Source: an uncultured Bacteroidota bacterium
Lineage (GTDB): Bacteria; Bacteroidota; Rhodothermia; Rhodothermales; Salinibacteraceae
Assembly: GCA_913056185.1 (NCBI GenBank)
Contig: CAJXLV010000003.1
Span: forward strand, 62,001-126,000
Direction: 5' to 3'
DNA length: 64,000 bases
Shown piece by piece: positions 1 to 64,000 of this stretch. The position numbers and the translations under genes are program-made. Below the pieces are notes generated by a model. That model worked only from the letters and a program-made list of their open reading frames with translations. It was not told the DNA's origin and did no database searches. Position 1 is the stretch's first letter; each line of letters begins with the position of its first letter.

Positions 1-1
1 C

Positions 2-472
2 CGCCTCATCGACGATGGCATTGTGGCGCCGGACAGCCTGTACGTGACTGGGGGCAGCGCCGGGGGCACCTCGGCCGCCTGGATCGTGGGCACGACCGAC
101 CGCTTCCGGGCCGCGGCCGTGCAGAAGCCGGTGACGAACTGGATCAGCAAGACCATGGCGGCGGACAACTACTACGCGTACGCCGACTACCGGTACCCGG
201 GGCAGTCCTGGCAAAACCCGATGGCGTACTGGGACGTCTCGCCGGTGTCGCTGCTCGACCGCATGCGCACGCCTACGATGGTGCTGGTGGGCGCCGAGGA
301 CCTCCGGACTCCGCCCTGGCAGGCAAAACAACTCTACAACGGGCTCCAGGTCCGGGGCGTGGAAACGGCCTACGTAGAGATTCCCGGCGCCTCCCACGCC
401 ATTTCCCGCCGCCCCAGCCAGCTCATCACAAAGGTGGACCATGTGCTGGCCTGGTTCGAGCGCTACCGGTAG
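2..472 (+). CDS. C-terminal part of an alpha/beta hydrolase (S9-like peptidase/esterase), truncated by window edge
   Basis: The reading frame is open from base 2 and ends at the TAG at 470-472, so the 5' part lies outside the window. The visible 156 residues contain the nucleophile-elbow motif GGSAGG near the start, followed by a helix-rich stretch. A late LVGAEDLRTPP segment fits the acid of the triad, and PGASHAIS carries the expected catalytic histidine. This Ser-Asp-His order is typical of the prolyl oligopeptidase (S9) catalytic domain, where the C-terminal third looks like this. A dienelactone-hydrolase-like esterase is the alternative. No neighbouring gene clarifies the substrate. Confidence 0.8.
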   Translation, partial: RLIDDGIVAPDSLYVTGGSAGGTSAAWIVGTTDRFRAAAVQKPVTNWISKTMAADNYYAYADYRYPGQSWQNPMAYWDVSPVSLLDRMRTPTMVLVGAEDLRTPPWQAKQLYNGLQVRGVETAYVEIPGASHAISRRPSQLITKVDHVLAWFERYR

Positions 473-578
473 CCGCCGCGTCTCAGCCCGCTCGTCGGCG
501 CCCCCAGATGTGCGAAACCTTTCCCGAAATGGCCCTTTCTGAGAGTCGCTGTACTCGGCACAATCCTCCCCTCCGACG

Positions 579-1091
579 ATGAATGATTCCTCCTCCCGTC
601 TTTGGCGCGTCTTCTACACCCGAGCCCGTGCCGAGAAAAAGTGTGAAGCCCGCCTCGAAGATCGCCGGATTGACGTACTGGTCCCTAAGACCCAGGAGAT
701 CCGCCAGTGGTCTGACCGCAAAAAACGGGTGACAGTCCCTCTCTTCCGAAATTATCTTTTTGCGCGGGTGGACGAAAAAGATCGCCTCCGCGTCCTTCGT
801 ACCCCGGGCGTCGTGCGGTGCGTCCATTTCAACGGGGAGCCCGCCCGTCTGCGTGCGGACACGGTGGAGCAGCTCCAGACTGCGCAGAACGCACCAAATC
901 GTCTCTCCGTCGCTGACCTACGCCCTCCTATCGGCGACACTGTGACGGTCACCGAGGGGCCCCTGGCGGGCCTTACTGGGGAAGTCCGGGAGCACCGTGG
1001 GCAGATGCACATTCTGGTTCGGGTGCAGGCCATTCGCCAAGCGATGAAGGTGGAAGTGCCGGCCGACTGGGTGGAGGCGGAACCTGCGTGA
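579..1091 (+). CDS. NusG-family transcription antitermination protein (UpxY/RfaH-like)
   Basis: The 170-residue protein has an N-terminal NGN domain (about residues 8-105, starting LWRVFYTRARAEKK and containing the aromatic stretch PLFRNYLFARV). A C-terminal KOW motif follows at about 118-145 (GDTVTVTEGPLAGLTGEV). Specialised NusG paralogues of the UpxY/LoaP/RfaH group ride on RNA polymerase and suppress pausing and termination in long operons, often polysaccharide loci in Bacteroidota. It differs from housekeeping NusG in being an isolated gene, not beside secE or ribosomal protein genes. It is followed directly by a strong terminator, so its target must lie elsewhere or upstream. The ATG at 579 follows a pyrimidine-rich leader without a clear Shine-Dalgarno sequence. 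Confidence 0.85.
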   Translation: MNDSSSRLWRVFYTRARAEKKCEARLEDRRIDVLVPKTQEIRQWSDRKKRVTVPLFRNYLFARVDEKDRLRVLRTPGVVRCVHFNGEPARLRADTVEQLQTAQNAPNRLSVADLRPPIGDTVTVTEGPLAGLTGEVREHRGQMHILVRVQAIRQAMKVEVPADWVEAEPA

Positions 1092-1100
1092 AGCTCCCTC

Positions 1101-1137
1101 CGCCCCGCGGCCTGCTGGCGGGGCGGGGCTGCTTTTT
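1101..1137 (+). terminator. Rho-independent terminator after the NusG-like gene
   Basis: CGCCCCGC (1101-1108) pairs perfectly with GCGGGGCG (1118-1125), giving an 8-bp GC stem. A run of six T follows at 1132-1137. It starts 9 bp after the stop of the NusG-like gene. Confidence 0.8.
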
Positions 1138-1205
1138 TGCGCCCTGGGCCTTCTTTCGTGCCCGCTTCCGTGCCCGCATGCGTAGAGGAAGCCTACAGGG
1201 GACAC

Positions 1206-1241
1206 AAAAAAATGCCCGGCCCCCACCAAGAAGACCGGGCA
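1206..1241 (-). terminator. Rho-independent terminator on the minus strand
   Basis: Read on the minus strand, TGCCCGG (1241-1235) pairs with CCGGGCA (1219-1213) and is followed by seven T (1212-1206). It would end transcripts of the T9SS protein gene that stops at 1509, leaving about 268 nt of untranslated RNA or room for a small RNA. I see no convincing gene in 1242-1508. Confidence 0.7.
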
Positions 1242-1508
1242 CTTGTGGCAGAAGTGCGATGCCAAGACATGGGTCGCTGTTCACACGCTGGCCGTCCGGC
1301 ATGCCGTTGCTCTCTCAGCGACCACCCCTCAAAGGGCCACCATCCCTTCCGGGGCTGGCCGAGAGAACGCGTCGGGCGTGACGAGTGTCGCAGCGCCTCG
1401 CCCATAAGAGTAGTGCACCGCGCCCCGACGCAAAAGCGCCAATCCCAAATACGCGGCGTCCGGAATTTTTGCGTTGTGTCCTCGGAATCTTTCCTACCCC
1501 CCCTCCCC

Positions 1509-3065
1509 TCAACGCACAACGACCAACCGCTGGGTGGCAGACTGCCCCCCGGCGGCAAGACGAAGCCAATACACGCCACTGGATAAAGTACTGACGTCGA
1601 TCCTCGCCGTGTGCAGCTCTCCGGGCACGGGCGTGCCGGCATACACGGTGGAGACCCGCTCGCCCAGGACGGTGTAAAGGTGCAGAGTGGCATGCGTCCG
1701 TTCGCGCACCGCGTACGAGAGCTGCGCGGTTTCTCGGGCGGGGTTGGGCGTCGGCGCATCCAGCCGCAGCGCATCTTGTAGGTCCACCGTCGCCTGCACC
1801 GGATCGCTCAGGCGCGCCGTCCCATCGAGGTCCACCTGTCGCAGCCGAAAGCGATGGGTGCCGGGCGATGCGTCGCGCAACACATACTGATAGCGCTGGG
1901 ACTCGGTCGTGGTGCCCCCGGGCGCACGGCTTTCCACGAACCCTGCCGGTTCCCACAGCCCTGCCCCGGGGCGCTGGTGCTGGACTGAAAAGCCGGCATT
2001 GTTGGTTTCCGAAGCGGTCCGCCACGCCAACACCACCTCTTCTCCCTGCGGACGGGCGGTGAAGGCGGCCAGCGCTACGGGGAGCGGCTGCGTGTCGCTG
2101 GCCATCACAAGCTCGGTGTGGGCGTCGAGGTCGGGCGTGGCGACGACGGCGCTCCCGTCCTGACTCGGCTCCGTGGGCACCGCCTGAAAGGCACCGCTCC
2201 CCGGCGGCGAGCGGCGGTATACCTCGACAGCAGCGGGGTCGGCCCCGCCGTCCAGTGCGTCCATAGAAAATCGAACGGCCAGATCCGTGGCGCTGAGCGT
2301 GCCCGGATCCATCTCAAACCGGTAGTCGCTGACGTTTTCCTCCACGATTCCCGCGGTCCCCGAAGGCGCATTCGGAAATTTTTTTCCCACCACCGTCCCG
2401 GCCGTCTCTACACTGCTCACCTGCACCGTGCTTCCAATGTCTGGGAGAGAGCCGGACAGCTCGGCGCTGGTGATGCGCGCCGACCGGATGGTTACGGGCA
2501 CTTGGCTCCCGCTGTAGTCGAGTTCGACGGAAAGCTTGTCGAGGTTCAGGTTGGTGAGCGTGTACGACCCATTGCCACTCATCGACACGTCCACCTGCCC
2601 TCCCTCAGTCACCACGTCCGTCAGCGTGCCCGACACCCCGTCCGGCAGCGCCCAACTGATCGTGGCCTGCGTCGCCTCGGTCTCCGGCTGGATCTGAATC
2701 TCGTGCTCTTTTACCCCCGAAAAGCCCGCGCTGCCCGGGCGGTAGTCGTTCACCAGTCCCTGCCCAAAATCCCCCGCCGGAATGTCGGCGTCGATCAGGC
2801 GCGCATCAAAGATGCCGCTCGGCGGGAGCGGGGGCTGCTCGATCTCACCGAGGGCCCCGTCGATGCCGGCGGTGGCGTCCGGGTCGAGCCCAAGGGTCAG
2901 CTCTTGCGCACCGCCCGCGTCGGTACGGACCGTGATCGGGAAGGAGACCTCCGGGAGCGACTGTGCGCGGATGGGAGCGACGAGGAGGAGCGCAAGGACG
3001 CCTGCCAGAAGTCCCTGACGAAGCAACCGCGGGCGAAGGACGAGAGACGCAGTGGGAACAGGCAT
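1509..3065 (-). CDS. Secreted protein with T9SS type A C-terminal sorting domain
   Basis: The start is set at 3065 because the protein then begins MPVPTASLVLRPRLLRQ with a clear hydrophobic signal peptide ending near PIRAQS; the longer open frame upstream is not signal-like. The 518 residues comprise a module of about 130 residues (with the motifs LTLGLDPDATAGID and GIFDARLID), a middle beta-rich region and a C-terminal region of about 80 residues. The last contains TPNPARETAQLSYAV, VLGERVSTVYAG and a final QRLVVVR. That terminus is the type A sorting signal used for export through the type 9 system and attachment to the surface. No enzymatic motif was found. The module is nearly identical in DNA to the start of the next gene. 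Function unknown; probably a surface or adhesin-like protein. Confidence 0.8.
   Translation of the reverse strand: MPVPTASLVLRPRLLRQGLLAGVLALLLVAPIRAQSLPEVSFPITVRTDAGGAQELTLGLDPDATAGIDGALGEIEQPPLPPSGIFDARLIDADIPAGDFGQGLVNDYRPGSAGFSGVKEHEIQIQPETEATQATISWALPDGVSGTLTDVVTEGGQVDVSMSGNGSYTLTNLNLDKLSVELDYSGSQVPVTIRSARITSAELSGSLPDIGSTVQVSSVETAGTVVGKKFPNAPSGTAGIVEENVSDYRFEMDPGTLSATDLAVRFSMDALDGGADPAAVEVYRRSPPGSGAFQAVPTEPSQDGSAVVATPDLDAHTELVMASDTQPLPVALAAFTARPQGEEVVLAWRTASETNNAGFSVQHQRPGAGLWEPAGFVESRAPGGTTTESQRYQYVLRDASPGTHRFRLRQVDLDGTARLSDPVQATVDLQDALRLDAPTPNPARETAQLSYAVRERTHATLHLYTVLGERVSTVYAGTPVPGELHTARIDVSTLSSGVYWLRLAAGGQSATQRLVVVR
2533..2949. repeat. Direct repeat, copy 1 (pairs with 9871-10287)
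   Basis: About 417 bp inside the secreted-protein gene match 9871-10287 at a constant offset of 7338 bp. I count only about five mismatches by eye. It encodes the N-terminal module of both proteins and points to recent duplication or gene conversion. Confidence 0.9.
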
Positions 3066-3185
3066 GGTACAGCAGAGGCGGGTGGGAAAACACACGGTGG
3101 GACGGAGGCCCCACACGGCGTACCCGTGCGGTCCTCCGACACACATGGACCCATAAGCTGCGTGCGCGTTCCAGAAGAAGCCTCC

Positions 3186-6100
3186 TTACCGAACGATGAC
3201 CATGCGTCGCGTTCGGGTCTGCCCCTGTGCCTTTACCCGCACGAAGTACACGCCGCTGGAGAAGCGGGCGAGCTGCGTGCCGCTGAGTCGGACCGACTGC
3301 ATCTCCCCCGGCGTGGGCCGGCCGTCGTAGAGCGTGGCGACGCGCTGACCGAGGACGTTGTAGAGCGTGACCGTGGCGTGCCCGGCGTCGCGCACCGCAA
3401 AGCGAAACTGCGCCTGTGTACGGACGGGATTCGGGGCGGGGGGAGTCAGGCGTAGGGGCGCCTCCATGCGGACCGTAAGGGTCGTGGGCTCCGATAGGTG
3501 GGCGGTCCCATCAATATCCACCTGTCGTAGCTGGAACTCGTGAGTGCCCGGTGTGACCTCCTCGAGCGTGTATCGATACCGCTGCGGGGTCGTGGTCGTG
3601 CCGTCCGCAGCCTGGCTCTCGACGAACGCAACGGTCTCAAACCCATCGGTGGCGGGCCCCTTGTGCTGCACCTCGAAGCCGGCATTGTTGGTTTCCGAAG
3701 CCGTCCGCCACTGGAGCAAGGCACCCTCGTCTTGGGTGCGGGCCGTGAAGTCCACCAACTCCACGGGCAACGGGTTGTCGGGGTTGTTACTGGCGAGGCG
3801 GAACGTGCTAAAGCTCGTCACGCCTTCGGCCACAAGCGTAGAGTCGGCCTCGACAAAGGACGTCTCGAGCACTTCCTCAATCTCCCCATCCCCCTCCGCA
3901 TCTCGCAGCACCGACACCGCCCCCGGAGCCCCCACGCCCGTTATGCTCGTGTCCTGCAGCGAGAAGGCCACGGAGGCGGACGCAAAGTCTACGTTGTCGG
4001 TCTCGATGACCCAGCGGTAGGGGCTCACCGTGTCGAAGGAGTCTGTGGGCACGACGGCAGGGGTGGCGGCGGTGTCGGCCCCTGGGAAGAAGCGGGCCTC
4101 CACGGCCCCGCCCGCCGTCACGTTTTGTAGGCGTGTCGATGCCCCCGTGCTGCCAAGCGACAGGGCTGCCGAGTCCGACGCAGCGACAAAGGAGCGGGCC
4201 GCTTCGGTCGGCTGCGGGGCCCCCGGACTTCGGGCTTCTACTGCGACGGCGAACGTATCGCGCACCGTCGCGCCCAGGGCATCGGTGGCCGTCAGGACCA
4301 CCTGGGCCGTGCCCAGCGCCTGCGGCTTCAGGAGCACCGCCGCGGGGCTCTGCGCGAGCACCTGAAGGACGCTGTCGTTTGAGGTCGAGGCGGAGAAGGT
4401 GAGGCCTGTGCCGTCCGGATCCTCAAAAATTGTCCCTTCCAGATTGAGAAGTTGCAGCGGCGGGCCGGGCGCCAGCAAGGTGTCATCTGGGATCGGCGTC
4501 TCTACGACGGGCGGTGCGTTGCTGATCGCCGTGGCCGTGACGCCAAAGGAGGTGCTCGCCGACGCCTCTCCGTCACTCACCGTGACGGTAATCGTAGACG
4601 TCCCGTCCACATTGGGGGCAGGCGTGACCGTGACGGTACGGCTCGTATCGCGTCCCGCCAGCGACAAGCCGCTCGGGGGAACGGTCGTGGAATCGCTCGT
4701 CGTGGCGGTCAGTGCGAGGCTATCGACCGGCGTGTCGATGTCGTCAATGGTAAAGGGCAACGGCCCGGTAGTACTATCCGCTGGCGCAAGCGTTGTGTCC
4801 GGGATGGCTGTGATGGTGGGCGCATCGTTGACCGGTGTCACCGTGAGGGTCGCCGTGGCCTGCGCCGTCTCCCCCTGTCCATCCTCCACCTCGTACGTGA
4901 ACCCATCCTCGCCCGCAAAGTCCGCGGCGGGCGTGTAGGTCAGGCCCCCGTCCGCACCGAGGCTCAGGCTGCCGTTCGAAACGTCCGTCAGCACCGAGAC
5001 CGAGAGCGAATCGTCGTTCGGGTCCGTGTCGTTGGCCAGCACGCCCGGCGCGGCCACCGTCAAGACTGAATCCTCCGGCACGCCGAAACTGTCGGCCGTC
5101 GCCACCGGGGGCTTATTGATTTCCACCACCGTTACCTGAGCGGTCGTCGTATCCGCGGCCCCGTCTGCGTCCGCCACGGAATACTGGAAGCTGTCGGTTC
5201 CCACGAAGCCATCGTCAGGCGTGTAGGTGTACGCGCCGTTCGGCTCCACAGTTATGCCTCCATCGGACGGCTCGGTGACAAGCGATGCACGGAGGGAATC
5301 GCTGTCGATGTCCGTGTCGTTGCCCAGCACACCCGGGGCGTCCACCGCGATCTGCTGTCCCTCGGGCGTCCCCACGCTGTCGGGGGCGGCCACGGGCGCA
5401 TCGTTCACTGCACTCACGGTGATGGTAATTGTGGCGGTGGTCACCGCCTGCTGGGCGGGCGCGCCGGAGGCATCGGAGGCCTGGTACGTGAACTGGTCAC
5501 TGCCGTTAAAATTAGCGTCGGGTGTGTAGGTAAACGACCCGTCCGGATTCAACGACAGCGTTCCGTTCGAGGGCTGTGTCACCGGCGCTGCCGTGATGCT
5601 GTCCCCGTCCGGGTCGGTGTCGTTGCCCAGCACTCCAGGGGCCGCCACCGTGAGGGGAGCGTCCTCCGTAGTCTCGAACGTGCTGTCCCTGGCCAGCGGC
5701 GGTGCATTTAGGGGGGCGACGTTGATCGTGACCGTGCCCTGGGCACTTTCTCCCTGCGGGTCGGTTGCCTCATAGGTGAAGCTGTCCTCCCCCGAAAAGT
5801 TGTTGTTCGGCGTGTAGGAAAACGCCCCGTCCGCCTCGAGGCTCAGGCTTCCGCTCGTCACGTCAGACACGACCGACACACTCAGCGAGTCCCCGTCGGG
5901 ATCACTATCGTTGGCCAGCACGCCCGGCGGATCCACAGGCAGTGCGGTGTTCTCGACCGTTTCGTACACGTCGTTCTCGACTATGGGCGCCCCAGCCGTC
6001 CCTGTCTCGCGGAGGACGACAGTGGCCCGGTCCCTCCGATCCATGTCGCCCCCAACATCGCGGATTGCATACGTGAACTGATCGCGCCCGTCAAACGAAG

Positions 6101-9100
6101 CACCCGGCACATACTCGAAGCGGCCCGAATCGTCCAGGCGCAGGGTGCCCTGCTCCGGCGGCGTGTCCACCGACGCCACCAGCCCGTCGCCGTCCGGGTC
6201 TGTGTCGTTGGCCAGCACCCCCGCACCCGACACCCGCAGGGTTCGGTCGCTCTGGGTGGCGGGCGGCACACGGAAGGTGTCGCTGCGTGCCGCAAGGCGG
6301 GCCGGGCCTGCCCCCACGGCGATAACGGCAGCCGCCTCGTCCTGCTCGTTGTTTCCATCGTTGGCCTGGTAGATGAAGCGATCCTCCCCGGTGAAGCCCG
6401 GATTGGGGACGTACGTGAAGGTCCCGTCGTCCTGAAGAGAGACCACCTCTCCGTTCGAGGCGCCGGCCAGAATGAAGGACGACAGTGCATCCCCGTCGGC
6501 GTCGGTGTCATTGCTCAGGACTCCATTCTCCGGAAGAGAGACCGTAAGCGTGTCGCCCAACGGCGTCTGGAAACTGTCGGCCCGGGCCACCGGGGCGTCG
6601 TTGACGGAGACCACTTCAATGCTCACTGTCGCCTGATCGGTGTCCCCCTGCCCGTCGCTCACCTCGTAGGTGAAGGACACCGTCCCGTTGCTGTCCGCCG
6701 CCGGCGTGTAGGTGAACGTCCCGTCCTCGGCCAGCGACAGCTCCCCCTCCGCCGGGCCCGTCACCACCGTCGCCGACAGCCCGTCTCCGTCCGGGTCCGT
6801 GTCGTTGCCCAGCACGCCCCCCTCCGGCGTCGTCACCGACAGCGCCTGGTCCTCCGCCGTCTGGTAGCTGTCCGCCACTGCCACCGGAGGATCGTTGACC
6901 GGGGCTACATTGAGCCGGACCGTCGCTCGGTCCGTATTCCCGTTCCCATCGTCGACCTCATAAACAAAGCGATCCGTACCGTTGAAGCTGCCCGTCGGGA
7001 CGTACTCGAATCCTCCGTTTGCATTCAGCGAGAGGTCTCCGTTTGCGACCGACGAGACCACCGCTGGCGTCAGAGCGTCTCCGTCCCCATCCGTGTCATT
7101 GGCCAGCACCCCCGGCGGGGCGACCGTGAGCCCCTCGCCCTCATCAGTGTTGAAGGTGTCGGCCCGCGCTACAGGGGCCACATTGCCGGCTGGCGCCACC
7201 GTGATGGTAGCCGTCTCCTCCGTGCTGCCGCCGTTTCCATCCGTGGCCGCATAGGTGAAGGACGTCGGGCCGGTCTGTCCCGGCGCAGGCACAAACTCGA
7301 AGGTGCCATTGGCATTTAGCGCAATCGTTCCGGTGCCTGTGCTATCTACCAGCACGGCCGATAGCGGGTCTCCTTCGGGATCGGTGTCGTTGGCCAGGAC
7401 GCCCTCCGTGGGGGCGGCAATTGTCAGCGGCTCTCCCTCATCGGTCGCGTAGGTATCGGCCGTGGTACGGGGCGGATCGTTCACCGGCGTGATGGCGACC
7501 GTCACCGTCGCCCGGTCCGCCTGTCCCAGCGGATCGGTCGCTTCGTAGACAAAGGCAACACTGTCGGTGGCATTGGGCGCCGGAGTGTACGCGAACGCGC
7601 CGCTCGGCTCGAGGGAGAGGCTGCCGGTTTCGGGCCCCGATACAAGCGCAGCCGCAAGCGAATCGCCTCCGTCGGTATCATTGGCCAGCACCCCCGGCGG
7701 AGCCACGGTCAGTGTAGAATCCTCCAGAGTGCTAAAGGCGTCGTCCGTCGCCGTGGGGGGGCCGTAGTTGAGCGTGACAGTGAGGGAGGCAACACTCAGA
7801 TTGGAGAGGGTGTAGGCATCGGTGCCAGCCATGGGCACGTCCACCACGTCGCCCCCGGTCGCCACATCCTGGAGGCGCCCCGAGACGCTGTCCGGCAGGG
7901 CCCAGGAGAACGTCACACTCTCCGCGCTCTCGCCGGGCTGCACGTCGACCTGATAGACCTTCGTGCCTGTGAAGGCGGCGTCCGCGGACCGGATGTCCGT
8001 GAGGACCCCCTGTCCGACCGAGGCTGCGACCCCGTCGCCGACCCAGCGCGCATCAAAGACCGAGGAGGGGGGCGGGGGCGGCTGCTCCCGTTCGCCCAGG
8101 GCCGGGTCGATGCCGGGAGTCGCGTTGGGGTCCACGCCCATCGTGAGCTGTTCGGTAAGGGTGTCGGCCGTGACCGTGAACGGAAAGGCCGTTTCGGGGG
8201 CTTGGCCGGGCTGCACCTCGAGGGTGGCCGTCGTCGTATCGGCCCCTCCACGCCCGTCGGCGGCAGCATAGGAAAAGCTGTCGCTCCCCGAGAAGTCCGC
8301 AGGTGGGGCGTAGGAAAAGCTGCCGTCGGGGTCGAGCGAGAGGGTTCCGTTGTCCGGCCCGCTCACCAGGGTCGCCGTAAGCGCGTCGCCCTCCGCATCC
8401 GTATCGTTCACCAAGACCCCGCCCGCCGCCGGGACCTGGAGCACGCGGCCCGAGACCGTCGAATAAGCGTCCGGGGCCGCCGTGGGCGGCGTATTGGGCG
8501 GGCCGTACGCCAGGGTCACATCCAGCTCCGTCACGTTCAGGTTCGTCAGCGTGTAGGCCCCGTCCCCCGTCATTGACTCATCGACCAGGCCGCCTCCCGT
8601 CGCCACATCTTGAAGCTGCCCCGTCACGCCCTCCGGAAGCGACCACGCCACCGTCACCGACGTCGCATCGTCGCCGGGCTGCACAGCGAGGCGGTGCTGC
8701 CGCGTGGCGGCTACGCCCGGCGTCCCGGGCCGAATGTCCGTCTGCACGCCCTGCCCAAAAGGCCCTCCGGGCACGCCTTCGTCGATCAGGCGGGCGTCAA
8801 ACAAGTCTTGTGGGGGCGGGGGCGGCTGCTCGGTTTCGCCGAAGGCCGGATCGATGCCGGCGGTGGCGTCCGGGTCGAGGCCCAGCGTGAGGGCATCGCT
8901 CGCCCCCGCGTTGGTGCCGGCTGTATTGGGCGTAATCGTGAGAGGAACGGAGACCGCAGGCTCTTGGCCGGACGGAGTCACCGAAATCTCTACGGACGCC
9001 TGGTCAGTGCCACCGCTGCCGTCGGTGACCTCGTACGTGAAGCCATCGGCGCCAGTGAAACCGGGCTCCGGCGTGTAGGTCAGCGCCCCGTCCGGATCCA

Positions 9101-10397
9101 GCGACAGGGTTCCGTTCGACACGCCCGACACGACCGACGCCGTGAGCGTATCGCCGTCCGGGTCCGTGTCATTAGCCAGCACGCCCGGTGCACCCAGGGA
9201 AAGCGTGATGCCTTCCGGCGTCGAATAGCTGTCTTCGGCGGCTGACGGCGGGGTGTTGACGGGCGTGACCGGCACAACTACTGTGGTTGTGTCCGCCGCC
9301 CCGGACGGATCGGCCGCCGCGTACGCAAAGCTGTCGGTTCCCACGAAGCCGGACGCCGGCGTGTACGTGAATCCACCGTCTGCCTCAAGCGACAGCGTCC
9401 CATCGGCAACGTCAGTCACGAGAGAGGCGGACAACGGATCGCCGTCCGGATCCGTATCATTGGCAAGGACACCGGGGGCGGACACCGTTACGGACTCTTC
9501 CTCCGGAGTCGACACCGTATCCCCAACTGCGGTCGGCGGTGCATTTTCGGGGGGCTGGACGGAGAGGCTCACACTGGCGGTGTCGACTCCACCGTTGCCG
9601 TCGGTGGCCTCGTACGTGAAGCCATCGGCGCCAGTGAAGCCGGGCTCCGGCGTGTAGGTCAGCGCCCCGTCCGGATCCAGCGACAGGGTTCCATTCGACA
9701 CGCCCGACACGACCGACGCCGTGAGCGTATCGCCGTCCGGGTCCGTGTCGTTGGCCAGCACTCCATTTGCGGCTTCTACAGTCAGCGTGGAGTCCTGCAG
9801 GGTGCCAAAATTGTCATCGCTCGCGCTGGGCGGCGTATTTGCGACGCCATCGTATTCAAGAGTGACGTAGAGCTTGTCGAGGTTCAGGTTGGTGAGCGTG
9901 TACGACCCACTCCCACTCATCGACACGTCCACCTGCCCTCCCTCAGTCACCACGTCCGTCAGCGTGCCCGACACCCCGTCCGGCAGCGCCCAACTGATCG
10001 TGGCCTGCGTCGCCTCGGTCTCCGGCTGGATCTGAATCTCGTGCTCTTTTACCCCCGAAAAGCCCGCGCTGCCCGGGCGGTAGTCGTTCACCAGTCCCTG
10101 CCCAAAATCCCCCGCCGGAATGTCGGCGTCGATCAGGCGCGCATCAAAGATGCCGCTCGGCGGGAGCGGGGGCTGCTCGATCTCACCGAGGGCCCCGTCG
10201 ATGCCGGCGGTGGCGTCCGGGTCGAGCCCAAGGGTCAGCTCTTGCGCGCCGCCCGCGTCGGTACTGACCGTGATCGGGACGGAGACCTCGGGCGCGTTCT
10301 GTGCAAGGACGGCCTGCGGAATTGCGACGAGCGCGAACAAGGTTGCGACGAGACCGACGGTCCAGGCGCGACGGAGGGGGGCGGGAAAGCAAACCAT
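3186..10397 (-). CDS. Giant tandem-95 (cadherin-like) repeat surface protein with T9SS sorting domain
   Basis: The start is chosen at 10397, where MVCFPAPLRRAWTVGLVATL begins a standard signal peptide cleaved near AVLAQ; 46 upstream in-frame residues look untranslated. The 2403-residue protein starts with the shared LTLGLDPDATAGID/FDAR module. I count 14 repeats of roughly 90-100 residues marked by VLANDTDPDGD or close variants (tandem-95, cadherin-like, probably calcium binding through the Asp-rich loops). Two more copies of the FDAR module are inserted after repeats 3 and 4. A beta-rich region and a type A sorting domain ending RRMVIVR follow. Such proteins usually act in adhesion or biofilm; no catalytic site is visible. 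It probably follows the subtilisin gene on the same strand but is separated from it by a strong hairpin. Confidence 0.85.
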   Translation of the reverse strand: MVCFPAPLRRAWTVGLVATLFALVAIPQAVLAQNAPEVSVPITVSTDAGGAQELTLGLDPDATAGIDGALGEIEQPPLPPSGIFDARLIDADIPAGDFGQGLVNDYRPGSAGFSGVKEHEIQIQPETEATQATISWALPDGVSGTLTDVVTEGGQVDVSMSGSGSYTLTNLNLDKLYVTLEYDGVANTPPSASDDNFGTLQDSTLTVEAANGVLANDTDPDGDTLTASVVSGVSNGTLSLDPDGALTYTPEPGFTGADGFTYEATDGNGGVDTASVSLSVQPPENAPPTAVGDTVSTPEEESVTVSAPGVLANDTDPDGDPLSASLVTDVADGTLSLEADGGFTYTPASGFVGTDSFAYAAADPSGAADTTTVVVPVTPVNTPPSAAEDSYSTPEGITLSLGAPGVLANDTDPDGDTLTASVVSGVSNGTLSLDPDGALTYTPEPGFTGADGFTYEVTDGSGGTDQASVEISVTPSGQEPAVSVPLTITPNTAGTNAGASDALTLGLDPDATAGIDPAFGETEQPPPPPQDLFDARLIDEGVPGGPFGQGVQTDIRPGTPGVAATRQHRLAVQPGDDATSVTVAWSLPEGVTGQLQDVATGGGLVDESMTGDGAYTLTNLNVTELDVTLAYGPPNTPPTAAPDAYSTVSGRVLQVPAAGGVLVNDTDAEGDALTATLVSGPDNGTLSLDPDGSFSYAPPADFSGSDSFSYAAADGRGGADTTTATLEVQPGQAPETAFPFTVTADTLTEQLTMGVDPNATPGIDPALGEREQPPPPPSSVFDARWVGDGVAASVGQGVLTDIRSADAAFTGTKVYQVDVQPGESAESVTFSWALPDSVSGRLQDVATGGDVVDVPMAGTDAYTLSNLSVASLTVTLNYGPPTATDDAFSTLEDSTLTVAPPGVLANDTDGGDSLAAALVSGPETGSLSLEPSGAFAYTPAPNATDSVAFVYEATDPLGQADRATVTVAITPVNDPPRTTADTYATDEGEPLTIAAPTEGVLANDTDPEGDPLSAVLVDSTGTGTIALNANGTFEFVPAPGQTGPTSFTYAATDGNGGSTEETATITVAPAGNVAPVARADTFNTDEGEGLTVAPPGVLANDTDGDGDALTPAVVSSVANGDLSLNANGGFEYVPTGSFNGTDRFVYEVDDGNGNTDRATVRLNVAPVNDPPVAVADSYQTAEDQALSVTTPEGGVLGNDTDPDGDGLSATVVTGPAEGELSLAEDGTFTYTPAADSNGTVSFTYEVSDGQGDTDQATVSIEVVSVNDAPVARADSFQTPLGDTLTVSLPENGVLSNDTDADGDALSSFILAGASNGEVVSLQDDGTFTYVPNPGFTGEDRFIYQANDGNNEQDEAAAVIAVGAGPARLAARSDTFRVPPATQSDRTLRVSGAGVLANDTDPDGDGLVASVDTPPEQGTLRLDDSGRFEYVPGASFDGRDQFTYAIRDVGGDMDRRDRATVVLRETGTAGAPIVENDVYETVENTALPVDPPGVLANDSDPDGDSLSVSVVSDVTSGSLSLEADGAFSYTPNNNFSGEDSFTYEATDPQGESAQGTVTINVAPLNAPPLARDSTFETTEDAPLTVAAPGVLGNDTDPDGDSITAAPVTQPSNGTLSLNPDGSFTYTPDANFNGSDQFTYQASDASGAPAQQAVTTATITITVSAVNDAPVAAPDSVGTPEGQQIAVDAPGVLGNDTDIDSDSLRASLVTEPSDGGITVEPNGAYTYTPDDGFVGTDSFQYSVADADGAADTTTAQVTVVEINKPPVATADSFGVPEDSVLTVAAPGVLANDTDPNDDSLSVSVLTDVSNGSLSLGADGGLTYTPAADFAGEDGFTYEVEDGQGETAQATATLTVTPVNDAPTITAIPDTTLAPADSTTGPLPFTIDDIDTPVDSLALTATTSDSTTVPPSGLSLAGRDTSRTVTVTPAPNVDGTSTITVTVSDGEASASTSFGVTATAISNAPPVVETPIPDDTLLAPGPPLQLLNLEGTIFEDPDGTGLTFSASTSNDSVLQVLAQSPAAVLLKPQALGTAQVVLTATDALGATVRDTFAVAVEARSPGAPQPTEAARSFVAASDSAALSLGSTGASTRLQNVTAGGAVEARFFPGADTAATPAVVPTDSFDTVSPYRWVIETDNVDFASASVAFSLQDTSITGVGAPGAVSVLRDAEGDGEIEEVLETSFVEADSTLVAEGVTSFSTFRLASNNPDNPLPVELVDFTARTQDEGALLQWRTASETNNAGFEVQHKGPATDGFETVAFVESQAADGTTTTPQRYRYTLEEVTPGTHEFQLRQVDIDGTAHLSEPTTLTVRMEAPLRLTPPAPNPVRTQAQFRFAVRDAGHATVTLYNVLGQRVATLYDGRPTPGEMQSVRLSGTQLARFSSGVYFVRVKAQGQTRTRRMVIVR
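9871..10287. repeat. Direct repeat, copy 2 (pairs with 2533-2949)
   Basis: This stretch encodes the N-terminal module of the tandem-95 protein. It is almost identical in DNA to the corresponding part of the gene at 1509-3065. Confidence 0.9.
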
Positions 10398-10576
10398 GCC
10401 AGGAATGGGGCCGGGAGCAATGGGGACAGAGACGCAAGAGGAGCCGACAACGGGCCCAATACAGCAGTAGGTGAAGGGAAAGGCTCTCTCAAAGCAACTG
10501 CCTCGGCAACTGCGATGAGAAAACCTCCCCTTCACCTACGCGCTGAGTGGAGGTCCGGGGACGCACTGGAGGGGGG

Positions 10577-10598
10577 CCGGGCGGCATGATCCGCCCGG
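10577..10598. terminator. Perfect 8-bp hairpin between the subtilisin and tandem-95 genes
   Basis: CCGGGCGG (10577-10584), loop CATGAT, CCGCCCGG (10591-10598). It lies 22 bp beyond the stop of the minus-strand subtilisin gene. No T-run follows on either strand, so it is either a Rho-independent-like structure without U-tract or an mRNA-stabilising hairpin. Confidence 0.5.
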
Positions 10599-10620
10599 CA
10601 TGGCCCCCAGCCGTCATGCG

Positions 10621-13600
10621 TTAGCGCACCACCACGAGGCGGCGGGTCTGGGTGAAGTCGCCGGCCCGCATGCGGTAGAAGTAATTCCCGCTGGAGAGAT
10701 CGGCAGCGTCGAGACGCACGCTGTATTCACCGGCCTCCTTTTCACGATTGACGAGCGTGGCCACGCGGCGCCCCAGCACATCGTAGACCTCGAGGGTCAC
10801 CTGCGACTGTTCAGGGAGGGCGTAGTTAATGGTTGCCTGCCCCGCAACCGGGTTCGGGTAGCTGTTCTTCAGCGCGAACTCCTCGGGAAGCGGCTGCGGG
10901 CCCACGTGCACCGTTCCGCCGGCGCTCTGCAGCGTAACGGAGGGCTGCTCCGTACTCAGCGTCTGCACATCCGCAGCGGCACCGTCTCCCTGCTTCACCT
11001 GAAGACGGAGGTCCGTGGCGGACTCGTCTTCCAGGCGGAGCGTGATCGGGTAGGTAGCACCCTGCAAGTCGAGGGCCGCCAGGGCGTCTTCTGCGTCGGC
11101 ATCGAAGGATGCGACCGATCGACCGCCCTCAAAGCGCACGTCGAAGATGCCAGCGGGCGGCTTCGGCGGCAGTGCATTCCGGCGGAGCTGTGCTTCCGCG
11201 AGGTCGGTGCCCACCTGAAGGGTGGTGGACCGGCCGTTCGCGTCGCTCACCACGAGGGCCGTGGTCTGGGCGGCCTTCTTGGCACTCCGGGTCGCCATCT
11301 TCGCCGCGAGCGTGGGCGAGGCGGGGGCACTGCCGGCGAAATTGATCACACCAGCCTCACTGGTCTTCACCCAGTAGGCCTGGCCCGGCGCCAGCGTGTC
11401 CGCAACGGTGTAGCCGCTAATCGGGTCGAAGCCGTAGAAGGCCGATCCGAGGATGCCGCTCGGCTCCGTGCCAATGGAGGCCACGTCGACCGAGTCCGCG
11501 TACGGCCCCACAACGTTCCAGCCGGCGCCAGCTTCCGCCGTCGGCGGAGTCGGCACGCTTCCCGTAACAGTGTGGGTGCCTGCGCTGCAGTTAAACCAGT
11601 AGCCGTCGCCCATCCCCATTGCTTCTCCAACCTCCAGCGGATCGTATCCTTCACCCGGAGTGTACGCAAAGCCGCTCTCGCAGGGGTCCATCATGGCACC
11701 GAAGGACATGTCGGCCGTCTGGACCGGCATGGACTTGAAGTTCCAGCCATCGGTGAGGGTGAATGTGTGGCCGTCCGCCTGCCCGAGGCGAACCTCGAGG
11801 GCAGTGACCGCGGAATTCTCGATGGAAGCCGACCCAGTGGCCTTCATGTCCACCGAAACCACATCGCCGCCGGTGGCCGCGTCCACGAGCTCCACGGGGC
11901 GACTCGTTGCCCCAGCGAGCGCGTCGTTGTCCCAGGCCATCGAGACCGGGTAGTCGCCCGTCTGGAGGTCGATGCGCCAGATGGCCGGCGCGTTCTGTGC
12001 GGCCGGCGTTGGCTCACTGTCCGGGCGGATGTCGACGAGCGTTCCCTCGCCGAGCGAGACGCCCTCCAGGTCCGTGCCCGTAAACCGGACGTCGGTCGTG
12101 GGGGCAGGCGGGACGGGCGGCTGCTCCACCTCTCCGCAGGCCGGGTCGAGGCCGGCGGTGGCGGCGGGACCCTGCCCGAGCGTGAGCGTGTCGCCGAGTG
12201 CAGCGTCATCGGTCGTGGCGATGTCGAGCGACCAGGCCAGCGGGCAGTCGCCGGGGCTGTCGCCGCCCACGGTCAGGACCGTGGGCACTTCCACGTTGGG
12301 CGCGTTGAGGTCGTTGGTCGTGAGTGCCAGGCCCTTCACGTACTCTCCCGCCTCGATGCCCTCAGCGCTTACGTCCACCGACACCTCCGCACTTTCTCCG
12401 CCGCCGAGGCTGCCGGACGCGGGGCTCACGTCGGTGATGAAGTCCGGCGTCGCGGCAATGGCGATCGACAGGCTGTCCTCCGGGTACGGCGCGTTGAACG
12501 CCACCTGCAGGCCGTCGTCCCCCGCCGGGCTCTCAATCCCGAGCGTCGCGGAGTCGTTGTCGTTCTCGTCGATGTCGAGCAGGTTGTACCGGATTGTCCC
12601 GTCCTGGCTCAACACGATTTGGAAGGTCATCGGCACGTCGCCGAGGAAGGCCGGCACCTCGTCCCACTGGACGATAAACTGCCCGGCCGCCTCGTCGTGG
12701 TACGTGTAGACCTCCGCCCCGGTCGCCTCGGGGTCAAGGTCGTCCCAGAAGGCCGCGAGCACGCCGTTCGGCGCCTCGGCCGTCGGAATCTCGGCGTTGC
12801 TGAAGTATCCGTCCAGCGCCCCTTCGAAGAAAACGAACCCGTTGTTGTTGATCTTCACCGAGTCGCGCTGCTGCCCATAGTACTCGAAGGTAAAGGGCAG
12901 CGGGACTTCGATGGATTCAAGGTCGCTGATGCCGGTGGCGGTCCCTACGTCGCTAATGTCGTTGAACTGGAAGGCAGGGCCGCCCGGCTCGTTGCTGTCG
13001 ATCCAGCTGTAGCCGTACTCGTCGGGCCCGCCTGCGCCGGTACGCACCGGGTGCCCAATGCCGGCGTGCGGGTCACTGCCCTTCTCGTAGCCGGCGTCGC
13101 TGATCACGCTGGATGTGGCATTGCGCTCCACGCCCGCCTGATCCAGCAGCGCCTGGGCCGCAAAGTCCGGGAAGGAGAACTCGAGCGTGCTGCCGGCCGC
13201 TCCCTCATTGCTGACCGTAAGGGGCAGCGTGGTGGACTCGCCGGAAGCGAGCGTCGTGGCGAGCGTGTCCGGCGCGTACGCCAGCTCTGGTGCCTCCAGG
13301 CCCTCACCTTCCAGGTAGACGCTGGTGGTCGGGGCGTTCTCGGCGTTGCTGGAGATGCTTACCGCGCCGCTGACGGCGCCAGCACTGCCCGGCGCAAAGA
13401 CGACCGGCACCTCCACGCTTCCCTCGAAGGGGATGGTGAAGGGCGTATCGATCGGCTCGGCCGGCGTAAACGTTTCTTCGGGGAAGCTCAACTCGCTGAT
13501 CTCCAGCGGCTCGCCCCCGGTGTTCTCGATGACGAACGAGGCAGTGGTGTCGGCGCCCACGAGCACGCTTCCGAAGTCAACGCTGTCCGGCTCGACGGCA

Positions 13601-16600
13601 ATCGCCGGCGGACCTGCGGAGACCTCCAGCGTCGCGTCGACCGACGGGGTGGTGTCCGGGTCGTTGCTGTTGAAGACGATGGACGCGGTGTATACGTCCG
13701 GGGCCAGGCCCGTGGCGTTGAAGCTGGCCGTCAGGTCCTGGCTGGCGCCCGCAGCGAGGGTGTCCGCGCTCGGGGAGACGGCGACGAACTGCGCCCCGCC
13801 TTCTGCCCGAAGCAGCCAGTTGGCCGGAAAGCCGGCCGCTTCCAGGTTGTCCGGCCCCACGTCGTTGGCCGCCAGGTCGTCCACGTTGAAGCCGCCCGGC
13901 GTGGAATTCCCCACGATCCAGGATGCGCCCTGCGACGTGCTGCTCTCATCCATCGGCATTGGAAAGGTATCGGCCTCCTGCTCCTGGTAGAGGGCCGCGA
14001 TGAAGAAGGTGCCCTCTACGCTCGTTGGCGGAATGGCCTCCGAGGTAAACTGGTCGGTGTGCGGGGCCTGCACGGTCGTGCTCACCTGCTCCAGCAGAAC
14101 CGCATCGGACGGATCGCCGTCGTCGTTCGGGTCCTCGTAGATCAGAAAGTGGGCCGGCTTGTCCGTCGGCAGGCCGCTGGCGTTGCTCGATCCCCAGGCG
14201 GACGCAATCTCGGTGATGGTGCCCGCCCCTTCGACCACCTCGAAGGCATTGAGCCACATCACGTCGCCGCCATCGGTGAGGCCCAGGGCATTCTCGCTGG
14301 TGCCGTCGTCAACCTGGTAAGTGGTGGCGGTGGGGCCTACCTCGGCGGTCGGGCCGTCGTAGGCAGAGCCAGCCGTGCTCAGGCCGCTCGCGTCGCCACT
14401 CGGGGCCACTGCACTAGCCGCCACGTCCGCCGGGGCGGTGTTTTCGCCCCCGGCGCCAATGACGGCATCGAAGGTGAGCGGGCTGCTTCCGGTGTTGGAC
14501 ACCGTCAGCGTAGTGGCCGACGAATCGCCCGGCGCAAGGGAGTCGGAGATGGCAAGCGGGCTCACCTCAATGTTGGGCGCCAGCACCCCGGTGCCCTGGG
14601 CCAGGAGCGAGGCGGTCGCGGCGTTCTCCGCGTTGCTGCTGACCTCAATGTCGCCCCCAAGGCTGCCTGCGCTGGACGGCGTGAAGACGACCTCCACGTC
14701 ACGAGTCTCGCCGAACGGCACCGTAATGGGCCCGAAGCCGGCCGAGTCGACCGGGGCAAACGCCTCCGGGTAGGACACACTCGAGACTTCCAGGGGTCCG
14801 CCCCCGGCGTTGTCGATCGTAAAGGTGGCCGTGGCGGAGTCGCCCACCAGCACGTCGCCAAACCCGAGCGTGTCCGGCTCCAGCGCAATGGCTGGCGGAC
14901 CAGTAGTGACGCTCAGGCTCGTGGGGACCGTGTTGTTCACGGCCTCCGGGTCGTTGGTGGTAAAGGCAAGCGCCTTTTCGTAAGCGCCCGGCTCAATGTC
15001 CTCCGAGGTGAGAGCGACGGACACATCGTCGCTTTCTCCACCGCCGAGGCTGCCGGACGCGGGGCTCACGTCGGTGATGAAGTCCGGCGTCGCGGCAATG
15101 GCGATCGACAGGCTGTCCTCCGGGTACGGCGCGTTGAACGCCACCTGCAGGCCGTCGTCCCCCGCCGGGCTCTCAATCCCGAGCGTCGCGGAGTCGTTGT
15201 CGTTCTCGTCGATGTCGAGCAGGTTGTACCGGATTGTCCCGTCCTGGCTCAACACGATTTGGAAGGTCATCGGCACGTCGCCGAGGAAGGCCGGCACCTC
15301 GTCCCACTGGACGATAAACTGCCCGGCCGCCTCGTCGTGGTACGTGTAGACCTCCGCCCCGGTCGCCTCGGGGTCAAGGTCGTCCCAGAAGGCCGCGAGC
15401 ACGCCGTTCGGCGCCTCGGCCGTCGGAATCTCGGCGTTGCTGAAGTATCCGTCCAGCGCCCCTTCGAAGAAAACGAACCCGTTGTTGTTGATCTTCACCG
15501 AGTCGCGCTGCTGCCCATAGTACTCGAAGGTAAAGGGCAGCGGGACTTCGATGGATTCAAGGTCGCTGATGCCGGTGGCGGTCCCTACGTCGCTAATGTC
15601 GTTGAACTGGAAGGCAGGGCCGCCCGGCTCGTTGCTGTCGATCCAGCTGTAGCCGTACTCGTCGGGCCCGCCTGCGCCGGTACGCACCGGGTGCCCAATG
15701 CCGGCGTGCGGGTCACTGCCCTTCTCGTAGCCGGCGTCGCCGATCACGCTGGATGTGGCATTGCGCTCCACACCCGGCTGGCTCAGCAGCGACTGGGCCG
15801 CAAAGTCCGGAAAACTGTACTGCAGGCTGGTCTCGGCCGGACCCTCGTTGGAGAGGGAGAGCGTCAGGCTGGTGTCGTTGCCCGTTTCGAGCTCGGCGGA
15901 CAGGCTGTCTGGGCTGTACGCCAGCACCGGCGCCGGGGGCGTGTCGGCACTGGGCGAGTTGCCGAGGGCGCTCGTGTTGCCAAACTCATCGCTGGCGCGC
16001 AGGCCAAAGTGCACCGTTTCGCCGAAGGGCAACCCGTTGGAGATGGTAACGCTCTGAACCGTGCCGACGGTGTCCGGCAGCGGGAGGCCCTCCACCGGCG
16101 TGGCGTCGGCCCAGCTCGTACTGTCGTCAATCGGGCCGTCCGTGCTGTAGCGAAGATCGTACGCGGAGGCCGTGCCCGTCGTGTCGCCGTCGTCGCCCGG
16201 GGCAGTCCACTCCAGCGTGGCGCTGGCACCCGGGGCGTTCTGGTTGACGGAGAGCACGGACAGGTCGGTAATCGCGCCGGGCGGCGTCTCGTCCACCCCG
16301 CCGGACGAAAGCGCGCTGAAGGCGTTCACCCGCGGCCCCATGATCTCCGGCTGGTTGTCGCTAATGTCGTCACCGGTGTTGATCAGGAGCGCCTCCATCT
16401 GATCGTCCGTGAGGCCCGGGTTGGCCGAGGCCACCAGACCGATTACGCCCGAGACGTGCGGGGCCGCCATCGACGTCCCCGAAAGCGTGCCGCTTCCGCC
16501 GACGACGGTGCTCAGCACGTTGCTGCCCGGGGCGGCAATGTCCACCCACGAGCCGTAGTTGGAAAACGAAGACTTGGTGTCGGTGTCGTCCGTGGAGGTG

Positions 16601-17820
16601 ACCGCAGTGCTCGGGCCGTAAAATCCAGGATACCACTCCCCGTCGCTGTTGCTGTTGCCCGCTGCATTGACGAACAGCCCGCCGTCCATCGGCGCGCTGG
16701 GGCCGCCCGCATTGGCGCGGAAGTAGTCGATGGCGTCCAGAACGGCCTGCTCGAAGGTGCCCTGGCTCGTGTATCCCCAGCTGTTCTGGCTCACGATTGC
16801 GCCGTTGTCCGCGGCGTACGTGATGGCCTCCGGAAAACCGCTCACCGATGCGCCGAACGTCTGGTTGATCATCAGCCGCACGCCCGAGCCGTTCGGGCCG
16901 CCCCCGGCCACGCCCGCCACAAACTCTCCGTTGTCGTTCTTGGCCGCAACCGTGCCGGTCACGTGCGTGCCATGATCCCCCGAAGCACTGGGGACCGGGT
17001 CGTCATCGGCGTGGTTGTAGCCGACAACATCGTCGACAAAGCCGTTGTTGTCGTTGTCGACCCCGTCGAGGTCGCCGCCCTCACTGGCCGGTGTTGGGTC
17101 AAACTGGCCGTTGTTGTTGATGTCTTCGGCCTCGTTGATCCAGAGCATGCCCTGGAAGTCCGGGTGGTCGAGGTCCAGCCCGCTGTCCACAATCGAGATC
17201 ACCACGTTCGGGGTGCCCGTCGTGATGTTGTGGGCCTCCGGCAGGTCGATGTCGGCGTCCGGCGTGCCTCCCGTCTGCCCCGTGTTGTTGTAGTGCCACT
17301 GCTGGTCGTACTCCGGGTCGTCCGGCACGTACGACGGCTCCTCGTCCGGCGGTGACTTTCGAATCTCGGTCATCTTCTTCTTGTAAACCGGCGAGGCGGC
17401 CGCCACCTGCGGCACGTCAAGGTAGTCCCTTGCAACTGCTTCCGGGGCGGCGTCGGACTGGTACTGAACGGTGTACCAGCGGTCGAGGCCCCATTCCACG
17501 TGGCGCGGCTCATGCTTGCCGGCCGGGCGGAAGACGCGCTCCATCTGGGTCACTCCGTGGGCCTGTGCCACCTGATCCAGCGCCGAAACCCCGGTGCGGG
17601 CGTTCGACACCGACGTCGGAAGCGCCCCTTCTTCGCCCACAAACTGGGCCTTCCCGGTCGGCGTAAGCTTGATCTGAACACGGTCCCCCACGGCGGTCTG
17701 CCCTTGCCCGAAGGCAATGCCCCCTCCGAATACGGCGAACAGCAGGAATGCGAACAGCGTCCCGAGGGCCCCCTCGGCCGAACGAAGAATAGAACTCAAA
17801 CGCGGTAGCATTGTATCCAT
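10621..17820 (-). CDS. Very large secreted subtilisin-like serine protease (S8) with T9SS sorting domain
   Basis: The protein has 2399 residues. A signal peptide (hydrophobic LGTLFAFLLFAVFGGGIAFG) is followed by a propeptide and an S8 domain at about 200-480. All catalytic residues are visible: Asp212 in IVDSG, His283 in GDHGTHVTGT, oxyanion Asn389 in NAAGNS and Ser450 in GTLSGTSMAAPHVSG. Behind it lie beta-sandwich domains: two copies of a 233-residue nidogen-like segment (about 694-926 and 1574-1806) and at least two HYDIN/ASPM-type Ig-like domains starting PAIALEPDTLGFG and PAIAVEPDSVDFG. A divergent FDAR-type module and a type A sorting domain ending RRLVVVR close the protein. It is probably cell-surface bound or released after sorting and degrades extracellular protein. 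ATG at 17811 is an alternative start. Confidence 0.93.
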   Translation of the reverse strand: MDTMLPRLSSILRSAEGALGTLFAFLLFAVFGGGIAFGQGQTAVGDRVQIKLTPTGKAQFVGEEGALPTSVSNARTGVSALDQVAQAHGVTQMERVFRPAGKHEPRHVEWGLDRWYTVQYQSDAAPEAVARDYLDVPQVAAASPVYKKKMTEIRKSPPDEEPSYVPDDPEYDQQWHYNNTGQTGGTPDADIDLPEAHNITTGTPNVVISIVDSGLDLDHPDFQGMLWINEAEDINNNGQFDPTPASEGGDLDGVDNDNNGFVDDVVGYNHADDDPVPSASGDHGTHVTGTVAAKNDNGEFVAGVAGGGPNGSGVRLMINQTFGASVSGFPEAITYAADNGAIVSQNSWGYTSQGTFEQAVLDAIDYFRANAGGPSAPMDGGLFVNAAGNSNSDGEWYPGFYGPSTAVTSTDDTDTKSSFSNYGSWVDIAAPGSNVLSTVVGGSGTLSGTSMAAPHVSGVIGLVASANPGLTDDQMEALLINTGDDISDNQPEIMGPRVNAFSALSSGGVDETPPGAITDLSVLSVNQNAPGASATLEWTAPGDDGDTTGTASAYDLRYSTDGPIDDSTSWADATPVEGLPLPDTVGTVQSVTISNGLPFGETVHFGLRASDEFGNTSALGNSPSADTPPAPVLAYSPDSLSAELETGNDTSLTLSLSNEGPAETSLQYSFPDFAAQSLLSQPGVERNATSSVIGDAGYEKGSDPHAGIGHPVRTGAGGPDEYGYSWIDSNEPGGPAFQFNDISDVGTATGISDLESIEVPLPFTFEYYGQQRDSVKINNNGFVFFEGALDGYFSNAEIPTAEAPNGVLAAFWDDLDPEATGAEVYTYHDEAAGQFIVQWDEVPAFLGDVPMTFQIVLSQDGTIRYNLLDIDENDNDSATLGIESPAGDDGLQVAFNAPYPEDSLSIAIAATPDFITDVSPASGSLGGGESDDVSVALTSEDIEPGAYEKALAFTTNDPEAVNNTVPTSLSVTTGPPAIALEPDTLGFGDVLVGDSATATFTIDNAGGGPLEVSSVSYPEAFAPVDSAGFGPITVPFGETRDVEVVFTPSSAGSLGGDIEVSSNAENAATASLLAQGTGVLAPNIEVSPLAISDSLAPGDSSATTLTVSNTGSSPLTFDAVIGAGGENTAPADVAASAVAPSGDASGLSTAGSAYDGPTAEVGPTATTYQVDDGTSENALGLTDGGDVMWLNAFEVVEGAGTITEIASAWGSSNASGLPTDKPAHFLIYEDPNDDGDPSDAVLLEQVSTTVQAPHTDQFTSEAIPPTSVEGTFFIAALYQEQEADTFPMPMDESSTSQGASWIVGNSTPGGFNVDDLAANDVGPDNLEAAGFPANWLLRAEGGAQFVAVSPSADTLAAGASQDLTASFNATGLAPDVYTASIVFNSNDPDTTPSVDATLEVSAGPPAIAVEPDSVDFGSVLVGADTTASFVIENTGGEPLEISELSFPEETFTPAEPIDTPFTIPFEGSVEVPVVFAPGSAGAVSGAVSISSNAENAPTTSVYLEGEGLEAPELAYAPDTLATTLASGESTTLPLTVSNEGAAGSTLEFSFPDFAAQALLDQAGVERNATSSVISDAGYEKGSDPHAGIGHPVRTGAGGPDEYGYSWIDSNEPGGPAFQFNDISDVGTATGISDLESIEVPLPFTFEYYGQQRDSVKINNNGFVFFEGALDGYFSNAEIPTAEAPNGVLAAFWDDLDPEATGAEVYTYHDEAAGQFIVQWDEVPAFLGDVPMTFQIVLSQDGTIRYNLLDIDENDNDSATLGIESPAGDDGLQVAFNAPYPEDSLSIAIAATPDFITDVSPASGSLGGGESAEVSVDVSAEGIEAGEYVKGLALTTNDLNAPNVEVPTVLTVGGDSPGDCPLAWSLDIATTDDAALGDTLTLGQGPAATAGLDPACGEVEQPPVPPAPTTDVRFTGTDLEGVSLGEGTLVDIRPDSEPTPAAQNAPAIWRIDLQTGDYPVSMAWDNDALAGATSRPVELVDAATGGDVVSVDMKATGSASIENSAVTALEVRLGQADGHTFTLTDGWNFKSMPVQTADMSFGAMMDPCESGFAYTPGEGYDPLEVGEAMGMGDGYWFNCSAGTHTVTGSVPTPPTAEAGAGWNVVGPYADSVDVASIGTEPSGILGSAFYGFDPISGYTVADTLAPGQAYWVKTSEAGVINFAGSAPASPTLAAKMATRSAKKAAQTTALVVSDANGRSTTLQVGTDLAEAQLRRNALPPKPPAGIFDVRFEGGRSVASFDADAEDALAALDLQGATYPITLRLEDESATDLRLQVKQGDGAAADVQTLSTEQPSVTLQSAGGTVHVGPQPLPEEFALKNSYPNPVAGQATINYALPEQSQVTLEVYDVLGRRVATLVNREKEAGEYSVRLDAADLSSGNYFYRMRAGDFTQTRRLVVVR
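12401..13100. repeat. 700-bp exact direct repeat, copy 1
   Basis: Bases 12401-13100 match 15041-15740 line by line, with the first mismatches at 12400/15040 and 13101/15741. The offset is 2640 bp (880 codons, in frame). It encodes the second nidogen-like segment of the subtilisin. Confidence 0.95.
15041..15740. repeat. 700-bp exact direct repeat, copy 2
   Basis: Partner of 12401-13100 within the same gene. The absence of even synonymous changes suggests recent duplication or ongoing gene conversion. Confidence 0.95.
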
Positions 17821-18436
17821 ATGGCTTGCAGCGTGACTGTGAGCACCCCGCGTCGGTCGTTCCTTCCAGGGCTCGGCCCGGCGCGGGGTTCTGTATTTAC
17901 AATGGACGGTGAAGAGAATCGCGACGGCCCTCCATTCAGTAAACTCTACCGAAAACCCACATAGACTCTTTGGGATCTTCGCGATGTGTTCTCTTTAACC
18001 AGAACAATTCTAACTGGCCGTGCACTGAATGTCAAGACCCCGTGCGCTTGTCCATCTCCCTTCCGAGCCCGCCCCCTGCCCCCTCCCCCGCCTCGATTTT
18101 TGAATACCCCCTGCTCACTCCTCCTCAAAAATCGATTTCCGGGGCTCAGCGGGGCTTCACCACACTCCAGTGCGTCACATGGAGATCGCTTTTCCCGAAC
18201 TCGTCTCCCAACACCTCTTCTGAAGACTCTTTAGTTCACAAAATATTAATATTAAGAGGGCCCTTCAGTTCCTCTCGGCCGTTTTTGCACCTGTATTTGT
18301 CCCTCTTCTTGTTCGCCTCTTGGCGCTCACGGTGGGTGGACGTCGAGGCCGGTCTCGCCCAGCGTCTGTCCCTGCCGTTCTGGACTGCGTGCCGGAGGCG
18401 CCCTCGCGCTCTGCGCTCACTGTCTGCCTTGTCTTT
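17821..18436. other. Intergenic region between divergent subtilisin and CBS genes
   Basis: No convincing gene. It holds an unusually AT-rich stretch (18235-18256, with AATATTAATATTAA) that probably belongs to the promoter region of the divergent genes. I could not place a clear -33/-7 or -35/-10 pair. Confidence 0.4.
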
Positions 18437-18994
18437 ATGTCTGCGTCTGTTCCTACCGCCCGCGACCTGATGACCGACTCGGTGCTGGCAGCCCGCGCTG
18501 ACTGGTCGCTGTCGTCGCTTGCCTCGTTTCTGACTACCCACGACATCTCCGGCGCCCCGGTCGTGTCCGACCAGGGCCGGGCCATCGGCGTGGTTTCCCT
18601 TCGCGACCTGGTGCGCCACCGCACCGAATCGGCGTCCGCCGATCGCTCCTCCCCATCGGCCCCTGGGTCTTCGGAGGAGGCGTCGGGCGATGACGCCCCA
18701 CCGGCGTTTTATCTCGGGCGTGGCGCAGAGGCGCCGGACGTGGCGGCGCACGACCTCCCCGCGGATGCCCCCGCCACGGTCCGCGACATCATGATGCCGG
18801 TTGTGGTCGGCGTGGACGAGACGGCGTCGGTGTACGAGGTGGCCCGCCGGATGGCACGGGGGCGCCTGCATCGACTGATGGTCTTTCGCCCCGGCACGCA
18901 GCGAGAGGTCGCCGGCCTTCTCAGTGCCATCGATGTGCTCAACTGGATGGGCCAACAAGCCCCTGCCGCGGACGAACACTCCCGGGGGGCGTAG
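18437..18994 (+). CDS. CBS-domain-pair protein
   Basis: The ATG at 18437 gives a 185-residue cytoplasmic protein with two CBS motifs. The first is at about residues 8-62 (ARDLMTDSVL, ISGAPVVSDQGRAIGVVSLRDLV). The second is at about 117-170 (VRDIMMPVVVGVDETASVYE, GLLSAIDVLNW). An acidic, Ser/Pro/Ala-rich linker of about 50 residues separates them. CBS pairs bind adenine nucleotides or SAM and regulate partner proteins; no enzyme or transporter domain is attached here. The partner is unknown. The next gene on the same strand encodes a small membrane protein 110 bp downstream. Confidence 0.85.
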   Translation: MSASVPTARDLMTDSVLAARADWSLSSLASFLTTHDISGAPVVSDQGRAIGVVSLRDLVRHRTESASADRSSPSAPGSSEEASGDDAPPAFYLGRGAEAPDVAAHDLPADAPATVRDIMMPVVVGVDETASVYEVARRMARGRLHRLMVFRPGTQREVAGLLSAIDVLNWMGQQAPAADEHSRGA

Positions 18995-19104
18995 GTGTTG
19001 AGGGAAAGAACTGCACCGTTGCCCTCGTGTCAGGACGGTGCGCCCCTCTCGCGCCGGTCGTACGACGTGGCCTGTCTGTCGCTTTCTCCAACTGGCTTTT
19101 CCCC

Positions 19105-19395
19105 ATGGCCTTTTCCGACGACCTGTTTGCCGACGACGCCTCTTCGCAGGCCCCTTCTTCGCCCGACGGCTCTTCCGCGGACTCGCCGTCGGGACTCCTG
19201 CGCGCAATCCGGGCATTCCGGGCGCTCTGCTGGGGCATCACGATCCTCGCTGCGGTCGGGGCGGCGGCGTTTGTGACCACACACGTGGGGGTCGCCCGGA
19301 GCGGCGATCAGCAGGTGGCGGTGGTGGGGATCGGACTGCTCCTGGTGGCGGTGCCGTACGTCATTGCGCGAGGCGTATCGGAGCTGACGCCGTGA
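19105..19395 (+). CDS. Small membrane protein of unknown function
   Basis: The start at 19105 (MAFSDDLFADDASS) gives 96 residues: an acidic Ser-rich N-terminus, then two predicted transmembrane helices (about 44-65 and 71-90). They are separated by a short polar loop containing VARSGDQQ. The upstream in-frame extension lacks support. No family was recognised. It follows the CBS gene and may be cotranscribed with it. Confidence 0.6.
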   Translation: MAFSDDLFADDASSQAPSSPDGSSADSPSGLLRAIRAFRALCWGITILAAVGAAAFVTTHVGVARSGDQQVAVVGIGLLLVAVPYVIARGVSELTP

Positions 19396-19417
19396 CGGCC
19401 GCATCGCCCGGGGCGCC

Positions 19418-20086
19418 TCAGCGCGGCGATGCTGGAGCCTGCAGCAGCCGCGGCGGCACGTCGTCGGGCACCGTCCAGAGGTGCAGGAAGGCCGTTCCTG
19501 TCTTGTCTGGCCCGGCCTCCACCGTGCGATCCGGGGCCCACGTGCCCATCCGGAAGTCGTGCGAAACGATGCGGTCGCCGGCCTCAAGCTGCCGAAGAAG
19601 CATCGGACGCAGCTTTGCGTTGATCTCAGGCCAGAGGTAAAGGGTGACGACCGTCGCCGCCCGCACGTCGGCCTCAAAGAGGTCCTTCTGCCGAAACTCC
19701 ACGCGATCCGCCACGCCGGCCGCCCTGGCCCGCGCCCGCGCTTTCGCCACGAGGCCAGGGTCGATTTCGATCCCCACCCCTCGCGCCCCAAACTCCTGCG
19801 CCGCGATGATGGGAATGCGCCCGTCGCCACTTCCCAGATCGTACACCACGTCCCCGGCAGACACCCCCGCCAGCTCCAGCATCCGCCGCACCACGCGCCG
19901 GTCCGTTGCCACAAACGGAGCATCCTTCTCCACCGTATCCGTCGCTACGGCGCCCGGCTGGGCCCGCATGGTGTCGGGCTGCCCCTGGGCCGTCCCGCCG
20001 CTCAGTGCGAGCACGACGAGCACGAGGCCCCACACCCCTGCGGGACGGGCACGAGTGAGAGCGAGACTGCGGGCGGGCATAGACAT
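19418..20086 (-). CDS. Exported class I SAM-dependent methyltransferase
   Basis: With the start at 20086, the 222-residue protein opens with a signal-peptide-like segment (RPAGVWGLVLVVLALSGGTA) and a short linker. A Rossmann methyltransferase domain follows, with motif I at residues 82-90 (YDLGSGDGR) and the acidic post-I residue in GVGIEID. A later LYLWPEIN segment resembles the active-site region of small protein-lysine or general methyltransferases. The domain assignment is firm; the acceptor is not. A secretion signal on a SAM-dependent enzyme is odd because SAM is cytoplasmic. The hydrophobic stretch may instead be a membrane anchor. It is convergent with the small membrane protein gene. 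Confidence 0.75.
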   Translation of the reverse strand: MSMPARSLALTRARPAGVWGLVLVVLALSGGTAQGQPDTMRAQPGAVATDTVEKDAPFVATDRRVVRRMLELAGVSAGDVVYDLGSGDGRIPIIAAQEFGARGVGIEIDPGLVAKARARARAAGVADRVEFRQKDLFEADVRAATVVTLYLWPEINAKLRPMLLRQLEAGDRIVSHDFRMGTWAPDRTVEAGPDKTGTAFLHLWTVPDDVPPRLLQAPASPR

Positions 20087-20207
20087 CGGGCGGACGGAGC
20101 TGTACGGAGCGACGGCACACGAAAAGGCGACCAGGAGAACCAGTCGCTCTTCAAAGGACACCTCCGCCTGAGTGTTGCGAACCCGTGACACTCTTTCTGG
20201 CGGCTCC

Positions 20208-20984
20208 TCATAGTGCCACCCCTGTCCCCACCACCACAAGCACCCCCGCGAGTCCCTTCCGGAGCCGCCGCGGCGCGACGCGATGCGCCACTCGCCAGCC
20301 CACCCCTACTCCCACCAGCTGGGGGACGCCCACCCACAGGGCCAGCGACGGGGCCACCGCCCCCGCCGCCGCGTAGCGTGCCGTGGCCGCGAGCGCCAGC
20401 ACGACCGACTGCACCTGTGCAACGGCCACCGCCTGGCGGATCCGCATCCCGAGGCCGACCAGCACGGGCACGGCCACCACCGGACCGCCCACCCCCAGCA
20501 GTCCCCCGAGCAGCCCCACGCCTCCACCCACAGCCGCCAGGAGGCCTCGGCGTTTTGTGCCGTTGCCCGCCAACGCACTGCCCCCCAGCACACCAGGGGC
20601 CTCCTCGTCCGTCCCTTCCCGGTACACAATGAGCCCCGCCACCCCAATCAAAAACGCCCCCAGCAGCCGCCCAAACTCCTCCGCCCCAATCGCCAGATTC
20701 ATCCGTGCCCCGACCAGCGCCCCCACGACGCCCGTCGCACTAAGCACCGCCGCCGCCATCCACGCCGATCGCGTGGCCAGCTCCCCCGATCGCACGTAGG
20801 CCCCGCTGCCCACAAGGCCCGTCGCCACAAACGTCGCGCTGGCGGTTCCTGCCACGGCGGCCGAAGAGAGATCCGTCCCCACAAACAGCGCCGCCGTCAG
20901 GAACACCCCACCGGGGCCGACGGCCGTGATGCCCACACCTGCGACCAGCGCGACAAGCACCAGAAGGAGACTTGTGAGCGACAT
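20208..20984 (-). CDS. TauE/SafE (TSUP) family membrane transporter
   Basis: The 258-residue protein from ATG 20984 is almost entirely hydrophobic with about eight membrane helices. It carries two internally similar Gly-rich segments (VGITAVGPGGVFLTAAL near the start and GLLGGLLGVGGPVVAVPVLV in the middle) that define the family. Members export or import sulfite, sulfonates or related organic anions, but substrate cannot be read from the sequence. The gene starts 7 bp after the stop of the Nramp-like gene on the same strand, so the two form an operon. Confidence 0.85.
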   Translation of the reverse strand: MSLTSLLLVLVALVAGVGITAVGPGGVFLTAALFVGTDLSSAAVAGTASATFVATGLVGSGAYVRSGELATRSAWMAAAVLSATGVVGALVGARMNLAIGAEEFGRLLGAFLIGVAGLIVYREGTDEEAPGVLGGSALAGNGTKRRGLLAAVGGGVGLLGGLLGVGGPVVAVPVLVGLGMRIRQAVAVAQVQSVVLALAATARYAAAGAVAPSLALWVGVPQLVGVGVGWRVAHRVAPRRLRKGLAGVLVVVGTGVAL

Positions 20985-20991
20985 ATCGTCC

Positions 20992-22302
20992 CTACACCCC
21001 CCCGCCCAGAATCGCACCGAGGACGTCCTGGCCCGATAGGACCGCGAGAACCACTGCGAGCACCACCAGGACCACGTTGGCGGCGTTCAGGCGGGCGTCG
21101 TTCGCGTGGCCCTCCATCATCTCCGCATCGTTGACGGCCCAGAAGAGCAGCACTGCCGAGACTGGCAGCCCGAAGACGCCATTCCAGGCAGGAAAGAGCA
21201 CCACCATGTCCAGCACGCTCAGGCCGCCGAAGATGTGCACCAGCGGCGAGAGCCCGCTCACCACACAGAGGCTCGCAAAGAGGATGCGGAACGACGGGCG
21301 GGCCTCCTGCGGGTCCGAGGAGCGGATCTCTGCGCCCCAGGCCTCCTGCAGGATATAGGCCGGTGTCCACAAGATGGGAATGATGCTGTTGAAGGCCGCG
21401 ACGAGCGTCCCCCCCAGAAAGAGCAGCATCGCCCACGTGCCCAGCACATCTGTCAGGGCGCGGCCCGGCGTAATGAACGACTCCAGCTCGGTGATGCCGG
21501 CCGGCCGCAGCACCGCCGCCGTCGCCACAATAATGGCGACCGACGCCAGCCCACCCAGGCCGTACCCCATGCTCAGGTCCAGCCGCATGTCCGGCAGGTC
21601 TGTCGTGTCCGTCCACCCTTTTTCCTCCACGAAGAGCGACTCCAGGAAGAAGTTGGGCCACAGGGCCGTGGTGCCCAGGATGGCCGCCACCAGGGTAAGG
21701 CCGCCCGGCGCGAAGGCTTCCCCCCCCGGCACCATGCCTCCGAGCACCGCCAGCGGATCCGGATTGCTCACCACCGCCACAATCCCGAATGCCGCAAACA
21801 GCACCAGCATCATGGCCGTCATGAGATACTCCACGAGCCAGTACTGCAACAGCCCAATGGCGGCCGCAAGGAGACCGGTGAAGACGGCGATGGGCATCCA
21901 GCCCACCGAGATGCCCGCAACACTCTCCAGCAGAATGTGGGTGCCGAGCCCCACGGCAGCCGTCAGTTCCAGCCCCCACAGCACACACCCCACCGAGATA
22001 AACCCGAGCAGGGCTGTGGCGCCCGTGCGACCGAGTTTGCGCCGCGCAAACTGACCCAGCGAATCGCCAAAAATGCCCACCCGGGCGCTCATGTCCTGGG
22101 CCATGATGCCGATGAGCACCGCAAGCACGACGAGCCAAATGAGCGCGTACCCAAACTGCACGCCGGCGCTGCTCATGATAAACACCGATCCGGAGCCGAA
22201 GTAACTGGCGACCATCACAAAGGCCAGCCCGAAGCGGTCAAAGAAGTGTGAGAAAAGAGACGGACGCTCTGCATCGGCGGGGTCCATGGTTGCTTCAGCC
22301 AT
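20992..22302 (-). CDS. Nramp-family transporter homologue lacking canonical metal-binding motifs
   Basis: The ATG at 22302 (MAEATMDPADAE) is preferred to the in-frame TTG at 22311. The 436-residue protein has about 11 helices and an Nramp-like TM2-TM3 region (GVQFGYALIWLVVLAVLIG, QDMSARVG). The TM1 position that normally reads DPGN is FGSGS here. The TM6 MPH motif is replaced by WPN (TTALWPNFFLESL). The usual Mn/Fe ligands Asp, Asn and Met are therefore missing. It belongs to the superfamily, but classical Mn2+ or Fe2+ uptake is doubtful; another cation or solute is more likely. It is probably cotranscribed with the TauE-like gene. Confidence 0.75.
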   Translation of the reverse strand: MAEATMDPADAERPSLFSHFFDRFGLAFVMVASYFGSGSVFIMSSAGVQFGYALIWLVVLAVLIGIMAQDMSARVGIFGDSLGQFARRKLGRTGATALLGFISVGCVLWGLELTAAVGLGTHILLESVAGISVGWMPIAVFTGLLAAAIGLLQYWLVEYLMTAMMLVLFAAFGIVAVVSNPDPLAVLGGMVPGGEAFAPGGLTLVAAILGTTALWPNFFLESLFVEEKGWTDTTDLPDMRLDLSMGYGLGGLASVAIIVATAAVLRPAGITELESFITPGRALTDVLGTWAMLLFLGGTLVAAFNSIIPILWTPAYILQEAWGAEIRSSDPQEARPSFRILFASLCVVSGLSPLVHIFGGLSVLDMVVLFPAWNGVFGLPVSAVLLFWAVNDAEMMEGHANDARLNAANVVLVVLAVVLAVLSGQDVLGAILGGGV

Positions 22303-22939
22303 GCGGGGCAAACACCTCTACGCGAAATCATGACAGAAATCGACGAACAAAATCACGGCGGCACGGACACGAGTCCCCATGCGCGGCCGGGGCGCTCTAC
22401 ACGGGCGTTTCCGGAAAGCGTCGCGGCATACGACACAATGCCCACAGTGCGATACGGAGTGCCTCCGCTTCACGCCTCACCGAAACGCGCCGCAAGGCCC
22501 CTCTGCCCCTACGGACGCAGCCTCGGAGACGGCACTCCGGGAAAATGAGCACTCCGGGGAAATGAGCAGCGGCGGACCCGTCGAGCAGACCGATCGGGCG
22601 GTGCAACTGCGCGGTGAGACTGTCTTCTCTCCAGCCTCGAAGGGGGCGAGACACGGCCCTGGAGAGCGTCCGGACAGCCATTCGGTGGGGCGGGCGGCAA
22701 GCACGTCGGGCGTGAGCCGTGAGGCTTGTGGGGGATCCGCTGTGTACCGTTTGTTAATGTAGCCACCCACAAAGGAGCCGGTGGACCGCTGGAGTGTCAA
22801 CGGCTGCGCTGCAGAATTCCGTAAATTTGACACTTCCCCGACATGGGGGCGGTGCGTCGTGGTCCCACGGGGGCCCTCATTCTCGCCCCCGGCCGGCCGC
22901 CGCGGGCATCACCGGCCTCGCCCCTACACGGCCTCGCCC
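22303..22939. other. 637-bp intergenic region without a convincing gene
   Basis: Short open frames occur on both strands but none has a plausible protein. TAAATTTG at 22822-22829 matches the Bacteroidota -7 consensus TAnnTTTG on the plus strand, but no TTTG lies at the right distance upstream and no gene follows. Just inside the next gene, the unit CGGCCTCGCCCCTACA is repeated (22915-22952). Confidence 0.4.
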
Positions 22940-23734
22940 CTACACGGCCTCGACCAAGTCGGAGATCGACTCGACGACGCTGCTGGGCCGATAGGCAAAG
23001 TCCGTGATCTCCTCACGACGCGTCGACCCGGAGAGCACCAGGTGGGTGGTTAGTCCCGCCTCCATCCCCGCCACGATGTCCGTCTCCATCCGATCCCCCA
23101 CCATGGCCGTAGTCTCCGAATGGGCGTCCATCCGGTTCAGTGCACTGCGGATCATGATCGGATTGGGCTTGCCGACGAAGTAGGGCGCTTGGCCGGTCGC
23201 TTTCTGGATGAGCGCCGCCACCGATCCGGTCGCGGGGAGCGGCCCTTCCGGGGAGGGACCGGTGGCGTCCGGATTGGTGGCGATGAAGCGGGCCCCCGCT
23301 TCGATCAGACGCACGGCGGCCGTGATGTGCTGGAACGAGTAGGTGCGCGTCTCGCCCAAAACGACAAAATCGGGGGCGGCGGTGGTCAGCGTGTACCCCA
23401 CCTCGTGGAGCGCGGTCGTCAGGCCCGCCTCGCCGACAACGTAGGCGGAGGCCCCAGGTGCCTGAGCAGCAAGAAACTGTGCGGTGGCCACTGCCGAGGT
23501 CCAGATCTGAGCCTCGGGAATCTCGAGCCCCGCCCGGGAGAGACGGGCGGACAGGTCGCGGCGGGTGTAGATGGAGTTGTTGGTGAGCACCAGGAACGGA
23601 AGGCTCTGCTCGCGAAGGCGGTCAATGAACGCCTGTGCGCCGGGAAGGACGTGCTCCTCGTGGACCAGAACGCCGTCCATGTCGAGCAGCCACGCCTCTG
23701 CGGGGGCTTTGTCTACGGCCATGGAGGAAGACAT
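22940..23734 (-). CDS. HAD-superfamily IIA hydrolase (NagD-like sugar phosphatase)
   Basis: The start at 23734 gives 264 residues. HAD motif I is at 17-22 (LDMDGV, with Asp18 nucleophile and Asp20), motif II in VLTNNS (about 49-54), the conserved Lys in VGKPNP, and motif IV in GDRMETDI. The large cap between motifs II and III is characteristic of subclass IIA (NagD, p-nitrophenyl phosphatase-like and phosphoglycolate phosphatases). It probably dephosphorylates small sugar phosphates or UMP-type metabolites in the cytoplasm. It is divergent from the cupin gene. The first 45 residues of the longer frame are not homologous-looking and were excluded. Confidence 0.88.
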
Positions 23735-23959
23735 TGGGGGTGGGGACTTGCCAAAAAAGCGACACGCACGAAAAGGGGACGCGGCGGGGCGGAGCAAACG
23801 GCTCCGCGGGCCCCAAACGCATTCGGCGAGGGCTCGTTGCCGAGTCCGGCATTTGGCGGACGCACACACCGACGATGCCCGTGCATCGACATTCGGAACC
23901 CTGCCGGAGCAGGACGCTTCGCGTGCTCACGATTCCTCTTCTTGTCGTTCCCCGGTCCC

Positions 23960-24427
23960 ATGGCCCGCAAGCGCCTTCCGCTGTCTCCACGCGAAAAAGA
24001 ACGCCTCGACGCTCTCCTTGCGGAGGTTCTCGACACAACCGTTCACCACTACGGAACGGAGCCGCGCTCAGCCGTCCGCTACGACAAGCGGGAAGAGATG
24101 TACGGCGGCACCGGCACCACGTACCTCGCGCAGCTCTTTGCGGAGGACGAGCTCGTCAACAACCGCATCGGCGCCTACATGGTGCTGCCCAGCGCGGAGG
24201 ACAGCGTTGGCTTTCACACGCACGGGGCCCGCGCGGAGCAGGAGCTCTACGTGGGGATGCACGGCCGGGGCACGTATCTGGAGAAGGACTCTGACGCGGC
24301 CGCCCCCCGCAGCGTCCCGATCGAACGAGGCACAGTCACGACGATTCGCGGCGACGCCTATCATGCGGTCCGCAATGAGGGCGAAATCCCTCTGATTGTT
24401 TTTGTCATCACGACGAACGAGCCCTGA
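23960..24427 (+). CDS. Small cupin-domain protein
   Basis: This 155-residue protein has a single cupin fold with the metal-binding motif HTHGARAEQE (His86, His88, Glu93 or Glu95) and the second motif around GDAYHAVRNEGEIPL. The N-terminal 60 residues are charged and helical (LSPREKERLDALL). Single cupins bind a metal and serve as isomerases, dioxygenases or sugar-binding proteins; the substrate cannot be inferred. The gene is divergent from the NagD-like phosphatase and convergent with the epimerase. Confidence 0.75.
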   Translation: MARKRLPLSPREKERLDALLAEVLDTTVHHYGTEPRSAVRYDKREEMYGGTGTTYLAQLFAEDELVNNRIGAYMVLPSAEDSVGFHTHGARAEQELYVGMHGRGTYLEKDSDAAAPRSVPIERGTVTTIRGDAYHAVRNEGEIPLIVFVITTNEP

Positions 24428-24465
24428 CGTCTCGGCCGCCACGGGGTGGCGTCGGGCGGAACGGA

Positions 24466-24570
24466 GTGAGGTCGAGATACCTCCACGAACCTGCCGGACA
24501 CGATCGGGGCCGCTGTCTCCGTGGGGATCTTTCCGCTCCGCCCCGACAGCGGTCGGGGCTTCGACCTCAC
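24466..24570. repeat. Palindromic element between convergent genes, with inner hairpin
   Basis: GTGAGGTCGA (24466-24475) is inverted at 24561-24570. Inside is a perfect hairpin CCCCGAC-AGCG-GTCGGGG at 24541-24558, just past the minus-strand epimerase stop. It probably acts as a bidirectional terminator. The similar GAGTCGAGACCTC text at the right end of the window suggests a dispersed palindromic repeat. Confidence 0.5.
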
Positions 24571-25568
24571 CCCTCCGCGCTCGGGACCAGCGCCTCCCGA
24601 AACCAGTCCACCGTCCGCGCCAGCCCTTTCTCCAGGGGCACCTGCGGCGCCCACCCGAGCTGCTCCTGCGTGCCCTCCACCCCCAGCACGCTCCGCTGCT
24701 GCTCCCCCGCCTTGGCCGGCCCGTGTCGCTCGGGCACGTCCGCCCCCACCGCCGCCCGCATCCGCCGAAACAGCGCGTTCACGCTCGTCTCCCGACCGGT
24801 GCCCACGTTAAACACCCCGCTCCCCTCGTAGTCCAGCGCGGCCAAGTTCGCCCGCACCACGTCTCCCACGTACACGTAGTCTCGCGTCTGCGTCCCGTCC
24901 CCGTAGATTACCGGACGCCCCCCCCGTAGCATCTCCCGGGCAAAAATCGCCACCACCCCGGCCTCCCCGTGGGGGTTTTGCCGCGGGCCGTACACATTGG
25001 CGTAGCGCAGGGCCACTACGTCTACCCCCCGCTCCGCCCGGTAGTACCGCAGGTACTTCTCGCCCGCCAGCTTTGCCACCCCGTACGGCGAGACCGGGCG
25101 CCGCGGGTGCGCGGTGTCTTGCGGCGTGTAGGCCGGCTCCCCGTAGATCGCCCCGCCAGTGGACGCGAAGATCACCTTCTGCAGGCCCTGCGCCGACGAC
25201 TTCTCGGTCGGGGCGCCGTTTTCACTCGCAGTGCCGTTTTCAGCCGCGGCGCCGGCAGTGCCGGCCTCCAGCAGGTTGAGCAGGCCGCCGATGTTGACCG
25301 CGGCGTCGAAGGCGGGGTCCGCCACCGAACGGCGCACGTCCATCTGCGCGGCGTGGTGGACCAGCACGTCATAGTCGCGCGCGGCGACCAGCGCCGCAGC
25401 GGTGTCCGACCGGATGTCCAGCTCGTAGAAGGCTGCCGCGTCGGGGACCTTCTCGCGACGGCCCGTAGAAAGGTTGTCGAGGACGTCGACGGTGTGGCCG
25501 CGCTCCAACAGCGCGTCAGCGACGTGGGAGCCAATGAAGCCTGCGCCGCCGGTAACGAGGCAGTGCAT
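24567..25568 (-). CDS. NAD-dependent epimerase/dehydratase (UDP-glucose 4-epimerase type, extended SDR)
   Basis: The 333-residue protein from ATG 25568 starts with the NAD-binding loop TGGAGFIGS (6-14). It has the SDR catalytic elements: Ser/Thr in FASTGGAIYG (135-143) and Tyr162/Lys166 in SPYGVAK. C-terminal motifs NVYGPRQNP and FNVGTGRETSVN are typical of sugar-nucleotide 4-epimerases and 4,6-dehydratases. It likely supplies an activated sugar for cell-surface polysaccharide. Residues about 102-129 are an Ala/Gly/Glu/Asn-rich low-complexity insertion (AENGTASENGAPTE) absent from typical members. It probably loops out without affecting the active site. Confidence 0.9.
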   Translation of the reverse strand: MHCLVTGGAGFIGSHVADALLERGHTVDVLDNLSTGRREKVPDAAAFYELDIRSDTAAALVAARDYDVLVHHAAQMDVRRSVADPAFDAAVNIGGLLNLLEAGTAGAAAENGTASENGAPTEKSSAQGLQKVIFASTGGAIYGEPAYTPQDTAHPRRPVSPYGVAKLAGEKYLRYYRAERGVDVVALRYANVYGPRQNPHGEAGVVAIFAREMLRGGRPVIYGDGTQTRDYVYVGDVVRANLAALDYEGSGVFNVGTGRETSVNALFRRMRAAVGADVPERHGPAKAGEQQRSVLGVEGTQEQLGWAPQVPLEKGLARTVDWFREALVPSAEG

Positions 25569-25844
25569 AAAAGACGAAGACCGGGGAGAAGGGCGTCGAT
25601 ACGCCCCAAGATCTCTCCTCGGCTTCATGGACGCCTGATCCCGCCGGCCCCTCGGGCCTCCTCTTCCGACCCGTCTCCCCCGTGCCCTTTCCCCAATGAA
25701 CGAACTTTTCTTTTGTGAATTTGGGGCAGACCCCACCGCCTCGCCTGAGGTCCCTGGAGGGTTCTCCGACGGCCCCGCCCTCTATGCCGTCCCGATGACA
25801 ACCAGAGCCGGGGCCGCGTGCCCTCTCAACGGCTCTCGAACCAC

Positions 25845-25970
25845 ATGCACAGATCTGCGCTGTTTCTCTTTCCCTCGCTCACCGGACTCATCGTGGGGCT
25901 CCTGGCGCTCGTCGATGCCCCGTCGCAGGCCTTGATCCTGGGCGCCTTTGGGGGTTTGTTTCTCATCTGA
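25845..25970 (+). CDS. Possible 41-residue hydrophobic peptide
   Basis: ATG at 25845 to TGA at 25970 encodes a short protein beginning MHRSALFLFPSLTGLIVGLL, with two hydrophobic segments split by DAPSQ. It could be a small membrane protein. Support is only compositional: no recognised family and no clear ribosome site. It is otherwise the only candidate in the 25569-26090 interval. Confidence 0.35.
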   Translation: MHRSALFLFPSLTGLIVGLLALVDAPSQALILGAFGGLFLI

Positions 25971-26090
25971 CCCTCCCTCGACGGCTCGCTGAGAGCAACC
26001 GCCGTCGGGGGCGAACGAGGCCTCCGTAGCGAAGCGCGGCGCCCCCATGTGCCTCCCACGGCCTCCGGCTCGTCCGTCCGCCCCCCTTTG

Positions 26091-28760
26091 TTAAAACACG
26101 ATCGTGACCGTGCGGCTTCCACGGTGGCGCGGGCCGAATGTGCGCAGCTTGAGGGTCGTGCCGGGGTCGACGGAGACGGGGCCGGTGTAGCGGGGCGAAG
26201 CGGCGGTGGGACGACGGCCGTCGGTGGTGTAACGCACCGCAAGGCCGGGCAGGGCAACATTTGCTTTCAGACGCCCCCCTTCCACCACAGCCCCAGGCGG
26301 CGGCAGGCGGTACGTCCAGGTCGGATGGCGTACACTCAGGCGCGGCAGCTCGCGCCGGCCGAGGCGGTGGGCAAATGCCGCCCAGGCGTCTGTCCGCCCG
26401 GCCCGAAGCTGCTCAATGTCCTCGCGGGTGGCCCAGTCGGGCTGCGGTGCCCAGGCGCGCTCGGCCAGCGACAGAAGGCGCGGAACGGCCATGTACTCCA
26501 TCCGGCGGGAGGTGTGTAGGGTCTCGCCCCAGAGCTGTCCCTGGAGGCCCAGGATGTGAGACCGGGCCGAGTCCGCAAGCCGCACCTGTCCGGCAAACGC
26601 CGTATCGGGATCGAGGGGGCGGCCCATGCGCGTCCGATCGGCGCTCTTGTACAGGTCGAACGGCACAAACGCGAAGGGGGCCTGGGTGTCCACAAAGCCA
26701 CTCCAGTAGAAGCCGGCCTCGCTCGGGTGCTTGGTGTAGGCCATGTCGAAGTAAAAGTTGGTGGCCTGCGACATCACCACGTCGTACCCGGCATTGGCCA
26801 GGCGGTAGGCGCGATCTTCGGTGCCGCCGCCCCACACATTGCTCCACACGTAGGGCCGAACGTCTTCGTCCACCAGGTCCCGGTTCGGGGTCGTCGTGGC
26901 GGCGCGGTGATCGGCCTCCTGCAGCCCCACCTCCTCCCACCCCGCCATCGTGAGATCGCGGGCCGCCAGGCTATCCTGAAACCGGCTCAGAAAGTGCCCA
27001 AAGAGATCCTCGGGGCTGTCGACCGACGGTGTGCGAGCGATGTAGTCGTCGCAGACGGGCGACGCGGTCCAGACGCCCTCCGGCACCTCATCGCCGCCTA
27101 CGTGCACCGCCGGGAGCGGCGCGCCCGCCGTCTGGTGCAGGGCCCGGAGCTCGTCGACCACCGTGGTGAGGAACCGATAGGTAGAGGGCTGGCACACGTT
27201 GATGGTGTTGTCGGTCCACCCTTGTCCCGACTCGTACTCCGACTGGTCGTTGGGGTCGTGCAGGCGGTACCGGCGGGCCGCGGTCGTGTCCCCCGCCGTT
27301 CGCAGCCGCTGCCACCGGGCCTTCATCGCCTCCATGGCCGCCCGGGCGTGGCCCGGCACGTCGATCTCCGGCATCACCGTGATGTGGCGCGCCGTGGCGT
27401 AGCGCAGGATCTCCAGGTAGTCTGCCTGGCTGTACCACCCGCTCCCCGACGAGGCCGCCGAAGGGCTGGGGGCGGGCCCGGAGCCGTACGATGGCACCAG
27501 GTATGCGTCGTCGGGCCGTGGATGGCCGCGCCGGCCGCCAACCTGGGTGAGCGCGGGCAGCCCGTCGACGGCCAGGCGCCACCCTTCGTCGTCGGTCAGA
27601 TGAAAGTGAAATGTGTTCAGCTTGTAGAACGCCATGATGTCGAGCAGCTCCTTTACCGCGTCCACCGGCTGGAAATTACGGGAGACGTCGAGGTGCATCC
27701 CCCGGTACGCAAAGCGCGGAGCGTCGACGATGCGGACGGCCGGCACGGACACCGGGGGCGCGGGCGCAGCGTACGCCGCCACGGGCAGCCACGCTTCCAG
27801 GGTCTGCACGCCGTAAAACACGCCCGCGTCGGTCGTCCCCACGATGTCGATGCCGCCCTTGGGAGTCACTGTGAGCCGATACGCTTCTGCCGCCTTCGCA
27901 CCGGACGCAGGAGCGGGCACGTCGGCGCGGCGAAGGGTGATGGCCGCCCCCGAGGTTCCAGTCACAATCTCGGGCCGTCGTCCCAGGACCGGCGCCAGCC
28001 CCGCCGCAAGCTGGCGCGCCTCAGACGCGAGGCCGGCCTCGTAGCCGATTGTGGCGTCGGCGGGAAGCGAAAAGGTGCCGTCGCGTCGCTCTGTGGACTG
28101 CGGCGTGGGCACCACCCGCCCCACCGCATCGGCAGGCGGTGGGGGCAGCGCCGCGGTTTGGCGGTAGCGGCGGGCGGGGGTTGGCACCGGCCACGCATCG
28201 CCTGCGCCGCGCGTTCGTTGCTCCGGGCGACGAAAGGGCTCGACGGTCACGTCCGCAAGTACGACCGGAGGCGCGGGCTCCCCCTCCGGCCCCGCAAACA
28301 CCGCGTAGAACCCGGCGGGCGCGTCGATGCGCTTGATGGCTGAAAAGGACGCCTCGTACGAAATGGCAAGCGCCGCGCCCGGCGCCAGCGGCGAAAACCC
28401 GGCCGCCGGCGTCATCTTGTAAAAGTTGCCGTTCACCCGCGTAATGTTCACCGGCGCCGTCACGCTCTCCGGGTCAATCTGCCGCAGGAAATTGAAATAC
28501 ACCGCCCAGCCCTCCCCGCGCAGCGGCACCTCGCCGCCGTTCCGGAGGGTGAGGGTCGCCCGAAATCGCCCGCCGTCCCCAAGGCGATTTGTGTCCACTG
28601 CCCAGTGCAGGGCGAGGTGCTCGGCCCGGGGATGCGTGGGGGGCTCGGCGGGGCTCGGGGCGTCTTGTGCCAACGAGGCGTCCGGGACGCCCCCCACGGC
28701 GGCGCCCCACAGTGCAACAGCGAGAAGGAGGAGACGTGGGCTCATGGAGACAGCGCGCAT
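26091..28760 (-). CDS. Secreted GH20 beta-N-acetylhexosaminidase (chitobiase-like)
   Basis: The 889-residue protein (ATG 28745 is an equally good start) has a signal peptide ending near ASLAQD. Next come an N-terminal chitobiase-type carbohydrate-binding domain (about 45-180), the GH20b domain (about 215-360) and the GH20 TIM barrel (about 360-770). The catalytic pair Asp557-Glu558 lies in VGGDEVPEG, with upstream signatures MHLDVSRNF and FHFHLTDDEGWR. The C-terminus is a CHB_HEX_C-type beta domain. It releases terminal GlcNAc or GalNAc from oligosaccharides by substrate-assisted catalysis, in the periplasm or outside. It is the last gene of the susC-susD-GHL10-GH20 run on the minus strand. 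Confidence 0.93.
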   Translation of the reverse strand: MRAVSMSPRLLLLAVALWGAAVGGVPDASLAQDAPSPAEPPTHPRAEHLALHWAVDTNRLGDGGRFRATLTLRNGGEVPLRGEGWAVYFNFLRQIDPESVTAPVNITRVNGNFYKMTPAAGFSPLAPGAALAISYEASFSAIKRIDAPAGFYAVFAGPEGEPAPPVVLADVTVEPFRRPEQRTRGAGDAWPVPTPARRYRQTAALPPPPADAVGRVVPTPQSTERRDGTFSLPADATIGYEAGLASEARQLAAGLAPVLGRRPEIVTGTSGAAITLRRADVPAPASGAKAAEAYRLTVTPKGGIDIVGTTDAGVFYGVQTLEAWLPVAAYAAPAPPVSVPAVRIVDAPRFAYRGMHLDVSRNFQPVDAVKELLDIMAFYKLNTFHFHLTDDEGWRLAVDGLPALTQVGGRRGHPRPDDAYLVPSYGSGPAPSPSAASSGSGWYSQADYLEILRYATARHITVMPEIDVPGHARAAMEAMKARWQRLRTAGDTTAARRYRLHDPNDQSEYESGQGWTDNTINVCQPSTYRFLTTVVDELRALHQTAGAPLPAVHVGGDEVPEGVWTASPVCDDYIARTPSVDSPEDLFGHFLSRFQDSLAARDLTMAGWEEVGLQEADHRAATTTPNRDLVDEDVRPYVWSNVWGGGTEDRAYRLANAGYDVVMSQATNFYFDMAYTKHPSEAGFYWSGFVDTQAPFAFVPFDLYKSADRTRMGRPLDPDTAFAGQVRLADSARSHILGLQGQLWGETLHTSRRMEYMAVPRLLSLAERAWAPQPDWATREDIEQLRAGRTDAWAAFAHRLGRRELPRLSVRHPTWTYRLPPPGAVVEGGRLKANVALPGLAVRYTTDGRRPTAASPRYTGPVSVDPGTTLKLRTFGPRHRGSRTVTIVF

Positions 28761-28876
28761 TCGTGCGGAAAACGGTGTGTGGAAACGTAGACTGGGCCCG
28801 ACGGCAGGGCAACGACGCAGCCCCCCACGTCGGTGGGAACGCCCGTACGCAGGAGCGCCCGTACGCAGGAGCGCCC

Positions 28877-29968
28877 TTACGCCGAAAGCACGGTCGAGAG
28901 CATTTCCCAGTGCGCGTCGGTCATGCTCCCGACACTGAACAGAGCGACCCCGCGTGCGCCCCCGGCCCGGGCGTGCCGGACGGCCTCGACGAGTTGATCG
29001 GGCGGCAGTTCGGGGATGTACAGGCCGCTGTACAGCGGCGTCTCGGGATCGAGGGCAGAGACGCCCTCGCGGACGGCCGTCTCAATCCAGGGGACCTCTT
29101 CTTCGTAGAAATTGTGGTAGACCATCGGCATGACCGCGTCGAGCGGCCAGGAGGCCCACTCTTGGCGAACGAGGCGCCGGGCAATGTCGGGAGTGGGGAA
29201 AACCGCCGCCGAAATCATCTTGTCGTGGTCGTGGACAGCTGTGGCCAGCCGCGTGACGACCTGCGTGATCTGGTCGTACCGGAACTGGAGCCACTCGTCG
29301 TCGGCGGCGGGATCGTTTAGCGTCAAGGGGTCCTTGCCGGTCTGCTCTTCAAACTGCGCGCGGCAGGCGGGGTGGTATCCGTAGTCGAACCGGGGGAACT
29401 CCCGGTCCTGGTCAAGGCCGTATTTCGGTTGTAGGACGCTCGGCAGAATGACATCCGGGAACCGGATGTAGTCGAGCTGGATGCCCGCCACTCCATCGAT
29501 TTGTGCGAGGGTGCTCACCTCTGTTGCCAGGGCATCGCGCACTGCGGAGAGGCAGGGCGAGAGGAACCGGTAGTAGTCCACGTACGGTGGGTCCTCGGCC
29601 GTCGAGACGCCCTTCCGGTTGACCGCGTACCAGTCGGGGTGGGCCTCCAGGTACGCCCCGCTCCGCATGGTGACGTGCCACACGTGAAGCTCAAGGCCTT
29701 CCTTCCGGGCAATGGGCGCGACCGTACGGAGCACAGACGGGTCCTCTTCGCCGAGCAGCACCCCCTCGATCCCGGCCGCCCGCATCGTCCCAAACTGTTC
29801 GGCCCAGGAGGTCCCGTCCGGCGCACCGCCGCCCATCCAGGCCCAGTTCGTTGTGTCGTTGCCACGCGAGGGGGCGTCCTCCTGCGATTTGCAGCCGACG
29901 AGCGGCGCGCCAGCAAGGGCCAGGGCCCCGGCGCCGGCCATCTTCAAGAAGTGCGTGCGAGTCATCAT
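28877..29968 (-). CDS. Lipoprotein with GHL10-type (DUF187-like) glycosidase domain
   Basis: This 363-residue protein has a lipobox ending at Cys26 (GAPLVGC). A TIM-barrel domain follows, resembling the glycosyl-hydrolase-like families around GHL10. The signature GIQLDYIRFPD and the later VMPMVYHNFYEEE are both visible. These families are thought to hydrolyse glycans, but few members are characterised. It sits between SusD and the GH20 enzyme on the same strand, 168 bp and 116 bp away, which supports a role in cutting the imported glycan at the cell surface or in the periplasm. A second ATG lies three bases downstream. Confidence 0.75.
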   Translation of the reverse strand: MMTRTHFLKMAGAGALALAGAPLVGCKSQEDAPSRGNDTTNWAWMGGGAPDGTSWAEQFGTMRAAGIEGVLLGEEDPSVLRTVAPIARKEGLELHVWHVTMRSGAYLEAHPDWYAVNRKGVSTAEDPPYVDYYRFLSPCLSAVRDALATEVSTLAQIDGVAGIQLDYIRFPDVILPSVLQPKYGLDQDREFPRFDYGYHPACRAQFEEQTGKDPLTLNDPAADDEWLQFRYDQITQVVTRLATAVHDHDKMISAAVFPTPDIARRLVRQEWASWPLDAVMPMVYHNFYEEEVPWIETAVREGVSALDPETPLYSGLYIPELPPDQLVEAVRHARAGGARGVALFSVGSMTDAHWEMLSTVLSA

Positions 29969-30136
29969 GGAAGCGTTGGGAAGAAGTCGGGGAACGAAGA
30001 AACATGGGGGAGCGGTGCACAGACCACAGGCACCCAGAGAATCCCAAACGCCGAACGGGACACGCAGACGACGAGGAAGCCTCCCGTCGCCTGCGCGCCC
30101 CGTCCCACATCCGGTCGGGTCCGTGTTCGGGCAGCC

Positions 30137-31756
30137 TCAGCCATCGTCGCCGATGTACTGGCCACTGTCCTGGTCCCACCAGACGCGGGCGTCGAGCACG
30201 TTTTCGATGCCTTGCTGGCTCAGCGCCTGCTCGTAGTTCTCCGTGTTCTGTGACGCCTCGGACACCGGGTAGGTGAGCCGTCGAATGAAGTTGCCGGCCG
30301 TGGCGCTCCCCGGGTAGCTGCCCTCCATGTCGACGGGGGATTCTTCGAGGTCCGGGTAGCCACTGCGGCGCCAGTTGGCGAACGACTCGTAGTGGTTCAT
30401 GTAGGTCGCCGCCCAGTACTGCTCATTGATCATCCGAATGCGTTCGGCCGTCGAGGCGCCGACGTAGGCCGTGCCGCGCTCGTCGACGTACGCGTCGATG
30501 TCCGACGCGGAGATGTCGGCTTCCGATCCGTACATCGACAGGTAGTCGAGCGCCGCCCGCACGCCGTCGCGGAAGGCCTGTCCGGCATTGCCCCCAACGT
30601 AGCCGCGCTCAATGGCCTCGGCCTTCATCAACGCCACCTCCGCGTAGGTCTGGAAGAACATCGGGTCGTCGACGCCGAGCAGCACCCCGTTCGGGCGAGT
30701 GTAGACGTCCGTGCCGCAGGGGTCCGGCTCCGGGGAGCCCTCGCACGCGATGTAGCTCGGGTGCTGCTGGATCGGGTTCTCGCCTTCGTTGTCGTAGCCG
30801 TTGGGCAGACCGACCGCCGGATCGCCGTCCGCCTCGCCATAGACACGCAGGCGGGGGTCGTCGCGGCTGTCCATCCAGGTGACAAACCGCTGACTCAGGT
30901 AGGGCGGCGCCGGGCCGACAAAGTCAAAGACCTGGCCATTGGCGTTGTCGTTGATGCCGTTCGGGCCATCGGCGTGGTTGATGTAGGCGATGTCGTCGTT
31001 GCTCTGCATGAGGCCCGCGTCGCTGTTGATGGCGCTGCTGGCCCACTGCTCGGCCTTGCTGGGCGCAGCCTTAACGTGGCGCAGGGCAATGCGGAGCATC
31101 AGGGAGTTGGCGAACCGGCGCCACTGCTGCACGTCGCCGCCGAAGAAGAGATCGCCGTCACCAAAAGTCGGCTTTGCGGGGTCGAGCGAATCGCGCACGG
31201 CCGTCAGCTCCTCCACCATGTCCTCGTAGATCGCCTCTTGCGCGTCGTACTTCGGCTGCAAGATCGACTCCGTGTAGCCCTTGCCCGCCTCCGAGTACGG
31301 CACGTCGCCGTACAGGTCCGTCAGGCGGTGAAACAGCAGGACGCGCGTGGCGCGCGCCATCAGATTGCGGTTGATCTGCTGCGGGTCGTCGGCGGTAGAG
31401 GTGATGAGGTCCGTCAGGTTGCGCACGGGATCGTCGTAGCGGCGGCCCCAAAAGGCAGCGGTGTAGGATTCGCAGGCAAGGTACTTGTCGCCGCACCAGT
31501 AGCTAACCAGCGTGGCATTCTGCTGCACCGCCACCGACGAGTAAATCAGGTTGGCCCGCCAGGTCTCAAAGCGGTCGCCGGACATGCGCAGCAGCACATC
31601 CGCGAACTGAAAGTCCGGGTTGATGTCGTTGGCGGCAATGGGGCTGGTGTTGGTCTCCTCCAGGCGGTCGTCGAGCGAGTCGCAGGCCGTGACGGCCACC
31701 AGGCAGAGGCCGGCCAGAAGGAATCGGAGAAAGGCAGGCGTCGTCATGCGTTTCAT
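30137..31756 (-). CDS. SusD/RagB-family outer-membrane lipoprotein
   Basis: This 539-residue protein has a type II signal peptide (LRFLLAGLCLVAVTAC, lipidated Cys25). The helix-rich fold of the SusD-like family shows motifs such as LLFHRLTDLYGDVPYSEAG and FFQTYAEVALMKAEAIERGY, a TPR-like segment. SusD lids bind glycan and close over the SusC barrel. The gene lies 126 bp downstream of susC on the same strand, the standard pairing, and upstream of the GHL10 and GH20 glycosidases. Confidence 0.92.
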   Translation of the reverse strand: MKRMTTPAFLRFLLAGLCLVAVTACDSLDDRLEETNTSPIAANDINPDFQFADVLLRMSGDRFETWRANLIYSSVAVQQNATLVSYWCGDKYLACESYTAAFWGRRYDDPVRNLTDLITSTADDPQQINRNLMARATRVLLFHRLTDLYGDVPYSEAGKGYTESILQPKYDAQEAIYEDMVEELTAVRDSLDPAKPTFGDGDLFFGGDVQQWRRFANSLMLRIALRHVKAAPSKAEQWASSAINSDAGLMQSNDDIAYINHADGPNGINDNANGQVFDFVGPAPPYLSQRFVTWMDSRDDPRLRVYGEADGDPAVGLPNGYDNEGENPIQQHPSYIACEGSPEPDPCGTDVYTRPNGVLLGVDDPMFFQTYAEVALMKAEAIERGYVGGNAGQAFRDGVRAALDYLSMYGSEADISASDIDAYVDERGTAYVGASTAERIRMINEQYWAATYMNHYESFANWRRSGYPDLEESPVDMEGSYPGSATAGNFIRRLTYPVSEASQNTENYEQALSQQGIENVLDARVWWDQDSGQYIGDDG

Positions 31757-31882
31757 TGGATCTGAAGAGTTGCTGAGTCAAATGGCGTCGAGTCTCGGAA
31801 GCACACAGCAGGGCAGCAGCGACGGGAGGGCGGGGCGCGCACGTCGCACGCCCGCCCCCAGCCGCCGGGGCCCCGCACAGAG

Positions 31883-34800
31883 TTACAGTCGCAGATTCAC
31901 CCGGAAGCCAAAGGTGCGCACCTGCGGCACACCGAAGTACTCCAGCCCCTGTGCCCCGGTGCTGTAGGTCGACTCCGGATCCACGTTCGGGATGTTGTCG
32001 TGGAGGAGCAGGAGGTTGCGGCCCGTAATGCTCAGGTTCACCTGCTGCAGGGGCGTGGCGTCGAGAATCGACTGCGGGAGGCGGTAGGAGAGCGACATTT
32101 CGCGCAGCTTGACGTAGCTGGCGTCGTAGACAAACTCACTCGTCACCGTGCCTGCAATCCGGCTGTAGTAGTCCTGTGCCCGGACGGTGGCCGTCACTGG
32201 GTTGCCGTCTGCATCCACGCCTTCCACCGTCACGCCGCCCTCACGACCACGCAGCGTGCGCTTGGTGAGGCCGAGCCCAGTGGCCACGGAGTTGGTGCCC
32301 GAGTAGAGGTCGCCCCCAATCTGCACGTCGACGAGCGCCCGCAGGGTGAAGTTCTTGTAGCTGAGCGTGTTGCTGATGCCCCCGCGCCAGTCCGGCGGGT
32401 AATAGCCCAGCGTCTCGGTCTCGCTGGAGGCCTGCGGCAGGCCGTCGCCGTCGAGAATCAGGTTGCCCTGGTCGTCGCGCAGGAACGTGAAGCCGGTGAT
32501 GGCGCCGTAGCGCTCCCCCTCTTTGGCCTTCACGAAGGCGTTGCGCGTGCGCGGCTCGGCCAGCTGAATCTCGGGACTGTCCGCCGTCAGGGACACCACC
32601 TCGTTTTCGTTGGTGGAGGCGTTGAGGCTGAGGTCCCACTGGAAGTCGTCCCGCAGGAGGGGCGTACTACGCACCTGGATCTCCAGCCCCGTGTTGCGGG
32701 TCTCTCCCACGTTCAGGATCACCTCGTCGAACCCACTGGTGCCGGTGACGCTCGTGGGCACAATGTCGTTGGTGACCGTGCTCCGGTAGGCCGTCAGGTC
32801 GAGCCCGAGGCGCTCGTTCAGAAACCCGAGCTCAAGACCGCCCTCAACGTCGACCTTCGACGACGGCTCGAGGTTGGGATTCGGAAGCTGGCCGGACCCG
32901 ATGAAGCCGAGCGGAATGGTGCCACCCGTTTTCGTGGGGTGGCCTTGGCCGTTCAGGCCGTAGGTCAGGTTCAGCTGGTAGGGATCGGTCGCCCCGCCCA
33001 CCTCGGCCCAGGAGGCGCGCACCTTCCCAAAGCTGAGCCAGTCCGGCGTCGCGAAGGCGTCGCTGAAGACAAAGCTTCCGCTCACCGACGGGTAGAAGTA
33101 GGAGTTGTTGTCGACCGGCAGCGTCGAGGAGACGTCGTTGCGGCCCGTGACACTCAGGAAGGCGTAGTTGTTGTACGACAATTCCGCCTCCCCAAACAGC
33201 GCCCACGTCTCCTGCTCGGAGAAGGCGTAGCTGGGGTTCTGCGTCTCGGTGTTGCTGACCGTCTGCAGCCCCGGGATGTTCATCTCATTCCCGAAGGCGC
33301 CGAGCTGCTCGCTTTCGCGGAAGCGCACATTGCCGCCGGCGCGCGCAGTCAGGGAGAAGCGATCGGTCAGCGCGCGGTTGGCCGTGACGATCAGGTCCGT
33401 GTTCGTCTCCGAGATGTTCCACTGGTTCTCCTCAATGTCGCCCTGCGGGTCGTACGCCGTGCCGTAGGGCGTAATGTCAGTGCGCCGGACGCGGTAAAAG
33501 TCGGTGCCGACGCGGCCCATCACCGTCACCCCGTCGACCAGGTCGTAGGACAGCTGCGCGAAGCCGATGATGCGGTCCTCGGTGTCCACCTCGCTAAAGC
33601 GGTTGATGGCCCAGTACGGGTTTGTGGTAAACTGGCTCTCCGTGAACTGGAACTCCTGAAAGCGGTCGTCCCCCACCCAGCCAGGAGACAGGGTGCGGAC
33701 GTCCACGCTGCGAGGCAGCAGCGTGGTCGCATAGTTCGGGTTGCCGGGCGAGTCGGAGACGCGTGGGCGGTTCTCCGCTTCCTCCTGAACGTAGTTGGCC
33801 TTCACATCGGCCTTCAGGCCCTCGATGCCGAACGTGGAGGTGCCGCGCAGAAGGAACGACGTGCGCTCATAGCCGGAGCTCGGCACCACGCTCTCATCGT
33901 AGCGGTGCGACACCGAGAAGCGAAACGTGGAGGTCTCGTTGCCCCCGTTAAGGGCAAGCGTATTGGCCGAGGTCAGGCCCGTACGGTAGAAATTCTGCAG
34001 GTTCTCGTCCGCCAGGTCGTACGGGCGCATCTCGCCGTCAAACCCGGCGGCCATCTGGGAGCCGTCGAGGCGGGCGCCCCAGCTGTTGAAGGCGTTTTGC
34101 CGGGCCTCCTGCTGCGACTGCGGCCGCTCGCCGTCCGTCCCGTGGCCGTACTTGGACTGGAAGTCGTACGTGTCGCGGATCTGCTCAAAGGTCGTGTTGC
34201 TCGTGAACGACACCCCAAGCCCGCCGCTCTGGCCAGACTTGGTCGTGATCACGATGACGCCGTCGTCGGCCCGCTCGCCGTACAGGGCGGCCGCGGACGC
34301 GCCCTTCAGCACGGATACCTCTTCGATGTCGCTCGGGTTGATCGACGAGAGGCCGTTGCCCATGTCGAACCCGCCAAACAGGCCTGCGGACCCCAGGTTG
34401 GTGTTGTCGAGCGGCACTCCGTCCACCACAATAAGCGGCTGGTTGTCGCCGGTCAGAGACGAAACGCCGCGAATGAGAATGTTGGTCGAGCCGCCCGGCC
34501 CGGTGGCCGTATTGCTGATGTCCACGCCCGAGAGCTCCCCGGACAGCGCGTCGCCGAGGTTTGCCGTCGGGACGTCGGACACGTCCGACCCCGCCACTTT
34601 GCTAACGGAATACCCGAGCGAACGCTGGCGGCGCTCGATGCCGTAGGCGGTCACCACCACTTCTTGCAGCTCTTCGGTCTGCGGCTGAAGGGAGATGTCG
34701 AGCTCTGAGCGCCCCTGCAGGGAAACGGTCTGCGACTGAAAGCCGACAAACGAGAACTCGAGGACGGCGTTCGGCCCCTCAACGCTCAGCTCAAACTGGC

Positions 34801-35008
34801 CGTCGGGGCGCGTGATGGTGCCGTTTTGGAGGCCCTGCTCGATGACGTTGACGCCCGGAAGCGGCGCTCCGTCGTCGGCCGACACAACCGTGCCGGTAAC
34901 CTCAAAGGATTGGGCGAAACCCGGCGGCCCCCCGATCGCCAGGACGGCTGCGAGCAGCAACCCAAGGCAGAACGGAAGGGGGTGGCGGGGCGAATATCGA
35001 CTCTGCAT
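31883..35008 (-). CDS. SusC/RagA-family TonB-linked outer-membrane receptor
   Basis: With the start at 35008 the protein has 1041 residues. It comprises a signal peptide ending GFAQS, a carboxypeptidase-regulatory-like domain (about 34-110, VTGTVVSADDGAPLPGVNV), a plug and a 22-strand barrel. The SusC hallmark is LYGERADDGVIVITTKSG. The C-terminus ends in an aromatic strand (RTFGFRVNLRL) as expected for outer-membrane insertion. It imports oligosaccharide in a TonB-dependent way with the adjacent SusD. The leader is long (about 540 nt if the promoter at 35554-35583 is used) and contains a LacI-type operator upstream and the 85-nt element near the start codon. The susC-susD-GHL10-GH20 genes are probably one operon. 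Confidence 0.94.
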   Translation of the reverse strand: MQSRYSPRHPLPFCLGLLLAAVLAIGGPPGFAQSFEVTGTVVSADDGAPLPGVNVIEQGLQNGTITRPDGQFELSVEGPNAVLEFSFVGFQSQTVSLQGRSELDISLQPQTEELQEVVVTAYGIERRQRSLGYSVSKVAGSDVSDVPTANLGDALSGELSGVDISNTATGPGGSTNILIRGVSSLTGDNQPLIVVDGVPLDNTNLGSAGLFGGFDMGNGLSSINPSDIEEVSVLKGASAAALYGERADDGVIVITTKSGQSGGLGVSFTSNTTFEQIRDTYDFQSKYGHGTDGERPQSQQEARQNAFNSWGARLDGSQMAAGFDGEMRPYDLADENLQNFYRTGLTSANTLALNGGNETSTFRFSVSHRYDESVVPSSGYERTSFLLRGTSTFGIEGLKADVKANYVQEEAENRPRVSDSPGNPNYATTLLPRSVDVRTLSPGWVGDDRFQEFQFTESQFTTNPYWAINRFSEVDTEDRIIGFAQLSYDLVDGVTVMGRVGTDFYRVRRTDITPYGTAYDPQGDIEENQWNISETNTDLIVTANRALTDRFSLTARAGGNVRFRESEQLGAFGNEMNIPGLQTVSNTETQNPSYAFSEQETWALFGEAELSYNNYAFLSVTGRNDVSSTLPVDNNSYFYPSVSGSFVFSDAFATPDWLSFGKVRASWAEVGGATDPYQLNLTYGLNGQGHPTKTGGTIPLGFIGSGQLPNPNLEPSSKVDVEGGLELGFLNERLGLDLTAYRSTVTNDIVPTSVTGTSGFDEVILNVGETRNTGLEIQVRSTPLLRDDFQWDLSLNASTNENEVVSLTADSPEIQLAEPRTRNAFVKAKEGERYGAITGFTFLRDDQGNLILDGDGLPQASSETETLGYYPPDWRGGISNTLSYKNFTLRALVDVQIGGDLYSGTNSVATGLGLTKRTLRGREGGVTVEGVDADGNPVTATVRAQDYYSRIAGTVTSEFVYDASYVKLREMSLSYRLPQSILDATPLQQVNLSITGRNLLLLHDNIPNVDPESTYSTGAQGLEYFGVPQVRTFGFRVNLRL

Positions 35009-35080
35009 GGTGAATGTAGAGAAGTCAGTGATGGGAACGGGTGTCGGGTACGACGGCCGTGCGGCCGGGAGCACTCGATC

Positions 35081-35165
35081 TACAAAAGATCAACCTCTGC
35101 GCTTTGCATGCACGCCTGTTTACTTCAAGTCATTTTTGGGGCGATTGCCATTCTGTGATGCCCCG
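35081..35165 (-). promoter_or_regulatory. 85-nt conserved upstream element, copy A (susC leader)
   Basis: This stretch shares about 55 of 85 positions (ungapped, counted by eye) with 58261-58345. Shared blocks are TACAnnnGATCAAC at one end and TTTTTGGG, GCGATT and CCCCG at the other. The terminal GGGGC (35138-35142) and GCCCC (35160-35164) can pair. Both copies precede a minus-strand gene in the same orientation. Operator, promoter or RNA leader structure are all possible. Confidence 0.5.
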
Positions 35166-35553
35166 GCTGAAGGGAACAGCCGCCCTGGGGGGGCGATGCG
35201 GGCTGAAGCCCTGCAGAGCTCTGTGCGCCGAGGGCCAACAGTGCGCCGAGGGCCAACAGACACTCCGGTCCGGCCAAGAAAGGCATCTCTCGGTGGGGGT
35301 CGCTGGGAGGGATTCATCTGGTTTGCCCTTCCCGGCCGGTCCGAAGTCTACTCTTGCTCCTACAGTGGGTCGGATTATTTTGGGTGGATCTCCCCCAATG
35401 TCTCACCTAAGGTGTTCTCGTTTTTGGGTGCATCTCCAAGCCGCCTAATGAATACTCTCGCATCCTAACGAAAAAGAGATCAACAGGCGGAGGTCTATTT
35501 GAGCCGTCGTATGGGCGAATTTTTTGTCGCGACTTTTCAACGATCTGCTCGAC

Positions 35554-35583
35554 AGTGTACACCAATGTCCGCAAATAACGCAA
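35554..35583 (-). promoter_or_regulatory. Putative susC promoter
   Basis: On the minus strand, TTGCGT (35583-35578), an 18-bp spacer, then TACACT (35559-35554). The TTG begins 16 bp after the LacI-type palindrome, the same geometry as at two other island promoters. The -10 match is modest. Confidence 0.4.
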
Positions 35584-35599
35584 GGAGATTCTTGTTTTT

Positions 35600-35611
35600 G
35601 GGACCGCTTCC
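35600..35611 (-). promoter_or_regulatory. LacI-type operator upstream of susC
   Basis: GGAAGCGGTCCC read on the minus strand. It is one of four near-identical palindromes in the window and matches the general LacI/GalR half-site layout GGAANCGNTTCC with a central CG. Confidence 0.6.
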
Positions 35612-35669
35612 AAGCGGGGTGCAGAGCCGTGGTCGTGACCGCACGGGCCCTCTCCTCCCCCACTCTTTT

Positions 35670-36293
35670 TCAGCCTTTCACCCCAATCTGGCGGAGCACC
35701 GGGTCCGGGCAGCCGGTCCACTCCGCAACAAACTGGTTCCCCTGGTACCGCAGGTCGTCCATGCCCATCTCCGAGCTAAAGAAGCCGGACGCCGTGAGGT
35801 CGCGGAGGCTGCTGAAAAACTCCACCCCGGGCTCCATCTCCGGCGGAGCCGCCTCCGGCCACGCGATGTCATCGAGCAGGGCCTGCTGCTGCGCCTCGCT
35901 GCACTCCACAAAGAGGGCGTCGTGACGGTCGAGGCAGGTGTAATCGACCCACGCGAGCCCGCCCCGAAACGCCACCTGCTGCGCGTCGCGGTCGGGCAGG
36001 TGCTCGTCGGTCAAGATAAAGTCGATGAAGGCCGGCACCCCCGCATCTGTGGCACTGCCGGAGCGGTCGTCGGCCGGAATGATCCAGTCGGTGAGGGCGC
36101 GCACGGTCTCAAGCTCGTGGTCGGTAAAGAGCCGGACGTCGTAGTCGTCGGGCGCCGGCTGGGTGGTCGCGCGCTGGGCCTTCCGGTCGCGGGCCTGCTG
36201 GACCTCCTCGGCGGTGCATGCCACACTAAAGGTAGGCGCAGCCGCCATCAGGGCCATCATTTTGAGAGCGTCGCGGCGGTTCAGGTCACTCAT
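35670..36293 (-). CDS. Gluconate 2-dehydrogenase subunit 3-family protein (partner of the GMC oxidoreductase)
   Basis: The start at 36293 (MSDLNRRDALKMM) gives 207 residues with a twin-arginine motif at 6-7. A lipobox-like FSVAC ending at Cys26 suggests Tat export and lipidation. The body is helical with the family pattern around LTDWIIPADDRSGSATDAGVP. Such subunits assist export or assembly of membrane-associated flavin dehydrogenases that oxidise gluconate or sugars, including glucoside 3-dehydrogenases. The gene follows the GMC oxidoreductase on the same strand. No cytochrome c subunit is encoded nearby. Confidence 0.85.
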   Translation of the reverse strand: MSDLNRRDALKMMALMAAAPTFSVACTAEEVQQARDRKAQRATTQPAPDDYDVRLFTDHELETVRALTDWIIPADDRSGSATDAGVPAFIDFILTDEHLPDRDAQQVAFRGGLAWVDYTCLDRHDALFVECSEAQQQALLDDIAWPEAAPPEMEPGVEFFSSLRDLTASGFFSSEMGMDDLRYQGNQFVAEWTGCPDPVLRQIGVKG

Positions 36294-36589
36294 GGTTTCG
36301 GGGAAAAAATTGGAAGCTGCCGTCGTGCAGGTCGTCGTGCAGGTCGTGAATCGAGGGCGCAGGTAATCCAAGTGGCGGGGTACAGACGTTTTGCCATGGG
36401 CGACGGCGGACCGCGGTCTGTCGTCCGCCCTCGGCTCGAATAACGCCAGGGAGGTCGCAACTTGGGGGAAGTGGATGCCGGGAGTGTCGCGTATTTTGTG
36501 TCAGAAAAATAAACAACACGAAACACGCAACCCCGACCGGAGCCGAACGGGGCCCCCGGCGGCCCCTCCCCGAGGCATCGCCGCCATCG

Positions 36590-38323
36590 TCACAGGTTGC
36601 CCTTCGTGCGCTGGTCGATGATATACTCGGAGGTGCGCATCGAGAGGGCGAGGATGGTCCAGGTCGGGTTCTTATGGGGCATGGACGTAAACGGCCCCGC
36701 ATCGGCCACGAACAGGTTGTCCACGTCGTGCGCCTGGCACTGCGCATTGAGCACCGACGCGTCCGGGTCCGTGCCCATGCGGGTCACGCCGGCCTCGTGG
36801 ATAATTTCGCCCGGCATGGTGATGCCGTAGCCGTCCTCCTTGCTGGGCACCGACCCGAGGGGCTCGGCCCCGGCGGCCCGCAGAATTTCGCGTCCCTTTT
36901 CTTGCATGTGCTTCACCTGCAGGTACTCTTCCTCCCTCCAGGAGTGGTGGAAGCGGAGGACCGGAATGCCGTACTCGTCCCGCACGTCCGGGTCGATCTC
37001 ACAGTAGTTCTCCCGGTGGGCAATCGACTCGCCCCGACCCGACATCCCGACGGTGGCTCCGTAGAAGCGCCGATAGTCCTTTTTGAGCTGGCGGCCGTAG
37101 CCCCCGCCGCCTTTGCGCTTCGTCTCTTCGTCGCCGGGAAACAGCCCGTTGAGCGTCTGGATGCCACTTCCGAAGCCGTAGCCGGGCATGCCGCGCCCGC
37201 CCCACAGCTCAAAGTGGTAGCCCCGCGGAAAGTCGAGATCCTGATCGTAGGCCCACCAGGGGATGTAGGAGTGCATGCCCCCCACGCCGTCGCAGTTGTG
37301 GGCCGGCTGGTCCATCAGCTGCGGGGCCACGCCCATGACCGTTGATCCCGTCGAGTCCATGAGGTAGCGCCCCACGGCATCGCTGGAATTGGCCAGGCCG
37401 TTGGGGTGCTGGCGGGAGGTAGAGTTGAGGAGGAGGCGGGCCGATTCGCACGCACTGGCCGCCAGGACAACGACGTCGGCCTTCACCTTGTACTCGCGGC
37501 GGCTTTGGGTATGGACGTACGAGACGCCCGTGGCCCGGCCCTCCGCGTCGGTGGTCACCTCGCGGGCCATCGCGTGAGGAATCAGCGTCGCGTTGCCCGT
37601 CTGGAGGGCGGGGTCGAGCAGCACCGGCGGCGCCGAAAAGTTCGACCGCGTCGTGCAGCCACGGTTGCACTGCGCGCAGTAGTGGCAGGGCGCCCGGCCG
37701 TTGTGCTGCTCCGTCAGGATGGAGAGGCGGGAGGGAATGACGGGCACGCCGACGGCCTCCGCCCCCTGCCCGATCAGCTTCTCGTAGCAGCGGGGCTCGG
37801 GCGGGTCCATGAAGATGCCGTCGGGGGAATTGTAGAACTTCTCCTCCGAGCCAAAGAGGCCCACCAGCCGGTCGACCCGGTCGTAGTACGGCTTCAGGTC
37901 TGCGTAATCGATGGGCCAGTCGTCGCCGTAGCCGTCCACACTCCGCCCGTTGAAGTCATCCGGCCCGAAGCGCAACGAGATGCGCCCCCAGTGGTGCGTA
38001 CGCCCCCCGAGCATGCGGGCGCGGAACCACCGCCAGTTCGTCTCTTCGTCCGTGGTGTACGGCTCCCCGTCGATGTCCCATCCGCCAAGGCATGCGTCCA
38101 TCTCGCCGAAGGGGCGCGCCCGCGTGGAGGCACCGCGGCGGGGAGATGCGTAGTTCCAGTCAAACATCGCCCCGTCGTCCTGCACGTTCCATTCTGGACC
38201 CGCTTCCAGCACCACCACGCGGGCCCCGGCTTCCGCCAGCACCTTTGCGGCCATGCTCCCGCCTGCACCGGAGCCGACGATGCATACATCATAGGTCTCA
38301 GGGTCTTCTTGAATCTGCGGCAT
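36590..38323 (-). CDS. GMC-family FAD-dependent sugar/alcohol dehydrogenase
   Basis: The 577-residue protein begins with the FAD-binding GSGAGG at 17-22. It carries GRTHHWGRISLR, a Cys-rich CHYCAQCNRGC loop and the C-terminal GMC motif MPHKNPTWTILAL with nearby HEAGVTRMGTDP. Family members of this type, paired with a subunit-3 protein, oxidise glycosides or polyols and pass electrons to the respiratory chain. In this gene context, 3-keto-glycoside formation is the likeliest role, by inference. It has no signal peptide and probably travels with its Tat-exported partner. Upstream lies the divergent region with two LacI-type operators. Confidence 0.88.
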   Translation of the reverse strand: MPQIQEDPETYDVCIVGSGAGGSMAAKVLAEAGARVVVLEAGPEWNVQDDGAMFDWNYASPRRGASTRARPFGEMDACLGGWDIDGEPYTTDEETNWRWFRARMLGGRTHHWGRISLRFGPDDFNGRSVDGYGDDWPIDYADLKPYYDRVDRLVGLFGSEEKFYNSPDGIFMDPPEPRCYEKLIGQGAEAVGVPVIPSRLSILTEQHNGRAPCHYCAQCNRGCTTRSNFSAPPVLLDPALQTGNATLIPHAMAREVTTDAEGRATGVSYVHTQSRREYKVKADVVVLAASACESARLLLNSTSRQHPNGLANSSDAVGRYLMDSTGSTVMGVAPQLMDQPAHNCDGVGGMHSYIPWWAYDQDLDFPRGYHFELWGGRGMPGYGFGSGIQTLNGLFPGDEETKRKGGGGYGRQLKKDYRRFYGATVGMSGRGESIAHRENYCEIDPDVRDEYGIPVLRFHHSWREEEYLQVKHMQEKGREILRAAGAEPLGSVPSKEDGYGITMPGEIIHEAGVTRMGTDPDASVLNAQCQAHDVDNLFVADAGPFTSMPHKNPTWTILALSMRTSEYIIDQRTKGNL

Positions 38324-38428
38324 ACGGAGAAGAAAGCGATGTGGCGGAAGGGAACGTCGAGAATGTAAGCAGGGGGGAGCCGCAGACGCAATGCCGTCTT
38401 TTGTCTCAGGGCATCAAACCGGATGTTT

Positions 38429-38440
38429 GGAAGCGGTTCC
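38429..38440 (+). promoter_or_regulatory. LacI-type operator 1 in the GMC / NagB-fusion divergent region
   Basis: GGAAGCGGTTCC, flanked by TTT and AGA, reading toward the plus-strand NagB-deacetylase gene. It lies 28 bp from the second copy, close to a whole number of helix turns (2.7). Confidence 0.6.
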
Positions 38441-38456
38441 AGACATTTTCGGGATT

Positions 38457-38468
38457 GGAAGCGGTCCC
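38457..38468 (+). promoter_or_regulatory. LacI-type operator 2 in the GMC / NagB-fusion divergent region
   Basis: GGAAGCGGTCCC, identical to the susC-leader site. It ends 15 bp before the TTGTGA box of the putative promoter. Confidence 0.6.
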
Positions 38469-38483
38469 GAATTTCTCGTCGTA

Positions 38484-38512
38484 TTGTGACGATGGTCCCC
38501 GTCGTCTATCAT
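38484..38512 (+). promoter_or_regulatory. Putative promoter of the NagB-deacetylase-led operon
   Basis: TTGTGA (38484-38489), a 17-bp spacer, then TATCAT (38507-38512), resembling the -35/-10 pattern, about 80 bp before the start codon. Confidence 0.45.
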
Positions 38513-38592
38513 GCTCGGTGCGAGCAGCCGATCTCCCCGAGCGGTTCTGCTCTGCCCTTCCCCCGCTGTTTCTGAACTGCCGCCACTGCGTC

Positions 38593-40539
38593 ATGGGTTT
38601 TTCTGCCCCCGCCCCCGACTCTGCCTCGCCGACCGACACGAAAAACGAGCGGGTCGACACCCTCATCTTCGAGACCCCGGCCGAGATGGCGCACCGCGTG
38701 GCCCGGCGCGTCGCTACGCTCATCGAAGAAAAGCAGGCCGTCCACCAGCAGGCCGTCCTGGGCCTGCCCACGGGCTCGACCCCCGTCGGCGTGTACCAGG
38801 AGCTGATCCGGATGCACGCGGAGGAGGGGCTCGACTTCTCGAATGTGGTGACGTTCAACCTCGACGAGTACTACCCCATGGCGCCCGAGAGCCTGCAGAG
38901 CTATCACCGGTTCATGGAGGAGAACTTCTTCAAGCACGTCAACGTCCCCGACGAGCAGATCCACATTCCGCGGGGCGACCTTCCCCCGGCGGCCATCGAC
39001 CGCCACTGCGTGGAGTACGAGCATCAGATCGAACAGGCCGGGGGCATCGATCTCATGCTGCTCGGCATCGGGCGCTCCGGGCACGTGGGCTTCAACGAGC
39101 CGGGCTCCGGGCGCCACACCCGCACTCGCCTGGTCATTCTCGACGAGATTACGCGCAAGGATGCCGCGAGCGCTTTCTTTGGCAAAGAGAACGTGCCGCA
39201 GGAGGCGGTTACGATGGGCGTCGGCACCATTCTCGACTGCGAAGAGGTCCTCCTCATGGCCACCGGGGAGCACAAGGCCCCCATCGTGCGGCGGGCCGTA
39301 GAGGAGCCCCCCTCCCGGGACGTCACGGCCAGCTACCTCCAAGACCACCCCAACACCACCTTCTACCTCGACCGCGCGGCCGCCGTCGACCTTACACGCA
39401 AAAAAATGCCCTGGCGGGTCCGCGAGGTCGACTGGACGGACAAAAAGGCCGAGCGTGCGGTCATCTGGCTGTCCCAGACCCTCAATACCCCCATCCCCCG
39501 CCTCGAGGCCTCCGACTACTACCAGAACCAGTTGCACAGCCTGGTCCACCGCTACGACCACGTTGACGACCTGGCCCACGAGGTCTTCGAGGCCTTGCGC
39601 CGCCGTATCACCTACCCCCACGATCTCCCCTCCAACGAGCGCATCCTTCTGTTCAGCCCGCACCCAGACGATGATGTGATCTCGATGGGGGGCATGTTCG
39701 ACACGCTCGTGGCGAACGACAACGACGTTACCGTCTCGTACATGACGAACGGCTCGGTGGCGGTCTTTGACGCTGACGTGCGGCGCTACCTCCGCTTCAT
39801 CGGCCTCAGCGGCGATGCGCTGAACATGAGCACGGACGCCCTCTCCGGCTTCCGCGAGCGCCGCGCTGAGATCGAAACCTTTTTCGCGGAAAAGGACCCG
39901 GCCGAGGTGGACCCGCCGGAGGTGCAAGCCCTCAAGGCGCACATTCGGTACGGGGAGGCCATTGCGGCGATCGAGGTGCTCGGGCTGGACGCCGACCACG
40001 CCGCGTTTTTGGACATGCCCTTTTACAAGACGGGGCGCGTCCGCAAAGATCCCATCTCGGAGGCGGACGTGGAGGTCGTGCATGATCTGCTGACGACAGT
40101 CGCGCCCACCCACATCTTTGTGGCGGGCGACCTGTCCGACCCCCACGGCACCCACCGCATGTGCTACAAGGCCATCAAGCAGGCCCTCCGCCGCTACAAC
40201 GAGGCCGCCGCGCCGCCGGCCGACGAGGGCGAGGCCTCCAATGCCTCGCGCCCCCGCCCGCTCGTGTGGCTCTACCGCGGAGCCTGGCAGGAGTGGCCGC
40301 TCCACGAGGCCGACGTCTTTGTGCCGCTCTCCAAGGCGGGCCTCGACCGCAAGGTAGAGGCCATCTTCAAGCACGAGAGCCAGAAGGACCGGGCGATGTT
40401 TCCGGGCGCCTACGACGAACGGGAGTTTTGGGAACGGGCCCGCGATCGCAACCGCGCCACGGCTGACGCCCTCAACGGCCTGGGGCTCCCGGAATTCTAC
40501 GCCGCAGAGGCCTTTGTCACGACGTACGATATGGACTGA
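38593..40539 (+). CDS. Glucosamine-6-phosphate deaminase-like / PIG-L (LmbE) deacetylase fusion
   Basis: The ATG at 38593 gives 648 residues. The NagB-like half (about 20-290) has LPTGSTPVGVYQEL and FNLDEYYP with the catalytic Asp91. In GRSGHVGFNEPGS, His164 and Glu169 are kept but the usual Asp two residues before the His is Ser162. The C-terminal half (about 350-648) is a PIG-L deacetylase with the zinc motif PHPDDD (His357) and DPHGTHR (516-522). Fusions of this type are common in Bacteroidota. They suggest coupled deacetylation and deamination of an amino-sugar phosphate or related compound. It is the first gene of a seven-gene plus-strand operon. Confidence 0.9.
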   Translation: MGFSAPAPDSASPTDTKNERVDTLIFETPAEMAHRVARRVATLIEEKQAVHQQAVLGLPTGSTPVGVYQELIRMHAEEGLDFSNVVTFNLDEYYPMAPESLQSYHRFMEENFFKHVNVPDEQIHIPRGDLPPAAIDRHCVEYEHQIEQAGGIDLMLLGIGRSGHVGFNEPGSGRHTRTRLVILDEITRKDAASAFFGKENVPQEAVTMGVGTILDCEEVLLMATGEHKAPIVRRAVEEPPSRDVTASYLQDHPNTTFYLDRAAAVDLTRKKMPWRVREVDWTDKKAERAVIWLSQTLNTPIPRLEASDYYQNQLHSLVHRYDHVDDLAHEVFEALRRRITYPHDLPSNERILLFSPHPDDDVISMGGMFDTLVANDNDVTVSYMTNGSVAVFDADVRRYLRFIGLSGDALNMSTDALSGFRERRAEIETFFAEKDPAEVDPPEVQALKAHIRYGEAIAAIEVLGLDADHAAFLDMPFYKTGRVRKDPISEADVEVVHDLLTTVAPTHIFVAGDLSDPHGTHRMCYKAIKQALRRYNEAAAPPADEGEASNASRPRPLVWLYRGAWQEWPLHEADVFVPLSKAGLDRKVEAIFKHESQKDRAMFPGAYDEREFWERARDRNRATADALNGLGLPEFYAAEAFVTTYDMD

Positions 40540-40648
40540 GGCCCCGCCCCCAGTTCTCTGCCCCTACGGCCCACACGCCCCCTCCCTGAGGCCCCACCGC
40601 CTCCCGGCTGCATGCCGCCGCCCCTCTTTCCCAGCCCGCCCCCCTCCC

Positions 40649-41947
40649 ATGAAGCGCACGATCCAAGCCCGCCTCAGCGCCATGATGTTCCTGGAGTTCT
40701 TCGTCTGGGGCGCCTGGTACACAACCATTGCCGTCACCATGACGGCCCACGGGATGGAGGGGCTCACCCACTGGCCGTTTACGGTCAACCCCATCGCGGC
40801 CCTCGTCGCGCCCTTCTTTGTCGGCCTCATCGCCGATCGCTACTTCCCCACCCAGTCGGTCCTCGGTGTGCTGCACCTCCTCGGGGCGGCGTTCATGTTT
40901 GTCGCCCCCTCCGTCATCGGGTATCCGCTCCTCTTTATCCTGGCGCTGCTCGCCTACAACCTGTGCTTCATGCCAACAATTAGCCTGACCAATACGCTGG
41001 CATTCCACAACATGACGGAGCAGGAATCGCAGTTCCCGGTGATTCGCGTCTTCGGAACGGTTGGGTGGATCGTGGCCGGACTGCTCGTGAGCTACCTCGG
41101 GGGCTACTTTGTGCCCGCCGGGGCCTCGGGCGCCCTCCCGGAAGAGACCACGTTCCCGCTCTACCTGACGGCCACCATCAGCGCGGTCTACGGGCTCTAC
41201 AGCTTTACCCTGCCGCACACCCCGCCCCCGGCGGAGGGCGAAACGGTCTCGGTGCGCGACATCCTGGGCCTCGATGCCCTGAAAACGCTGGGCTCGCCCT
41301 CGTTCTATGTCTTTCTCCTAAGCTCTTTCCTGATCTCTATCCCCCTGGCGGCCTACTACAACTTCACCCAGACGTTCTTGGCCGACACGGGCTTTCAGCA
41401 AATCGCGGCGGTGCAGACCATCGGGCAGGCCTCGGAGGTGATCTTTATGCTGCTGATGCCGATGTTCTTTGTGCGCCTCGGTGTAAAGTGGATGCTGGGC
41501 GTGGGCATGTTTGCCTGGGTGCTCCGCTACGGCCTCTTCGCCTTGGGGGCGCCGGACATGGTCACCTGGATGATTCTCTCCGGCATTGCCCTCCACGGCA
41601 TCTGCTACGATTTCTTTTTCGTGGCCGGACAAATTTACGTGGACAAGAAGGCCAGCCCGAAGGTGCGGGGGCAGGCCCAGGGGCTCATTGTGCTCCTGAC
41701 CTACGGCGCGGGCATGCTGATTGGGGCGCAGGTGGCGGGCTGGCTCTTCAATCTCATCCGCACCGGCGAGCAGTTGACGCTCAACCAGTGGGTCCACTTC
41801 TGGTGGGTCCCGGCGGCCTTTGCCGGCGCTGTGCTCGTCTTCTTCGTGTTCTTCTTCGACGATGAGGTGGAGGTCGGCGGCGAATCGGTCGCCTCGGTCA
41901 TGGGGGCCGAGACGGAAGACGACGCCCCGGAAAATATTGCGGCCTGA
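40649..41947 (+). CDS. MFS transporter of the nucleoside:H+ symporter-like group
   Basis: This 432-residue, roughly 12-helix protein has the family opening LEFFVWGAWYTTIAVTM and the long central loop preceding IRVFGTVGWIVAGL. In Bacteroidota, transporters of this group are often encoded beside sugar-oxidoreductase and epimerase genes and are annotated as nucleoside permeases. Here an oligosaccharide or keto-sugar substrate is more plausible from context. It lies 109 bp after the NagB fusion, in the same operon. Confidence 0.85.
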   Translation: MKRTIQARLSAMMFLEFFVWGAWYTTIAVTMTAHGMEGLTHWPFTVNPIAALVAPFFVGLIADRYFPTQSVLGVLHLLGAAFMFVAPSVIGYPLLFILALLAYNLCFMPTISLTNTLAFHNMTEQESQFPVIRVFGTVGWIVAGLLVSYLGGYFVPAGASGALPEETTFPLYLTATISAVYGLYSFTLPHTPPPAEGETVSVRDILGLDALKTLGSPSFYVFLLSSFLISIPLAAYYNFTQTFLADTGFQQIAAVQTIGQASEVIFMLLMPMFFVRLGVKWMLGVGMFAWVLRYGLFALGAPDMVTWMILSGIALHGICYDFFFVAGQIYVDKKASPKVRGQAQGLIVLLTYGAGMLIGAQVAGWLFNLIRTGEQLTLNQWVHFWWVPAAFAGAVLVFFVFFFDDEVEVGGESVASVMGAETEDDAPENIAA

Positions 41948-42004
41948 GACGCGCCCGGCATGCCTCGCTCCTCTTCCCTGCCTTCGCATCTCCCCGCCCC
42001 GCCC

Positions 42005-42982
42005 ATGCCTCGTTCCGATCGACGCTCGTTTCTGAAGGCCTCCGCCGCCCTCACGCTCGGGGCCGCCCTGCCTGCCTGGGGCTGTGCCCCCGACGACGCC
42101 CCCGACGACGCCCCCGACGCGCCCCCGCAGGAACCGGGCGCTGCCGATACGCCCCTCTACCGCATCTCCCTGGCGCAGTGGTCGCTGCACCGCGCCCTCT
42201 TCGACGGCTCCCTCGATCCCCTCGACTTTCCACGCACGGCCCGCGAGACGTTCGACCTCGGGGCGGTCGAGTACGTCAATCGCTTCTTTATGGAGCGGGC
42301 CCGGGACCGGGACTACCTGCACGCGATGCGGAGGCGGGCCGAGGAGGCGGGCGTGGAGAGCCTGCTCATCATGTGCGACGGCGAGGGCGCCCTCGGGCAC
42401 CCCGAGGCGGCGAAGCGCACCGAAGCCGTGGACAACCACCGCAAGTGGATCGAGGCCGCGGCGGTCCTGGGGTGCCACTCCATTCGCGTCAATGCCCAAA
42501 CGCTGGGCAAAGGCCCCCCCGCTGACCAGCGCAAGCGGGCGGCCGATGGGCTCCGCCGCCTCACCGAGTACGCCGCCGCGCAGGACCTCAACGTACTCGT
42601 CGAGAACCACGGCGGCCTCTCCTCCAACGGCGCGTGGCTCGCCGATGTCATGGAGACGGTGGCCCACGCGCGCTGCGGCACGCTGCCGGATTTTGGAAAC
42701 TGGGACCTCCGCGAGGGGGAGGCCTACGATCCGTACGCGGGGGTGCGCGCGCTGATGCCGCACGCCAGGGCCGTCAGTGCCAAGGCGCTCGCCTTCGACG
42801 ATGAAGGACGGGAGACGACGCTGGACTACACCCGGCTCCTGCGCATTGTGCTGGAGCACGGGTATCGCGGCTACGTGGGCATCGAATACGAAGGCGACTC
42901 CCTAAGCGAAACGGACGGCATTCGGGCCACCCAGCGGCTCCTCCAAGATGTCCGCTCCCGGCTCGCCCCCGAGTTCTCCTGA
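42005..42982 (+). CDS. Tat-exported lipoprotein, sugar-phosphate isomerase/epimerase-like TIM barrel
   Basis: The 325-residue protein starts MPRSDRRSFLKASAAL with a twin-arginine motif at 6-7 and a lipobox ending at Cys27 (AWGC). An acidic spacer of repeated PDDA units (42089-42127 in the DNA) follows, then a xylose-isomerase-like barrel (about 50-315). Metal-ligand candidates are visible in VNRFFMERA, LVENHGGLSS, PDFGNWD and VGIEYEGDS. Homologues act as epimerases or lyases on keto-sugars. Export suggests a periplasmic role, unlike the cytoplasmic paralogue at 46549-47553. Confidence 0.82.
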   Translation: MPRSDRRSFLKASAALTLGAALPAWGCAPDDAPDDAPDAPPQEPGAADTPLYRISLAQWSLHRALFDGSLDPLDFPRTARETFDLGAVEYVNRFFMERARDRDYLHAMRRRAEEAGVESLLIMCDGEGALGHPEAAKRTEAVDNHRKWIEAAAVLGCHSIRVNAQTLGKGPPADQRKRAADGLRRLTEYAAAQDLNVLVENHGGLSSNGAWLADVMETVAHARCGTLPDFGNWDLREGEAYDPYAGVRALMPHARAVSAKALAFDDEGRETTLDYTRLLRIVLEHGYRGYVGIEYEGDSLSETDGIRATQRLLQDVRSRLAPEFS

Positions 42983-43033
42983 CCGCCGGGCCGTCTGCGC
43001 ATTCCTTCTTTTTTCCCTGCCCCCCTTTCCCTC

Positions 43034-44209
43034 ATGGCTCTCGATCGTCCCCTTCGGTACGGCATGGTCGGGGGCGGCCCCGGTGCCTTCATTGGAGCTG
43101 TGCACCGCTCCGCCGCTGCCCTCGACGGCAATCTGGACCTGGTTGCCGGCGCGTTCTCCTCGGATCCCGAAACGTCGCATCGTCAGGGCGCGGCCCTTCA
43201 CCTCGCGCCCGACCGGGTCTACGACACGTACGCGCAGATGGCTGCGGCGGAGGCCGACCGCCCCGACGGCATCGACGTCGTCTCCATTGTTACGCCCAAC
43301 CACCTCCACTACGACGTCGCCTGTGCCTTTGTCGACCGCGGCATTCATGTCATCTGCGACAAGCCGATGACGACCACCCTTGACGACGCGGAGGCCCTGT
43401 GTCGGCGCGTGGAAGCGCAGGATGTGGTCTTCTGCCTCACCCACACCTATGCCGGCTACCCACTGGTGAAACAGGCCCGTGCCCTTGTGCAGCAGGGCCG
43501 CCTCGGCGAGCTGCGCAAGGTGGTGGTTGCGTATCCGCAGGGCTGGCTCAACCGGCGCCTCGAGGCCGACGACAACAAGCAGGCCGCCTGGCGGACCGAC
43601 CCGGCCCTGGCCGGCGCCGGGGCGCTGGGCGACATTGGCACGCATGCCGAGCACCTGGCCCGGTACGTCACGGGCCGGGCCCTGGAGCGCCTGTGCGCCG
43701 ATGTGGGAACCGTGGTGAAGGGGCGCGCCGTGGACGACGATGCCAGCATCCTGGCCCGCTACGAGGGCGGGGTGCGCGGCCTCATCCACTGCTCGCAGAT
43801 CGCGGCCGGGGAGGAAAACAACCTTCGCCTCCGCGTCTACGGCTCGGAGGCGGGGCTGGCCTGGGACCAGGAGGACCCGCACCGCCTCACGCTCCTCTCC
43901 GATGTCAACGGCGACGCGCCGCAGCAGGTCTACACCCACGGCCGCGCCTCCCTCGCCGACTCGGTCCAGCCGTTCCTGCGCACCCCGCAGGGCCACCCCG
44001 AGGGCTTTATCGAGGCCTTCGCCAACCTGTACCGCAGCGCGGCCCACGCCATCGCGGCCCACGAGGCGGGCGTCGCCCCCGCCCCCTGGGCGCAGGACGT
44101 CCCGACCGTGCAGGACGGGGCGCGCGGTGTCCACTTCATCCAGGCGGCACTCCGAAGCAGCAAGAACGAAATGTGGGTCGATGCCTCGTATGCCCCTCCC
44201 GGTGCCTAA
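43034..44209 (+). CDS. Gfo/Idh/MocA-family oxidoreductase (cytoplasmic)
   Basis: In 391 residues, an N-terminal Rossmann fold with MVGGGPGAF (11-19) leads to the family motif DKP at 109-111, a variant of the usual EKP with the active-site Lys. A C-terminal alpha/beta domain contains [13 protein letters not shown], whose Asp and His are typical catalytic residues. Enzymes of this family oxidise or reduce sugars at C2 to C6 or interconvert 3-keto-sugars using bound NAD(P). No signal peptide. It lies 51 bp after the exported epimerase in the same operon. Confidence 0.9.
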
Positions 44210-44279
44210 CCGATCCGGGCGGCCCCTCCACTGCCCCCTCCCTACACGGTTTCCCTCCCACAGTCTCTGCCGACACGCC

Positions 44280-45011
44280 ATGCCTTCTCCTGCTCGTGCC
44301 TCTCTGGTTCTGTTCGCGCTCGTGTCCCTTGCCCTATGCGCCCCGGCAAGGGCCCAGGACGCACCGCCGCCCCCCAACACCCTCACCGCAGAGGAGCGTG
44401 CCGACGGCTGGACCTTGCTCTTTGATGGATCCACCCCGGACGGGTGGCGCGGATACGGCCAGGCCGACTTTCCGGACCGGGGCTGGTCCGTCGAGGACGG
44501 CGTCCTTACGGTCGACGGCGCGGGCGGCGACATCATTACGACCGACACGTACGGCGACTTTGTGCTGCGGCTTGAGTGGAAAATCGCCAAGGGGGGCAAC
44601 AGCGGCATCTTCTACCGGGCCCTGGAGCAACCCGACCGGGCCATCTACTGGTCGGCTCCGGAAATGCAGATCCTGGACAATGCCCACCACCCCGATGCGC
44701 TCCGCGGCGAGAACGGCAACCGGAAGGCGGGGTCGCTCTACGACCTCATTCCCGCTGACCCGCAGCCCTTCACCGGGCACGGGGAGTGGCAGGAGGCGAT
44801 GATTGTGGTGGAGGGCGGCCACGTGGAGCACTGGCTCAACGGCCGCAAGGTGCTGGCGTACGAGCTGTGGACCCCGGCGTGGTACCGGATGCTTCGCGAC
44901 AGTAAGTTTCGGAGCCACCCCGAGTTTGGGGACGCGCGGACGGGCCACATCGGCCTTCAAGAACACGGAACGACGGCGCACTTCCGCAACATCAAGATCA
45001 AGAGGCTCTGA
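44280..45011 (+). CDS. Secreted DUF1080 / 3-keto-disaccharide hydrolase-family protein
   Basis: This 243-residue protein has a Sec signal peptide (VLFALVSLALCAPARAQ) and a concanavalin-like beta sandwich bearing the family signature: GWTLLFDGSTPDGWRGY, GNSGIFYRA, WSAPEMQILDN and a final HFRNIKIKRL. Recent work assigns this family (PF06439) to hydrolysis of 3-keto-glycosides formed by sugar 3-dehydrogenases. With a GMC dehydrogenase, Gfo/Idh enzymes and epimerases next to it, that role fits well here. Probably periplasmic. Confidence 0.85.
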   Translation: MPSPARASLVLFALVSLALCAPARAQDAPPPPNTLTAEERADGWTLLFDGSTPDGWRGYGQADFPDRGWSVEDGVLTVDGAGGDIITTDTYGDFVLRLEWKIAKGGNSGIFYRALEQPDRAIYWSAPEMQILDNAHHPDALRGENGNRKAGSLYDLIPADPQPFTGHGEWQEAMIVVEGGHVEHWLNGRKVLAYELWTPAWYRMLRDSKFRSHPEFGDARTGHIGLQEHGTTAHFRNIKIKRL

Positions 45012-45071
45012 CCGCAGGCCGTACCTCTGCGTGTCCCGACTCGTGCCCTTCTCCTCTTAAAGCCTCCTCTC

Positions 45072-46484
45072 ATGGACCGACGCATGTTTTTGAAAGGATC
45101 GGCCCTCGCGGCCGCCGGCCTCAGCATTGTGCCCCGCCACGTCTTGGGCGGGCCCGGCTACCAGGCGCCCAGCGACACCCTCAACATTGCCGGCATCGGC
45201 GTGGGGGGGCGCGGCGCCAGCAACCTCAACGCCATGATCTCCGAAAACATCGTCGCGATCTGTGATGTCGACTACCGCCACGTCGACCGCACGCTGCGAA
45301 CCCGCGACGGGGCCGTGGCGGAGCGCTTCGCGGCGCTGCACGAGGCATACGAGCAGGCCGAGCGCTACGCCGACTTTCGCCGGATGTTGGACGACCTGTC
45401 GGGGACGCTCGATGCGGTCGTCGTCTCCACGCCCGACCACCTCCACGCCGTCGCCGCCATGGAGGCCCTGCAGCGAGGCCTGCACGTCTACGTCGAGAAG
45501 CCCCTCACCCGAACCGTGCGGGAGGCGCGGGCGCTCCGGGACGCGGCCGACACGCAAGACGTGGTGACGCAGATGGGCAACCAGGGCCACACCCACCCCG
45601 ACGGACGCCGGGCCATCGAGTGGGTATGGGGTGGGGCCATCGGCACGGTGCAGGAGATCCATGCCTGGACCGACCGCCCCGCCAACTGGTGGCCGCAGGG
45701 CGTCTCTCGCCCCGCCGACTCCATGACGCCGCCCGATGGGCTGCGCTGGGACCTCTTCCTGGGCCCGGCGCCGGACGTCCCCTACCACACGGCCTATCAC
45801 CCCTTCCGCTGGCGCGGATGGCTCGACTACGGCACGGGCGCCCTCGGCGATATGGGCACGCACATCCTCGACCACGCGGTGTGGGCCCTCGACCTCGGCG
45901 CGCCCACGGAGGTATGGGGCTCCTCGAATGGCTTCGGCCGAGACCACGCCGAACGCGTCTCTTGGCCCTCCGTCGAAACTGTCCACTACACCTTTGGACG
46001 GGGCGGCCGCCCCCCGGTGACGGTGACCTGGTACGACGGCGGCCTGCTTCCGCCTCGCCCCCACGCCCTCCCGCCGGACGTGCCCCTGGTGCGCACCCTC
46101 GGCCCGGACGAAGACGGCCCGGCGCCGTCCTCCGGCGGGGCAATTTGGGTGGGAGACGAGGGCGTGCTGATGCACGACACCTACGGCCGCAATCCGCGCC
46201 TCTACCCCACGGAGCTGGAGGCGACCGCCGCCGACGCCCCGCAGCGGCTCCCCCGCATTGACACCAGCCACCAGATGAACTGGGTCGAGGCCTGCAAGGG
46301 CCGGGCGGTCGCGTCGTGTCCCTTCGACTACGCCGCCCCCCTCACCGAGACGCTCCTCTTGGGAAGCGTCGCCCTTCAGGCCGGCGTTCCCCTCCGGTAC
46401 GACCCCCGCTCCATGACCATCCCCAACGCGCCGGCGGCCGAACCGTACCTGCGCCGCGACGCCCGGGGCGAATGGTCGCTGTAG
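45072..46484 (+). CDS. Tat-exported Gfo/Idh/MocA-family oxidoreductase
   Basis: The 470-residue protein begins [16 protein letters not shown], a compact twin-arginine signal. A Rossmann fold ([11 protein letters not shown] at 41-51), EKP at 142-144 and the [12 protein letters not shown] loop follow, as does the catalytic-domain motif [13 protein letters not shown]. Tat export lets such enzymes leave the cell already folded with a tightly bound nicotinamide cofactor, as in glucose-fructose oxidoreductase. It probably acts on keto- or oxidised sugars in the periplasm and pairs with the exported DUF1080 hydrolase 60 bp upstream. Confidence 0.9.
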
Positions 46485-46548
46485 CGCCCCGTCTCCTCGC
46501 CCTCCGTCCCTCCGCAGACGCCCTTCCGCAGACGCCCCTCCTCTTCCC

Positions 46549-47553
46549 ATGTCTTCCCGCCCCATCACCCTCTTCACCGGACAGTGGGCCGACGTGCCCC
46601 TCGCCTCCCTCGCCGAGAAGGCCGCGGCCTGGGGCTACGACGGCCTGGAGCTGGCCTGCAACGGCGACCACTTCGACGTGGCCCGCGCTGTGTCGGACGA
46701 CCACTACGTCCGCCGCAAGCGCGACCTGCTGCACGCACACGACCTCGATGTGTGGGCCCTCAGCCAGCACCTGGTGGGCCAGGCCGTGAGCGACCGCATC
46801 GACGCCCGGCACAAAGAGATCGTGCCCGAGCGGGTGTGGGGCGACGGCGATCCGGACGGGGTGACGCGCCGTGCCATCGAGGAACTGGAGCGCACCGCCG
46901 CCGCGGCCCGCGCCCTCGGCGTCGATGTGGTCACCGGCTTCACCGGCTCGCCCGTCTGGCCCCTCCTCTATGCCTTCCCGCCCACCCCGCAACCGATGAT
47001 TGAGGAGGGGTACGCAGCGTTTGCCGACCAGTGGCGGCCCCTGCTGGATGCGTTTGCGACGGAAGAGATCTGCTTTGCGCTGGAGGTGCACCCGACCGAA
47101 ATTGCCTTTGACCTCAGCACCGCCCGGCGTACGCTCCGCGCCCTCGACGACCACCCCGCCTTCGCCTTCAACTACGACCCCAGCCACTTTGGCTACCAGG
47201 GCGTCGACTACCTCGCGTTCCTTGACGCGTTTCCCGATCGCATCGCACACGTCCACATGAAAGATGTCTGGTGGGCCGACGGGCGGCGACCGGCCGGCGT
47301 CTTTGGCGGCCACCTGCCCTTTGGGCATGCGGACCGCTACTGGGACTTCCGCTCCATCGGGCGTGGCAAAATCGACTTTGAGGCCATCCTCCGCCGCCTG
47401 CACCGCCACGGCTACGACGGGCCTCTCTCCGTGGAGTGGGAGGACGAGGGCATGGCCCGCGAGCACGGGGCTGAGGAGGCGTGTGCCCGCGTGCGGGCCC
47501 TCGACTTTCCCCCCGCCGATGCGGGCTTCGAGGAGGCATTCGGGGAGGCGTAG
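46549..47553 (+). CDS. Cytoplasmic sugar-phosphate isomerase/epimerase-like TIM barrel
   Basis: The 334 residues contain a xylose-isomerase-like barrel with visible metal-site motifs: [13 protein letters not shown]-like ligands, [22 protein letters not shown] and LSVEWEDEG. It has no signal. The protein is the cytoplasmic counterpart of the exported barrel at 42005-42982. Related enzymes epimerise or isomerise keto-sugars in 3-keto-glycoside pathways. It is the last gene of the plus-strand operon and is convergent with the kinase gene. Confidence 0.88.
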
Positions 47554-47606
47554 CGCAGGGGCCGGCCGTGTGCCCGGCGGCGCGTTCGGCGCGCCCCGCG
47601 GCCACC

Positions 47607-48512
47607 TCACGCCCCGAGGCGGTGCGCCCGCCGAAGGGCGCCCACCACCGGGGCCTCCTGGAGGCGCGAGACCGACGCCTGCGGCAGGCAGGCCCCGAGG
47701 GCCTGCCGGAGCGCCCGGGCGTACGGCTCGCTGCGAAGCATGCCCCCGAGCAGAGCGACCCGCGGGGCGGGCTCTTCGGCCGCTCCCACCACCCAGGCCG
47801 CCTGGCGGGCAAGCGCCGCGGTCTGCGACGCCAAAATCTCCTCCGCCACCGCATCGCCCGCCGCGGCCGCCGCGCCCACGAGGGGCGCCACCTCCGCCAG
47901 GGGCGCCTCCTCCCGGTAGGTCCACCGAAAGAGGTCCGCTCGCGAGTCAATGCCGTAGCGCTCCTGCACGCGGTCCCGCAGCCCCGTGGGCGGCCCCCCG
48001 TCATACGCCGCCGCCACCGCCCGCAGCGCCGCCCGGCCCACCGCGTGGCCACTGCCCACATCGCCCAGGCGGTGCCCCCAGCCGCCCGCCCGGCGCGTGG
48101 TGCCGCCGCGCCCGCGCCCGAGCACCACCGAGCCGGTGCCCGCAATCACAATGGCGCCCCCCTCCGCCCCAAACGCCGCCTCCAGCGCAATGGTCGCATC
48201 GTGCGTCACCGCCACGCGGACCCGCTCCGCCGCGTCCGCGAGGGCCGTGCGGAGCCGCTCCTGCAGCGCCGCCTGCTCGTCCGCCCGGCCGGCGCCGGCC
48301 ACGCCCGCACACACCGCCACGCGGCACCCCGGTCCCGGCAACGCCTCACGGATGAGGCCTTCGAGCGTCTCCACAACCGCGTCGGGCCCCACCCGCTGCA
48401 GGTTGGCGCCCGGGCCGCGCCGCTCCGTCCGCCCCGTCCCGGGCGCCCGCTCCGCGAGCAAATGCGTCTTCGTTCCCCCTACGTCCAGTCCGATGATGAA
48501 TTGCTGTGACAC
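47607..48512 (-). CDS. BadF/BadG-type ATPase family kinase (N-acetylglucosamine kinase-like)
   Basis: This 301-residue protein has the ASKHA fold: phosphate-1 motif GLDVGGTKTHLLA (8-20), phosphate-2/adenosine elements IAGTGSVVLGRG and GGWGHRLGDVGSG, and a C-terminal LLGGMLRSEP. The family includes eukaryotic-type GlcNAc kinase and bacterial amino-sugar kinases. With GH20 and a NagB-like enzyme in the same locus, phosphorylation of imported GlcNAc or a derivative is the best guess. It is the last gene of the CBM9-SSS-kinase run, 115 bp after the transporter. Confidence 0.82.
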   Translation of the reverse strand: MSQQFIIGLDVGGTKTHLLAERAPGTGRTERRGPGANLQRVGPDAVVETLEGLIREALPGPGCRVAVCAGVAGAGRADEQAALQERLRTALADAAERVRVAVTHDATIALEAAFGAEGGAIVIAGTGSVVLGRGRGGTTRRAGGWGHRLGDVGSGHAVGRAALRAVAAAYDGGPPTGLRDRVQERYGIDSRADLFRWTYREEAPLAEVAPLVGAAAAAGDAVAEEILASQTAALARQAAWVVGAAEEPAPRVALLGGMLRSEPYARALRQALGACLPQASVSRLQEAPVVGALRRAHRLGA

Positions 48513-48627
48513 ACGCCTGGGTCATTCGTGAAAGCGACTCGCGAGGGCCTCCGGGGCCTGAGGGGACGGGCACGATGGGAGGCGCGGGAAGCCCGGGCCA
48601 CGCCCCCTCCGTCCGTACGCCGGGGGC

Positions 48628-50469
48628 TCAGGGCCCGCGCTGATCGGCCTCCGTCGCCCGCGTCTCCAGGGGGGCGGCGTACGCCCGCAGGTCGTGCCAC
48701 AAAAAGGCCGCCGCCCCCGCCGCTACCGCGAGGAGAGCCGCGCCCCAGGCCGTCCAGCCCAAAAGCAGGTAGCCCGTGCCAAAGAGCGTGCTGTACACGA
48801 GCACCACGCCCACGGCCCAGTCGAGCGCCAGGCGCCCCAGGCCCGCGTCCGGCGTCACCTCCGGATTGCGCGCCGCCACCGGCGCCCAGCCCGGCCCGCC
48901 GGGGTGGACCTGTTGGTAGAAGCGATCGAGCGTCGCCGCCTCCGTCGGGCGCGTCAGCACCGTCACGCCCAGCCACACCGCCGTCGTAAACCCCACGACC
49001 GCGTACAGATTGAGCGGAAACTCCGCCTGCAGCCCCGGCACCTGCACCCCAAAGGCATTTAGCACGAGCGCCGTCCCCGCAAGCCCAATCGGCGCCAGGG
49101 TGGCGGCCATCTCGCTCCACGCATTCACGCGCCACCAGTACCAGCGCAGGATGAGGACCAGCCCCAGCCCGGCCGATGCCGAGAGGAGCAGCCCCCACGC
49201 CTCCGCGATGGTGTCGAGGAAAAGCGTCACGCCCAGGCTCAGGAGCGCCACCGCCACCGTGAGGATCCGCGAGACGCGCACGTAATGGGCTTCGCTCGCG
49301 TCCGGGCGCACGAAGCGACGCCAAAAGTCGTTGACGAGGTACGAGACGCCCCAGTTGAGCTGCGTAGAGACCGTGCTCATAAACGCCGCCAGGAACGCCG
49401 CAAAGAGGAGCCCCAGCAGCCCAGGCGGCAGCACCTCCTTCATCACCAGCACAAAGCCGGCCCGGGGCTCCGCGAGGTCGGGGTAGAGGACGAGTGCCGA
49501 CAGCGCCACCACGATCCACGGCCACGGGCGGAGGCAAAAGTGAGCGATGGTGTACCAGAGCGTCGCGAAGAGGGCGTGTCGTTCATCCTTGGCACTCATC
49601 ATGCGCTGCGCGATGTAGCCCCCGCCGCCCGGCTCCGCCCCGGGGTACCAGCTGGCCCACCACTGCACGCCCGCGTACGCCGCAAAGGCAAGCGCCGACA
49701 GCGCAAACGTGCCCGCCCCGTCCGCCGCCCCCCCGATGGTCGGCAGCAGGTGAAACGTCTCGTCCGGCAGCTGCGCCCGCAGGCCCGCCACGCCGCCGAT
49801 TTCCGGCCGGTCGAGCACCCAGACCGCCAGCAGCACCGTGCCCCCCATCGCAATCACAAACTGGAAGAGGTCCGTCACCATCACCCCCCAGAGCCCCGAG
49901 AGCATTGCGTACACCGCCACGCCCAGAATCAGCCCGCCCGTCACCACGAGGGCCGCACTGGCCTCCTGCCCCAGCACCCCCACGCCCGCCCGTCCAAACA
50001 GCGTGAGATCCGGAAAGAGCCGGTCGATGACCGTCTCCATCGCCAGCGACACCCACCCGATGATGAGAACATTGAGCAGGAGGCCAAAGAAGAGCGCCTT
50101 GATCCCTCGCAGCCAGGCCGCCGGCGCGCCGCTGTAGCGCACCTCCACGAACTCCACGTCCGTCAGCACCCCGCTGCGGCGCCAGAGGCGCGCAAAGAAA
50201 AAGACCGTCAGCATCCCGCCAAGGGCCGCGTTCCACCAGAGCCAGTTGCCCGCGATGCCGTCCCGCGCCACAATCTCCGTCACCAGCAGGGGCGTGTCCA
50301 CGGCAAAGGTCGTGGCCACCATGCTCGTGCCCGCGAGCCACCACGGCATCGAGCGGCCCGACAGGAAGAACTCGGCGGTGTCCTCGCCCGCCCGTTGGTA
50401 GAAGTAGAGCGCAATGCCAAACGAAAGCGCCAGGTAGCCGGCGACGAAGAGCCAGTCGAGAGGGGTCAC
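48628..50469 (-). CDS. Sodium:solute symporter (SSS family)
   Basis: In 613 residues and about 14 helices, SSS features include LSFGIALYFYQRAGEDTAEF with the FFLSGRSMPWW loop, and a Na+-site-like FMSTVSTQLNWGVSYLVND. A long C-terminal tail is typical of sugar-type members. It probably imports the sugar phosphorylated by the neighbouring kinase. The gene lies 52 bp downstream of the CBM9-like lipoprotein gene. Confidence 0.9.
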   Translation of the reverse strand: MTPLDWLFVAGYLALSFGIALYFYQRAGEDTAEFFLSGRSMPWWLAGTSMVATTFAVDTPLLVTEIVARDGIAGNWLWWNAALGGMLTVFFFARLWRRSGVLTDVEFVEVRYSGAPAAWLRGIKALFFGLLLNVLIIGWVSLAMETVIDRLFPDLTLFGRAGVGVLGQEASAALVVTGGLILGVAVYAMLSGLWGVMVTDLFQFVIAMGGTVLLAVWVLDRPEIGGVAGLRAQLPDETFHLLPTIGGAADGAGTFALSALAFAAYAGVQWWASWYPGAEPGGGGYIAQRMMSAKDERHALFATLWYTIAHFCLRPWPWIVVALSALVLYPDLAEPRAGFVLVMKEVLPPGLLGLLFAAFLAAFMSTVSTQLNWGVSYLVNDFWRRFVRPDASEAHYVRVSRILTVAVALLSLGVTLFLDTIAEAWGLLLSASAGLGLVLILRWYWWRVNAWSEMAATLAPIGLAGTALVLNAFGVQVPGLQAEFPLNLYAVVGFTTAVWLGVTVLTRPTEAATLDRFYQQVHPGGPGWAPVAARNPEVTPDAGLGRLALDWAVGVVLVYSTLFGTGYLLLGWTAWGAALLAVAAGAAAFLWHDLRAYAAPLETRATEADQRGP

Positions 50470-50521
50470 GGGGAGAGGAGCGTCGGGGAGACATCAGAGA
50501 CGAACAGGCACCCGCACGCGA

Positions 50522-51667
50522 CTACTCGTCCGTCGTCGTCCAGGTTTTGCCGTCGCTGCGGAGATGGACGGTGGTGCCCTCCGGGCCGGGCGTTGCGATC
50601 TCGTAGGTGGTCTGGGTGGCCTGGAGGGTGGGGGCGAAGTCGAGCCCCTCGGGCGCGATGTCGGCGGCGTCGAGGGCCGCGAGCGTCGTGGCGTACCGGC
50701 CCGTCTCGGCCCGGTGCTGCCGCTGCCGGTGGTAGAGGCGCCGCAGGGCCCACTTGAGGCGGGCCGTCTCGGGCACCGACACCTCCACGGGCGCCGTGCC
50801 GGCGGGGGCGTCTACAAACTGGACGAGGCCCCACCGCTCCGGGCGGTGCATGTCGATGACGCCCTGGGGGGACCACGTCCAGTTGTCCTCGGGGTGGGCG
50901 CGCGTGGTGTCGAGGTCTTTTCGGTAGCGACCGTTCTCGACGGTGAGCGGCCAGTCGACCCGCGAAAAATTGAGCCGCCACTGCTCGCCGTCCTGCGGGG
51001 GACGGCCCTCGGGGGCGGCCTCCTCCAGCACCGTCCACGGCAGCCACAGCTCCACGGTCCATCCATCATCGGTGTCCGACGGATCGTTGAGCGTGCCCTC
51101 GATCTGCACGGCGACCTGCACGTCGCGCACGTCCCAGGCATCGACGGCCGGGCCCCCGTCGCGGTAGGGCGTGAGCAGCATCAGGTCCCACACCGTTTCG
51201 AGGGCATTGACCTCCACCTCGTAGTAGTTGTGCGTGGTGCCGTTGGGGTCGATAAAGACCTCAAAGTCGTCGTCGTAATACACCACGGTGTCTCGCTGCG
51301 TGAGGGTGCCCCAGACGTGCGGCTCCTGCAGGCGGGCGGCCACGTAGAGGCCGGTGTCGTCCCAGAGCATCTTGGCACGGGTGCGGTGGCGGGGCGGGGG
51401 CGCCTCCGGGCCGCGGATGTCGCCGAAGTCGGCCGTCCAGGGCGCCTCCTGCCAGCCGGGCTCCGCGAGGCGCCCGTCCACCTGCACGGGCCCGGGCGTG
51501 CGGTAGAGGGCGTAGGTGCGGGGCGCAAACGGGAGCTCCGCCCCGTCGGGGTCGGCCCACTGCGCGACCGGAGACGTCGGCTCGGTGCAGCCCCCGCCCA
51601 AAAGCCACAGGCCGCCGGTGAGCACGAACAGCGAAATCCATCGAGCAGGGGCACGAAGCGTCACCAT
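50522..51667 (-). CDS. Lipoprotein with carbohydrate-binding family 9-like domain
   Basis: The start at 51667 yields 381 residues with a lipobox ending at Cys27 (LLGGGC). A CBM9/DOMON-like beta sandwich spans about 55-270 (motifs VDGRLAEPGWQEAPW, ARLQEPHVWG, FEVFIDPNGTTHNYYE, WTVELWLPW). A helical C-terminal segment follows. Such proteins bind sugars at the cell surface; no catalytic residues are evident. Upstream lie a promoter-like pair and a LacI-type operator, so this gene probably opens the CBM9-SSS-kinase operon. Confidence 0.82.
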   Translation of the reverse strand: MVTLRAPARWISLFVLTGGLWLLGGGCTEPTSPVAQWADPDGAELPFAPRTYALYRTPGPVQVDGRLAEPGWQEAPWTADFGDIRGPEAPPPRHRTRAKMLWDDTGLYVAARLQEPHVWGTLTQRDTVVYYDDDFEVFIDPNGTTHNYYEVEVNALETVWDLMLLTPYRDGGPAVDAWDVRDVQVAVQIEGTLNDPSDTDDGWTVELWLPWTVLEEAAPEGRPPQDGEQWRLNFSRVDWPLTVENGRYRKDLDTTRAHPEDNWTWSPQGVIDMHRPERWGLVQFVDAPAGTAPVEVSVPETARLKWALRRLYHRQRQHRAETGRYATTLAALDAADIAPEGLDFAPTLQATQTTYEIATPGPEGTTVHLRSDGKTWTTTDE

Positions 51668-51725
51668 ACCAGGGCGGCCGTGGGGAGAGTGCGGGGGCGG
51701 ACGGGGCGTGATTTTCAACCCTCAA

Positions 51726-51754
51726 AGGATAGGCACGGCAGCGCCGTTCCGCAA
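51726..51754 (-). promoter_or_regulatory. Putative promoter of the CBM9-SSS-kinase operon
   Basis: On the minus strand, TTGCGG (51754-51749), 17-bp spacer, TATCCT (51731-51726), about 58 bp before the start codon. Confidence 0.45.
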
Positions 51755-51770
51755 CGCATCCCCCCAATCC

Positions 51771-51782
51771 GGAACCGCTTCC
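51771..51782 (-). promoter_or_regulatory. LacI-type operator upstream of the CBM9-like gene
   Basis: GGAAGCGGTTCC on the minus strand, ending 16 bp before the TTGCGG box. It lies between this gene and the LacI-family regulator gene. Confidence 0.62.
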
Positions 51783-51896
51783 AGTTTTTGGAGGAGACTT
51801 GGCCCCCCCTTTGACTCTGCGTCCCTCAGGGGGAGCACAGCGGGCGGAGAAAGACGGGGGCCGGGGAAAGAGTGGGCAGGGGTTGGCGGCCCGGGG

Positions 51897-52928
51897 CTAC
51901 GTGGACCTCGGGACCGAGGCCCCGCAGCTATTTCGCACGACCAGCTCCGGGGTCAGCTCGCGATGCACCGCCTCGGCCGCCCCCTCGTCGATCTGGTCGA
52001 TGAGCAGGTCGGCGGCCGTTCGCCCCTTTTCGTAGACCGGCTGGCGCACCGTAGTGAGCGGAGGCAAGGCATACCGGGCGGACGGGAGGTCGTCAAACCC
52101 CACCACCGCCACGTCCGCGGGCACACGGCAGTCGTGTTCGTGGAGGGCAAGCAGCGCGCCCATCGCCATGGTGTCGCTTGCACAAAAAAGCGCGCGCGGC
52201 AGCACTCCGCGGGCGGCCCAGCCCTGAACAATGGCGTAGCCGCTGTCGCGCGAATAGTCGCCCTCGGCCACGTAGCGCCCCGGCACCGAACACCCCGCAT
52301 CGGCCAGCGCCCGCTCCACCCCCGCCCGGCGGTCGTTCGACTCTTCGAGCGCTGAGTTGCCGAGAATGATCCCCAGTTCGTCGTAGCCCAGCGTGCACAG
52401 GTGGCGCCCCGCCACGTAGCCGCCCTTCTCGTTGTCCAGGTCGACAGAGCTGATTGTCTCCCACGCCGGGGCCCGCCCGATGAGCGCCGCGGGGGCACTG
52501 CCGGCCTTCAGCAACGGAGCCACCCGGTCGGTCACCTCGGTGGTGATGAGAATGTGCCCCTCGAAGCGGGGGTCGCGGGCATGGCGCTGAATCTCGTCCT
52601 CCACCTCCGCAGACACCATCGAGAGCGACGCAAAGTAGCCCCGCTCCAGGCACCGCTCAAAGATGCCGGAGTAGAGGAGCGGCCAGTAGCCGTTGGCCAG
52701 CGACTCGTCGCCGCGGCGGGGGGTCAGGACACTAATCTCGAACGTACGCGCCGTCGCCAGCCCCCGCGCCACGGAGCTGGGCCGGTAGTCGTGCTTCTCA
52801 ATCACCTTCAGCACCCGGGCGCGGGCCTCCTCGCTCACGTTGGGGTGGTCGTTCAACACCCGCGACACCACGGACCGGGACACGTACGCCAGTTCGGCAA
52901 CTTGGTCGATCGTCATATCGTCTTCCAT
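51897..52928 (-). CDS. LacI/GalR-family transcriptional regulator
   Basis: The 343-residue protein has an N-terminal helix-turn-helix (residues about 5-27, TIDQVAELAYVSRSVVSRVL) and hinge helix (SSVARGLATA). A periplasmic-binding-protein-like effector domain follows with typical SSVDLDNEKGG and VVGFDDLPSARY segments. The family binds palindromes with a central CG. The four GGAAGCGGTYCC sites in the island are natural candidates, the nearest being 115 bp beyond its stop codon. The effector is presumably a sugar intermediate. ATG at 52916 is an alternative start. Confidence 0.93.
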   Translation of the reverse strand: MEDDMTIDQVAELAYVSRSVVSRVLNDHPNVSEEARARVLKVIEKHDYRPSSVARGLATARTFEISVLTPRRGDESLANGYWPLLYSGIFERCLERGYFASLSMVSAEVEDEIQRHARDPRFEGHILITTEVTDRVAPLLKAGSAPAALIGRAPAWETISSVDLDNEKGGYVAGRHLCTLGYDELGIILGNSALEESNDRRAGVERALADAGCSVPGRYVAEGDYSRDSGYAIVQGWAARGVLPRALFCASDTMAMGALLALHEHDCRVPADVAVVGFDDLPSARYALPPLTTVRQPVYEKGRTAADLLIDQIDEGAAEAVHRELTPELVVRNSCGASVPRST

Positions 52929-52984
52929 GGCGAGGGCGGGGAGGCGGTGGAAACAGATCGGTCGTCTTGGTGGGGGGAGTTCTT

Positions 52985-53014
52985 AACCTACTCTTGACGC
53001 CGAACAAATGCCAA
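52985..53014 (-). promoter_or_regulatory. Weak candidate promoter of the LacI-family gene
   Basis: TTGGCA (53014-53009), 18-bp spacer, TAGGTT (52990-52985) on the minus strand, 57 bp before the start codon. No copy of the operator palindrome is present, so autoregulation is not suggested. Confidence 0.3.
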
Positions 53015-53037
53015 CGCCAGGGGGAGGCGAGGGGCCC

Positions 53038-54183
53038 CTACGGGCGGACGGCGACACGGGCGGAGCGGCCGCCCAGAGCCGCGTCGAACGCCGCCTCCAC
53101 TGCCCCCAGCGAAAAGCCGTCGTGGACGACATCGGCGAACGGGTACTCATGGTGGTGGGCTGCGAGGAAGGCCACGGCGCGCGCCAGGTCGTCGTGCGTG
53201 TAGTTGTGCAGGCCGCGGATGGTGAGCACACGGCGGACGAGCGTTTCGGCCTCTACGCGGAGCGGGCGTTCCGGATAGGTGGCGCCCACGAGCACCGCGG
53301 TGCCGCCAGTGCGCAGGGCGGCGAGGCCACGCTCGGTCGCGGCGGGGTGGCCCGTCAGCTCCAGGAGCACGTCGGCGCCGCGCCCGTCGCTGTGGGTGCG
53401 GAGGGCCTCCGCCCAGCCGTCGGCGCCGTGCGCCTCAGGGTCAAGGACAGCCGTCGCCCCAAAGGCGCGGGCCCACTCGCGGCGGCGGGCCTGTCGCTCC
53501 ACCGCAACGATGGCGGCGGCCCCCGCAGCATCCGCCATCGCAATGGCCGTACATCCCAGCATGCCCACGCCTTGCACGAGCACGACGCGCCCCTCCAGAG
53601 AGCCCGCCAGTCGCACAGCGCCCGCCACCGTCGCCGTCGCACAGTTGGCCGGGCTGATGACGACGTCGGGCACCGCCTCAGGCACGCGAACGAGCGTGGT
53701 GCCCGGCCGCAGGTGACACATTTCGGCCAGGCCGCCGTTGAGGGCATGCTGTTCGCGGATCGCCGCGTGGCCGTACTTGAAGAGCGCGGTACATTTCTGT
53801 GGGAGGCCGTGCGTGCAGGCAAAGCAGTCGCCGCACGTGACCTGCATAGACCACGTCACGCGATCGCCCACCGCAAGCGACTCGCCCTGATTGTCCGTCA
53901 GGCCCGCCCCCCCGAGTGCCGCAATGCGGCCCACCATTTCGTGCCCCAGGACGGTCGGTGTCGGCTCAGTGCGGGCGCCCGTGTAGGTGTGGACGTCCGA
54001 CCCGCAGACGGTGCAGCAGTCGATGCGCACGAGGGCCGCGCCCGGCGCCAGGGCGGGCCGAGGGAGGGCCTCTACGTGTACGCCGGCGTCGGGCCCGTCA
54101 AACACGGCGGCGCGGATGGCGGCGTGGGCGCGGGACGACGCGGCAGCGGAATCGTTCGGGGGCGGGGCGGGCGACTCGGGCAT
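53038..54183 (-). CDS. Zinc-dependent medium-chain alcohol dehydrogenase (phosphonate-associated type)
   Basis: This 381-residue MDR enzyme has the catalytic zinc ligands Cys60 (VCGSDVH) and His81-Glu82 (GHE). The four structural-zinc cysteines are 117, 120, 123 and 131 (CGDCFAC, then QKC). The NAD loop is GVGMLGC. The segment PANCATATVAGA resembles the family proposed to take part in phosphonate catabolism (TIGR03366 type, from memory). That reading is supported by the PhnX-like hydrolase and organophosphate transporter in the same gene run. A sugar-alcohol dehydrogenase for the neighbouring carbohydrate island is the alternative. Confidence 0.82.
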   Translation of the reverse strand: MPESPAPPPNDSAAASSRAHAAIRAAVFDGPDAGVHVEALPRPALAPGAALVRIDCCTVCGSDVHTYTGARTEPTPTVLGHEMVGRIAALGGAGLTDNQGESLAVGDRVTWSMQVTCGDCFACTHGLPQKCTALFKYGHAAIREQHALNGGLAEMCHLRPGTTLVRVPEAVPDVVISPANCATATVAGAVRLAGSLEGRVVLVQGVGMLGCTAIAMADAAGAAAIVAVERQARRREWARAFGATAVLDPEAHGADGWAEALRTHSDGRGADVLLELTGHPAATERGLAALRTGGTAVLVGATYPERPLRVEAETLVRRVLTIRGLHNYTHDDLARAVAFLAAHHHEYPFADVVHDGFSLGAVEAAFDAALGGRSARVAVRP

Positions 54184-54241
54184 ATCGGAGCGACGGATCG
54201 GTTCGGGGAATGCGGATGCGCGGGGGAGCAGGGGGGCGCCG

Positions 54242-56038
54242 TCAATGGCTCAGCTGCTCCCTCGTCACAGGCGTCCCCCGTTCGCCCTCGGCCGCCTCTG
54301 GGCCAATCGTCAACGGCGCAGGAGCCCCCCGGCCGACCGGGCGAAAGTGGGCATCGGGCCCGCGGATCGTGACCTGCAGCGCCTGATCGACGTACGCCTC
54401 AAAATAGTCGATGTGGATCGGGTGCCAGCCCGCCTCCAGGGCGACCTGCCCGGAGCGGAGGCGCAGCGAGTGGGTGCCGTCATTGTCGACCACCGTGTCG
54501 CCGTGGATGCGCAGGCGGGAGCCATCGTCGGAGCGGGTGGACAGGGTGTAGACCCCAGTCTCGGGCACCTGGATCCAGCCCTCGAACGTCATGGCGAACG
54601 CATCGTCCCGCGCGGCAAGGGCCGCCACGTCGAAGGTGGGGGCCGTGCCCCGGCGGACGGCCGTGAGCGTATCGGGGTCCGGCATCTGTTCGAAGGCCCC
54701 TTCGTAGTAGGCGTAGCGGAGGCCCGCGGTGTCGCCCCCCGTCGTGCGCGCCGGGCGCGGCGCGACGCGATGGTAGGTGCGCTCAAACACGCGGCTGCGC
54801 GGGTTGCCATCGGGGGTGAAGAACCGCGCCTTCACGGTGGTCGTCTCGGTGAGGGTGAGCGGTGCCGTATAGCGCGGGGCCTCCGCCGTCGGGGGCGTGC
54901 CGTCGAGCGTGTAGCGCACATCGAGGGTGGGGTAGGCATGCGTAATGGGCACGCGGCGCGTCTCCAGGAAGCGATCGGCCCCGCCAAGCGTGAGGTCGAG
55001 GTACAGCTCATCGAGATTCACCCGGTAGATGAGCTCGGGCGTGTTGCGCATCGCATCAAACACGCGATAGAGGAGGTGCGGCTCGTTGTGGGCCGTGGCC
55101 TCCATCTGCACATCGAGCAGGGCGTACGAGTGGCGCGACGTGATGACAGGCGCCACGCGGTGGGAGTTGTAGTTGGGCGGCTCGATCTGGTTGACGCTGG
55201 CAAACTGGAGCTCGACCGCATCGACGTCGAGCGCCCCGGCCTTGCGGCCCACCTCGGCGTAGTGCTTATCGCCCGTGACGAAGACCACCCCTTCGGCCCC
55301 GGCGCGGCGGATCGTCTCAAAGAGGCGGGCCCGGGCCCGGGGGTACTGGTCCCACGTCTCGGACCCTGAGGCCGCGTCGAGGAGCAGCTGGGTGCCCGAG
55401 ACGATGAGGCGCAGGTCGGCAGGGCGGCGCAGCTGGGCCTCCAGCCATGACCACTGGCGTGCGCCCAGCAGGTCGCCGCGGGGGGAGGGGCGGTCGCGAT
55501 TGTAGCGGACGTCGAGCAGAATGACCTGCAGGCGGTGCGCGCCCACCGTCATTGTTTCTGCGTGGTAGATGCCGTCCCGCTCAGCGGGAATGGTGTCCTC
55601 CAGCCGCCAGAACCGCCGAAAGCGGGCCTTGCTCTCCTCCTTCAGGGCGTAGCGCTTGCCGGCATTGTTCATTCCGTAGTCGTGGTCGTCCCAGGTCGCC
55701 AAAAACGGCGTTCGCTGTCGCAGGTGCCGAAAGGCCGGCCTGTGCGCCAGGGCCGCGTAGCTGGTGTCGATGACGGTGGGGTCGTCCGGGGTGTCGGCGT
55801 ACACATTGTCGCCCACCCAGAGCGCAAGGTCGGGATTGGCCTGCACGTACCGGCTGAAGGCGGGCGCCGGCTGGTCCTGGCGGTGGCAGCCGAGGATGGC
55901 GATGCGGTAGGCCTCCTCGTGCGCGGTGGGTTGGGCGTGGGCGGCACGCGGCCCGGCAGGGGACACGAGGCCGTACGCCGCTCCGATCAACAGGGCGGCG
56001 AGGGCCGTGCGGGCCGCAGGGGCGAAAAACAAAGGCAT
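54242..56038 (-). CDS. Secreted PhoD-like metallophosphatase with CHB_HEX_C and PA14 domains
   Basis: The start at 56038 gives 598 residues with a signal peptide ending RAAHAQ. The phosphatase domain (about 40-310) shows the PhoD-like metal motifs WVGDNVYAD, TWDDHDYGMNN and VFVTGDKHYAEV. A chitobiase-type C-terminal beta domain follows (about 370-425, VRYTLDGTPPTAEAP). A PA14-like domain comes next (about 455-570, YYEGAFEQMPD, STRSDDGSRLRI), a common glycan-binding fold. The combination suggests removal of phosphate from phosphorylated glycans or phosphodiesters outside the cytoplasm. It lies 58 bp upstream of the dehydrogenase gene on the same strand. Confidence 0.85.
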   Translation of the reverse strand: MPLFFAPAARTALAALLIGAAYGLVSPAGPRAAHAQPTAHEEAYRIAILGCHRQDQPAPAFSRYVQANPDLALWVGDNVYADTPDDPTVIDTSYAALAHRPAFRHLRQRTPFLATWDDHDYGMNNAGKRYALKEESKARFRRFWRLEDTIPAERDGIYHAETMTVGAHRLQVILLDVRYNRDRPSPRGDLLGARQWSWLEAQLRRPADLRLIVSGTQLLLDAASGSETWDQYPRARARLFETIRRAGAEGVVFVTGDKHYAEVGRKAGALDVDAVELQFASVNQIEPPNYNSHRVAPVITSRHSYALLDVQMEATAHNEPHLLYRVFDAMRNTPELIYRVNLDELYLDLTLGGADRFLETRRVPITHAYPTLDVRYTLDGTPPTAEAPRYTAPLTLTETTTVKARFFTPDGNPRSRVFERTYHRVAPRPARTTGGDTAGLRYAYYEGAFEQMPDPDTLTAVRRGTAPTFDVAALAARDDAFAMTFEGWIQVPETGVYTLSTRSDDGSRLRIHGDTVVDNDGTHSLRLRSGQVALEAGWHPIHIDYFEAYVDQALQVTIRGPDAHFRPVGRGAPAPLTIGPEAAEGERGTPVTREQLSH

Positions 56039-56138
56039 GGGATGAACGGGGGTGGATGAACAGGTGTGGTGGAAATAAGAGCGATACATGGATGGGCCGG
56101 CCCGCCCCCCAAAGGCGCGTCTTTTCAGCGGCAGCCCC

Positions 56139-57446
56139 TCAGGCCGTCCCCTTCGCGGCGCCGGGCGCAGCGGTCTTCGGCACTGCCGCCTCGTGGTAGC
56201 GCCAGTACACGATGGCGGCGATGAGCGTGAGCGTCGCCACCGCGGCCAGGGCGATGAAGACCCAGCTCCATCCGAAGTGCTGGGCCCCCCAGCCCACGGC
56301 CCCCCCCGACAGGATGGCGCCCGTGTACCCGGCGCCGTCGATCAGGCCGGCCGCGGTGGAGCTTCCCTTCTTGCCCCCCAGGTCGAGGGCCATGGCGCCG
56401 GACAGAAACGAGTAGGGCCCGATCAGCAGGAACGCCGACGCCGACACCAGCAGCAGCGGCACCAGGGCGCCCGTCGTCTCCAGCGTGCTCATAAGGATGA
56501 GGGTCGGCACGAGGGGCGCGAGCACGACCGTCATCACCAGCCCGCGCCGCCCGGCCGTCCATCGATCGGACACGTGGCCCACGAACAGCACCGACACGCC
56601 GCCCAGGAGCGGGTAGACGAGGCTGTACTGGGCGGCGTCGCTGGCCGACATCCCCGCCACCTCCACCAAAAACGTCGGCGTCCAGAAGGTAAACGAGTGC
56701 CGGATGAGCGTCATGCCTGCGGAGAGAAACATCACGACCCAGAACGAGCCGCTGCGCAGGAGCGGCCCCAGCAGGTCGCGCACGCCCTCCGGCCGGGGCG
56801 CGTCTCCGTCCGGGCCGAACAGGTTGTTCGGGTTCACCGCAGTCGCCGCAAACCCCAGCGCCTGTGGGCTGTCCTTGAGCGTGACGGCATTCACCAGCGC
56901 AATGCCCCCCAGGACGGCCGCCGAAAAGAAGAACACGTCTTGCCAGCCGAAGCCGTACGCGATGGCCTGCCCGAGGAGGAGCCGGGCCGCAGCGTCGCCG
57001 AAGAGGAAGCTGAGGCTCAAGAACCCCATTACGCGGCCGTACGACTGGTGCGAGAACCACCGTGCGGCCACCTTCACCAGCCCCGGCCAGCCCATCGACT
57101 GGACGAGGCGGTTGGCCGACCAGGCCCCCACAAACACCGCGGCGCCGGTCCCAAGGCCGAAGGCGATGGTCGCGGCAATCGAGCCGACCATCCCGAACAG
57201 AAAAACGCGCCGTCCCCCGACAAAGTCGGCGATCGCGCCGTTGAACACCTTTCCCACGGCGTAGAAGGCAACACCGACCGACGAGATGAAGCCGATCCAG
57301 GCCTTGTCGAGGCCGTCCTCCCCGAACGCGTCGAGCAGCAAGGGCGTGACCACCGAGAAGTTCGACCGGCAGACGTAGTAGCCAGCGTACCCGACGACGA
57401 GGGACAGTAGCGTAACGGCTTGCCAACGGCGCTTGGAGCGGGGCAT
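56139..57446 (-). CDS. MFS transporter, organophosphate:phosphate antiporter (GlpT/UhpC-like) type
   Basis: The protein has 435 residues and about 12 helices. The first helix carries GYAGYYVCRSNFSVVTPLL, matching the Tyr/Arg/Asn-Phe pattern of GlpT and UhpT. The Arg is one of the phosphate-binding residues of that family. It is therefore expected to take up a phosphorylated organic compound in exchange for phosphate, or to act as a sensor (UhpC-like). It sits between the PhoD-like and PhnX-like genes, 100 bp and 78 bp away. Confidence 0.85.
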   Translation of the reverse strand: MPRSKRRWQAVTLLSLVVGYAGYYVCRSNFSVVTPLLLDAFGEDGLDKAWIGFISSVGVAFYAVGKVFNGAIADFVGGRRVFLFGMVGSIAATIAFGLGTGAAVFVGAWSANRLVQSMGWPGLVKVAARWFSHQSYGRVMGFLSLSFLFGDAAARLLLGQAIAYGFGWQDVFFFSAAVLGGIALVNAVTLKDSPQALGFAATAVNPNNLFGPDGDAPRPEGVRDLLGPLLRSGSFWVVMFLSAGMTLIRHSFTFWTPTFLVEVAGMSASDAAQYSLVYPLLGGVSVLFVGHVSDRWTAGRRGLVMTVVLAPLVPTLILMSTLETTGALVPLLLVSASAFLLIGPYSFLSGAMALDLGGKKGSSTAAGLIDGAGYTGAILSGGAVGWGAQHFGWSWVFIALAAVATLTLIAAIVYWRYHEAAVPKTAAPGAAKGTA

Positions 57447-57524
57447 GCGTGCGGGCCCGGTAGGGAAACGGCAGCGAACAAGGCAGCGCGGAGAAGCAGC
57501 GCGGAAACAGGGGCCCAGGCCGCT

Positions 57525-58238
57525 CTACGCAGCGTCGGGCCCTGCAAAGAGCAGCGCCGGCAGGTCGGCGACGGTGTCAATGAGGTGGGTGTGCGGGTGC
57601 GGCGCGAGCTGGTCGCGGGTGTGGGAGCCCTTCGTCACCCCAATCACGAGCCGACAGCCGGCGCGGTCGCCCTCCTTCAGGTCCGACGGCGCGTCGCCCA
57701 GCTTCACCACGCGGTCGGCGGCCTCCACGCCCGTCGCCTCCATGAGATGGTGAATCATGTCCGGCGCCGGGCGCCCGTGCGCCACCTCGTCGCTGGTCAC
57801 CGTGGCGTCGAGCAGCCCCGCCTCCTCCCACCCAAGGCGGTCGACGATGACGTCGGCCGTGGGGCGGCTGAAGCCGGTGTCGAGCGCCACCGCGACGCCC
57901 GCGTCTTGGAGCCGCGCAAACAGGGCACTGACGCCCTCCACTTCGCGCACGGCCGGGTCCGAGGCATAAAACGCATTCATCCGCTCGATAAAGTCGTCGT
58001 GGGCTGCGTCGACGGCGTCGTCCAGCGCGTCGGGGGCCTCGTGCTCGGCCTCCAAAAAGGCCCGGATGGCCATCGGCTTGGGCCGGCCCATCACGTCGTT
58101 GACGGCGTCCCGCGTGGCGTCCACGCCGGCGTGGCGCAACGCCGCCTGCAGGGCGCGATGAACAAAATCATCGTCGTACACCGTCGTCCCGGCCATGTCA
58201 AAGACGGCGAGTTCAGTCGGGGCGTACAGGTCGGCCAT
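57525..58238 (-). CDS. PhnX-like (phosphonatase-like) HAD hydrolase
   Basis: The start at 58238 gives 237 residues; ATG 58247 is also possible. HAD motif I is FDMAGTTVYD with nucleophile Asp14 and the AGT after it as in phosphonoacetaldehyde hydrolase. The cap domain has MGRPKPMAIRAF with Lys54, at the spacing from Asp14 of the Schiff-base Lys of true PhnX. Motif II is in LDTGFSRPT, and the motif III/IV region in GRPAPDMIH and KLGDAPSDLKEG. It likely cleaves a C-P bond or dephosphorylates a related compound. It is the first gene of the minus-strand run and divergent from the XRE-cupin regulator. Confidence 0.85.
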   Translation of the reverse strand: MADLYAPTELAVFDMAGTTVYDDDFVHRALQAALRHAGVDATRDAVNDVMGRPKPMAIRAFLEAEHEAPDALDDAVDAAHDDFIERMNAFYASDPAVREVEGVSALFARLQDAGVAVALDTGFSRPTADVIVDRLGWEEAGLLDATVTSDEVAHGRPAPDMIHHLMEATGVEAADRVVKLGDAPSDLKEGDRAGCRLVIGVTKGSHTRDQLAPHPHTHLIDTVADLPALLFAGPDAA

Positions 58239-58260
58239 AGGGCACATGGGATTTTTTATT

Positions 58261-58345
58261 TACATATGATCAACTGCACCGGTCTATGTACACAAATATT
58301 TATCCAAGCTCAATTTTTGGGCGATTATCATACCGTTACGCCCCG
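58261..58345 (-). promoter_or_regulatory. 85-nt conserved upstream element, copy B (PhnX-like leader)
   Basis: Partner of 35081-35165. It begins TACATATGATCAAC and ends TTTTTGGGCGATT...CCCCG. GGGCG (58319-58323) can pair with CGCCC (58339-58343). It lies 22 bp upstream of the PhnX-like start codon and inside the divergent region of the XRE-cupin gene, which could bind here. Confidence 0.5.
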
Positions 58346-58514
58346 CCGGGCCGACGCGGCGGCCCAACGGGGCTTGATGAGTTCTTGGGGCAATTCGGCG
58401 GCGGGCGTTGCGTCCAGCCCGTATGGCCCCCATGTTTTTAAAGTAGGTTTTCGTCACGGCTCCGGACGGCGGCGGGGCCGGTCCTCTCTCACTCATTTCT
58501 CGGCGTTCTCTCTC

Positions 58515-59138
58515 ATGCCTTCTTCCGACTCCGTTGAGGACTACCTTGTGGGCGTTGGCCCGCAGATCCGGGCGCTCCGTACAGCGCAGGGCCTGTACGG
58601 CAAGGAGCTGGCCCGACGGGCCGACGTGAGCAACGGCCTGATCTCGCGCATCGAGAATGGGCGGACGCTCCCCTCCCTCCCCGTGCTGTTTTCCATCCTG
58701 AAGGCCCTGGACGCCGACCCGGCGCAGTTTTTTCAGGAGATTGCGGACGAGCAGGACCGCCCGTATGTCGTCATTCGCCCGGAGGCGCACGCCCCGCAGA
58801 CGAAAGAGGGGGCGCCTGGCTTTGAGTACGAGCACCTCTTTACGCGGCGGCTGTCGCTCATCGGCTTCGAGGCGATGCTGCTGACGCTGCGGCCCGACGC
58901 GGAGCGCGACGCGCTCACGACGGATGCGTTCGAGTTCAAGTACTTCTTGGAGGGGACCTGCGAGTTTGTGATCGGCGAGGAGACGGTGACGCTCCACGCT
59001 GGCGACCTGCTGTTCTTCGACGGCCGCCTCCCGCACGTGCCCCGCAACCCGACCGACCGCGACGTCCGTATGCTGGTGCTGTATCTCTACGATGAGTTTC
59101 GCTCCGACGAGGCGGGGCGGGACTCTGCCTCGGAATGA
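58515..59138 (+). CDS. XRE-family regulator with C-terminal cupin sensor domain
   Basis: In 207 residues, a helix-turn-helix of the XRE type (about 12-68, LRTAQGLYGKELARRADVSN and LISRIENGRTLPSLPVL) is joined to a cupin domain (about 115-195, FKYFLEGTCEFVIGEE, LHAGDLLFFDGRLPHVP). Regulators with this layout sense small catabolites and usually control an adjacent pathway. It is divergent from the PhnX-like gene, so the shared 276-bp region including element B is its probable target. Confidence 0.9.
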   Translation: MPSSDSVEDYLVGVGPQIRALRTAQGLYGKELARRADVSNGLISRIENGRTLPSLPVLFSILKALDADPAQFFQEIADEQDRPYVVIRPEAHAPQTKEGAPGFEYEHLFTRRLSLIGFEAMLLTLRPDAERDALTTDAFEFKYFLEGTCEFVIGEETVTLHAGDLLFFDGRLPHVPRNPTDRDVRMLVLYLYDEFRSDEAGRDSASE

Positions 59139-59237
59139 GGAGGACGGAGCACGCGTCTCGGGGCGAGAGCATTGACTTCTTCGGGACGGGGGGCTATCCT
59201 ACGGTCGTTTTTGTCTCCCCCCCACCTCCTCTCCGAT

Positions 59238-60389
59238 ATGCCTCGCTCCCTCGCCGCCCTCCTGGCCCTGTTCTTCGTCCTCCCCCTTTCCCTTCACGCC
59301 CAGCCCCACCCCCACTCGCATACGGCCCGTGCCATCCAGTTCCCCGACGTTCCGGGCGGCCACACCCTGCAGATGGACCTACACACGCACACCGTCTTTT
59401 CGGACGGAAGCGTCTGGCCCGACATTCGCGTGCAGGAGGCCCTGCGTGACGGGCTCGATGCGGTGGCCATGACCGACCACCTCGAGTACCAGCCGCACCA
59501 GGACGACATTCCCCACCCCGACCGCAACCGCGCCTACGAGGTCGCCCGCGAGGAGGCCGCGGCGCACGACCTGATTGTCATCAACGGGTCGGAGATTACC
59601 CGCAGCATGCCCCCCGGCCACACCAATGCCGTCTTTTTGGAGGATGCCAACCCGCTCCTCCAGGACGATCCGCGGGCCGTCTTCCGGGAGGCGAACCGGC
59701 AAGGGGCGTTTGTTTTCTGGAACCACCCCATGTGGACTCCCCAGCGCCCCTCCGGCCGCCCCGCCCTCACCGAGATGCACCGCGCCCTCATCGAGCAGGA
59801 CCTGCTCCATGGCATCGAGGTGGTAAACAAGCACAAGTACTCCGCCGGTGCGCTGCGCATTGCCCTGGAGCATGACCTTACGATTGTCGGCACGTCCGAC
59901 GTCCACGGCCTCATTGACTGGGACTACGAGGTGCACGCGGGCGGGCACCGGCCCGTGACGCTCGTCTTTGCGGAGGAGCGCTCCAAGGCGGGCCTGAAGG
60001 CGGCGCTGGAAGACGGGCGCACGGCGGTGTGGCACCGGAACACGCTGATCGGACGTGCCTCGCACGTGCTGCCCCTCCTCAAGGCCTCCCTGTCGGTGGT
60101 GGACGCCCAGTACCGCCCCAACACTTCGGTGGTGGACGTGCGGATCGCAAACCGCTCCGACGCGCGCTTCCTCCTCGACAATCAAACAGAGGTGCCGTTT
60201 CACACGCGCTCGGACGTGGTCCCGCTGGCCCCGCAGGACACGACGCGCCTTCTGGTGAAGCCCGGCGCACGCCAGGAGGCCCTCACGCTCCGGTTTGAGG
60301 TGCTGAATGCGGTGACGGCCCCTGCCACGCATCCCACAATCACGTTTGAGGTGGTGCTCCCGGAGGCCCAGGAGGAGACCGACCGGTGA
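59238..60389 (+). CDS. Secreted PHP-domain phosphoesterase (Sb-PDE-like)
   Basis: The start at 59238 yields 383 residues with a signal peptide ending SLHAQ. A PHP domain follows, whose metal motif is LHTHTVFSDGSVW (His49, His51), with further ligands in MTDHLEY, NGSEIT, FWNHP and GTSDVHG. Closely similar secreted PHP proteins are annotated as Sb-PDE-type phosphodiesterases (from memory). The last 100 residues form a beta-rich domain. Position after the XRE-cupin gene supports a role in releasing phosphate or an alcohol from an extracellular phosphoester. Confidence 0.85.
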   Translation: MPRSLAALLALFFVLPLSLHAQPHPHSHTARAIQFPDVPGGHTLQMDLHTHTVFSDGSVWPDIRVQEALRDGLDAVAMTDHLEYQPHQDDIPHPDRNRAYEVAREEAAAHDLIVINGSEITRSMPPGHTNAVFLEDANPLLQDDPRAVFREANRQGAFVFWNHPMWTPQRPSGRPALTEMHRALIEQDLLHGIEVVNKHKYSAGALRIALEHDLTIVGTSDVHGLIDWDYEVHAGGHRPVTLVFAEERSKAGLKAALEDGRTAVWHRNTLIGRASHVLPLLKASLSVVDAQYRPNTSVVDVRIANRSDARFLLDNQTEVPFHTRSDVVPLAPQDTTRLLVKPGARQEALTLRFEVLNAVTAPATHPTITFEVVLPEAQEETDR

Positions 60390-60452
60390 GCCAGGGGGCC
60401 TCTCCTCGAAGCGGGGCGGGCCCTGTCGCCCCCCCCATAGCAGCCCTCCCCC

Positions 60453-61121
60453 TCAGCGCGGCGGCTCGGCGGTTAGTTCGTCGAGCACCAGCGTCAGCCG
60501 CCCCTTCAGCAAGAGGCCCGTGTGGCGGTAGCGGATGCGCCCCTGCCGGTCGAGGACGAAGGTGCGCGGCACGGCCTGCGACCGCCCGTACTTTTCCCAC
60601 GCGACCGTCTGGCTTGCGAGCTGCGGGTAGTTCAGGTCGTACTTGCGGGCGAAGGGGCGCACGGCCGCAAAGCCGCCGTCGTCGATCGACAGCCCGACAA
60701 ACGTGACCTCGCCCGCAAACTCGTTCTGCAGCTCCACAAACCCCGGCGCCTCGGTGTGGCACGGGTCGCACCAGGTCGCCCAGATGTTGAGGACCACCAC
60801 CTCGCCCCGGTGGTCGGAGAGCCGGAAGGTCTCCCCGTTCATCTGCTCGAGGGCAAAGTCCGGCGCCACAGGGCCGGTCTCCTCCACCGTCACCTCCGGC
60901 TGCAGGTCCTGCCACAGGAGCGCCCCCGCGAGCGCCAGGACGCCCCAGAACCAGTACCGGCGCAGGAAGCGCCCGGCGCGGGCCAGGCCCGTCTGCATCG
61001 CGGCGCCCACGGCCCCCGCCTTCCCAGCGGGCGCGTCGGGGGGCGGGCCTTCGGACGGGTCCGTGGGAGAGGTGTCGGGACCGGTGCCCGAGGGGGACGG
61101 GGACGAAGCAGGGGGCGTCAT
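60453..61121 (-). CDS. Membrane-anchored TlpA/ResA-like thioredoxin
   Basis: The start at 61121 gives 222 residues: a long Pro/Ser-rich cytoplasmic N-terminus, one membrane helix (about 56-72), and a periplasmic thioredoxin fold with the CxxC WCDPC (Cys118, Cys121). A typical FARKYDLNYPQLAS region follows. Such proteins reduce disulfides in the periplasm, for example during cytochrome c or outer-membrane protein maturation. It is the last gene of a four-gene minus-strand run. It has a close paralogue at its head (62293-62901). Confidence 0.88.
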   Translation of the reverse strand: MTPPASSPSPSGTGPDTSPTDPSEGPPPDAPAGKAGAVGAAMQTGLARAGRFLRRYWFWGVLALAGALLWQDLQPEVTVEETGPVAPDFALEQMNGETFRLSDHRGEVVVLNIWATWCDPCHTEAPGFVELQNEFAGEVTFVGLSIDDGGFAAVRPFARKYDLNYPQLASQTVAWEKYGRSQAVPRTFVLDRQGRIRYRHTGLLLKGRLTLVLDELTAEPPR

Positions 61122-61182
61122 GGCGTGGGGCCGTTGGGATGGCAGGAGGCGAGGCGGAACGCACTGCGGCGCGGGGGCCCGA

Positions 61183-61647
61183 TCAGGGGGAGTCGGGACG
61201 GCGCTGAACGAAGGCATCTACGCTGTAGGGCCCGGCCCCGTGCGTCACAAAAAAGAGGAGGGCGCCCATGATGGCCACATTTTTAAAGAGCGGCCCCAGG
61301 GTGGGGCGCCCGATTTGAATCGTGATCGTGATGGGGATGATCACCAGCAGGAGGAGCCCGGCCGCCCCGCGCGTCCGATAGCCGAGCAGGAGCCCGAGCC
61401 CCCCAGCCAGCAGGGCCGCCCCGGCCAGCAGCACGAGGGGACGCGCCGGAGCAATCGCCGTCGCCAGAAATCCGTACTGGGCCTCCAGGAGCCGCCCGAC
61501 AATGTGTTCGGTGTTGAGGATGTGCCCGGTGCCGGCCACCAGGAAGATCAGGCTAAGCAGGCCCCGAAACAGGGCGGTGGGCGCGGGGCGGGGCCACGCC
61601 CGCGGGGGCGGGGCGGTCTGTGCAGCAGCGTCGGAAAGGGAGGGCAT
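61183..61647 (-). CDS. DoxX-family membrane protein
   Basis: The protein has 154 residues and four predicted helices. The DoxX signature RGLLSLIFLVAGTGHILN is at the first helix, with later LVLLAGAALLAGGLGLLLG. DoxX proteins associate with thiosulfate:quinone oxidoreductase or with oxidative-stress complexes; the exact activity is unclear. It lies between the two TlpA-like genes, with the DsrE-like gene upstream, suggesting a sulfur or thiol function. Confidence 0.85.
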   Translation of the reverse strand: MPSLSDAAAQTAPPPRAWPRPAPTALFRGLLSLIFLVAGTGHILNTEHIVGRLLEAQYGFLATAIAPARPLVLLAGAALLAGGLGLLLGYRTRGAAGLLLLVIIPITITIQIGRPTLGPLFKNVAIMGALLFFVTHGAGPYSVDAFVQRRPDSP

Positions 61648-61695
61648 GGGAGCGGGGGGAGCGTGCGAGAAACAAACGGAAGGGACGGCGGGCAG

Positions 61696-62163
61696 TCAAA
61701 GGTCTACGGACAGATACCCCTGGGCCTCACGCGTCAGGGCGTGGGCCAGGCCGTTCGGCACCACCTCCACGGCCGCGGTCAGGCGTCCCGGGTCGATGCC
61801 GCGGTTTTCCAGGGACATGCCGCAGGCCAGCACGGACGCCCGGTCCGGAGCGCCCTCCTCGATTCGGCGCGCAAGCGGGGTGCCCCGGCGCAATTTGCCC
61901 GCGGCGTTGCCACACACCACAATCTCGACCGGCGTGGTGGACAGCGAGTCGGACGACGACAGGTCCCGAACGGTTTGGAGGGCGGCGCGGACGTGCTGCG
62001 AGCGCCGCACCAGCATGACGATGCCAGGCGGAGCGTCTGTCGCGGTCGCGGCGTTGGGGGACGGGGCCGTCTCCGCCCCGGCCGGGGCGGCCGCCACCGC
62101 GGGCGCAAGGCCTGTACTCAGCACAACAAGCAAGGCGAAGGCAGAACGGAATACGGAACGCAT
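61696..62163 (-). CDS. Periplasmic DsrE/F-like protein
   Basis: The start at 62163 gives 155 residues with a signal peptide (FRSAFALLVVLSTGLAPAVAA). A DsrE-like Rossmannoid domain follows (about 47-150), with the motif IVVCGNAAGKL and a conserved-looking Cys in VLACGMSLENRGI. Family members carry or transfer sulfur. Its position in the TlpA-DoxX-DsrE-TlpA run supports a thiol or sulfur relay in the periplasm. Confidence 0.82.
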   Translation of the reverse strand: MRSVFRSAFALLVVLSTGLAPAVAAAPAGAETAPSPNAATATDAPPGIVMLVRRSQHVRAALQTVRDLSSSDSLSTTPVEIVVCGNAAGKLRRGTPLARRIEEGAPDRASVLACGMSLENRGIDPGRLTAAVEVVPNGLAHALTREAQGYLSVDL

Positions 62164-62292
62164 GGGACTGTGGATCGGGGGTGGATGATTGCGGGTTGAA
62201 AGGGGCGACTTGAAGGGGGCGGGCCTGTGAAGGGCGGCGTCCACACATCCGAGACGCCCCCTCGACAAGACCAGAGGGCAGGCGGGGAGGGA

Positions 62293-62901
62293 CTACGGAC
62301 GCGCGTCGACCTGCGTCAAAAGCGGCTCCAGCTGGCGTCGCAGCTCCGCTTCCGGCAAGAACCCGGGGCGGGCGTACTGCACGGTGCCCGCCGGCCCGAC
62401 CACGAAGGAGGTGGGGAGGGCGCGGACGCCGCCGTACCGGCGCGCCAGGCGGTCGGTGCCCACCACGAGGGGGTAGTTGATGTCCATCTTTTTGGCGTAG
62501 GGGCGCACGGCCGCAAAGCCCGTCTCGTCGAGCGAGACGCCCACGAACGTGACGCCCTGCGCCCCCAGCTCGTTTTGCAGCTGGATGAAGCCGGGAATTT
62601 CTCGGCGGCACGGGGGGCACCAGGTGGCCCAGAAGTTCACGACCACGATTTCGCCGCGGTGGTCGGAAAGCCGAAACGTCTCGCCGTTCATCTGCTCGAG
62701 GGCAAACTCGGGGGCGGGCTCGCCCTGCAGCGGAGACGGCGTGGACGCGCTCCGGCCCGAGGGGCGCTCCGGGGGCGGTGTTTTGCCTGGAGGGGACGAA
62801 GACGGTCCTGTCAGAAGTCCGTAGAGCAGCACCCCGCCCAGGACGGTGAAGGCGAGTGCGCCAATTCCGTACAGGCGGGTTTTCCACGTGGGGCTGAGCA
62901 T
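62293..62901 (-). CDS. Membrane-anchored TlpA/ResA-like thioredoxin (paralogue)
   Basis: The start at 62901 gives 202 residues: one N-terminal membrane helix (10-30), a Pro/Ser linker, and a thioredoxin domain with WCPPC (Cys95, Cys98) and FVGVSLDETGFAAVRPYA. It shares LEQMNGETFRLSDHRGE with the paralogue at 60453-61121, and the DNA in this stretch is also alike. First gene of the redox operon. Confidence 0.9.
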   Translation of the reverse strand: MLSPTWKTRLYGIGALAFTVLGGVLLYGLLTGPSSSPPGKTPPPERPSGRSASTPSPLQGEPAPEFALEQMNGETFRLSDHRGEIVVVNFWATWCPPCRREIPGFIQLQNELGAQGVTFVGVSLDETGFAAVRPYAKKMDINYPLVVGTDRLARRYGGVRALPTSFVVGPAGTVQYARPGFLPEAELRRQLEPLLTQVDARP

Positions 62902-63127
62902 GGCGGGCGAACGTATGGGGAGGACGTGTGTGCGGGAAGACACGGGCGGCAGGGATGAGCCCGACGCAAGGTCGCCCGATCGGCGGATGCATGAAGGGGG
63001 GCCTCGGTCTCCGCTGTGGCAGTCGGGGGCACGGAGACAGCTCGGGCAGACGCGGGGGGCGTCCGGAACGACCGTGGGGGCGGAAAAGGGGGATCGGGGC
63101 CGACCCGACGGGGCGGCCAGGGACGGT

Positions 63128-63628
63128 TTACACGCGCAGCACGACGCTGCGGCGGGGGCCCATCGAGGCGGGAGCAGAGGGGACGTCGGCGGGGCGGCCG
63201 CAGGACGGGCGGGCCGGGGCCGGGAGGGCTCGGCGGGCGTGCAGAACGGCCTGCGGCAGGGCGCTGCCCGGTTGGCCCGACGCGTCGCGGGGCCGCAGAA
63301 CTTCGCTCAGAGCCCGGACGGGGCGGACCGTGGCGCTCAGTGTCCCCCCGGAGGCCGTCCCCGGCCCACACTGCGGCGTCGGCGTCGCGGCCCGCAGGAC
63401 AGCGATGGCCGACGGGGGCTTCGGAGCGGGCGCGTTTGCGGTGGGCGCGGTGGCGGTGGGCGCGGTGGCGACGGACGGCGTGCCCTCGGTGGCGCGACCG
63501 GCCGCGCGGTCGGCGCACGACTCTGGAGCACCAACGAGCGATCCGCTCAGGGCCACAAGTCCCATCAACAGGACCGGCAGCCAGGGGAGCGGTCGTGCTC
63601 TCTCGTTTTGACGCGGGCGGGTGCTCAT
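63128..63628 (-). CDS. Small secreted protein of unknown function
   Basis: The start at 63628 yields 166 residues with a positively charged N-terminus (MSTRPRQNERARPL), a hydrophobic signal-like stretch ending SGSLVGAP, and then an Ala/Pro/Thr-rich low-complexity segment of ATAPTA-type units. Three Cys residues lie outside the signal. No family was recognised. Because the composition follows the high GC content, it may not be a real gene, but the signal peptide favours one. Confidence 0.45.
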   Translation of the reverse strand: MSTRPRQNERARPLPWLPVLLMGLVALSGSLVGAPESCADRAAGRATEGTPSVATAPTATAPTANAPAPKPPSAIAVLRAATPTPQCGPGTASGGTLSATVRPVRALSEVLRPRDASGQPGSALPQAVLHARRALPAPARPSCGRPADVPSAPASMGPRRSVVLRV

Positions 63629-64000
63629 CGGAGGAGACTCATCGGGGGGCACTCGTGCAGGAGGTACTGGAACCGGGGGCTGCAGGCACTGTCGCTTCGC
63701 CCTGCGCGTCGTCGTGCCGGGGGGGGGCGGGACGTTTCCGCGGCGGTTGGGGTCTTCCACGGTGCTTTCACGGCTGTCCGGGGCGGGCTTGTTTCCTCCT
63801 GTTTGTGTGTGCTCTGAGAAGCTGTATGCACACGTTTTCGACAGGATTCATCCGTTATGGGGGGACGTGCCTCCCCCGCCCGCCCCCGGTCCTGTCGAGC
63901 GAAGCGCCGCGGAGTCGAGACCTCTCTACGATCAGGGCGGACACGTACAAGGCCGCTGGCCCCGTGGAGGTCTCTCCACTCCGGGCCGCAGGGGCCCTTC
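63629..64000. other. End of window, no clear gene; inverted repeat
   Basis: No convincing coding sequence. GAGACCTC (63917-63924) is inverted as GAGGTCTC (63967-63974). Together with the preceding GAAGCGCCGCGGAGTCGAG, this resembles the palindromic text at 24466-24570 and may be a dispersed intergenic repeat. Confidence 0.35.

Follow-up and report, generated by a model that had tools for sequence, protein, structure and literature searches.

A Candidate LacI-Family Activator of Chitin/GlcNAc Genes in Rhodothermia, with Operators at a Recurring Distance Upstream of the Promoter

Introduction

LacI proteins are textbook repressors, and polysaccharide-use operons in other Bacteroidota are under hybrid two-component, SusR or ECF/anti-sigma control. 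A locus of an uncultured Salinibacteraceae bacterium (Rhodothermia; Rhodothermales) raises the question of which protein reads a set of palindromes lying upstream of promoter-like boxes, and to what effect. The window, the whole stretch of 64,000 nucleotides that was analysed (GCA_913056185.1, contig CAJXLV010000003.1, positions 62,001 to 126,000), comes from a genome of 3.27 Mb in 79 contigs. A first-pass annotation had proposed that four copies of a 12-mer define the regulon of a nearby LacI-family protein and occupy an activator-like position. If activation is the true reading, a family known for repression switches on chitin-use genes in salt- and heat-loving bacteria.

Genes of the Locus

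Three groups of genes follow the sites (Table 1), with operon membership and extents assigned from gene direction and spacing; the set looks most like a chitin/GlcNAc programme. The glucosamine-6-phosphate deaminase-like/deacetylase fusion (NagB-deacetylase) scores 959.7 bits against a subfamily cut-off of 384, over residues 11-646 of 648. The nearest solved structure to the BadF-type protein is a MurNAc/GlcNAc kinase (E 5e-30); its 67 bits against the 370 of the NagK_SO3507 GlcNAc kinase equivalog leave it kinase-like only. In the window this gene stands behind the CBM9-like gene with no site of its own. In four relatives (G003, G004, G006, G010) it stands apart, preceded by tandem operators and a TATACT at matching distance, with TTC instead of TTG; gene order and operator sites apparently evolved in step. 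No Rfam family matches between 34500 and 53000.

Table 1. Genes, predicted operators and promoter-like boxes of the locus (window coordinates)
Feature	Position	Strand	Remark
GH20 beta-hexosaminidase	26091-28760	-	PF00728, 307 bits
GHL10 glycoside-hydrolase-like protein	28877-29968	-	
SusD-like lipoprotein	30137-31756	-	
SusC	31883-35008	-	TIGR04056, 650 bits; start placed at the ATG ahead of the signal peptide
-10-like box TACACT	35554-35559	-	spacer 18; weakest of the three, does not fit TATNNT
-35-like box TTGCGT	35578-35583	-	predicted; 16 bp past the susC operator
Predicted operator GGAAGCGGTCCC, upstream of susC operon	35600-35611	-	exact match
GMC oxidoreductase, divergent from NagB-deacetylase	36590-38323	-	regulation by the sites uncertain
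Distal predicted operator GGAAGCGGTTCC, before NagB-deacetylase	38429-38440	+	exact match
Proximal predicted operator GGAAGCGGTCCC, before NagB-deacetylase	38457-38468	+	exact match
-35-like box TTGTGA	38484-38489	+	predicted; 15 bp past the proximal operator
-10-like box TATCAT	38507-38512	+	spacer 17; fits the composite motif
Glucosamine-6-phosphate deaminase-like/deacetylase fusion	38593-40539	+	NF002557
Permease, two isomerase-like, two Gfo/Idh/MocA, 3-keto-disaccharide hydrolase	40514-47553	+	after NagB-deacetylase
BadF-type, GlcNAc-kinase-like protein	47607-48512	-	PF01869
Sodium:solute symporter	48628-50469	-	PF00474, 98 bits
CBM9-like lipoprotein	50522-51667	-	PF06452, 47 bits
-10-like box TATCCT	51726-51731	-	spacer 17; fits the composite motif
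-35-like box TTGCGG	51749-51754	-	predicted; 16 bp past the CBM9 operator
Predicted operator GGAAGCGGTTCC, before CBM9-symporter-kinase genes	51771-51782	-	exact match
LacI-family regulator, proposed reader of the sites	51897-52928	-	PF00356 and PF13377, above cut-off

The assignment of the regulator to the LacI/GalR family is borne out by its two domain matches (PF00356, 56 bits; PF13377, 131 bits), each above its cut-off, and its best solved-structure matches include PurR, RbsR, CcpA and the Lac repressor. It scores far below the equivalogs for CcpA (TIGR01481, NCBIfam ccpA; 148.9 bits against 442.35) and Cra/FruR (NF008452, NCBIfam catabolite repressor/activator; 71.8 bits against 385). The closest named relatives, a Rhodothermus MAG, the 'Bacteroidetes' MAGs GSL and QS, and Balneolales, share 46-63% identity, beyond which identity drops to 42% or less. 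Orthologs of at least 55% identity occur in 15 of 60 relatives, the cut falling in a gap from 374 to 184 bits once the split copy of G013 is set aside; the helix VSRSVVSRVLN does not vary in ten aligned orthologs. Upstream of lacI, the Rhodothermales loci examined have no zero-mismatch operator.

Candidate Operators and Promoter Boxes

Exact copies of GGAAGCGGTYCC number four in the window against a mean of 0.03 expected, a count reached in none of 100 shuffles, and they are the four predicted operators of Table 1 and no others. Allowing two mismatches removes the excess: 29 copies are found where 24.06 are expected, and 20 of 100 shuffles give as many or more. The signal therefore resides in the exact 12-mers. 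The counted sites read GGAANCGNTYCC or GGGANCGNTYCC, of even length with a central CG, the operator rule given for LacI/GalR proteins in the available text of PMC4052901.

All four sites are intergenic, as first described, provided that NagB-deacetylase starts at 38593. Its open frame could reach back to 38092; family matches start at about residue 195 of that long frame, near 38674, and the alignments of relatives run from the region of 38593 onward. The TTG boxes at 15, 16 and 16 bp and the TA boxes 17-18 bp further on are likewise confirmed. The operator centre lies 21-22 bp from the -35-like box and, with the expected start placed 7 nt past the -10-like box, about 57-59 bp from that start.

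The distal operator of NagB-deacetylase lies 28 bp above the proximal one; relatives also have tandem pairs, for the most part 22-23 or 32-33 bp apart. The CBM9 operator is kept before CBM9 in G003, G004, G006 and G010, and the susC operator has an equivalent at equal spacing before susC in relatives. Immediately after the susC -10 of G003, G006 and G010 stands a degenerate operator-like word, which could act as a repressor site.

A common orientation of the sites toward their targets had also been claimed. It holds for the four in the window and fails in relatives, where proximal sites read in either direction, and it was dropped as a rule.

One Operator Word, Two Gene Sets

The bare 12-mer, first taken as the mark of the regulon, proves unspecific. 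Genome-wide there are 13 exact copies against none for the reversed control; nine lie outside the window, and eight of these stand beside identified genes of a second set: FBPase, acetyl-CoA synthetase/FtsH, epimerase/AsnC, two 3-hydroxyacyl-CoA dehydrogenase/AMP-ligase pairs, phasin/patatin, uvrB and malate synthase. The open reading frame scanned at the remaining one (L012) has no family match, and PEPCK has a copy with one mismatch. In five genus genomes that lack the window LacI the word occurs 38 times. Of the 30 copies fetched, 18 adjoin the same FBPase, 3-hydroxyacyl-CoA dehydrogenase, AsnC/epimerase, uvrB or phasin/patatin genes, five lie near weaker matches and seven have no assigned neighbour. 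Such conserved non-chitin sites in genomes lacking the window LacI imply that a second gene set uses the same 12-mer. The excess of the word is broad: 296 copies over 60 relatives against 126 for the reversed control, exceeding the control in 43 of the 60, and within the genus 71 against 19 in the seven genomes with the LacI ortholog and 40 against 10 in the six without. As a regulon marker the 12-mer was thus abandoned, with the more general warning that a common operator word need not define a single regulon.

The likely reader of the second set is a LacI paralog on contig C16. Its orthologs (69-88% identity) are present in all seven other genus genomes compared (G001, G003-G006, G008, G012); in G008 (83% complete) the C16 ortholog is the sole LacI found, and G002 and G011 have no LacI match.

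A Recurring Distance to the Promoter

A composite motif, made of the operator, 15-16 bp, TTG, 20-21 bp and TATNNT, was sought in 244 genomes of the class. It has 31 matches in 19 genomes, while its reversed control has none; when the spacer is shifted to 9-10 or to 21-22 bp, the matches vanish from all 244 genomes, apart from one reversed-control match. Of the matches, 26 precede genes of the kinds found here (10 susC, 10 NagB-deacetylase, 5 CBM9, 1 GHL10). Two more lie at these loci with no readable downstream gene, one at a contig edge beside GMC and one divergent from the kinase; the last three lie elsewhere, the nearest identified downstream genes being an ammonium transporter in one case and a nitrite/sulphite reductase in another, with none in the third. 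A looser motif, AANCGNTT at the same spacing with TATNAT, considered as a candidate rule for LacI operators throughout the order, matches 15 times across 14 of 114 genomes, seven of these matches being sites already in the chitin set.

The spacing was also counted by site-target rows, 68 of which collapse to 39 non-redundant ones with flanks under 65% alike. Rows comprise gene copies with a zero-mismatch site within 420 bp upstream, the closest site to the gene being taken where there is more than one. Left out on this rule are, among others, the susC of L172, NagB of L117 and L162, CBM9 of G009, G013, G028, G042, G048, G052 and L115, most operon-internal copies of the symporter and kinase, and the window susC itself, because its site is some 590 bp upstream of where the gene is predicted to start, though the spacing fits. 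TTG stands at +15/16 in 18 of the 39 rows; over all offset pairs, none of 5000 shuffles exceeds nine. The fixed distance is found before susC (8/8, one from Balneolales), CBM9 (2/2) and Rhodothermales NagB (7/9, the remaining two at 14). It is not found before Balneolales NagB (0/5), which has a different arrangement, nor before GMC (0/5) or the symporter (0/2); the kinase has it in one row of eight.

Second-set sites are different in this respect. Around all 39 fetched non-window exact sites, taken from the window's own genome and from the five genus genomes that lack the ortholog, TTG stands at 15/16 in two of 78 flanks. A relaxed composite occurs in one of the 78, at L108 of G011, where it points away from a susC-like gene. 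G011, which is 83% complete and has no PF00356 match, holds five sites of the second-regulon type among six fetched; this would speak against a LacI reader for that set, but the lack of a match may reflect the incomplete assembly.

Operator and Regulator Occur Together

Forty-four of the 60 relatives have a NagB match, and the best 30 loci of the 44 were fetched. An operator precedes NagB-deacetylase in 13 of 13 loci from genomes with the LacI ortholog, the window's own included, and in none of 17 without (Fisher 8e-9, treating related genomes as independent); inside the window's own family the split is 8/8 against 0/4. The 13 include G007, where a contig end cuts the locus. The site is also present in G013, which has the ortholog and falls outside the 30 loci. 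Within the genus, NagB-deacetylase itself is found in all seven genomes with the ortholog and in none of the six without.

Operator and spacing are kept even where NagB lies far from lacI (2.6 Mb in G003, 0.87 Mb in G010) or on a different contig (G004, G006). The composite motif follows the regulator in the same manner, occurring in 12 of the 15 relatives with the ortholog and three of the 45 in which none was detected (Fisher 1.2e-7, kinship ignored); the three are G002 (62% complete), G032 and G046. Among other Rhodothermus-group genomes with the ortholog the composite is present in three of four (G206, G208 and G209, not G207), and in G198 it accompanies a LacI of only 42% identity.

Proposed Mechanism and Alternatives

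We consider it likely that the window LacI switches on a chitin/GlcNAc regulon by way of GGAANCGNTYCC-type sites at about -57 to -59. It would bind these palindromes before three units, susC-susD-GHL10-GH20, NagB-deacetylase with the genes that follow it, and CBM9-symporter-kinase. An operator centre 21-22 bp above the -35 would place the bound dimer immediately upstream of RNA polymerase, where it may help recruit the enzyme to promoters that appear to have a recognisable -10 and, at -35, only TTG. The ligand is probably GlcNAc, chitobiose or their phosphates. We infer the reader, the direction of control, the transcription starts and the operon extents from sequence. The original proposal of a LacI regulon with an activator-like operator is well supported by the co-occurrence, by the spacing that recurs across several genera and is absent with either shifted spacer, and by sites kept far from lacI; it loses the bare 12-mer as its definition and shared orientation as a rule.

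The same protein might instead repress from -57, for instance through a DNA loop joining tandem operators or by hindering a separate activator, with sugar relieving the repression. Most characterised local LacI proteins are repressors, and tandem operators are frequent at these loci. In the portion of PMC3463425 available, CcpA bound at an upstream site represses the B. subtilis lev operon. The conserved distance to the -35 and the promoters with a single operator (CBM9, window susC) nevertheless fit activation better, and repression seems unlikely. Since an upstream site goes with activation in CcpA and, by prediction, in AraQ, activation is the best reading by analogy.

Another possibility is that the C16 carbon-control paralog reads all the 12-mers, chitin sites included, and that the local LacI has other targets. 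The word is indeed common to the second regulon, and C16 orthologs are present in all the other genus genomes compared. Yet G001, G005, G008 and G012, with a C16 ortholog and no window LacI, have no composite motif (they also lack NagB-deacetylase); no operator precedes NagB at the 17 loci, outside the genus, whose genomes lack the window LacI ortholog; and just one of the 78 second-regulon flanks has the spacing. On balance we think this assignment improbable. That the spacing is merely sequence inherited from a few ancestral promoters, as the shared descent of many flanks might suggest, is very hard to credit when flanks under 65% alike keep TTG in twice as many rows as the best shuffle and three different target genes have the spacing in common.

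The reading of the window LacI as an activator leads to a wider proposal, put forward tentatively and with rather less than even confidence: that a Rhodothermia branch of LacI serves as a dedicated local activator of polysaccharide-use operons, sharing its operator word with a carbon-control paralog, and that promoter distance, not operator sequence, separates the two regulons. If true, it would show how Rhodothermia may control SusCD-type loci.

Relation to Known Systems

Literature searches, which covered titles and the starts of abstracts with subscription journals mostly outside reach, found no paper naming this regulon; a local LacI whose sites before susC, NagB and CBM9 all occupy the same activating position in several genera is undescribed in the papers found. 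Activation by LacI-family proteins as such is already known. Vibrio cholerae CytR is a LacI-family protein. It is described as a positive regulator of chitinases in the accessible text of PMC4581735, a likeness by description only.

Closer in its promoter geometry is B. subtilis CcpA, a LacI-family protein whose central-CG palindromes lie upstream of the -35 at the activated promoters of ackA, pta and ilvB; in the sections available, an upstream CcpA site means activation (PMC3463425), and a distance of 14 bp above the -35 is reported (PMC6882875). CcpA, however, is global, mostly repressing and works with HPr-Ser-P, whereas the regulator here is local and its susC, NagB and CBM9 sites are all upstream at one distance. 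For the LacI-type regulators AraQ and MalR1 of Bifidobacterium breve, activation of eno and pyk was predicted from sites that lie 15-16 bp above the -35, although mutant arrays did not confirm the prediction for AraQ (PMC6882875, in part); operators are counted there as longer words, so that the operator centres agree only roughly with those described here. Unlike the regulator here, AraQ and MalR1 act on central metabolism, and other sites in that study lie 33-35 bp above the -35. PckR of the Rhizobiales, again of the LacI family and with activation predicted from operator position (PMC4052901, available text), differs in being a global regulator of central metabolism, closer in role to the second regulon.

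Within the order Rhodothermales, three LacI genes of Roseithermus sacchariphilus are co-induced with nearby glycosidase genes on xylan, and the authors infer activators (PMC7409140, as far as its text is available); there the role is deduced from co-induction, the text available gives no operator sites, and the substrate is xylan rather than chitin; the likeness is one of description. The activating LacI proteins of the papers cited, in the parts available, are mostly global (CcpA, AraQ, PckR). A local sugar regulator with a single operator distance in several genera would offer a clean natural system for learning how a LacI dimer aids RNA polymerase.

A second gene set sharing the operator word

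The palindromic 12-mer that precedes the chitin genes, a predicted LacI target, is not confined to them. In the same genome, the identical palindrome is found at the genes for FBPase, acetyl-CoA synthetase, AsnC/epimerase, 3-HCDH/AMP-ligase, phasin/patatin, uvrB and malate synthase, and a copy with one mismatch is found at PEPCK; together, these genes are a candidate for a carbon-control regulon of the Cra/CcpA type. The 3-HCDH sites examined, six in number, all carry a second, TTAACnnnGTTAA-like palindrome about 15-22 bp after the 12-mer, and thus two regulators may act jointly there.

A LacI paralog on contig C36 of this genome (locus L032) lies inside an open frame of more than 830 aa, whereas the frame of its 85% relative in G001 (L214) has 363 aa. 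The longer frame may mark a fusion, or it may simply extend beyond the gene. Within the window, an open frame of 2251 aa and one of 2399 aa on the other strand cover nearly the same stretch, and probably no more than one of them is a gene.

Promoter and leader architecture

The window susC start codon lies about 545 nt from the proposed promoter, making this leader far longer than those of the relatives listed. The leader contains a short tandem duplication, and an Rfam search of it returned no match. In three relatives, a degenerate operator-like GGAAGCGCATCC immediately follows the susC -10 element, TATCAT.

Features and sites discussed in the text
Feature	Location or loci	Genome
12-mer sites, second gene set	L005-L011, L013, L028; around position 1501	own
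3-HCDH sites with second palindrome	L008, L013, L085, L086, L089, L097	
Overlapping frames	window 10600-17820	own
susC leader	window 35008-35554	own
susC promoters with GGAAGCGCATCC	L065, L071, L195	G003, G006, G010
Balneolales NagB-deacetylase sites	L118, L119, L120, L125, L127	

The layout upstream of the NagB-deacetylase gene differs between orders: whereas in Rhodothermales the operator is followed by a TTG box and then a TA box, in Balneolales it is followed by TATNNT at 25-26 bp (five of five non-redundant sites).
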